Positions 1-42,691 of a stretch of DNA of 42,691 bases are shown here, one piece after another. Made by a program: the position numbers and the translations under genes. Where the stretch lies: the NCBI GenBank assembly GCA_018524725.1, contig JAEUWP010000228.1:1-42691 (forward strand), read 5' to 3'. Every line of letters begins with the position of its first letter. Position 1 is the first letter of the stretch. This stretch comes from Podaxis mareebaensis (lineage: Eukaryota; Basidiomycota; Agaricomycetes; Agaricales; Agaricaceae). The notes under the pieces were generated by a model, which worked only from the letters and a program-made list of their open reading frames with translations, made no database searches and had not been told where the DNA came from.

Positions 1-734
1 TTGCCAGTCGAAGGCAACGAGTCAGGAGAATCTTCATGGAGGAAGATGAGGCTGCGGTGCGGGGACGATGACGATGACGACGATATATCGCCAGTGACGT
101 ATGGCGGTGGATATGGAGGGGGATCACTGATGGGTTCTTCTGGGTTTGACTCGTCGATACCTGGAACGTTGGAGTCAACACTGAGGAGGGGCAGAAGCTG
201 AGTACGATGGGGAGGGATGGCCGGAGGTTCGTCGGAGTTAGGATCGACACAGTAGACTTCTACTTCTCGGAAGTAGAATCTGTGAGTGACTTTGTATTTG
301 ATGATATGCGGGACGACCTCGGGCGGATACATCATGTAGGGGTGAAGGAATACTATGGGTTCTCCGGCATAAGGAATCATCTTCCAGCCATGGGCCCAGG
401 CAGAGTCAAAGTTGTTATGGATCATTTGGATGTATAACCCATCGGGATCGAAGACGTGAGTGAAGGGAGCATTCTCCCAAGCAATGCGTAATATTTCTGT
501 CATCATGCGGTCGGTCTCGTATAAGAGTGGTCCAGGCGTTGGCCAGTCTTCAGAGAATAGGGATGTGTGGCCAGGAAGGCGACGATTGGCGAAAGCTTCG
601 TTGCGGTAGTGGGTTGAGTCTTCAGCTGGTATACCCGTATCTTGAGTGGTGGAACGGGAGGCATTAGGGAGTCCAAGCTCGTGGACTAAGGCATGATAAA
701 TGATGTTGCGGCGGGAGGTACCAGGCTGGTTCAT
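1..734 (-). CDS. uncharacterised protein, partial (3' end beyond window)
   Basis: A minus-strand frame with no stop runs from the window edge to its ATG at 734-732, about 244 codons. I do not recognise the family. The N-terminal part reads MNQPGTSRRNIIYHALVHEL, followed by a mixed globular stretch rich in W, Y, H and M (for example AWAHGWKMIPYAGEP and YPPEVVPHIIKYKVTHRFYF). The C-terminal visible part is disordered, with a PPPYPPPY motif and a seven-Ser run from a gac/gat repeat. No signal peptide or membrane segment is evident. The frame stays open upstream of the ATG to 777, so the original start may have been separated by the Helitron whose terminus lies at 764. It is the only stretch not assignable to a transposon here, but it could be a transposon-captured gene. 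Two shorter plus-strand frames over the same bases look like shadows. Confidence 0.55.
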   Translation of the reverse strand, partial: MNQPGTSRRNIIYHALVHELGLPNASRSTTQDTGIPAEDSTHYRNEAFANRRLPGHTSLFSEDWPTPGPLLYETDRMMTEILRIAWENAPFTHVFDPDGLYIQMIHNNFDSAWAHGWKMIPYAGEPIVFLHPYMMYPPEVVPHIIKYKVTHRFYFREVEVYCVDPNSDEPPAIPPHRTQLLPLLSVDSNVPGIDESNPEEPISDPPPYPPPYVTGDISSSSSSSPHRSLIFLHEDSPDSLPSTG

Positions 735-763
735 AACAGCACCCAACACCCACCAGTATAATA

Positions 764-792
764 CTAGGCTGTATTACCTGTGCCTTTGGCAC
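764..792 (-). other. Helitron H1 3' terminus (hairpin + CTAG)
   Basis: The plus strand shows CTAG at 764-767 and a perfect 5-bp stem with 3-nt loop (GTGCC TTT GGCAC) at 780-792. In the element's orientation the hairpin precedes CTAG by 12 nt and the next host base is T. This is the replication-termination structure known for Helitrons. Related copies start at 7055 and 35083. Confidence 0.75.
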
Positions 793-863
793 TCTCTGAC
801 TTCTGTACTCAATCTAATTCAGAATCCAAAGCTATTATTCTACATGTTACACAGTGTTATATA

Positions 864-2640
864 TTATATCTGTCCAAGTTGAAGTCCTGAAAGTACTTCT
901 TTGTACACTATATTCATAGTCCTTCTGTTGTCCTCCAGCTCTGGTAACAACACTTTAATCCTCCTTCCTGATGTACACCTTGAGAGAGCCACATATAGTT
1001 GTCCATGAGAGAAGACAGATGTCTCCAAGTTAATCCCAACATGCTTCACTGACTGTCCCTGAGACTTGTTGATAGTCATTGCAAATGCAAGTTGGACTGG
1101 GAATTGCCTTTGCTTAAGAGGAATGGATAGGTTCTCTGATGATGGTTGCAAGGTAATTCTAGGAATCAGGGCTGTCTGGCCATGAAACTTGGGATCATTG
1201 CTGATGATCCTGCACCTCAGAACTCTCCTCTCTATCTTCTCCACAATCATCCTAGTCCCATTGCAGAGCCCCCTTGATGGATCAAAGTTCCTCAGAAGCA
1301 TTACTGGACAATGCTCCTTAAGAACTAACTTTGCTAGGGGCAAACCACCTGTATTGAGTGAGTTGAGGTACTCTGGTAGATAAGGTTGGTAGTTGTTCAT
1401 CTGGTCATTCCCTAGTTCAATAGAGTCAGCACTCATACTGTAAGAAGGTGGGATGGAACTTCAGGTTGGAACTTGCCAAGAATTGAAGCATTGAGGATAT
1501 CAACTTCATCATTTTTGGCAGAGAGGATGATCCTGTCCAGGAAGTATTGGTCAGGCATGGGGAATTGGATGTCAGGATAGATGGAGTTGATCAAGGAGTC
1601 CAGGTTAGGGCAACACATAGGAGCAGGAATCTGGAGAGTCTGATCATTGGCCAACTCATTTCCAGCTCCAATCTTGAGTAACCATCTAGCATGATCAATG
1701 CTATCTGGAGTCTGCTCTAACCTCATGTTATGGATCAAGTAGTGAACAGTGATATCATTCCAGAGAGGGGATTTGTGTAAGGAGGCTTGAACAACATCTT
1801 GTCTTGATCCATGAGGAACAACAGGAAGGGTTTGACAGAAGTCACCACCAAAAACAGTAGTGATATCACCAAAAGGCCCTTTCATTCTAAAACAAAATCA
1901 TAAGCTATCTATTTACTGGAGTAACAGGAGAATACTCACATTGAATAGGTCTTGGAGACATCTATCAACAGACTTGATAGCATTTCTGTGTTGTATAGGA
2001 GCTTCATCCCAGATGATAACCTTGGTTCACTGAAGGACTGGCCACATGTGTGAAGTGCACTTGATGCCAGCAACACAGGCTTCATCAGCAGGAATAGGAA
2101 TCTTGAACCTTGAATGGGCAGTTCTTCCTCCTATCAACAGTAGAGCTGCAATCCCAGAAGAGGCAACACAGAGAGCAATGTCACCTTGGGATCGAATAGC
2201 AGCAGCAATGGTGTTGAGAACAAAAGTCTTTCCACATCCACCTGCACTATGGATAAAGAGAGACTGGCCAAGGTTCTGGTTGATAGAGTCCATGACAGCA
2301 TTGTAGGCATTAGACTGTTCCTGGTTGAATCTCTGTTGGTCTTGATCAACCTGAGCTGTCAATTCAGCATGGTTATAGTCAAGCTCTGCTGCCAGCATAA
2401 AGTTGTCAACCTGATTCTGCCAGTCTTGCTGAGGGAGGGACATAGGAGGAAAGTCACTAAGAGTCTTTCCAGACTCCATGAGGATTTTGTTGAGGAGGTG
2501 AAGACCATAGTCATATACCTGCTCATCTGTGAACTCCATATTCCTATGGTGTACCATGGCTTGGAGCTGTGCTTTGCAGTCATCACAGATCTTGGGTCAG
2601 AATTGCTCCCAGAGGTTGAGAGGCTCAGCAGGATGACAGA
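864..2640 (-). pseudogene. Helitron PIF1-like DNA helicase domain (C-terminal part of RepHel)
   Basis: SF1B helicase region of the Helitron protein, which would unwind DNA during rolling-circle transposition. Motifs in order on the minus strand are: Walker A SAGGCGKT (about 2240), motif Ia VASSGIAALLLIGGRTAHSR (about 2140), motif II IIWDEAP (about 2010), motif III FGGDFCQTLPVV (about 1845), and the late motifs [12 protein letters not shown] and GQLYVALSR (about 1090-980). The reading ends with a stop at 864. A stop interrupts it just before motif II (near 2027), a probable 53-bp intron lies at 1887-1939, and a frame break occurs near 1433. All catalytic motifs are still readable, so decay is moderate. 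Assignment to the Helitron helicase rather than host PIF1 rests on the Rep domain upstream. Confidence 0.85.
1887..1939 (-). other. probable intron in Helitron helicase
   Basis: On the minus strand it starts GTGAGT and ends TTTTAG (53 bp), between motif II (ending DLFN) and the segment leading into GGDFCQ. Splicing at these sites leaves one extra base, so either a neighbouring splice site is used or an indel occurred. Length and signals fit basidiomycete introns. Confidence 0.6.
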
Positions 2641-4965
2641 AAAGGAGGATGACTGCAAATAATCATCTCAACACATTGCCTGTTTGCATATCTCCAGCCT
2701 CAGTTGGATACTGAATCCACTCTCTATCATCCTCCAAGATTCCTCTAGCCAAGCATGCCTCCTTGAATGTGTTATACAGCTGGCCCTGGTAGGTATACAA
2801 GTCTTGAAAAGAAGTGGCACCTGGAACAACTGTCAAGAGAAGCCTGAGGTAGAAATGCTCTCCCTAAACTGGAGAGGCAAAGTACATTTTCCCAATTGCT
2901 ATTCCCTTCTTCCTGTGTTTCCAGATCTTAGCCTTGTTGTTGTAAGTCCAAGTCTGGGGAAAGTCCTGATAGAGGATATGGCATGCATCTTCATTATCTC
3001 TATTGGCCTCAAACTAAGCAATGAGTGGTGTTCTTTTTATATTTCCCCTAACAAGGACCTCTGCTGCTGTCTGGTCTGGATTGAAATAAATGGTGTGCTG
3101 GTTGGGAAGGTGGACTGGAAGACAATAGACAGTGGGATAGGCACCATGTATGGAGAACTCAAATATATGGCTGCAAGCCTCTACAGGGGATACATAGCAA
3201 GCATCAAGATACTCTTTGATCTCATCCCTGTTTTGGTCTCCTACTGCTGCCAATGTGAGGGTTGTCTTGTCATGACCCTTGAAAATGTACTTGTAAATGT
3301 ATTTGATAGAGGAAATGGTGACAAAAATCTTGATATTGATATGGCAGCAGTACTTGGCACTAAGAAACTTGCAGTGGGGAATAACTCATCAGTTGTCATA
3401 GGTAAATCCAGCTTTCTCAAATGTCTGGTTGTTGTTTGGCCTAGTATACTTGGGATAACCATCCTCTCCAAATTGTGTATCCTCTCTAAACTCCTTAGGA
3501 AAGTGCTTGCTACAACTGCCATTGACCATACAGGGAGCATTGGGATAGCTAGGACCATATGGACCATGCAACATTGCAGAAGTAATGATCTCTGAGAGAA
3601 TAGGCTCAGTCTGAGGATTAGGAAGTTGTGCAGAGACTATGCAATCAACATGGTTGGCATCTCTGATCTTGTCAACTGACTTAAGGAACACCAAGAGATG
3701 CATATGAGGAAGGCCATGTTTCTGGTACTTGATTGTATGAACCATGGCTGAGATGTCTCTAAATAATCCACCCATGATGTTCTTGATAAGAGCATTCTTC
3801 TTATGCTCAAAGACCCTGACAACAATGTCTGGTCAATCTGTGGCTGTTTGTTCAGGAAGGAGGTTTTCAGTGATTTCATCCCATTTAGGATTTGCAGTCA
3901 TGGTGAGGAAGAGATCAGGGACTCAGTTGGCTCTACAAATGGCTATAGCATTCTGGAAGAGTTGGTTCATGAAATGTTCACTTCCAAGATGTGAAGAAGG
4001 TAGAATAACACATCAACCATGTTCCTGGAGTCTAATGTTGCCATCTTGGTCACCAATGAGAACATCTTGAAGGCCTTGATAAACCTCAGCTCTGAGCTCC
4101 TTCTGATTATTTCAGATCCCAGTAAGCTTGCTCTGTTCAGTGGAGGCCCAAGCATCAACAACATATTGTTGGAACAGCTTGCCACTATAGAACAATGGAG
4201 GATGGGGAGGAGGTTGGATGTGGAAACAATAGGCATAGTAGCATGTCTGAGAAACCCAGGGTGATTGCATCTTTCCATCAAGGCCAGGATATGCAGGAAT
4301 CTTGGGGTGCCAGCCATTTTCACCATAAGGAAAGAAAAGGACATAGTGGAGGCAGGAATAGGAAATACTGAGATGGCTAATCCTCTGAAGCCCACCACCT
4401 CATAGACATAGAATGATGTCTCAATGCTCAGACACCTCACCAGCCCCAGCAGTTGGAATGATAACAGACACCTCCTCAGCAGATGGAGCATTGTATCTTC
4501 TCTAGTCAGTGATAGGATTAACATATAGCTGAGCAGAGATATTATGTTGCTCATGCTCAGGCTTTCCCCTCATGATATCATAGGCCTGTTTATAAGTAGC
4601 AATATAGGGGTGAGTGCAATGGAGCATGTCTTGGAGCTCATTGAGAACAACATGGTCAAGATTGACATTGTTATTATTGTCATTTCACTGCCTATTGTTC
4701 TCTTACCTATAGTTGAGCTGGTCAGCAGAGTCAAAGAAGTAGATCTGAGTATAGACAGGACTCTGTCCAGGAGGAGGGATGAGAGCACCACAAAGATGGA
4801 AGAGTTTACCACTGATTTTGAAGCAGTAGGGACCTGATGCACAGGTAACAGACTGGTCAATCTTGGCTCAATTGATGTGAAAGCAAAAGTGGCATTGTAA
4901 CATTGAATATTGTTTTTGAAGCCAGTAGCCTGAGGCCTATCTCCAGCCATGAAGCCCTTGAGCAC
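2641..4965 (-). pseudogene. Helitron Rep (HUH endonuclease) and Helitron_like_N region
   Basis: Middle part of the Helitron RepHel protein. N-terminal to C-terminal: a Helitron_like_N segment at about 4900-3780, with GPYCFKISGKLFHLCGALIP and SPVYTQIYFFDS recognisable; then the Rep HUH motif in KHGLPHMHLL (about 3690); then the two-tyrosine motif in EIKEYLDACYVSPVEA (about 3215), which holds the strand-transfer tyrosines; then the linker GERFYLRLLL-like and PGATSFQDLYTYQGQLYNTF (about 2830). HUH residues and both tyrosines are kept. Several stops and frame changes separate the blocks, so no single open frame spans it. The nicking and joining role is known from the family. Confidence 0.8.
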
Positions 4966-5348
4966 AGGAGTGTCATCTAAGGGATGATAGGGAAGTAGCC
5001 TGATCTGGTTTTGTAGGCAACAAACACCAAATCAAATATTATTTACCCTTGATCTTGACAGCTTTTCACAGTCAAAATGAAGGGCTCTACAACACTGACA
5101 TGCAATGCTCATGTGACCTAGACTGTGCTTTTGAATAGTGCCATCAATATAGGGCTGACATCTATGTGGAATACATTGGAGTCAAGGAGGGGGAGGAGGA
5201 ATATTATTATTGGCTTCATTAGCATTGTCAGTATTAACAGGCCTATTGTGCTCTTCCTCATTAACTTCTGGGACTGGAGATGGTAGCTGGGGCTCAATAA
5301 TCTGCTGCTGGAGATTATTCAAAGCCTGTTGTGCTAAGTCATCATCTT

Positions 5349-5398
5349 CTAAAAATATAATTAGTTAAAATATTCTAAATAATAACTTGAAAACATAC
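5349..5398 (-). other. intron in Helitron gene
   Basis: 50 bp, minus strand, GTATGT...TTTTTAG. Joining the flanks restores one frame (CTA G + AA GAT, reading LLEDDD), supporting a real intron. Confidence 0.7.
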
Positions 5399-6471
5399 CT
5401 AGAAGACCTTGCTCATCATCTCCTCTTATCTCAGCCTCATGCTTATTTCTCCACTCATTTGAAGCTCTAAAGAGCCTTTCTTGAGCTATTCTTCTTTCTT
5501 CTACTAATCTATACTCTTCTTCCCTCATTCTTTGCTCCCTCTCTTCTCCTCCTACTCTTTCTAACCATTCTCTTCTCTCTCTTTCCTCTCTTTCCTGTCA
5601 CTCTCTTGCTTCTCTCACCTCTCTCACCAACTGCTCTATTCTCTCCCTCTCTCTTCTTTCTATAAGGGCCTATTCTAACCTTGTTATCCTTTCTCTATTC
5701 TCTTTATCTCTTCTTTCTATCTCTCTTCTCTCTGCCTCTACTCTTTCTATAAGGTCTTGCTCCAACCTTGTTCTTCTCTGCCTTTGCCCATTTTCCTGCC
5801 TTTCTACCCTTTCTCTCTCTTCTCTCTTTCTTGTTTCCTCTCTCTCTCTTTCCCTTCTTGCTCTCTCTTCTTGCTCTCTAAAATCTCTAGTTGCAGCAGT
5901 ATTTACACCTAATATAGGTACCTCTATCTGTTGAGCATATCTGCTTTTAGGAGGAGGATTTGGGATAGCTGGAATAGGTTGAAAGGTGAAGGAAATAGAG
6001 GCTGGAGGAGGAGGAGCCCTAAAAGGTCTAGCCTGAGGAGGAAGAGACAAATTTGGTTGTGCAATTGGCCTCAGATGTCTGAGTATGTAGTCTGGAATGA
6101 CTATTGGTAGAGGGACAGGTACTCTGGAAGGTCCAGCCTCAGAGGTAACAGATGGGTTGGCCTGTCCAACTGGCTCCAAGTGTCTGAGTATATAGTCAGG
6201 AACAACCACTGATGGAGGAAGATTTAGGATAGCCTGAATATTTCTTTGGAAAGGTGGAGGTGCATTGGAGATATCTAATTGCACAGGAAGGGGGGATGCA
6301 TTGGGACTACCCAATTGCATAGGAAGTGGGGGAGGAAGTAGTGAAGGAGTAGGAGTGGGTGAAGATGGTTGTTCAGGAAGAGGTGGTGGTAGCCTATTGT
6401 GATCCCACTGTCCTCCTCTTCCAGTAGGAGGTTGAACTTGTCTTTGGCCTTGATCAGGAGTGGTGGGGTTT

Positions 6472-6530
6472 CTAAATGAAATAAGTTATTAGAAAACAAT
6501 TAAAAGTCAAGTAAAGTAATTTTATCTCAC
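6472..6530 (-). other. intron in Helitron gene
   Basis: 59 bp, minus strand, GTGAGA...ATTTAG. Joining the flanks restores one frame across the site (GA + A, reading TGENPTTP). Confidence 0.7.
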
Positions 6531-6755
6531 TCTCCAGTAGGCTGAGTATTTCTTTGGACTTGTTCAGAGCTGTTAGAAGAATTCCTAAACACAAAATCAT
6601 CAGTTTACAGCAATATCTAAAAGAATCTTTATTATTTACATTTTTTAGAACTTATAGTTATGTACAGACAATGGGGGAAAGAAGAAAAGAGTGTTCAGTC
6701 ATTGTGCTGTGCTTATCTACCACAGCAGTGGGTTTAGGGCAGGTGGGCTGATACA

Positions 6756-6860
6756 AAATCACTAATGATTAATGTGAAATCACTAATGATTAATGTGAAA
6801 TCACTAATGATTAATGTGAAATCACTAACAATTGATGTGAAATCACTTATCTGATTGATA
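6756..6860. repeat. 21-bp tandem repeat, about 5 copies
   Basis: Units begin at 6756, 6777, 6798, 6819 and 6840. The first three are identical, the fourth and fifth diverge. The unit contains ATCACTAATGATTAATGTG. It lies in the 5' subterminal part of Helitron H1, outside the coding region. Confidence 0.9.
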
Positions 6861-7054
6861 TCAAAAGCCTGGGACATCACAGGGATCATAGGATCACAGG
6901 ATTCACAGGATTGAAGAATGGGACAATGATTATGTCAGCAATTACTAAGCTGACTAAGGCTGACTAAGAATTGGTCCCTTTGCCTTCTATGGGCAATGCT
7001 TATAAATCTGATGCATTCCCACCACTCCCACACTTCTTGTCCTGTTCTTATAGA
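6861..7054 (-). other. 5' terminal region of Helitron H1
   Basis: Non-coding. In the element's orientation it begins TCTATAAGAAC, followed by GTGTGGGAGTG and further in TTGCTGACA. The same landmarks in the same order occur in 34739-35082, the proposed 5' end of H2. Confidence 0.5.
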
Positions 7055-7073
7055 AAGCCTGATACCCATGCCA

Positions 7074-7078
7074 TTGGC
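7074..7078. repeat. target-site duplication TTGGC of G1 (left)
   Basis: TTGGC directly precedes the LTR start at 7079. The matching copy is at 15352-15356. Five-bp duplications are usual for Ty3/gypsy integrases. Confidence 0.9.
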
Positions 7079-7789
7079 TGTTAAGAACTGACTCTGGATG
7101 GGGGCGGACCACGGGCAGACGCGCACGGACACGGGGTCGAGGCCTTGGCTTCAACTTATGTGTTGCGCCCCTCTGATACTGTGGTGGCCTCACTTGACCA
7201 ACTACGGACTCAAGCGGACGAGCGGACAGAGAACGGACGAAGACAGGACAAGCCCAGACCGAGGGGCGGACTTGTAGCGGACAAGCAGGAGAGAGGAGAA
7301 AGATCTAAGTTGATATTCTGACTGAGGACTACAAATGGTAGTGATCCTACTTATATACTAGCAGTCAGGATAAAGTCTGGAGAGTAGTAGTTAAGTGAGA
7401 AACAATAGTAACTACTCAAAGGAGAATACCAGAAACATGTGAACTGATAACCGCGGTGAAGATACCAGAATAAGGAGTCCATCCACAAAGTGTCTGGACA
7501 TCTGATAGGATGGGGGCGGAAGTGAAACATCAGATAACGGAGAAACCAAGATAAGCGAGAGATAATCAAGGGTAAAGGGTAAAGCCACAGATAAATGGAA
7601 AAACACGAGATAATCGGATAAGGAGATCAGATAAGGAAAATGACAGAAAGAACAAGGACAGATAAAAGTATTTGCAAGGGGAAGGGTTCAACGGAAAGGG
7701 AAGAAAGGTTAAACTGAATATGATCCACAGAATCCGGGTTGTAACCAAGGCTCCGAGAGTTTAATGGGCACAAAGTGAAGTCTGTAACA
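7079..7789 (-). repeat. 3' LTR of G1
   Basis: 711 bp, TGTTAAGAACTGACTC at the left to AGTCTGTAACA at the right on the plus strand. It lacks the 10-bp GGCCAAGGGC insertion found near 14670 in the other LTR. A TATA-like motif TATATAAG lies on the minus strand at 7357-7350. Confidence 0.93.
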
Positions 7790-7803
7790 GTATTCCCCCC
7801 TTA
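7790..7803 (-). promoter_or_regulatory. polypurine tract of G1
   Basis: Minus strand reads CTAAGGGGGGAATAC directly inside the 3' LTR. This is the purine run expected to prime plus-strand DNA synthesis. Confidence 0.7.
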
Positions 7804-7913
7804 GGGCCGAGCCTCCAAGGCCCAAGTCTGGACCAGACACCTGCCCTCAACTTTCTCTGCCAGATACAAAAGGGGCGCCTTCGGAAAACGAACTTCATTC
7901 CTCAACTCGCAAA

Positions 7914-9319
7914 ATGTCCTCTCAGAGCAACCAGACCCCCAGTACCAACCCTCCCTTCGACCCCGAGATGATGGCGGCTTTCTCCGCCTTCTACCAGCAC
8001 TGGCAGATGAGTAAGGACAAGCTGTCCGCACCCGAAGAGCAACCCACAGCAGAGGCGGGCCCGAGCAAGAAGAGAGGGTGGACGGAAGAGGCAGAGACAT
8101 CAGTGGGTAAGGCGGAGAAAAAGAAATGGAAGGTGAAGAGGGCTGAGGAAAAGAGGTGTAAGGAGGCAGAGGAAGTGGAGAGGAAACAGATAGAGGAGGA
8201 GGAGAGGAAGAAGCGGGAGGAGGAGAGGCAGGCAGCAGAGAGGGCAGAGGAGGAGTGGAGACAGAGGGAGGAAGAGGAAAGGAAGTGGAAGGAGCAGGAG
8301 GAGGCAGAGAGAGCCCGGAGGGAGCAAGAGGAGGAAGAATGGTGGAGAGCAGAGGAAGCGAGGAAGGCAGAGGCAGAGGTGGAGGCGAAGAAGAAGGCCA
8401 AGGGGAAGGGGAAGGCCGTCCGCCTGGAATCAGGTGATGAGTCGGATGTCCAGATTGTGGACCGTCTGGCTGGGTCGTGGGCATGACTCCCCTACAAGAT
8501 GGGGGGTGATAAAATGTGCCAGCGTTGCCACCAACTGGGAGTCAAGTGCGTTCCACATGAAAGTACATACCAACTCCGTTTACCATAAGACTACTGACCA
8601 TTTCTCTTAGAGGAGCAAATCCATTCTTGCACCAGTTGCTACCAGAAGAAATCCTGGTGCAAGCCATTCCTCTGAGAGGAGTCAGTGGACTGTGAAAATC
8701 CACAGGGGCTGCAACGCCCCATTCCCCACATCCTTAACCTGTTTACTCAAATGGGTAAGGATATCACAGAGTCAGAAGTCAGAATAATGGGGGCACTCCA
8801 CGGCATGGTAAGTGCCTATGTGGAGGATGGGGTTGGTGGTAAGCTGACCCAGGAATATGGTAGGTTCCCCGCTATGGCCTGTTAAGCAAGAAACAGGTCG
8901 CCTTATTTACGGATCTGACTGTAACTCCAATAGAGGCTGTCCATGCCCTAACTGCGGAGATCAATGCGCTCTGGAGGGTACAGGAGGAAACAAACGCTCT
9001 CATGAGGAGGGCATATCAAATCTCGGAGGAGGATGTACTGCGGGCACAGAGGGAAGCAGTGGACGAGTCGGACGGGTCAGAGGAGGAGGAACAGGAGGGA
9101 AAAGGTGCAGGAGTCCAGGACGTGGATATGGAAGACGGGGCCGAGATGGAGCTGGCAGAAACGGGTGGCGGGTTGGGTGGATCTGGTGGAAAAGAGGCGG
9201 AAGTGGAAGAAGAGATGGAGGAAAACAATGAGGATAGTGGATCAGAAGAAAGGGAAGAAGAGGAGGAAGATGGGGACAGGGAGGAGGATGGATCTGAAAA
9301 TGGAGAGGCAGAGGAATAG
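7914..9319 (+). pseudogene. spliced antisense gene inside G1: acidic/coiled-coil protein with Zn2Cys6-like cluster
   Basis: A plus-strand gene opposite to G1, between the chromodomain and the 3' LTR. Exon 1 is 7914-8807, the intron 8808-8863 (GTAAGT...GGTAG, branch-like GCTGAC), exon 2 8864-9319. Both exons are multiples of three and join in frame (GALHGM|VPRYGLLSKK), giving about 449 codons. Domains: N-terminal DPEMMAAFSAFYQHWQ; a long E/K/R coiled coil at residues ~50-170; a cysteine cluster MCQRCHQLGVKC...CTSCYQKKSWC at ~205-250, resembling fungal Zn2Cys6 fingers; a helical segment; and an acidic tail with DVDMEDG. Four in-frame stops (8484 TGA, 8586 TAA, 8595 TGA, 8673 TGA) are each explainable by C-to-T at CGA or CAA. 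ATG 7914 has a good context (GCAAAATGT). The function is unknown; DNA binding is inferred from the cluster only. Confidence 0.65.
8808..8863 (+). other. intron of the antisense gene
   Basis: 56 bp, GTAAGT at the donor and GGTAG at the acceptor, with a CTGAC branch-like motif about 15 nt before the acceptor. Removal joins two frames in phase 0. It lies on the strand opposite to G1, so it is not a G1 intron. Confidence 0.75.
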
Positions 9320-9475
9320 TGGGTCCGCTCCTCCTGTAAATATATAGAATTTTTGGAACTCGTAGAAATTGAAAGTTTTTTGGGTGCGCCACAAGAATGT
9401 GAACAAGGAAATGAATAACATGAGAACGCCAAGATCAGAGAATCAGTGGAGAACATAAGAACAAGATAAGGGAAA

Positions 9476-12400
9476 TCAGAGAGAGGACAGAGAACCAGGC
9501 TTGTCAGGATAACTGGCATGGAAGTCAGCTACTAACTCTTGCGCGTGTTCCAGTTCCTTAGCCATCAGCCAACTAAACTCTTCATCCGTACCTTCATAAC
9601 TGGCCCAAATGACTTTGTACAGGAGCGGACATGTCTGGCGGCGCCGGTCAATCTTGGAATCCACAATCCACTCGATCTCATATTCAGGCTCACTGTCAAT
9701 GATGACTGGAGGCAGAGGCAGAGGGACACGGTTAGGAATGGTGTTGGGAGTAGAAGGCTCGAGCATGGAGACATGGAAGACAGGGTGAACGGCACGCATA
9801 GAGTTGGGAAGTCAGAGGGTAAAGGAATGTGAGCCGGCTTGAGCAATGATCTTGTACGGACCTAAGAACTTCTCAGATAATTTCTTTGAAGGTCTAGTAG
9901 TCTGGAAGAACTGGGCTTTGACGAAGACTTTGTCACCAACCTTGAAGTCCAGAGCAGACAGACGACAGGCGTCTGCAGACACCTGGTAACACTCCTGGGC
10001 TCGGGCGATTTCAGTCTTGAGAGCAGAATGTAAGTCGTCGAGGTCAACTGTGAAGTCTCAGGCCCAGGTGGACGTGAGATCGCGTTCAGGATGGACGGAG
10101 ATGGCAGGGTGATAACCCTTGTTAGCAAAGAACGGAGAGACACCAGTGGTAGCATTGGGAGCATTGTTGTAGGCGAACTCTGCAATGGGAAGTAAGTCAG
10201 CCCAATTGTCCTGCTGATAATTGCAATATACTTGGAGGTATTGTTCGAGCGTCTGGTTCATCCACTCAGTCTGTCCATTGCCTTCTGGATGATATCCGGA
10301 TGTGAAGTGCAGCTTCATCTCCAGTGCCTTGCCCAAGGACTGGAAGAAGTGCGAGATGAATTCGGAGCTGTGATCGGATGTGACATGAGAGGGGACACCA
10401 TGCTTCGAGAATACATGGAGGACAAATAGGCGGGCGAGTTCAGTGGAGGTAATGGTGTCGTGAGTCAGAATGAAGATGCTTTGCTTGGTGAGACGGTCAA
10501 TGATTACAAGGATGGTATCAAAGCCGGAGGACTTGGGGAGCTTCTCAATGAAGTCCATAGAGATGGAATGCCAAGGGCAATCCAGGATAGGGAGTTGCTT
10601 GAGGTTTCTGTACGGCCGATGATGTTGTGACTTGCTCCGCATACAGGTTACGCAGCTTTTGCAGAAGTCCTTGACGAAGGAGTGGACATTTGGCCAGGTG
10701 TAGTCACGGCGGACCAACTCTAGAGTCTTGTTCTGACTGAAGTGTCTGGAAAGCATATGATCATGCTTGTACTGGAGGACTCGCAAGCAGAGGTCATTAG
10801 AATCAGGGATGTAAATGCGGCTGTCAAGGCAGAGGAAACCGTCCAAATCCATGGACCAGCAACCTTGGGGGTTAGAGATATGCTCAGTGGCAAGGGAATT
10901 GGAAGGAAGAGCGGAAAGGATGTCAGAATGGAGCTGCTCGTAGTCAAGGACCATGGCCACTTGGAGGGAAGGGGAAAAGAGGGAGGTGGCCCAGACAGAG
11001 GCTGCAAGTTGCTCTTGAGTGAAGACAGGTCTAAAGTTGTGAGGATTTACCGTGGCATAGCCATTATTCCCCCCTTTAGGATAGACGTCCCATTGTCTAG
11101 TCAAAGCGTCCGGTTTAGTCCCGAGGCATCCAGGACAGAAGCGGATGACGAGATTGAACTGTGACAAGTACTCTGACCAACGAGCCTGGTGACGAGTCAG
11201 AACTTTAGTAGTAGAGAAATACTCAAGGTTCTTGTGATCAGTGACCACATCAATGGGTAAGGCGGAGCCTTCAAGATAGTGTTGCCAGACACGAAAAGCC
11301 TCGAAGATGGCCAGAAGTTCCTTGTCATGAGTATCATAGTTAGATTCAGACGCATTGAAAGTGCAGGAATGGAAAGCAATGGGATGGATGTCACTGTCAG
11401 GAGCGATAATGGAAAGAATGGCAGCCAGGGCGTAGTCCGATGCATCTGTCTCAATGATAATCTGAGAGTCTGGAATCCAGTGAGTCAAGACCAGAGCCGT
11501 GGTGAAAGCCTTTTTGAGCACCTCAAATGCTTCGCGACACTCTGCCGTGAAGTTCCAGGGAGCACCCTTACGGGTGAGATGGGTCAGGGGAACTACAATG
11601 TCAGAATAACCATGAATAAAATGGCGGTAGAAGTTAGCGAAACCTAGGAAGGACTGAATGTCCTTGACTTTCTTTGGCTCGGGCCAATCTTGAATGATCT
11701 TGACTTTGTCTTTGGACATCTTGAGACCGTCCAGGGACAAGATGTAACCAAGGTATTTGACTGCTTCTGAATGGAACTCACACTTGTCCACTCACGTGTA
11801 CAAGCTGTGCTTGTGGAGCCGATGGAGGACTTCCCAGACATGTTGTTTATGTTGGGAGATGTCATCCGAGTAGATCAGAATATCATCAAGATAGATAGTG
11901 ACACATACGTCTAGTAGATCACCAAAAATGTCATTCATGAAACGCTGGAAGGCTGCCAGAGCGTTGGTGAGTCCGAATGGCATAACCATCCATTCAAAGG
12001 ACCCATAGCGGGTCTGGAAGGCGGTTTTCCACTTGTCTCCCTCAGCTATCCAGACAAGATGGTAGGCATGACAGAGATCTATCTTGGTGTAGATGCAAGC
12101 TTTGCGAGGAGAATCAAGGAGGTCGGAAATCAGGGGAAGGGGATAACAGTCTTTCTTGGTGATCTTGTTGAGTCCACAGAAGTTGACGCAAAGGCAGAGA
12201 GAACCATCTTTCTTGTGGACAAAGAGAACTGGAGCACCATGCGGAGAGGTTGATGGATGAATGAAGCTGATGGACAAGTGTTCATCGATAAATTCCCTTA
12301 ATGCTTCCAGCTCAACCTGAGATAGAGAGTAAATGGTCCTGATAGGAGGACTAGCACCCTCTTCCAGATTGATTTTAAGGTCATATGGATGATGCGGAGG

Positions 12401-13266
12401 CAACGTATCTGCACAGACCTTGCTGAAGACATCGGTGAATTCGTGATACTCTGAGGGAACGTTTGACAGATCGATGGGCTCGGAGGGCTGAGCGGACCCA
12501 GCGGAGACAGATGGAGAATGGATGCTGAAAGTAAAGGGAACTGAACCAGGAAGACGAGATGCACACAGGAAAGCTGCAGCACCAATCAGGCTGATATGAG
12601 GACGGAGCAGAGGTGAATCGGACAGAGCGGAGGAATCAGATGTAGAGGACAGAGGGACTTGATCAGATGTAGAGGACAGAGGGACTTGATCAGAAGTGGA
12701 GGAAGGCAGATCTGGATGGACCGGAAATGCAGAAGAAAGCACGGCGCGGAGAGTCGGAGCAGGGGTTGGAAAGACTTGTTGCTGTGGCCAGAAAGAGATA
12801 CTGTTTGAGACCCAGTCAATCAACAGATTGTAGCGGGTGAGCCAGTTGTGACCAAGAACCACAGAGCAAGACGAGTCCAACCGAGTGACGTAGAAGTCCA
12901 AAGTCATTGATTCACCAGTAGGAAATGTAACAGGGATTTTCACTAGTTCAGTTATATATGAGTTTGAAGAGCCGTCAAAAAGTTGAAGTTCTACAGGAGC
13001 AACATGGAACATAGGAATCGAGCAATCATGAACAAGGGAAGAATCAACGAAGCAATGTGTGGAACCACTATCCACCAAGGCAGTCACAGTACCATTGGAC
13101 AAAGGCAGATCGGAGGTGGACGAAGGAGCGAAAGATGGAGAAGAAAGGGGAACGTGAAGAGCATGAGGGTTGGAAAGAGCGGACGTGTTGAGTCGGAAAC
13201 TCTCTGTAGCACAGACGAGTTCAACATGGTCCCCAGTCTGTGCAGAGTCCTGAGGACCGCCCTCTA
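9476..13266 (-). pseudogene. pol: G1 Pol polyprotein (protease, RT, RNase H, integrase, chromodomain), three TGA stops
   Basis: One minus-strand frame of about 1,260 codons from the gag end, in the -1 frame relative to Gag. Order: aspartic protease VTALVDSGSTHCFVD (~13075); RT with KKDGSLCLCVNF and catalytic YLDDILIYSDD (~11890); RNase H starting IIETDASDYALAAIL (~11455); integrase zinc region H-H-C-C (YKHDHMLSRHF...CKSCVTC); DDE core with MDFIEKLP, VTSDHSSEF and GNGQTEWMNQTLEQYL; and a C-terminal chromodomain EYEIEWIVDSKIDRR...LYKVIW (~9680-9560), which targets integration to chromatin in chromoviruses. Stops are TGA at 11792-11794, 10058-10060 and 9812-9814. At the last two the family context expects Arg (TL*LPNSMRAVHPVFHVS, TWA*DFTVDLDDL), consistent with CGA to TGA. 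The SDHSSEF Asp is kept although SDRGSEF is more usual. Confidence 0.9.
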
Positions 13267-14589
13267 TTTTTTCGAACCTGATGGGGGATTCAAAGGAGAG
13301 GGGCTCTTCGCTGGAACCTCAGCTTGGGCTTGAGCCTGCCGACCTTTGGCCTTCTGATTAGAGGCAGATGGACCCAGTGGAGGACCGGATCCAGACACCT
13401 TGCATGGGCAGTTGTTTACCCAATGGTTAGCATCACCACAGAACATACAGAGGTTGTTGTCAAAGCAATGTTGGCGTTCCCGAGGGGTGAGCTTGCCATT
13501 CAGGCCAAGTTTATTGCCCAGAGATGACTTCGGAGTGTTCCCGGACTGAGAAGAATTGGGAGGGGATTTGGTGGAGGACGAGTTAGGCTTCTGATTATTG
13601 TTGTTGTTGGACAAATTGCTGGGTTTCTTCTGATTAGGGTTGTTCCTTGGGGGCTGCGCAGAGCGGTCACTATGATGCTTATGCTCGTGCTGCCACTCCC
13701 AGTGACATTGGTCAATAAGACTAGCGACCCTCTTCATTTTGTCCAAGGAGTTGGGCTTACCCTCCGCCCGAGTGGCAATCAAGTCCTGAATATGATCCAG
13801 AAGACCCCTATAATAACGATGGCAAAGGACCGAGTCTGGCCACCCGACCAAACTAGCCAGGCAGTTGAACTCGAGGTCATATTTGAGGATGGGTTGGTTA
13901 CTAGCCATCCGGAGAGAGTCCAGCTCTTCAGTGGCTTCTCTGGTGGGGTCTGCAAGTCCAAAACGGGTTTCTATTTCTCTGACAAAGACTTCCCAGTTAT
14001 TGAGAAGCTTGTGGTTGGACCAATCAAGGTCTTTGGACCTGAGAATGGTTTGGAACCAGTCGAGAGCAGTGCCAGACAGATACGTGATAGCAAAGCAGAT
14101 TTTGGAAGAATCTTCTGCGAACTGATGTGCATTTGAAGTGAAATAGAGGCGGCACTGGAAGACCCATTGGCGGATTTTGAGAGGGTCCGAACTGTCGAAA
14201 GTGTCAGGTTCTCGGACCTTCACACAAGAGGGATTTGCTGGGCCAACGGAGTTGCTATGCTCCAAGGAACAGAGGGTATGGGAGAGGCGGCCAAGAGCAT
14301 TGGCTAACATTTCCTGGGGGTCTTGATTTTCATCATCGTCCTCACCAGGGTCATTGCCACCACCACCACCCTCATCTCCGGGGTCCAGAGGGCCACCGGA
14401 ATTTTCTTGTGAATACCCAGCAGAGGTTTGGGTTTGAGTTCTGGACTTGGCAGTAACCATAGAAGACATGGTGGAAGAAAATTGATATGGAGCGGGAGTT
14501 GAAGAGAATTCACGATTTGTGCAGGGGAGAACAGGTTCTGGAATGGTGATTCCTTGAGCTCGTGCAGCACTATGTGTTGTAGATGGCAT
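13264..14589 (-). CDS. gag: G1 Gag (capsid-nucleocapsid)
   Basis: Intact 441-residue frame. The N-terminal third is disordered, with an acidic GDEGGGGGNDPGEDDDENQ run. The retrotransposon Gag domain covers about residues 130-290 (RQWVFQCRLYFTSNAHQF, LSGTALDWFQTIL). A basic Asn/Pro/Ser-rich linker follows, then one zinc knuckle CMFCGDANHWVNNC (C-x2-C-x4-H-x4-C) near residue 395. It would form the virus-like particle shell and bind element RNA. It ends at TAG (13266-13264) within CGAAAAAATAG. pol continues in the -1 frame from there. Confidence 0.9.
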   Translation of the reverse strand: MPSTTHSAARAQGITIPEPVLPCTNREFSSTPAPYQFSSTMSSMVTAKSRTQTQTSAGYSQENSGGPLDPGDEGGGGGNDPGEDDDENQDPQEMLANALGRLSHTLCSLEHSNSVGPANPSCVKVREPDTFDSSDPLKIRQWVFQCRLYFTSNAHQFAEDSSKICFAITYLSGTALDWFQTILRSKDLDWSNHKLLNNWEVFVREIETRFGLADPTREATEELDSLRMASNQPILKYDLEFNCLASLVGWPDSVLCHRYYRGLLDHIQDLIATRAEGKPNSLDKMKRVASLIDQCHWEWQHEHKHHSDRSAQPPRNNPNQKKPSNLSNNNNNQKPNSSSTKSPPNSSQSGNTPKSSLGNKLGLNGKLTPRERQHCFDNNLCMFCGDANHWVNNCPCKVSGSGPPLGPSASNQKAKGRQAQAQAEVPAKSPSPLNPPSGSKK

Positions 14590-14630
14590 AAAAATTTGGA
14601 ACGATACCAGAGGTCTGAGTCAGAATATAC

Positions 14631-15351
14631 TGTTAAGAACTGACTCCGGACAGGGGTGGACCACGGGCGGCCAAGGGCAGACATGCGCGGACACGGGGTC
14701 GAGGCCTTGGCTTCAACTTATGTGTTGCACCCCTCTGATACCGTGGTGGCCTCACTTGACCAACTACGGACTCAAGTGGATGAGTGGACAGAGAACGGAC
14801 GAAGACAGGACAAGCCCAGACCGAGGGGCGGACTTGTAGCGGACAAGCAGGAGAGAGGAGAAAGATCTAAGTTGATATTCTGACTGAGGACTACAAACGG
14901 TAGTGATCCTACTTATATACTAGCAGTCAGGATAAAGTCCGGAGAGTAGTAGTTAAGCAAGAAACAATAGTAACTACTCAAAGGAGAATACCAGAAACAT
15001 GTGAACTGATAACCACAGTGAAGATACCAGAATAAGGAGTCCGTCCGCAAAGCATCCGGACATCCAATAGGATGGGGGCGGAAGTGAAACATCAGATAAC
15101 GGAGAAACCAAGATAAGCGAGAGATAATCAAGGGTAAAGGGTAAAGCCACGGATAAATGGAAAAACACAAGATAATCGGATAAGGAGATCAGATAAGGAA
15201 AATGACGGAAAGAACAAGGACAGATAAAAGTATTTGCAAGGGGAAGGGTCTGACAGAAAGGGAAGAAAGGTTAAACTGAATACAATCCACAGAATCCAGG
15301 TTGTAACCAAGGCTCCGAGAGTTTAATGGGCACAAAGTGAAGTCTGTAACA
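14631..15351 (-). repeat. 5' LTR of G1
   Basis: 721 bp, TGTTA...TAACA on the plus strand, nearly identical to 7079-7789 apart from a 10-bp insertion near 14670 and scattered transitions. As the element reads minus, this is the promoter-bearing LTR. Confidence 0.93.
14912..14919 (-). promoter_or_regulatory. TATA-like element in the G1 LTR
   Basis: TATATAAG on the minus strand, within the 5' LTR and about 290 bp from its inner end. The same motif is kept in the other LTR. Confidence 0.5.
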
Positions 15352-15356
15352 TTGGC
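15352..15356. repeat. target-site duplication TTGGC of G1 (right)
   Basis: Directly follows LTR end TAACA. Pairs with 7074-7078. Confidence 0.9.
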
Positions 15357-15424
15357 ACTCTTTACTCAATCTAATTCAGAGTTCAAAGCACAATCTAATT
15401 CAACAGCATAATGTATTTTAGTTA

Positions 15425-16514
15425 CTTCAAATCACTCACCTTCATCACCTCCAGTTATCTCAAGTATCCCAGTTTCATTTTCTCCCATCATGCCACTTAA
15501 TCCTCCAGTCATCTCAAGTATTCCAGTTTCATCTCCTTTAGTCATACCAAGTCACCCAGTCTCATCTCCTTTGTTCATCTCAAGTATCCTGGTTTCATCT
15601 CCTCTAGTCTAATTCAGGGTTCAAGATTATATCATTTCTCAGTTTATATTACCCATGTTGTTAACATTATCTGATTTCTATATAAAAATCTAATTTGGAA
15701 TTCTCAAATGAAGTCATTGAAGATCTGCACTCTGGACCTTCAGCCTATCAGCTTGAGCTTGGGATGATTCATGATTGCTATTTCTCCATACAAATCTAAT
15801 TCAGAGTTTCTAGTTCTATTCACTCTATTCATTCCAAGTCATCCATCCCTATCTACTCCAGTTATTCCCAGCCACTCAGCTTCATTTACTCTAGTCACTC
15901 TAAGCCACTCAGTTTCATCTACTCTAGTTATCCTAAGCCACTCTGATTCATCTACTCTGGTCATCTTAAGCTATCCAGTCCCACTGAGTCACCTCAAGTC
16001 ATCCAGTTTTACTCATAGCAGTCATGTCCCATTACCCAGCCCTATCTACCCCAGTTATCCTAAGCCCACTCAATTTCATCTATTTCAGTCACCCTGGGTT
16101 ACCCAGTTTCATCCAGTCACTCCAAGTCATCTGGTTTCACTCATTGCAGTCATTTCCCACTACCTAGCCTTATCACTGCAGTTATCCCAAGCCACTCAGT
16201 TTCACCTAATCTAAGTCACCCCAAGTTACCCAGTTTCATCCAACCACCCCAAGTCATCCAGTTTTTCACTCAATGCAGTCATCTCTAGCCCTATCTGCTC
16301 CAGTTATTTCCAGCTACTCAGTTTCACCTACCCAGCTATTCAGTTTCATCCAGTTTCACTTATTGCAGCCATCTCTCATTACTTAGCCCTATCTACTCTA
16401 GTTATCCCAAGCTACTCAGTTTCACCTACTCTAATCATCCCAAGTCACTTGGTTTCATATAGTTACTCCAAGTCATCCAGTTTCACTCATTGCAATCATT
16501 TCCCATCACCCAGC
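15425..16514. repeat. 33-bp-type imperfect tandem repeat array (block 1)
   Basis: Degenerate repeats with core CAGTTTCATCTACTCTAGT followed by a variant of TATCCTAAGCCACT. The period is close to 33 bp where clearest (about 15860-15960), looser elsewhere. There is no convincing gene; an open frame at 15771-16214 is only the repeat translated. It belongs to the body of H2. Confidence 0.85.
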
Positions 16515-16519
16515 TCTAT
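16515..16519. repeat. target-site duplication TCTAT of the solo LTR (left)
   Basis: TCTAT precedes TGTTATG. The right copy is 17284-17288. Confidence 0.75.
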
Positions 16520-17283
16520 TGTTATGAATATTGCAGACTCTGAGATCACTGAGGAGACTGAAGAGACTGAGGAACAATCTTATGAGGAATGGGATTTGAT
16601 GAAATGGATGATGGTTAGCTTGTAGCAGGAAACAACAGAGCTCTGCCAGATGCTTGATTGGGAAATGTATGAGAAGGTAGATGAAGTGTGCTGGTTTTAC
16701 TTCCCTTGCAATGACAATCTGTGATGAACACTAAACTTACCACTTCTATTCTTAGACATTTTCTATTCTTAGGACCAGATATAAGTTTTGACCTCTCTAT
16801 TGTATTTGTGCTGCATCAAATATGTTCACTCCTGCAGACTTTCATCTTATGCCTTATGTTTTCTTGTTTATGCACTTCTCTCCTCTTATTCACCCTCTAT
16901 GCTACAATTGATCTACTTCCTAAAGTAGTCACTTGGACTTGTATATGTACCCCACCTGGACATGTAGATTAGCAAGTCTAATCTTAACATGTGTTACCTC
17001 TTCTTAGAGTGTGTGATATCTCCTCAAACATCCATAGCCTGTTAAAGTCTACATCTCTTCACCCTTGAAGATAGCTTTTCCTCTCAGGCTTCTTGTCAAT
17101 GTCTTGTCCTATGGAGTGTGCAATCTGTACAAGTTCACTGCCTAGAGACAATGTGAACAGCCACCTGAGGTTAAACAGAGCAGCTCCTACTGACCTGTAT
17201 AGGACTAGGACCTCTGCTTGTCTCTCTTACAAGGATAGGCTCTGACTTAGGCATCATCTAGCCAAAGAAGAAACCTTGTAACA
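16520..17283. mobile_element. solo LTR (gypsy-type), 764 bp
   Basis: It begins TGTTATGAATATTG and ends CTTGTAACA, the same TGTTA/TAACA termini as the G1 and G2 LTRs, flanked by TCTAT on both sides. It differs in sequence from both, so it marks a third LTR family whose internal part was lost, most simply by LTR-LTR recombination. A short open frame at 16721-16972 is not convincing. Confidence 0.75.
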
Positions 17284-17288
17284 TCTAT

Positions 17289-17530
17289 CTACTCTAGTTA
17301 CCCCAAGTCACTCAATTTCATATATCCTAGTTACTCTAAGTCATCCAGTTTCATCTCCTCCAGTCATCTCCAGTGGCCCAGCCTTCTTCTCTAGTCATTC
17401 TTTCATCATCTAGTTAGCCAGTTTCACCCTCTAGTTTAGTTAGACTCTAGTTATCCTGGCTCACTCAGCTTCATCCATCATCTACTCTAGTATCCCAAGT
17501 TATCCAGTTTCACTCACTCTAACAACCCCA
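17289..17530. repeat. 33-bp-type repeat array (block 2)
   Basis: Continuation of the same degenerate repeat after the solo LTR (ATCTACTCTAGTTACCCCAA, CAGTTTCATCTCCTCCAGTC). Confidence 0.75.
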
Positions 17531-18599
17531 AGTTGTTCTATCCATGTATAATTTGATCTAGTGTACATGTATGCTAGCTGAAAGCCCCAACAGCCATCTC
17601 TCACTCACTCCAGTAGTCCCGAGTTCTTCTGTCTGTGGTCCTAGCATCTTATTTTTTATTTTTTTCACAATTTAGACAGTCATTTAACCAACATGTATAC
17701 TTGCTGAATATCTACTCTAAAAGCCCCAACAGTCATTCCTCATTCATTCCAGTAGTCCTATCCATAGTCCCAGTAATCCTTAATTTTTATATTATTTTTT
17801 CATGATTTATACAGTCACCTAGAGTACATATATGCTGGCTAAATATGCCCAAGCAGCTGATGCATCAAATAATTCCCAGGCCATCACCCCATCAGTTATG
17901 TCAAATAGCCCAGTTTTATTTCTTCTAGTCATGCCAAGTATCCCAGTTTTATTTCCTGCAGTCATTCTAAGCTGTTCAGTTTCATCTCTTCTAGTCATCC
18001 CAAGTCACTTAGTTTCATCTCCTGTAGTCATCTCAAATAGCCATCTCAAATAGCCTAGTTTCATCTACTCTAATCATACTATATAGTCCAGTTTCACCTC
18101 CTCTAGTCATCCCAAGTCACCTAGTTTCATCTACTATACTCATTCTATCTAGCCCAGTTCCATCTCCCCTAGTCATCCCAAGTAGTCCAGTTTCACCTCC
18201 TATAGCCATCTTAAGCCATCCAGTCTCATCTCCTTCAATCATCCCAAACATCCCAGTTTCATCTCTTTCAGTCATTCCAACATGGTACTGGTATCTTATA
18301 TTCTCATAATTGTTTTCACAATTTATACAGTAATCTAATCTACATGTATACTGGCTGAACATCCACCTTAAAAGCTCCAACAGTTATTCCTCACTCACTC
18401 CAGTAGCCCTATCTACAGTCCCAGTAATCCTTAAATTTTATTATTTTTTCGTAATTTATACAGTCATTTAGTGTACATGTATATGCTAGCTGAATATTCT
18501 CCTTCAGCCACTCCAATAGTCCCAAACCATTCTATTCCATAGTCTCAGCAGTCTGTGAAATTTTATTATTATTTTTTCGTGATTTATACAGTCATCTGG
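17531..18599. repeat. ~130-bp tandem repeat with embedded 33-bp-type block
   Basis: A marker motif near TGTACATGTATGCTAGCTGA recurs at about 17561, 17690, 17822, 18340, 18471 and 18598 (the last split by G2 and completed at 34739). That gives a spacing of 128-132 bp, with CCCCAACAG and TTTATACAGTCAT shared between units. The gap 17880-18285 is filled by the 33-bp-type repeat. No coding potential seen. Confidence 0.75.
18595..18599. repeat. target-site duplication TCTGG of G2 (left)
   Basis: TCTGG precedes TGTTACAC. The right copy is 34734-34738. Confidence 0.9.
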
Positions 18600-19256
18600 T
18601 GTTACACTCCTCTTGTCTCTGTCATCATCCACATTGTCCTTCTCCTTTTCTGGCCTATCTCTCATTCTCCTCAACATCTAGCCTCTCTGCCATCTTGTGA
18701 CTTGCCACTTGCCTCATTGCAACTCATGCCTCAATCATTGGTTTCACCTCAGATCTTCTGAAGCCATACTATGTTTAGTACTTGGGCTTGGTGATACCTT
18801 GTATAATAATAGTCCACCTTCTGTAGATCTCATCTTACCTCAGGCTTGGTCTAGTATAATTAGAACACCAAAGTAACTACAAGTGTCTCAATATGGACAT
18901 GTAGAATAGCAATCATTCTTGTATTTAGATAGCTTGTAAAGTAAGTAGAGCTTAGCTTTACAATCATTTGTACATAGCATGAGAATAGCAGGTCTGTCTA
19001 CTGCTCTATCTTCTTGCCACATGAGAGCTCTACCTGCCTCAACAGGATAACTGGCATAACAGCTAAACCTATAGAGTAGCCTGTGACCTTACAAGTTGTA
19101 CCTCTCCCTAGGCAGTCCCTGCAAGATTTCCAACCAGCCTCTAGTTCTCTCAGGAGAATGGATGGGCATTCTGCTTCAGGAACTTAATAGTGTTGGGTTG
19201 TCTTAGGACAGTATCTCTCCACACTGAGACAACATCCATACTGTCTCTACATAACA
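18600..19256 (+). repeat. 5' LTR of G2
   Basis: 657 bp, TGTTACACTCCTCTTGTC to CTCTACATAACA. It closely matches 34077-34733. A TATA-like TATAATAA occurs at 18802. No standard tRNA primer site beginning TGG directly follows. Confidence 0.93.
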
Positions 19257-19529
19257 GAATTATAAAGCTACACTTCCACTCCTTACCTTCTCTTTCATCC
19301 TCATGGCTATGAGTTGACCCAAGTCTCCTGCAAGATAATTTCAGTGGAGCATCCTTGGCCAAAGTCTCCTGCAAGATAACTTCAGTGGAGCACCCTCTGA
19401 CCTTTTGTCCAGACTGTCATCCAACATGTCTTGTCTACCCCCACCTATTACCAGGTATACACCATCCAATCCGTATCCCTGATTCCCTCCTCCTTCCTAC
19501 TGACCTTTCTCTGACTCCTGTTTTGTAGA

Positions 19530-21783
19530 ACTCCAAAACCTCCTTTAGAGAGCACACTCCAAGAGCAACTTTTGAAATTGACTTGACAATTACACCCACA
19601 GTACAGAGAACATAATCCTTATTGATGGAAAATCCTACACAAAATGAGAATTACTAGGAGTCTACTACACCCTCTGTTACTCATGGGAAGGTGAAGCAGA
19701 ACTTCCTGAATCTCCACTAGGTGTCTACCAAGACATTGACATCCTCCTTCACTACAAGCTTCAGCATAGCTGGCAGTTTGAGACTCTCCCCACCTTTGTC
19801 AAACATCCCACTCTCTTCACACAGTTTGAAGAATGTTTCCAACAAGCCAAGCAAGCTCAGAGTCTACATCTCCACTGGACAGGTTCCCCTCAAGAAATCA
19901 ATCAAACTGAAGCACTCCTTAGAGCTTTTGAATGCCATTTGAGCTATCAACAGCACACAACTACAACAGTACCCCCTCCCTTAACTACTACCTCAACCAC
20001 CTTCCCTTCAGCAGAGCAGACAGTTACCAGAGAGTCAGAACCCTCAAATCCACTGCAACAGTTCTAAACTATCAAACCACCATTGTATCATTCAACTCGA
20101 CCATCCACCCCAGAACTAATTCCTGAGAACACTACCTGAACTGTTTCACACAGGTGTACCACATCACTAACTGAGCAGTCAGAATCACAGAATTCTACAT
20201 TTGCATCTGTGATGAGTGTACAACCCAAGACCCAGATCGATACACCTTTGCCCCTATCTCAGCACTTGTGGCTAGGGCCAGATACATGGCCTTCCTCAAG
20301 GTTCCCAGAGATGCAAACTTCACACTCAGCACCCACTACCCAAACCTTAGATACCTTTGGAACCAACAAGTCACTGTCATCTTCATCCCAAACCCCAATG
20401 CTGACTGATACTATACCACAGAGCCAATCTACTACAGAGACACAGAGGCCAGAGTTACCTATCAATCAGACACCCCCATGGAGACTGACTCATCCAATAC
20501 CAAGAGTACCAGGTACTACATCATCAACCTCAACTCCATTTAATCAACCACCATCTCCACCTCCTCCTCTGAATCCACCTCATAGACTACCTGCTTGTCA
20601 ACAGAATGCAGCCATGGCTGCTCCCAAAGCCCTGAAGATTCAACTATTTGATGGTGAACCTCACAACTTCCAAACTTTCCAAGATCAACTTTGACTTATC
20701 TTCAATGATCATCAAGCTGCATTTCAAAATGTGCAGAATAACATCAATGACAGAAAGAAAATTCTCTACACCCTCCAATACATGACTAAAGGCAATGCTG
20801 CTGGATTCCACAATGCTTTTATGAAAGAAAAGTGGAACACTACCAGCAACACCTATGAGTATGGCACTTGGAATGATTTCAATATCTGACTTGAAGATCA
20901 CTTCAAACCAAAGATTGAAGCAATGCAAGCTACAGAAAAACTTCGATGTGCTCATCTCAATATTTCCAAGACCAACATCACTGTTTTCAATCAAATGTTT
21001 ACCTACCTCTTGAGTCAGGCAAACATCACTGACAATGATCACAAAGTTCATCTCTATGTCAACTCTATTCCTGATTGGGTACAGTGACAACTCTATTTAA
21101 TGACTCAACCTCTGACTACCTATGCCCAATGGCAAGCCAATGTTGCTAGGATAGTTAACAACTTCCAGCAATACCAGATGTGCAAAACTGGCAGAGGCCC
21201 TTCCTCCCAACTATCCTATTTTAATGATGCCTTTAATGATGCACCTCGAGACAAGTTCATCTACAAAGAGCACTGACTCCCACCAGGTGAACCAATGGAC
21301 ATTGACATCCTTGAAGAATTCTCTTCTGGAGATGAAGATGAAGTCCCCAACTTCTCCTCAGATGAAGAAGATGATTATGCTAAGCAAGGCATATCAGTAA
21401 ACACTATCCTGACTGATTGACAACAAGACCAAATGAAATGCAGAGCATGTATCACCTGTGGTAAAATGGACCACTGGGCACACTTATGCCCTCTTTGCAA
21501 GAACCAACAATCTCCAATGAATTAGAGGCAGTTCTAGAAAGGAAAACAACCCTCCTCTTGGCCTTTGGCCTTGACTTCCTTCTCTTCATCAAGCCAACCA
21601 TGTCCTTCTTCCTCTTCTAACACCTCCCCACCCCGTTTAAACACCCTTAATGCAATCAAGGTTGCATTCACCAAAATGACTGCTGAAGATCAGAATGAAC
21701 TAGCCAATCATGCAATGGCCAAGATCATTAAAGAAGAACAACAGTCTTTTCCACAAGGACCAGAGTAGAGGCAACACCTCTGA
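19530..21783 (+). pseudogene. gag: G2 Gag
   Basis: One plus-strand frame interrupted by stops. An N-terminal segment (about 19600-19960, LLGVYYTLCYSWEGEAELPE, QFETLPTFVKHPTLFTQFEE) leads into a Thr/Pro/Ser-rich linker. Then comes the Gag core from about 20613 (AAPKALKIQLFDGEPHNF, ILYTLQYMTKGNAAGFHNAF, LRCAHLNISKTNITVFNQMF), an acidic stretch EPMDIDILEEFSSGDEDE, and the zinc knuckle CITCGKMDHWAHLC (C-x2-C-x4-H-x4-C) near 21450-21490. Stops are almost all TGA, several in CGA-like context (DQL*LIF, FNI*LED). The start codon is uncertain; an acceptor-like TTTTGTAG at 19522-19529 could mean an upstream exon. About 270 bp of non-coding leader precede it. Confidence 0.8.
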
Positions 21784-24700
21784 GTCCTCCCACACTTTCA
21801 AATTCTAGCATGGACTTTGAACCTCCTTTTGATATACAGAACCATTATGATTCCCATTGGACCACTCAGAAATATCTCACTCATAAAATACAAAGTAGAA
21901 AGCTATCTAGAGAAACTCCTGTACTGGTTACAGATTTGAACTCAGATCAGACTTCAACTACCCACTCTTCTACTGAGCTGATGATAGCTGAAGTCTGCTT
22001 GACAGCATTGACCAACAACAAATCTCTGTATATTCCAGCCATACTAAAGAATTTAAATTCTTCCACAGTTGCCACCATATATCTGCTACTAGATAGTGGA
22101 GCACAAGGAGATTTTGTCTCTCCCTTGACTATTCAATGGCTTGGGTTAAGAATGATACCCTTGAACAGACCCATACCAGTATGAAACATCAATGGTACTA
22201 TGAACATAGGCCATGCCATTACTGCACAAGCAGAATTGCAGCTACACATAGATAATCATGATGTAGACATTACTTGCTATGTTGCAGAAATTGGAGAGCA
22301 ACCAATGATCATTGGCCTCCCATTTCTCAAAAAACACAACCCTGACATCAATTGGACAAAATGTACCTTTTGATGGCAAACCAGGAGATCTAAGATCTCT
22401 ACTATAAATATTGATACCAAAAATGAGATCCAGATCAATCATATCCAGCTAGTTGAAAAGGCAACTGTGAATGTTCCACATTCCATCCACAGAAGAGCTA
22501 GACTTGACTATGAAGCACAGCTTGATCTAGTACATGCCACTCTAGAGATCAATACCAAGATCTCAGAAGCACAGAAGTCCTATCAGGCATACCATGGCTC
22601 AAAGAAGTCTGTAGATCTGAAAGACATTGTCCCAAAGCATTATTGGGATTACCTAAACCTATTCAGTGAAAAGGAATCAGAAAGATATCCTCCTTCATGA
22701 CCATATGATCACAAGATTGACTTAAAACCAGACTTTAAACCTGAAGCAGCTAAATTGTACCACTTGACAGACAATGAACTGTTAGAGTTAAAGTAATTCT
22801 TAGATGATAACCAATAAAAAGGTTACATCAGGAAATCTGAAAGCCTGCAAGCCACACCATTCTTCTTCATATCAAAGAAAGATGGGAAGCTGCAACCCAT
22901 TCAGGATTACAGACATTTAAACCAGTTCACAGTGAAGAATGCATATCCTATTCCTTCTATTTCTGGGATACTTGATTGCCTCAAAGGTGCCAAGTATTTC
23001 ACTACTCTCAATATTTGTGCAGGATATAACAATATCCGCATTTGAGAAGGTGACCAATGGAAAGGCACCTTCCAAACCCCTTTTTGTCTTTTCAAACTGA
23101 ACATCATGTTCTTTGAAATGACAAATAGCCTGGCCACATTCCAAGCAATGATGGACCACATCTTTTGTGACCTGATAGACAAGCCCAGATGCACTGCAGT
23201 CATTGTCTACATGGATGATATCCTTATTTTCTTGGATGACCTCTCTTCTTTGTGAAAAGAAACTCATGAAGTTCTGAAGAGGCTAAGAGAGAATGATCTC
23301 TACATTAAACCCAAGAAGTGTAAATTCAAACAGACATCTGTCGAATACCTCAGTATGAATATTTCTCATAACCAGGTCAGAATGTTGAAAGACAAACTGG
23401 CTGGCATCAAAGATTGGCCCAGACTGAAATGTGTCCAAGATGTATGGAAATTCATTGGCTTCACTAACTTTTATAGGAAATTCATACATCATTATTCCCA
23501 CCTATGCACCCCTCTCAACACACTCCTCTAAAAGAACCAGAACTTCAAATGGAATGATGCTGCAGAGCAAGCCTTCATTGCCCTAAAGGAGACCTTCCAG
23601 AAAGAACCTCTCCTTTGTACACCAGATATGTCCAGACTCTTCATTGTCAAGACTGACACTTCTGATTATACCACTGGCAGAGTACTTATCCAAAAAGATG
23701 ACAATGGAAATGAACATCCCTGTGCATTCTGATCAAAGTCATTAACCCCAACAGAGCAAAACTATGCTACTCCTAATAAGGAACTCCTAGCAATCAAGCA
23801 AGCCTTTGATGAATGGCACCACTACCTACATTCTGCTCCCTACGAAATTGAAGTTCAATCAGATCACAATAACCTCTGACACTGGCAAGATGCCAGAAAA
23901 CTATCAAAATGACACATATGAACCTGGGTTGAATTGCAGGAATACAAGTTCTGCATCAAACATTATCTAGGCAAGGTGATACCAGTTGCTGATGCACTCT
24001 CTAGATGACCAGACCATGAAGTCAACAAGTTGAAAGAGAACCTTGACAGAATCCTTCTTCCAAAAGAACTCTTTGTCAATGCTATCACATCAGACAACAC
24101 TCCACCTTCACCACCATCACTCCAGACTGCATCACAATCACACTTCACAACACAGCCATCAATAGATGAAAAATGTGAGATCCTTGTGAGACATCATGGT
24201 CACCATTCAGCAGGACATCCAGGCATTGATGAAACAATTCACCAAGTCCACACAGAAACTGATCAGCCAGGCCTTTGAGACTTCATTCGAAATTATGTTA
24301 CAGGCTGCCATATCTGTCAACAATTTAATATTGACAGGAGACCCAACCACCCTTCCCTTCACCTCCTAGAACCATCACCATCATTATGTCCCTTTGCCGA
24401 CATGTCCATGGACCTTGTCACAGGTCTACCTGAGACCACCAAAGGTTACAATGCTATATTGTCCATGGTGGACTGCAGACTTATAAAGGGGATACTGGTA
24501 CTACCAACTATGAAAACAGTGACCTTTGAAGACATAGCCACCTTGCTTACAAAGCACTTCTATCCATGCTATGGAATTCCTGCCTCAATCATAGCAGATT
24601 GAGATCTACAATGGGCAGGAAAGGCTGCCAAAGCATTTTATTCCACTCTAGGAATCAATTTACAATTATCCACTGCCTATCACCCTCAATCTGATGGAGC

Positions 24701-25494
24701 CACAGAATGCTCACACCAGGAACTTGAAGTATACCTTTTGAAATACTGCTACAGAGACCCCAAATTATGGGCAGACAAACTATCACATTTCAAATACAAG
24801 TATAACTCAACCACACATGCCAGAAACAAGAAGATACCATTCAAGCTTCTCTACAGATACAATCCTCCCTCTATCCCTGAACTCCTCATCCGAACCAATG
24901 CCCCTGCTTTTGAATGAATAATTACTTGATATAGATCAGTCCCAATGTAATGCTACAGAAGTCATGAAGGAAAATGCTAAACAAATGATTGCCTGAAGAA
25001 CACCTTGAACAGAGACATACAAAACAGGTGACAAAGTTTGGTTAGACACTAGAAACCTCCCTCTGCAAGAACAGAAAGCAAAGATTTGTCCTAGAAGATA
25101 TGGCCCCTTTACTGTCAAGAAATGAAAAGAGCCACTTGCATACAAACTTGCCCTTCCTACTGCATGGAAACTTCATCCCACATTCCATGTCTCTCTCTTG
25201 AAATGATACAAAAAGACTGACTAGAATATCTCCAAACCTGAACCTTCTCAACTGGAATTAATGGACAGAGAAGAAGAGTACAAAATCAAATCTATTATTA
25301 ACCACAGAATTTGCCAAAGCTGAATTGCCTATCTCATCCACTGGAAAGGTTATCTGAATTTGGACAACACTTGGGAAGATGAAGAAAACTTGACAAGAAA
25401 CACTTCAAAGACCTTGGTAGAATATAAAAAGAGACATTTCATTCCCCTGTTCCAAAGATCCACCACCTCTAAAAACACTCATGTCAAATGCTAG
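21784..25494 (+). pseudogene. pol: G2 Pol (protease, RT, RNase H, integrase, chromodomain)
   Basis: Plus strand, -1 frame relative to gag. Motifs: protease YLLLDSGAQGDFVS (~22080-22125); RT with [20 protein letters not shown] and catalytic YMDDILIF (~23210); RNase H region LFIVKTDTSDYTTGRVL (~23640); integrase zinc region ending GCHICQQ; DDE core with SMDLVTGLP, IIAD* and SDGATECSHQELEVYL; then a frame change near 24915 and a chromodomain EEYKIKSIINHRICQS*IAY with IHWKGY (~25275-25380). At least twenty in-frame stops, mostly TGA. Ends at TAG 25492-25494, overlapping the next ORF by 14 nt. Confidence 0.88.
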
Positions 25495-26047
25495 CTCCTT
25501 CTCTGTCAATGATTATGCCACCATTGAGCCAGTGACATCCAGAACAGATAGCTTCACAGAGCTCCTCCATGGAGACTCTCTGACCAGAGGATCTGATGGC
25601 AACTATGTCATGATGTCTCCCTCAGACCACCTCGAGTTCACTACTATCCAGAGCAAACCATCCCCAATCACTGGCACCAACCCATTCCATCAACATTCAT
25701 TCAGTCATCTGACATCTACAACACCTACCTCCAATCCACTGCATACCAGTCTTCCAAACCACACAACAACTGTTCTAGAAGATGAAAACTATCAGAATTT
25801 CCTTCAACAAGCCCTTGCCACTGCTCCCCAGAGGAACCCAGATTGTGATTCTTTGAGACAACACCATTGAGTGTTGGACTCATGAACATCTGGAAATCTG
25901 CCCAATATCTCCAATCCATATAACCCCTTGAGTAATGTCTACCAGACCACTACCTCCCTCACCCAGGCCACTGGTTATCCAAGCACAGCTGATGTACTCA
26001 CTGATCTGAGAAGTTGGAACCCACCAGCTCCAGAACCAGGAGATGAG
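25481..26047 (+). pseudogene. G2 accessory ORF, 5' half (before LINE L1)
   Basis: ATG at 25481 lies inside the end of pol (ATGTCAAATGCTAG), so it may be translated by termination-reinitiation. The frame reads MSNASSFSVNDYATIEPVTS and onward, Thr/Ser/Pro-rich with an acidic segment, broken by TGA at 25868 and nearby. It continues to EPGDE at 26047, where LINE L1 inserted, and resumes in the same frame at 32975. Without L1 it is about 544 codons. No known domain in this half. Confidence 0.6.
26034..26047. repeat. target-site duplication of LINE L1 (left)
   Basis: AACCAGGAGATGAG, repeated exactly at 32961-32974 directly after the poly-A. Confidence 0.93.
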
Positions 26048-26135
26048 CACCTTCCTTTCTCAGTAACCACCACATTCGTCTCAGTGGCCAGGTTATTCAT
26101 AGTACAAGGAATACACATTTCTGTTCTAAATCGCT

Positions 26136-28748
26136 ATGAAAGATACTAAGGAGTCTAGTGGCCTCTTTGGTAGTCTAAAGAAAGCCGCTCCAAGTGTCAA
26201 ATCGCTCTGCCTCGGTCATCATTGTTCAAGCGCCAGTGTAGCGCCCAACCCCACTCTTCCTCGAGAGGCTTCAGTCCCTCTGTTTAATGACTTTCAGGTC
26301 TCTGAAGACTTCCTTAGGAAACCTCCCTCACCTTCTCCTTCTATTGGAGCTAAACGCTCCTACTCTACCGACCATTCTCTTTCTAATCGACTAGAAAAGA
26401 GTATGAAATTAAGAGAAGATGATGATGCTGTGTCTGTCTCCTCACATGAAATAAACGAGGACCAATCCCAAGGCACCTCTACTCCCAAGTCTATCACCCA
26501 GTCCATTGCACCTAGTCGTGAAGGAATCGACCTTTCCCCTGAAATTGCCCCATCTTCCCATAGGGTTCTCTCTCCTGCTCAGGCCATCGCCTCCTCTTAT
26601 GGCTTTGTCCCCCTGACTCCCGGAACAGCTTGGGATGAATCCCAACCCTCTGACCCCCTCCCTACTCTACCTACTTTCACGCCCGTTTCCCCCCCAGTCA
26701 ACAACCAGCCTCAAGGCAAAGGCCTTGCATCCTGCAGAACAGATTGGTCAGTGATCCGTTCTTCACTTTGTGACATTTTCAGTGACATCGATGTCACTAA
26801 CGTCTCAGACCCCAAAGCGCTCAGCCTACTCACAGTGCTACTCTCTTATACCTCCAGTTGGCTCTCATCCTGGGCCAACAATGGAGGAGATTTTTCTACA
26901 TTCGAGGGTACTTCTTCCCTCATCCATACAATGCAAACCATTGCTCAATCTGAGCAACTTCGGAACAAATCTGTTCCTTTTAACAACCACACAGTGCGTC
27001 TCTATGACACCATTTCTATGCAATTCCTGCCCACCCACACGCTGTCACCCACTCCCACGCCCATGTCAACCGGGCATCACCAAGAACGCCGGGCTGAAAA
27101 GGCACCGGCAGTGTCCTCCCCATCCCCCAAAGATGCCTCTGGGATACTCCAGGGCTCTTCCCCTCTTTCCCCCCCTGACACCTCTGGGATACTCCAAGGC
27201 TCAGATTTGCAATTCAATAGGGACACTGCATGAGCAATCGCCATCTCACATCTACCACCTGCTGATCCCAATAAGCCTGGTGAGTCCTCTACCTCTATTA
27301 TTGATACTGACATGCTCCCTCCCCCTGCCCAAACTACCACTCCCGCTGTCACAAACCCAGTTTGTGATGCGAACACTGACCCTAACCCTAAGGGTTGGTC
27401 TGAAGTCAGATGCTGGGCACCTTGTAAAGCAGTAGTGGCTCCCAAACAGCAGCGTAAGCCTATCGCAGCCCCCGCCCTCCCCCCTAAGGACCCACAATCC
27501 ACCTCTCCCTGTCCCTCCCCTCCTTCCTCCACTCCTCCCCCAATCAACAAGGCCACCAAACCCCAATACAGGTCAGGCGTGCCTTCTCCCTCCACCCAGA
27601 GATCATCGTACTCCAAGGCAGTCTCTCAACTGGCCCTCAAAGTGGATGAGTTGCAGAAGTATGCAGCTCTTCAAAATCAATTCCCCTCCATGTCACTGGT
27701 CGACATCATTAACTTCCTTTGCAATGCAGGAGACATCAAATCGCCTGCCCCCAAATCTTCTCCTCCCTCCTCTTCCCGCCCCTCCAACTCCCCCAAGGCC
27801 ACCCAAGGCCCATCACGCAAGAACATTGTCATTCCTTATAATGACATTTTCAAACCCATTATGCTCACCTCCCTTGACCTCATGGTATGGTGCTGCAACA
27901 ATGCCCTATACCAAAAGGGCTTCCTCCTTAAAATCGAGTCAGCTAAATCCAATGATAGGACCCTCTGGCTCTCCATGAACCAAGTCACGACAGATGAGGA
28001 GCTCCTCATCATCAAGAAGGGCATCACGGACTCTAACAGGTCCGCTTTCACCACCCAGGAGATCAGAGATGCAGTTATCCCCTCCCTCCCCATGTCCAAG
28101 TCATTCGTCAAGCTGACCAACCTTCCCTACTTCCGTCCCAATGGCACTCCCCATGTCTCTGACGATTTCAAAGAAGTCATCGAGAACTCCCCCTACCATG
28201 AGATGATCCAACATCTCATCGGCAAACCTTGCTTCCACAGAGTCTCTCCTCATTCTGATTCCGCTCTCCTCTTTTTCGACCTCTGGGACTCCCAGTCAGC
28301 CACCAGAGCCAAATCCCTTATTAACCACACCCTCCTATTTGAAAACTGAGTCTGTACTTTCCGAGGCGCCTCCATGCACATGGCCTCCCCTCTTTGCAAC
28401 CGCTGCTGGAGGTGGGGTCACCCTACTCATCTCTGCAGGGCACGCAACCCCAGGTGTGCCATCTGCAGAGACCCCCATCACACCGACAACCACTGCCGCG
28501 ACGGTTTCTGTTGCCACGGCAAACCTGGCCCTAACCCCCGCCCTCCCACCCCTGCTAACATCACAGAGTGTCCACACGTGGCCTCCTTCAACTGTCTGTC
28601 ATGTGACTCTAAGGAGCACCACGTGAACTCGGACAAATGTCCATTCTTCTGCCACTGATTTGATCGGGAATGGATCCTTAACAAACTTTGGGATCTCAAA
28701 GCCGAAAAGAATCGGTGCGACTTCAACTCAGGTGCCATTAATGTCTAA
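26136..28748 (+). pseudogene. LINE L1 ORF1 (Gag-like RNA-binding protein), three TGA stops
   Basis: One frame of 870 codons. The ATG is preceded by an in-frame TAA 9 nt upstream, which fixes the start. The N-terminal half is Ser/Pro-rich and likely disordered. A conserved globular block at about residues 560-730 (NIVIPYNDIF, WCCNNALYQKGFLL, SDNRSAF-like DSNRSAF, RVSPHSDSALLFFDLWDSQ) is shared with L2. The C-terminal end has three knuckles: CNRCWRWGHPTHLC, CAICRDPHHTDNHC and CLSCDSKEHHVNSDKC. Stops: TGA at 27231, 28347 and 28656. At 28347 L2 has Arg (FENRVCTF), supporting CGA to TGA. The stop TAA overlaps the ORF2 start. Confidence 0.88.
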
Positions 28749-31700
28749 AGGACCTCTTAACTGCCCTGCCCCTTCTTCCATTTCTTCAATTCCTGTTTCA
28801 TTTTTCAACATCCATCGATCCTCTTCCCTTGTTGAGCTTCTTCTTAATGACCCACGTTTCAAAGACATTCTCATTCTATGTATACAGGAACCCCCTTTCA
28901 GCATTATTCGTAATGTCCCCTCCACTGACGACTCTGAAGGAGTCCCCTACAAAGGCATGCCATACAACCCCAATTGGTGCATTTTCCTTTCAAATGAAGA
29001 TCATCCAAGGATGGCCACCTTCATCCATTGATCTTGTGATTCCCTTATGCCTACTTCGCATCCCAACATCATTTCCTCTCTGGACTTCCAACTTATCTCT
29101 TTCTCTTTCCCCCAAAAGATTTATTTTTTGAACTGCTACTTTGACCCCTCAGATGATTCCTCTATTTCTTTTCTTGAACAGCACATCCCCCTCCTCCCTA
29201 AGGGTCTCATATGTGCCGGAGGAGATTTTAATTCCCATTCTCCCAAATGGGATCCTCATATAACCCACCACAATGCTTGTGGTGATTTGCTAACTGATAT
29301 CATGAGCTCTTTAGGTCTCACCCTCTCTACGCCATCACAATTCAAATATACCCATATCCCTTATGATGGTAATAAACACCCTTCCATCATTGACTTAATT
29401 TTCATGACAGATGATCTGTCTCAAAGCCCAGTCCATCAAGTCCGGGATGACTGGCAATTCACATCAGACCACCGCCCTCTCCTCACTTCCCTTCCCACTC
29501 CCTCTCCCTTCCTTCCCTTTATCGAAAAATTCACCATTCCCTGTGACTCAGAGGAGGAAGCCTCCTTCCTCTACTCTATAGGCGTTCGTCTTCAAAACAT
29601 CCCACCCACCTTCAACTCTATTGAAGATGTCCACTCATATGCTCAAGCTATGTCCCAAATCATCGATCAAGAATGGCAACATAACGCCAAGCTCATCAAA
29701 ATCTGCATGCGATCTAAGCCGTGGTGGAACCCCACATGCTCCGCCGCCCTCAGAGCCTTCCAAGCTCACAAATCCAAGTCAAACTGGGCCAGATTCAGAT
29801 GCACCACCCGCATGGCCAAATGCCTTTTCTTCGACAAAAAGATCAAGGACATAGCTGAAGAAGACTGCTGTCCCTGGGACTTAATGTCCTGGATCGGCAA
29901 GCGCAACCTCCCCCCCTCTCAATCCATCACTTTCAACGGGAAGAGTTGTGACGAACTAGATGACCTCTGGCACACTCTCGACTCTTCCTATAATTCCGCT
30001 TCAGAGCGCCCGGTAGACTTAGACGCCATCAATTCCTTTTGCGCCCATCCAGAGCACCCCTGGCTTCCATTTTCCAAGGCAGAATTATTTGATGCCCTTA
30101 ACCCCTGCGCCAACGCCTCCACTCCAGGCCCTGACCACCTCTCGTGGGCTCACATCAAACACCTCATGTCCAACGACACCTTCCTCCACAACTTCCTCAC
30201 TTTTGCCACCAAATGTGTCGAATTCTCTACATGGCCAGAACACTTCAAGAACTCCACCTCCGTCATCATTCCCAAACCCAACAAGCCACACTACTCTACC
30301 CCGAAGATGTTCCGCCCCATCGTCCTCCTCAACACTCTTGGCAAGCTCATCGAGAAAATGATCTCTGCCCGGATGCAGTTCAAAGCGTCCCAACACGACC
30401 TTGTCCACCCCCTCCAATTTGGGGGTATTATACAGCGCTCCACTGAAGATGCCAGTGTCTATGTCACCCATCTTGTCCGCACAGGATGGAAACGAAAGCT
30501 CAAAACAAGTGTCATCGCCTTTGATGTAGCGCAATTTTTCCCCTCTACCAACCATAGTGTGCTCATCTCAACCCTCCGCTGCCAAGGTTTCAACTCTTGC
30601 CTCGTTTCTTTCTTCTCGGACTATTTAAGCAACCGTTTCACAACTTACTCTTGGAACAATAATTTGTCCCCTAAATTCTCCACTTCTGTTGGCGTTGGCC
30701 AGGGCTCTGCTCTTTCCCCCATTCTCACCACTCTTTCTCTTTCCCCATTCATGTACTATTTTTCCAATGACCCTCATTGTAAAATAGTTTCTTTCGTTGA
30801 CGATGGACTCATCATTGTACAATCAGACTCTTTTGTCACTAATTGCTGCCTCCTTTCACAGGTCTATAAAAACTGTGAAGACTACCTCCACCGCCTCGGC
30901 TTCATTCTTGAAAGAGACAAAACTGAGGCCTTCCACTTCTCCAATCGCCCCTCCCATGAACCCAATCCCCCTATCGTCATTGACGACTCCCTCACCATCA
31001 CTGCAAAACCCTTCCTCTGTTATCTCGGCTTCTGGTTCGACAGAAGCCTCTCCTTCAAGGAACATGTCCGGTTTTACTCCACCAAGGCACTATCCACTGT
31101 CCGCTGCATGCGCATGCTTGGCAACTCCGTCTGTGGCCTCTCTCCCCTTCACAAGAGACTCCTCTACCGATCCTGTGTTGTTCCAATAGCGACATATGGA
31201 TTCTGTCTCTGGTTCAACTGCAATGCAAGATATCATGGACTCATAAAGTCCCTCCAGCACATGCAACGTCACGCCGCCTTATGGATAATGGGCGCATTCT
31301 GCACCACCCCCACGGGTGGAGTTGAGGCCATTGCAGGTCTTATCCCCATCCAACTCCACCTCTTCAAGCTCGCCAAACGATGCTCCCTACAATTCCACAC
31401 TCTCCCTCCCTCCCATCCCCTCAAACTCCTCACACGCGACATCGACCCCCTAAACGCATGCCACACAAAACAGCACTCAACAGCACTTGACTTTATTTCG
31501 GACACCCAACTGGTCACAGACTGGTTCCAGTGCCTCCACCCCAGTGCCAAACCTGGCCAGTGCCTGCTGGACTTGTTTAGCAAAAAAATCAAATTTTTCG
31601 AGTGCCCTGACCCTTTGAAAGAAGGCGCTATGGCGCTTCACATCGCCAATGCCTCCCGCACTCGTGATCTCTCTTTCTCCTCTCCTGTCTCCCTCTCCGT

Positions 31701-32661
31701 AGCTACAGATGGTTCTGTCCCCTCCAATCCCTCCCTTTCCACCACTTCTGCCTTCCTAGTCTTTAATTCCTCTGACTCAGACATTCTTTCTTCTTCAGTT
31801 CACCCTTGCGGTGAGGTAACTTCCTCAGACTCCGAATCCTATGCTCTTCATCTTGGACTCTTTTCTTCCATCTCTCATGCGCAATCTCTTGATGCTTCTT
31901 CTATTGTAGTTTTCATGGACTCAATTTCCTCAGCTAAGCTACTCTTTTCTTATAGGCCCCATAGCGTGCATCTGGACTCCATCACGGTCGCCCCTCTCTT
32001 GCACTCCTGGCTCTCTTCATCCCCTCTCAACCAAGTCCATTTCTGGTCCATTCCATCATCTGCCAATTGGTCTATACACCACAAGGCACACACTCTCGCC
32101 AAATCCCTCCAGCTTCCCAACCCGCGTAACCAACCCTTCCGCACGTCACTCGGATTTGTTCAAAATCATTACACCCAGAAGTGCCTTTCGCTGTGGCACC
32201 ACCTCATGAACGATCCATCTCATCGCAGCCACTCCTGGCTTTCGCTAGTTGACAGTGTGGAAAACCCACTCCAGCCCAAATACGCCAAAGGGGGAACCTG
32301 GCTCAATTCACCCCTGGGGAAAAATCCCAACTTATGCACACGCTTCATGTGCTGTGCCACCAATCACGCGCCCATAGGTGCTTTTCAACAGCACTTCTTC
32401 CCTGGGCGTCACATTACCTCCTGCCCATGCGGAGAACCGCTAGAAACCCGAGACCACATCCTCGATGCCTGCCCTTGATTCCGATACCCATATAGGGCCC
32501 GTGATGGCTTCCATTGGGTTATCCAATTCCTAGACCAAAACCCCGCGGCATTCTCCTTTGCTGACCAGATTCAAGGACCTATCACTCAGGAAGAGTTCAC
32601 CACCCGCCACCTCAACCGCAGAGAGTGACTTGCAAGAAATGGAGTCCCAGACGTCCACTAA
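28741..32661 (+). pseudogene. LINE L1 ORF2 (APE endonuclease, reverse transcriptase, RNase H), three TGA stops
   Basis: 1,306-codon frame starting at ATG 28741, inside ATGTCTAA shared with the end of ORF1. Domains: APE-type endonuclease (ILCIQEPPF, ICAGGDFNSHSPKWD, TSDHRPLL) at residues ~40-260; reverse transcriptase ~390-720 with KMFRPIVLLNTLGKLIEKM, VGVGQGSALSPIL and catalytic FVDDGLII; RNase H ~980-1130 with ATDGS, SDSESYAL and FMDSISS; and a C-terminal Cys/His motif MCCATNHAP...CPCGE...RDHILDACP. Stops: TGA at 29029, 32476 and 32626, where the L2/L3 relatives allow Arg. It would nick target DNA and prime cDNA synthesis. Otherwise intact, including all catalytic residues I can identify. 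Confidence 0.92.
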
Positions 32662-32930
32662 AGGCCTTTCCTATTTCACTCTTGCCTCGTAGCTAGCTCC
32701 CCACTCCTACCCCTCTGTTATTTCCTTCCTCATTTTCCACTCTTGTTAATTGTTTTGTTAAGTTAGGTTACTCTCTCTTTCCATCTCATACGTATATAGA
32801 GTAGCTCTATCGGCTCTCTTATTTTTCTTTTTCTTTTCTCCGTCTCTCTTTTTCCCTTCTCTCTAGTTTTGGTATTGGGACTGCTATCATGCCCCCTTTT
32901 GTAGTAGCTAGCTCTATTGCAATAAACATC

Positions 32931-32935
<5 letters not shown>

Positions 32936-32960
<25 letters not shown>
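32936..32960 (+). repeat. poly-A tail of LINE L1
   Basis: About 25 A following AATAAACATCGATTT. The last A residues merge with the TSD. Confidence 0.95.
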
Positions 32961-32962
<2 letters not shown>

Positions 32963-32974
32963 CCAGGAGATGAG
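32961..32974. repeat. target-site duplication of LINE L1 (right)
   Basis: AACCAGGAGATGAG, exact copy of 26034-26047. Confidence 0.93.
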
Positions 32975-34042
32975 TTGTGGTTCAATTTCCAAGATGCAGC
33001 CATCCAAGCTACATGACCTCTCTACAACATCGCCTCACAGTATTGAACCCAACATCAGGTCCAATACACAAAGAACCTTGTCAGACAGGCATGTACCTTC
33101 CTCACCACTGCCTTGTCCACAGAGACCCCTACCTTCATTGCCTCACTCCAACAACAGTATGGAGACAAGCACACCATGAAACACACTTCTCCCTTGAACC
33201 CCTCCTCCACTCATGTCCAACATGCAGAGATGGATCAAGTATCTCAGCCTCAAGAGTCCAGTACAACAGATACTGGAAGCTGAACACAAATTGTGCAAGA
33301 GAACTACCCCTAGCAATACCAATGAGATTGAGGAATCCTTGTTGCTGAGGGAAGAGCTTACTCCCACCAAGCATGAACTGATCCTTTTGTCCCAGAGACC
33401 CTTCAGTCTCAAACTAAGGCTTCAGTTGAACAGAAGCCTGACATCACCACCTACCCAAACCTACCAACCCTTGTAAATGTCTTGACTTTGCAAGGAGAAC
33501 TGAATCCCATTGCCAAATACCCCAATTGGGAATGCCATATTTGATGATGAACACTCCCATTAACTGTTGCAAAACTCCTTCCTCCCAACCTTCTCAAGGT
33601 GTATGCACAAGGCTGTTGGCTCTGTTTAGGAGTAGGGCATATCACCTCCGACTGTCCTAATCACATATGCTGATTCTGTCAAGGACAAAATCACCATTCT
33701 TGGCAATGTATTCAATGTCCCCAGACTCCTGTCATCCTGTCTTGATACTAGTCTCCCATCAATGGCCCCACATATGAAGAAGCTAAGAAGTGTGTCCAAT
33801 TTCTTACCAATGCTCTGACTCTTGGCCAAAGAGGACGACAAAACATGCTATATGAAGACACATTCACTCTCATCCCTCGACCCATCCCTCATGATTGCAG
33901 AGTGTTAGAAAATACCACCACTGAGTATACTTTCAACTCCATCACAAAACAAACTGAAGGACATTATGTCACTACAAACAACATCCCCATTCAAAACCAA
34001 TCTAAATGATGCCTCACTGAGGTTGACACCTGTTATAGGTAG
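32975..34042 (+). pseudogene. G2 accessory ORF, 3' half, with two CCHC zinc knuckles
   Basis: It continues the frame of 25481-26047 with no shift once L1 and one TSD copy are set aside. Two retroviral-type knuckles lie in tandem at 33614-33655 (CWLCLGVGHITSDC) and about 33668-33709 (C-x2-C-x4-H-x4-C, with a TGA inside the first gap). Downstream is a segment containing YEEAKKCVQFLTNALTLGQRG. Several TGA and a few TAG/TAA stops interrupt it, ending at TAG 34040-34042, 22 bp before the polypurine tract. Position after integrase and the knuckles suggest a nucleic-acid-binding accessory protein; the function is unknown. Confidence 0.6.
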
Positions 34043-34063
34043 ATCAATCTGGAGTTCAATCAT

Positions 34064-34076
34064 ACAAAGGGGATGA
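34064..34076 (+). promoter_or_regulatory. polypurine tract of G2
   Basis: ACAAAGGGGATGA directly upstream of the 3' LTR start TGTTACAC. Confidence 0.7.
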
Positions 34077-34733
34077 TGTTACACTCCTCTTGTCTCTGTC
34101 ATCATCCATGTTGTCCTTCTCCTTTTCTGGCCTATCTCTTGTTCTCCTCAACATCTAGCCTCTGTGCCATCTTGTGACTTGCCACTTGCCTTGTTGTGAC
34201 CCACACCTCAATTATCAGTTTCACCTTGGATCTTCCAAAGCCATGCTATGTTTAGTACTTGGGCTTGGTGATACCTTGTATAATAATAGTCCACCTTCTG
34301 TAGATCTCATCTTACCTCAGGCTCAGTCTAGTATAATTAGAACACTGAAGTAACTACAAGTGTCTCAATATGGACACGTAGAATAGCAATCACTCTCGTA
34401 TTTAGATAGCTTGTAAAGTAAGTAGAACTTAGCTTTACAATCATTTGTACATAGCATGAGAATAGCAGGTCTGTCTACTGCTCTATCTTCTTGCTGCATG
34501 AGAGCTCTACCTGCCTCAACAGGATAACTGGTGTAACAGCTAAACCTATGGAGTAGCCTGTGACCTTACAAGTTGTATCTCTCCCTAGGCAGTCCCTGTG
34601 AGATTTCCAACCAGCCTCTAGTTCTCTCAGGAGAACGGACAGGTATTCTGCTTCAGGAACTTAATAGTGTTGGGTTGTCTTAGGACAGTATCTCTCCACA
34701 CTGAGACGACATCCATACCATCTCTACATAACA
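34077..34733 (+). repeat. 3' LTR of G2
   Basis: 657 bp, same length as the 5' LTR. Differences seen are mainly C/T and G/A changes. Confidence 0.93.
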
Positions 34734-34738
34734 TCTGG
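34734..34738. repeat. target-site duplication TCTGG of G2 (right)
   Basis: Follows TAACA. Pairs with 18595-18599. Beyond it the interrupted ~130-bp repeat resumes (TGTACATGTATGCTAGCTGA). Confidence 0.9.
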
Positions 34739-35082
34739 TGTACATGTATGCTAGCTGAACCAATAGCCATCAGTGGTTGATGGCAAAGGTTGGGCCATCA
34801 GATGTGTCAGCAATTTGTCAGCTATCAAAGCTGAGTAAGTCTTACTAAGTACTCTAATTTTAGTAGCAGCTGACAAACATTACTAAGCTCCAGCATTCTC
34901 ATACTTAATGTTGCTTTCTAACAGCACAGCCACTACAGGTCCATCACTCCCACACTTAGTGTCCCATTCTTAACAGCACAGCCTCCTATTCCAACAGCAC
35001 AGCCTCTATCACTCCCAGGCCTCCCCCATCACTCACACTCCCCCCCCATCACTCACAGGCCCATTGTAGCATTCTTTATAGA
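34739..35082 (-). other. 5' terminal region of Helitron-like unit H2
   Basis: Non-coding. On the minus strand it begins TCTATAAAGAATG, with repeated GGGAGTGA and GGCTGTGCTGTT motifs, then GTGTGGGAGTG and TTGCTGACA. The landmarks match the H1 5' region (6861-7054) in order. Confidence 0.5.
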
Positions 35083-35177
35083 CAAGCCTGATTACCTGTG
35101 CCATTGGCACTCTTTACTCAATCTAATTCAGAGTTCAAAGCACAATCTAATTCAGAGTTCAGAGCACAATCTAATTC
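35083..35177 (-). mobile_element. 3' end of a third Helitron-like unit H3 (interrupted by LINE L2)
   Basis: On the plus strand: CAAGCCTGATTACC, the hairpin GTGCC-ATT-GGCAC at 35098-35110, then ACTCAATCTAATTCAGA and a short tandem of AGAGCACAATCTAATTC. It directly abuts the TCTATAA end of H2. In element orientation it ends CTTG rather than CTRR. The rest lies beyond LINE L2, outside the window. Confidence 0.5.
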
Positions 35178-35192
35178 TTTTTTTTTTTTTTT
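35178..35192 (-). repeat. poly-A tail of LINE L2 (poly-T on plus strand)
   Basis: 15 T between CAATCTAATTC and AAATCAACATTTATTGC. Confidence 0.9.
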
Positions 35193-35463
35193 AAATCAAC
35201 ATTTATTGCAATAGACTAGCTACTACAAATGGGTGCACAATAGCAGTCCCAAGAACTGAAACCTACAGACAAGAGAAAGAAACAGAGAGAGAGAAAAGAA
35301 AAGAGGGTATGGGAGTGAGGGAGCTAATGATGAGACAACCAACACAAGATATGGTGTACAACAAATCAAACAGAAAGAGAGAAGAGAGACGAAAGAAAAG
35401 AGGTAGAGGAAAGATGGAGCTAGCGAGAGGCAAGCGTACATAAGAAAGAAAGAAGAGATCCTT

Positions 35464-38400
35464 TTAGTGAATGTCAGGAGCGCCGTGTAGAGCCAGCCTC
35501 TCTCATTGAGTAAGCCATCGAGTGTTGTAGTCCTCAAAAGTTATTGGTCCTTGTATCTGGTCAGCAAATGAGAATGCTGCTGGGTTTTCATGAAGGAACT
35601 CAATGAGCCAGAAGATATTCATGTGAATACCATATGGCCAATGATAGAGGGGACAGTGGTGGATGATGTGGTCCCAGGTTTCAAGTTCTTCGCTGCATGG
35701 GCAGGAAGTGATGTAGCACCCTGGGAAGAAGCACTGTCTGAAAGTGCCAATAGGTGTGTGGTTGGTCACGCATCAAGTAAAGCACATGCATAAGTTGGGG
35801 TCAGCACCTAGGCCCGATGAAAGCCAAGTGCTGCCATTGGTGTATTTGGGCTCCAGTGGTTGATCCACAGGGTTGGTAAGGAGAAGCCAATTGTGGCCTC
35901 AATATTTGGGAACATTCATTTTCTGCCTCCAAAGAGCAAGGCATTTGGTGGTGTAATGGTTTCAAACATAGCCTAGAGAGGTGCAGATGGGGAACTGTGG
36001 ATTATTTGGAATGTGCAGCGACTTGGCAAGGTTATGTGCTTGGAAGTGTACCAACCATTTTTCAGAAGAGGGAACTGACTAGAAATGGATGTTATTGAGG
36101 GGGGAGGAGGATAGCCACTCTTGGAGAAGAGGTATGACCACTAGAGCATCCTTGTGAGCACTGTGGGGGCCATAGTTAAAAAGAAGTTTTGCAGAAGAAA
36201 TAGAATCCATAAAGAAAGATATGGAGGAACAACTTTGAGAAATAGCAAGAGAGATGGATGAAAAGAGACTGAGATGGATAGCATATGATTTGGAATCAGA
36301 AGAAATTACTTCTCCACAGGGGCAAACAGAAGAAGAGAGAATATCAGAAGCAGAAGAGTTAAAGACAAGAAAAGCAGAGGTAGCAGAGAGCTGCAGATTG
36401 AGGGGGACTGAACCATCAGAAGAAATGACTAATGATACAGGAGAGGAAAAAGAATGATCTCTAGCTACATTGAGAGATTGTATATATCAAGCCTTTACAT
36501 TGTTATCGACAGGGGTAGGACATTGGTGAAAGTGAATTTGTGAATCGAAGTGGTCAATAAGATGCTGGCTGGGTTTGGCACTTGGATGTAAGTGGTTAAA
36601 TTGATCTGAGACTAGCTGGGCATCAGAAACAAAGTCTAATGCTGTGGATTGATTTTTAGAAGTGCATGTATCAAGAGGGTCAATGTCATGTGTGAGGATT
36701 TTGAGGGAGTGGGATGGGGGGAGGGTTTGAAAGTGAAGGGAGCATCGTTTAGCAAGTTTGAAGAGGTGAAGTTGGATGGGGATGAGACTGGTGATAGCTT
36801 CAACTCCACCTGTGGGTGTTGTGTGAAATGCACCGGTGATCCATAGGGCTGCAGACTGTTGTATTTGTTGGAGTTGTTTGATGAGGCCTTTGTATCAGCC
36901 ATTTTGATTAAACCATAGATGGAAACCATATATGGCAATAGGAACTACACAAGACCTGTAGAGGAGGCATTTGTGTAGAGGGGAGAGGCCTTGAATAGAG
37001 TTGCCAAGGAGGCACATGCATTTTACTGTGGAAAGCACCTTGGTGGAATAGTATCAGACATGTTCCTTAAAGGATAGCACCCAGTTGAAGTAGAAGCCCA
37101 AGTATTAAAGATGATGCTTGGGCTTGAAGATGAGTTTGCCATTGGTTGGATGCTCAATGACAATGTGAGGGTCTGGTTCAGCCCAAGGTCGATTGGAAAA
37201 GTGAAAAGCTTCGGTCTTGTCATGTTCAAGAGCGAGGCCCATTGAGGTTAGTAATTGTTCGCAACTGAGGTATACAGAGGCAAGTAGTTTACAGTTGGTG
37301 TGGAATGATTCTGACTGTACTATGATGAGTCCATTGTCAACAAAGGAAAGTAATTTATACCAAGCATCATTAGAGAACTTGTGGATGAATGGAGAGAGGT
37401 AGAGGGCAGTTAGGATAGGGGAGAGAGCTGAGCCTTGACCAACACCTACAGAAGCTGGAAAGGGAGGAGAGGTTACATTGTTCCAAGAGTATGTAGTGAA
37501 ATGATTAATTAGATAGTCTGAGAAAAAGGAAACTACAGAAGGATGGAAACCATGTCTCTTAAGAATTTCAATTAAAAGAGAGTGATTAATAGAAGGAAAG
37601 AATTGAGTGACATCAAATGTGAGGATGCTTGTTTTCAAGTTCTTTTTCCATCCAGATCGGACCATGTGAGTGATGAAGACTCCTGCATCTTCTGTAGAGC
37701 AATGAATGATACCCCCAAATTGAAGGGGGTGGACGAGATCAAATTGTGTTGATTCAAATTGGAGATGATTAGATATCATCTTCTCAATTAGTTTGCCTAG
37801 GGTGTTTAAGGACAATGGGTCGGAACATCTTAGGCACCAAATAATGGGGTTTATTCAGTTTAGGGATGATAACTGAAGTGGAAGTTTTAAAATATTCCAG
37901 CCACGTGTGGAATTGGATGCATGCAGAGGTGAATGTTGTGAAGTTCGATTTAATGTCATCATCTGACATAAGGAATTTGATGTGGGCCCATGTGAGGTGA
38001 TCTGGGCCTGGAGCGGAGGAATTGGTGCATGGGAGTAGGGCATCTGTTAGTTCTCGGGTTGAGAAAGGAGGCCATGCTCACTCTTTTTGATCTGGAGTGA
38101 ATTTGGCTGTATTGAGATCCACAGGTCTATTAGATGCTGCATTGTACATTTCATTGAGTGCTCTCCATAGGTTCTCCAGCTCGTCACATGGTTGTCCTTT
38201 GTGAAGGATGGATTGGGATGGGGGAAGATTATGCTTCTTAACCCATGACATTAGGTCCCAAGGACGTTATTTCTCCCTCCAGATCTCTAAGATTTTTTGA
38301 TCAAAGAAAGCTCACTTTGCATTTCTAGTAGTGTGTCTGAAGTTGTTCCAGTTGCACTTGGTCCAATGAGCATTAAAAGCATATAGGGCATTGGAACATT

Positions 38401-38845
38401 GGTTGTTCCACCAAGGTTTTGAGCATCAGCAGATTTTGACTTCTACAGTATTGGCATTCCATTCTTCTAAGATGATGTTGAAGATGGAAGTGGCATATTT
38501 ATTGATGTCGTCTGAGGAGGTGAAACTGGAAGGTATGGCTTTTATGCATTGGGAACAATTGTATAAAAACAGAGCTTCTTCTTCAGAGTCTCTAGGGATG
38601 GTACACTTGATGGTAATGGGATGAGCGAGTGAAGAGAGAGGGATTTGTGCAATGAGGGGAACATGGTCAGATCGAGATCACCACTTGTGTTGATAAAGAT
38701 GGGTTGGGGCAGGAAGATCTACAGGAGATATTGTGAAGATGAGATCAATTACTGTTGCAGATTTGTTTGGATCACCAGGAAAATGAGTGGGAGAATATTG
38801 GATTGGGGTGGATCTCGTGAATCCGATTGTGTCCATGATGTCACA
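35464..38845 (-). pseudogene. LINE L2 ORF2, main part (end of endonuclease, RT, RNase H, Cys/His)
   Basis: Continues the ORF2 of 41065-41627 across the L3 insertion (LLCDI | MDTIGFTRSTP). Recognisable blocks: the SDH-type end of the endonuclease (SRSDHVPLI, ~38665); RT with STSVIIPKLNKPHYL, SLNTLGKLIEKMISNHLQFE, VGVGQGSALSPIL and FVDNGLIIVQ (~37340); RNase H at ~36460-36150; and a C-terminal MTNHTPIGTFRQCFFPGC...CPCSE...WDHIIHHCP. The second Asp of the catalytic FVDD is Asn here, so the RT should be inactive. Several stops and frame changes. Ends at TAA 35466-35464. Confidence 0.85.
38835..38845. repeat. target-site duplication of LINE L3 (left)
   Basis: ATGATGTCACA, repeated at 41065-41075. 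Weaker similarity extends a further 15-20 nt on both sides (towards CTCAGTG and CTGAGTG), so the original duplication may have been longer. Confidence 0.7.
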
Positions 38846-38861
38846 GAGCTAATGATGCTCA

Positions 38862-40758
38862 GTGTAAACTACTCTCTTTTGTAGATGATGGCCTCATTAT
38901 CATACAATTGGATTCCTTCCATACAAACTGTAAACTACTCACTTCTGTATATCTTAGCTGCGAACAATTATTAACTGCCATGGGCCTCGCTCTTGAACAT
39001 GATAAGACTGAGGCCTTTCATTTTTCCAACCACCCTTGGGTGGAACCCGACCCTCACATCATTGTCGACCACCCCACTGATGGTTGGCTCACTTTTATCC
39101 CCAAGTGTCACCTCCAATACTTGGGCTTTTACTTTGACTGGGCACTCTCATTCAAAGAACACGTCTGCTACTACTCTACAAAGGTGCTTTCTACAGTCAA
39201 ATGCATGCACCTACTTGGCAATTCCATATGAGGCCTATCCCCACTACACAAGTGCCTCCTCTACAGGTCTTGTGTTGTCCCCATCACCATATATGGTTTC
39301 CATTTGTGGTTCAATTGTAACAGCCAATACAAAGGCCTTATCAAACAACTCCAGCAAATGCAACAATCTGTGGCCTTATGGATCACCAGTGCATTTCGTA
39401 CAACACCCATGGGTGGCGTTGAAGCCATTGCTGGTCTCATCCCCATCCAACTCCATCTCTTCAAACTTGCCAAGTGATGCTCTCTTCGCTTCCAAACCCT
39501 CCCCCCTTCTCACCCTTTAAAAATTCTCACACATGATGTTGACCCCCTTGACGCATGCTCTACCAAAACTCAGTCCACAGCACTAGACTTTGTGTCTGAT
39601 GCCCAATTAGTCTCAGACCAATTCAACGGCCTCCACCCTAGTGCCAAGCCTGGTCAGCGTCTCATTGACCACTTCGATTCTCAAATACACTTTCATCAAT
39701 GTCCCACCCCCGTTGATAATAATGTAAAAGCTAGATACATTCAATCCCTCAATGTAGCTAGAGACTCTTCTTTTTCTTCTCCAGTATCATTAGTTGCTGC
39801 CTCTGATGGTTCTGTTCCTCTTGACTTGCAGCTCTCCACTACTTCTGCACACTTAGTTTTTGGCTCTTCTGCTTCTGATATTCTCTCTTCATCTGTTTGC
39901 CCCTGTGGGGAGGTTCTTTCTTCTGATTCCAAATTATATGCTATATGACTCACCCTTTTTTCTGCAGTCTCTCTTGCTATATCTAATAGTTGCTCTTCTA
40001 TCTCTCTTTTCACAGACTCTATCTCTTCTGCCAAACTTCTATTTAACTATGGCCCCCATAGTGCTCACAAGGACACTTTAGCGGTCATTCCTCTTCTCCG
40101 AGAGTGGTTGTCCTCCTCCCCCCTCAACAATATCCATTTCTGGTCAGTCCCTTCCTCTGAAAAATGGTCGGTACACTTCCAAGCACATAATCTCACCAAG
40201 TCATTGTGCATTCCCAATAACCCATGGTTCCCTATCCACACTTCCTTGGGATACGTTTGCAATCACTACTCCACCAAATGCCTTGCCCTCTGGAAGCAGA
40301 AGATGAGCGTTCCCAAACACTGAGGTCACAATTGGCTTCCCCTTACCAATTCTGCAGACCAACCATTGGAACCCAAATACACCAACAGTGGCACCTGGCT
40401 CTCATCAGGCCTTGGCGCTGACCCCAATCTCTGTGCCTGCTTTACCTGCTGTGTAACTGATCATGCACCTATAGGTGCTTTCAGACAGTGCTTCTTCCCA
40501 GGGTGCTACATCACCTCTTGCCCATGCAGTGAAGAACTCGAAACATGGGACCATATCATCCATCACTGTCCCCGCTACCACTGACCCTATGGGATTCGTA
40601 CGAATATCCACTGGCTTATTCAGTTCCTTCATAAAAACCTGGCAGCATTCTCATTCGCTGACTAGATACAAGGACCAATAACTTTTGAGGACTACAACAA
40701 TCGATGGCTCACTTGATGAGAGAGGCTGGCCTTACATGGTGCTCTGGATGTTCACTGA
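38862..40758 (+). pseudogene. LINE L3 ORF2 fragment (RT palm to C-terminus)
   Basis: Starts at KLLSFVDDGLIIIQ, so it keeps the FVDD pair but lacks the endonuclease and most of the RT. RNase H follows (AASDGSVP, SDSKLYAI, FTDSISSAKLLF), with the usual catalytic Glu in SDSESYAL replaced by Lys, then the Cys/His end CCVTDHAPIGAFRQ...CPCSE...WDHIIHHCP. In-frame stops near 39229, 39475, 39946, 40321, 40582, 40663 and later are mostly TGA. Ends at TGA 40756-40758. Non-functional. Confidence 0.88.
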
Positions 40759-41048
40759 AAAGGGTTTCTTTTCTTGTTTATATTTCTCACTCTCATATAT
40801 GCTTGCCTTTCGCTAGCTCCATCTTCCATCTCCCATTTCACTTTCATCTCTCTTCTCTCTCTATGTTTGATTAGTTGTACTCTCTATCTTGTGTTGGTTG
40901 CCTCTTGCTAGCTCCCTCACTCCTTCCCCACCTCTCTTTCCTTTTCTTTTCTCTCTGTTTCCTTTTTGTGTCTGTAGGTTTCAGCTCTTGGGACTGCTAT
41001 CGTGCACCCGTTTGTAGTAGCCAGTCTATTGCAATAAATGTTGATTTT
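40759..41048 (+). other. 3' UTR of LINE L3
   Basis: Pyrimidine-rich non-coding stretch with GCTAGCTCC motifs and AATAAA. It resembles the L1 3' UTR (32662-32935) and the L2 3' UTR (35193-35463). Confidence 0.7.
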
Positions 41049-41064
41049 AAAAAAAAAAAAAAAA

Positions 41065-41075
41065 ATGATGTCACA
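41065..41075. repeat. target-site duplication of LINE L3 (right)
   Basis: ATGATGTCACA following the poly-A. Pairs with 38835-38845. Confidence 0.7.
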
Positions 41076-41627
41076 TAGCAAGTCTGCACATACTGAGTGA
41101 TGAGGTGCATTGTGATCCCAATCAGGAGATCTTGTGTTGAAGTCACCTCCAGCATAGCAAATGTTGTTTGGGAAGGAGTGAATACATGATTCTAAATAAT
41201 CAATAGATGAAGAGTCATTTGTTTTGAAGTAGCAATTGAGGAAGTATTGTTTACTCAGGATAGAAAGTGAAAACAATTGAAAGTCCGGTGATGAAATGAT
41301 GTTCAGGTGGATAACAGGATTAAGAGATCATATGGAGTTTCATACATAAGTCAGAACACATGGTTTGGGAATAGATTGGTCATGAAGTAAAAGCCAATCT
41401 TTGTGAATAGGTGGTCCTTCCATCGGATCTCCTTCAGAGGTCAATGTGGATGGGATGTTGCAAATGAGCCTAAATGTGGGCTCTTGTAGGCATAGAATAT
41501 GAATGTCTTTGAGTAAAGGTGAGTTTAAAAGAAATTCTACTGTAGACCAGTTCTTTTGTACATTAAATGAGCAAATGGAAATACTAGACAGTGAGGAAGC
41601 ATTGTTGTATATATGTTGTTCAGACAT
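41065..41627 (-). pseudogene. LINE L2 ORF2, N-terminal part (endonuclease), cut by L3
   Basis: Starts at ATG 41627-41625, overlapping the ORF1 stop (ATGTCTGA). It carries the APE endonuclease N-terminal half: ISICSFNVQKNWSTVEFLL, ILCLQEPTF, and NICYAGGDFNTRSPDWD with the Asp/Asn pair kept. A stop interrupts after CVLTYV (41340). The reading reaches CADLLCDI, where L3 inserted, and resumes at 38845. Confidence 0.85.
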
Positions 41628-42691
41628 TGACAGCACATGCATTGAAATTGGTCTTTGCTTTCTCAGTCTTCATTTCCTTGAGCCTATTAATAATCCATTC
41701 TTTGTCATAACAATGATGGAAGAACAGGCACTTGTTGCTGTTCACATGGTGGTCCTTAGAGCCACATGACAAGCAATTAAAAGAGGTCACATGAGGACAT
41801 TCTGTGATGTTGGTGGGGGTGGGAGGATGGGGGTTAGGGCCCGGTTTGCTGCGACAGCAGTACCTGTCATGGTGATGGTTGTTGGTGTGGTGGGGATCAC
41901 CACATATGGCACATCTGGGGTTGCATGCCTTACAAAGATGAGTGGGGTGTCCCCATCTCCAACAGTGATTGCACAGAGGGCTTGCAACCCTCATGCTGGC
42001 ACTTCAGAATGTGCACACCCTATTCTCAAAGAGAATGGTGTAGTTAATGTAAAGTTTGGCTTGTGATGCCATTTGTGAGTCCCATAAGTCGAAAAAGAGG
42101 ATAGCTGAGTCAGAGTGGGGGGAGACACGACAGAAGTGGGGTTTACCAACAATGTAGTTAACAATGTCAGCATATGGAGAGGTGTCGATGGCAGGTTTGA
42201 TATCATCTGCTGTGTGAGGGGTACCATCCTCCTTAAAGTACAGGAGGTTGGTAAGTTTGATAAATGACTTCAACATAGGAAGGGATGGGTTAACCACATT
42301 CCTAATGTTGGGGGAAGCGAAGGCTGACCTATTCGAGTCTGTGATGCCCTTCTTAATCACATTGAGTTCTGCCTCTGAAGCGACAGCACTTGTGTTAAGC
42401 CATAGGGTGTGCTCACTCTTCTTTGCTGACTCAACACGAAGAGGGAGATTCTTTTGATACAACTCATTGTTGCAGCACTGGACAATGAGGTCCAATGAGG
42501 TAATCATGAGATGGGTGAATGTGTCATTAAAGGGGATGACAATGTTCTTGTGAGAGGGGCCTTGGGTGGCCTTTGGTTGAGAAGAGCAGGGGGCCCATTT
42601 ACAGAGCCCTTTGTAGGCACCCCTACCCTTTCAGGTGATGTGGAATCAACTTGAGCCAGAACCTGACTATTTTTAACTGTATCAGGCTGAC
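41620..42691 (-). pseudogene. LINE L2 ORF1, C-terminal part (Gag-like, CCHC knuckles), partial
   Basis: Runs in from the window edge. It shares with L1 ORF1 the block NIVIPFNDTF, VQCCNNELYQKN, RVSPHSDSAILFFDLWDSQ and the C-terminal knuckles CNHCWRWGHPTHLC, CAICGDPHHTNNHH (last Cys replaced by His) and CLSCGSKDHHVNSNKC. A frame change occurs near 42000, between CTF and the first knuckle. Ends at TGA 41622-41620. Confidence 0.85.

What the first reader, a model, noticed from the sequence alone, without database searches (positions are those of the whole stretch)
7914..9319. Spliced antisense gene with a Zn2Cys6-like cluster carried by a gypsy retrotransposon
Between the chromodomain and the 3' LTR of G1, on the opposite strand, is a ~450-codon gene. 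It has a clear 56-bp GTAAGT...TAG intron whose removal joins two frames exactly. The protein has a conserved-looking N-terminus, a long charged coiled coil, paired cysteine clusters (C-x2-C-x6-C ... C-x2-C-x5-C) and an acidic tail. Antisense accessory ORFs are known in a few plant LTR elements; I know of no established function for one like this. It could be an element-encoded regulator, or a captured host gene. Four stops, all explainable as C-to-T, mean this copy is dead, but family members may be intact.
Basis: partly seen in the sequence, partly recalled or inferred. Interest (0 to 1): 0.8.

Follow-up and report, generated by a model that had tools for sequence, protein, structure and literature searches.

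The report
Spliced antisense gene in fungal retrotransposons
A jumping gene in a fungus carries, on its opposite strand, its own spliced gene for a zinc-cluster protein that looks like a DNA-binding regulator and has been kept by natural selection.

Summary
The antisense gene is real but has three exons: 7914-8562, 8611-8807, 8864-9319. Spliced, 18 of 18 readable copies keep C-x2-C-x6-C-x10-C-x2-C-x6-C, Zn2Cys6-type spacing. It lies between pol and 3' LTR of a chromodomain gypsy element, with a conserved TATA-like box before the ATG. Codons are under purifying selection (pN/pS 0.14-0.31 in four tested parts, 1.0-1.5 in the other forward frames; the first 51 nt show none). One of 17 near-complete copies is open throughout. 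It adjoins 15 of 15 family members that reach the pol 3' end. Two sister families carry diverged spliced antisense genes with a similar cluster. Intron 2 is the gene's most conserved stretch and evolves like coding sequence when retained, suggesting two isoforms. Antisense accessory ORFs are known in plants and in Botrytis; I found no report of a spliced zinc-cluster form. Best guess: a self-encoded nuclear regulator of the element's own LTR. RNA, protein and function are untested.

The parts
7078..7789 (-). 3' LTR of element G1 (BLAST bounds; TG...CA from 7079; target-site duplication TTGGC at 7074-7078 and 15352-15356)
   Evidence: self-BLAST, 93.8% over 722 columns with 14630-15351; global alignment 35 substitutions in 712 sites, 34 of CpG type
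14630..15351 (-). 5' LTR of element G1 (BLAST bounds)
9476..14619 (-). gag (Retrotrans_gag, DUF4939), protease, RT, RNase H, integrase and chromodomain of G1, split over several frames in this copy
   Evidence: ORFs, Pfam
7791..7804 (-). polypurine tract of the element, adjoining the 3' LTR
   Evidence: read from the sequence; near-identical in the 20 copies printed
7863..7875 (+). TATA-like box GATACAAAAGGGG about 49 nt upstream of the antisense ATG, probable own promoter
   Evidence: GATACAAA in 18 of 20 copies and TACAA in 20 of 20; promoter function inferred
7914..8562 (+). exon 1: N-terminus, basic stretch, long charged helix, first half of Cys cluster
   Evidence: pN/pS 0.31 in the correct frame at its 3' end, 0.79 (no preference) in its first 51 nt
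   Evidence: GT (GC once) and AG in 20 of 20 copies; interior non-CpG divergence 0.435; length 46-50 nt in 17 copies
8517..8660 (+). Zn2Cys6-type cluster C-x2-C-x6-C-x10-C-x2-C-x6-C when spliced
   Evidence: all six Cys kept in 18 of 18 readable copies; Pfam Zn_clus below cut-off for G1
8611..8807 (+). exon 2: second half of Cys cluster and conserved post-cluster region
   Evidence: pN/pS 0.14 (cluster part) and 0.26 (rest), 12 copies
8808..8863 (+). intron 2 (56 nt): most conserved stretch of the gene, open in exon 2's frame when retained
   Evidence: GTAAGT...TAG in 18 of 18 copies that reach it; mean identity 93.1% against 56.5% for intron 1, 16 copies; retained-frame pN/pS 0.25, no stop; post hoc codon-position test P about 0.001
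8864..9319 (+). exon 3: conserved core (about 60 residues) and acidic tail, stop at 9317-9319
   Evidence: pN/pS 0.29 for the core; dN/dS 0.21 for the tail

Best explanation
The feature is a genuine accessory gene of a fungal chromodomain gypsy (chromovirus) lineage, encoded on the strand opposite to gag-pol between pol and the 3' LTR. SHOWN from sequence: three exons with canonical introns, purifying selection on most of the protein, a six-cysteine Zn2Cys6-type cluster created by splicing, presence beside every family member that reaches the pol 3' end, and diverged counterparts in two sister families. INFERRED: the transcript starts at the element's own antisense promoter (TATA-like box between polypurine tract and ATG). 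The introns survive retrotransposition because the packaged genomic RNA is the other strand and is never spliced there. The protein goes to the nucleus (basic stretches), binds DNA through the zinc cluster and uses the acidic tail to contact the transcription machinery. Its most likely target is the element's own LTR, so that it sets the balance between expression and quiescence, as antisense HBZ does for HTLV-1. Retention of intron 2 would give a shorter isoform with the zinc cluster but without exon 3 and the acidic tail, a possible built-in antagonist.
For: Gene structure in 20 copies and 17 spliced readings; pN/pS 0.14-0.31 in the right frame and 1.0-1.5 in the other forward frames of four parts, similar to 0.32 for the pol end in 15 copies; whole-CDS dN/dS 0.19 over 12 copies; six Cys kept in 18 of 18; neighbour of 15 of 15 G1 places that reach the pol 3' end and of 13 of 13 pol ends of the sister type; sister families with the same pattern (x7 between the halves) and an intron; the 40-aa G2 cluster passes the Zn_clus cut-off (25.2 bits against 21); TATA-like box kept; intron 2 evolves like coding sequence.
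Against: No RNA or protein evidence. The G1 cluster (9.1-17.6 bits) and G3 cluster (no match) do not reach the Pfam cut-off, and nor does the whole G2 ORF (15.5); the one stretch shown per family fits the 'wrong' half of the Zn_clus profile. No other DNA-binding or TF domain appeared at E <= 10; no solved structure matched the G2 cluster. Nothing here shows LTR binding. G1 and G3 proteins align only over 27 columns of the cluster (8 identical, E 0.005), so homology between families is uncertain. The first 51 nt gave no frame preference (0.79 in frame, others 0.72-1.60). G2 exon 2 is weakly constrained (0.47 against 0.90 and 0.56), and G2 against G3 gives 0.53-0.60 (exon 1) and 0.70-0.80 (exon 2) with pS near saturation.
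Confidence: 0.5

Rival explanations
1. Anti-silencing factor: the protein binds element DNA and counters host DNA methylation or heterochromatin, like VANC proteins of Arabidopsis VANDAL transposons, rather than tuning transcription as such.
For: The element is under strong CpG-type decay: 34 of 35 LTR differences of the window copy. The accessory gene diverges faster than pol: 70-90% DNA identity to the window copy against 87-93% for the pol end; corrected dS 1.13 and dN 0.21 in 12 copies against raw pS 0.22 and pN 0.07 in 15, different measures and copy sets. An arms race would give that. VANC precedent: PMC10398659 and PMC5735166 (abstract starts in the listing only).
Against: No homology to VANC was tested; the faster divergence could also come from recombination between sub-lineages.
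Confidence: 0.2
2. Nuclear import, chromatin tethering or integration-site factor: the protein escorts the preintegration complex or targets it, working with the chromodomain of integrase.
For: Basic stretches and a long charged helix; PMC7264820 discusses preintegration-complex entry for plant antisense proteins; Retand antisense proteins are predicted to bind DNA (PMC11963269, abstract passage).
Against: The pol-encoded chromodomain already offers targeting; an acidic tail and a zinc cluster fit transcription better (inference).
Confidence: 0.15
3. The antisense transcript acts as RNA (double-stranded RNA or interference with gag-pol), and the protein is incidental.
For: The two genes converge, with about 155 nt between their stop codons (9319 and 9476); antisense RNA roles are discussed for other retroelements (PMC7264820).
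Against: Frame-specific purifying selection, six invariant Cys and precise intron/exon structure need translation.
Confidence: 0.07
4. Recently captured host Zn2Cys6 gene still acting on host genes.
For: Zn2Cys6 proteins are a typically fungal class (recalled); this genome has at least 18 Zn_clus matches over the cut-off.
Against: No G1-like match outside the copies at E <= 1; the gene is in each family member that reaches the pol 3' end and beside the sister-type pol ends, so any capture is old. Of 24 strong G2/G3 matches, 13 adjoin a pol end and one more was seen beside pol (L052); the other 10 were not examined for free-standing genes.
Confidence: 0.05
5. Intron 2 is not a regulated intron: its conservation reflects a splicing or RNA-structure element, or the reading frames are joined by ribosomal frameshifting instead of splicing.
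For: An 8-bp hairpin over the branch-point region appears in the minimum-energy fold of 17 of 17 copies folded; alifold z -3.0 against plain column shuffles. The reverse-strand frames in register also show low pN/pS there (0.29, 0.36).
Against: Single-sequence folding is no better than dinucleotide shuffles (z -0.34); 9 of 15 variable sites are at third codon positions and only 1 at a second position (test chosen after seeing the counts); donor and acceptor are invariant in 18 of 18.
Confidence: 0.3

Closest known systems
Antisense accessory ORFs between pol and 3' LTR (aORF-3R) of plant gypsy elements: maize Grande gene23, rice RIRE2, Silene Retand (PMC7264820, text parts 1 and 2 of 3 read; PMC11963269, passages)
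   Same: position, antisense orientation, presence in most copies, own upstream promoter in Grande, suspected nuclear or DNA-binding protein
   Different: here a chromodomain element of a fungus; three exons; a Zn2Cys6-type cluster; no match to the Transposase_28 domain (PF04195) of Retand; the words 'intron' and 'zinc' do not occur in the main text of the Retand paper
Boty / BcGypsy1 antisense gene brtn of Botrytis cinerea (Zhao et al. 2011, seen only as cited in PMC7264820 and PMC8365987)
   Same: fungal gypsy element with an additional antisense gene between pol and 3' LTR
HTLV-1 HBZ and APH-2/3/4 antisense proteins (PMC10186651, passages)
   Same: antisense gene at the 3' end of an LTR element, spliced, spliced and unspliced isoforms of HBZ, nuclear regulator of the element's own LTR
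   Different: HBZ is a bZIP protein driven from inside the 3' LTR; here a zinc cluster and a likely promoter outside the LTR; no common descent implied
Fungal Zn(2)-Cys(6) transcription factors (PF00172)
   Same: Cys number and spacing; the G2 cluster exceeds the cut-off when cut out (25.2 bits)
   Different: G1 at most 17.6 bits, G3 no match, whole G2 ORF 15.5; the stretch shown fits the opposite half of the profile in G1 and G2; no other TF domain found

Membership tests
aORF-3R class of LTR retrotransposons | ORF antisense to gag-pol between pol and 3' LTR | tested here: met
aORF-3R class of LTR retrotransposons | present in most copies of the family | tested here: met
   15 of 15 G1 places covering at least query 5-777 of 782 from the pol 3' end have the gene adjoining; two short 3'-end pieces (C70, C200) also do; four G1-type places that lack the pol 3' end (C181, C258, C70:30514, C160:12921) could not be judged
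aORF-3R class of LTR retrotransposons | conserved as a protein, like gag-pol | tested here: met
   pN/pS 0.14-0.31 in four parts, 0.79 in the first 51 nt, against 0.32 for the pol end
aORF-3R class of LTR retrotransposons | antisense transcript from its own promoter | not testable with these tools
   only a conserved TATA-like box seen; no RNA data
Retand-type aORF proteins | Transposase_28 (PF04195) domain (named in PMC11963269) | tested here: not met
   no such Pfam match at E <= 10
Boty brtn | sequence homology to brtn | not testable with these tools
   brtn sequence not held
Zn(2)-Cys(6) TF family (PF00172) | C-x2-C-x6-C-x(5-12)-C-x2-C-x(6-8)-C spacing (recalled) | tested here: met
   x10 in G1, x7 in G2 and G3
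Zn(2)-Cys(6) TF family (PF00172) | Pfam gathering score | tested here: inconclusive
   G1 9.1-17.6 bits, below 21; G2 cut-out cluster 25.2 bits, whole ORF 15.5; G3 none
Zn(2)-Cys(6) TF family (PF00172) | order of the two half-clusters | tested here: inconclusive
   best stretch: G1 first half on profile 20-35, G2 second half on profile 1-14 (the other stretch is not shown); an artificially swapped G2 fits in one stretch, 29.4 bits; swapped G1 gains almost nothing (17.6 to 17.9); G3 no match either way
Zn(2)-Cys(6) TF family (PF00172) | zinc and DNA binding | not testable with these tools
   needs protein
HBZ-type retroviral antisense factors | bZIP domain | tested here: not met
   no bZIP match in Pfam at E <= 10

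The most novel reading that the evidence does not exclude
A lineage of fungal chromoviruses carries a self-regulatory circuit on its antisense strand: one spliced gene gives two zinc-cluster isoforms, chosen by splicing or retaining a 56-nt dual-coding intron (with or without the acidic effector tail), an activator/repressor switch over the element's own LTR, and the gene is handed down with introns intact because it is antisense to the packaged RNA.
Probability: 0.2. Interest if true: 0.85.

Novelty: new variant of a known kind. Interest (0 to 1): 0.62.

Why it matters
Antisense accessory ORFs of LTR retrotransposons have no established function (PMC7264820). Here the protein has a recognisable zinc-cluster layout, clean splice signals, purifying selection, and counterparts in three families of one genome, so the regulatory hypothesis becomes directly testable. 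It also illustrates how an LTR element can keep an intron-bearing gene: by encoding it on the strand that is not packaged. If intron 2 is a regulated dual-coding intron, it would be a retrotransposon counterpart of the spliced and unspliced HBZ isoforms of HTLV-1.

Tried and rejected
Rejected: chance ORF (frame-specific selection). Recent host capture. RNA-structure explanation for intron 2 kept only as weak. Programmed frameshift instead of intron 2: the coding phase changes at the acceptor AG and the exon 3 frame has a stop just before it, and no slippery heptamer was seen by eye; disfavoured, not excluded.

Led nowhere: protein database searches with the spliced G1 protein, residues 184-345 (47 candidates, none at E <= 10), and with the G2 exon 1 ORF (7675 candidates, none at E <= 1); that database may simply lack fungal relatives, so spread across species is untested. 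Two scans of viral contigs gave pattern matches (68 and 3 stretches) but no confirmed relative. Solved structures: none at E <= 10 for the G2 cluster. Loci L029-L048 were fetched and not analysed further. The first G2 selection test missed the exon 1 start and one copy's acceptor; one search replaces it. The host species was not identified; 'basidiomycete-like' is inference from CpG-type decay, short introns and element types. Literature searches for a precedent of a spliced or zinc-cluster antisense gene in a fungal element; none seen in the listings, in an open-access library. [quoted passage not shown] PMC3411680: term search only, one irrelevant hit.

Full report
WHERE IT IS. The window is contig 115 of a 37-Mb, 429-contig genome. 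Element G1 lies on the minus strand: LTRs at 7078-7789 and 14630-15351, a 5-bp target-site duplication TTGGC on both sides (read), gag, protease, RT, RNase H, integrase and chromodomain between 14619 and 9476, split over several frames. The finding lies between the end of pol and the 3' LTR, on the opposite strand.

THE GENE. DNA search of the own genome gave 28 matching pieces, of which the 20 best-scoring were aligned. The gene has three exons: 7914-8562, 8611-8807 and 8864-9319. Intron 2 (8808-8863) is GTAAGT...TAG in 18 of the 18 copies that reach it and 56 nt in all 17 measured. Of 17 near-complete copies (3 of the 20 are truncated), one (L019) is open from ATG to stop, 429 aa; the other 16 carry 1 to 18 stops, and five of them (L002, L007, L009, L010, L015) also frame-breaking changes, which inflate their stop counts. 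So an intact antisense frame exists.

DECAY. The two LTRs of the window copy differ at 35 of 712 sites, 34 of them CpG-type transitions. Over the 12 copies without frame breaks, 44 stops are 31 TGA, 12 TAG and 1 TAA; at 10 of the 31 TGA sites another copy has CGA. TGA fits CpG decay; the TAG and TAA stops do not need a CpG. The decay thus looks mainly, not wholly, like methyl-CpG deamination.

SELECTION. In those 12 copies pN/pS in the proper frame is 0.31 (exon 1 end), 0.14 (exon 2, cluster part), 0.26 (rest of exon 2) and 0.29 (exon 3 core), against 1.03-1.45 in the other two forward frames. Reverse frames that share third positions are also low (0.29-0.47). The first 51 nt show no preference (0.79 in frame, 0.72-1.60 in the others). 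The charged helix and acidic tail were tested only by codon alignment (dN/dS 0.16 and 0.21); whole-gene dN/dS is 0.19 with high dS, and the cluster segment's dS was not computable. The pol end gives 0.32 in 15 copies. All six cysteines stay in 18 of 18 readable copies, dead ones included.

THE PROTEIN. Spliced, the cysteines read C-x2-C-x6-C-x10-C-x2-C-x6-C, the Zn2Cys6 spacing (recalled). Pfam Zn_clus scores for G1 are below cut-off (9.1, 11.5, 16.0 and 17.6 bits against 21 as the stretch given shrinks). The 40-aa cluster of sister family G2 passes (25.2 bits) although its whole ORF does not (15.5); G3 gave no match. The best stretch shown is the first half on profile 20-35 in G1 and the second half on profile 1-14 in G2, which hints at a half-swapped cluster; swapping the halves artificially gave one continuous match for G2 (29.4 bits), hardly a change for G1 (17.9) and none for G3. 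N-terminal to the cluster is a strongly charged helix with few hydrophobics and basic stretches; C-terminal is an acidic tail. No other credible domain appeared. The layout resembles a transcription regulator; binding is not shown.

INTRON 2 IS ODD. It is the most conserved 56 nt of the gene: mean pairwise identity 93.1%, against 56.5% for intron 1 and 68-76% for whole exon segments (16 copies); with CpG changes removed its divergence is 0.045 against 0.11-0.24 in exon segments (17 copies). Of 15 variable columns inside it, 9 are at third positions of exon 2's frame, 5 at first and 1 at second (chance about 0.001 in a test chosen afterwards). The retained frame has no stop in the 18 copies and pN/pS 0.25; other forward frames 0.62 and 6.62, reverse 0.29, 0.36 and 8.74. 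Read through, it ends about 7 codons after the intron in 12 copies and about 18 in 5, of the 17 that reach that point. So it looks both spliced and translated: a possible isoform switch that removes exon 3. Folding gave no strong alternative (single-sequence z -0.34; alifold z -3.0 against column shuffles, with one 8-bp stem in 17 of 17 folds).

THE FAMILY. Each G1 place that covers the pol end from its 3' terminus (15 of 15) adjoins an antisense-gene match, and so do two shorter 3'-end pieces; four G1-type places without the pol 3' end could not be judged. Searching with 162 residues of the G1 protein gave 51 matches at E <= 1, all on gene copies. Thirteen further places with 68-74% pol DNA identity are a sister group; three were fetched (L049-L051) and each carries an antisense gene with C-x2-C-x6-C-x7-C-x2-C-x6-C, a 49-nt GTAAGT...TAG intron and a second exon in another frame; L049 and L051 have one stop in exon 1, L050 none. 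In those three copies exon 1 pN/pS is 0.28 in frame and 1.40 and 0.78 out of frame; exon 2 is weaker (0.47 against 0.90 and 0.56). The G2 protein search found 26 matches at E <= 1, 24 of them at E <= 1e-29, including one near each of those 13 pol ends. A third family (L052) has an open antisense gene with the same x7 spacing and a 46-nt intron; G2 and G3 share 43-48% identity in exon 1, with pN/pS 0.53-0.60 (0.70-0.80 in exon 2) at near-saturated pS. G1 and G3 pol ends are 76% identical in protein, yet their antisense proteins align only over 27 columns at the Cys cluster. The accessory gene therefore diverges much faster than pol, or has been exchanged.

HOW IT PROBABLY WORKS. A TATA-like box stands about 49 nt before the ATG, outside the LTR and next to the polypurine tract (GATACAAA in 18 of 20 copies), so an own promoter is likely, as reported for Grande gene23 (PMC7264820). 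Because element genomic RNA is the other strand, the introns cannot be removed from it and are carried along (deduction). The best-supported role is a nuclear regulator acting on the element's LTR, analogous to HBZ (PMC10186651, passages). Rivals: anti-silencing factor, tethering factor, RNA-only role; see the fields.

WHAT IS KNOWN. [quoted passage not shown] PMC8365987 passages). Searches listed no report that I recognised of a spliced, zinc-cluster antisense gene in a fungal element; the library is open-access only. Verdict: new variant of a known kind, real and selected, function inferred.

Noticed in passing
L002-L020 against the window; 7914-9319 versus 9476-10257: The antisense gene is far more diverged from the window copy (70-90% DNA identity) than the adjoining pol end (87-93%), and copies L006 and L011 have the N-terminus of one sub-lineage on the body of another: signs of recombination or module exchange.
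   Followed up: partly
window 7078-7789 / 14630-15351: 34 of 35 LTR differences are CpG-type transitions; by other changes (1 in 712) the insertion looks young, so plain LTR-divergence dating would overestimate its age.
   Followed up: partly
window 864-5031 (minus strand): Remains of what looks like a Helitron Rep/Pif1-type helicase gene, broken into several frames (recognised by eye, not searched).
   Followed up: no
window 6756-6839: 21-bp tandem repeat (AAATCACTAATGATTAATGTG), about four copies, left of the 3' LTR.
   Followed up: no
window 18597-19256 and 34074-34733: LTR-like repeat pair (93.3%) around a second gypsy element on the plus strand, apparently interrupted by a non-LTR retrotransposon (about 26.1-33.0 kb); no antisense Cys-cluster ORF was noticed in it by eye.
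   Followed up: no
window 35174-37373 and 38849-41066: Two inverted, 81% identical pieces of the same non-LTR retrotransposon family.
   Followed up: no
window 15344-15402 and 35096-35154: 59-bp stretch 97% identical at the G1 right flank and at 35.1 kb, with a similar stretch by eye near 785-835; possibly a common target or the end of another element.
   Followed up: no
G000 C131, C425, C200:63772, C359, C101, C272, C415:62719: Seven of the 24 strong G2/G3 antisense exon 1 matches have no stop in the matched stretch, so the sister families may hold more open copies than G1.
   Followed up: partly
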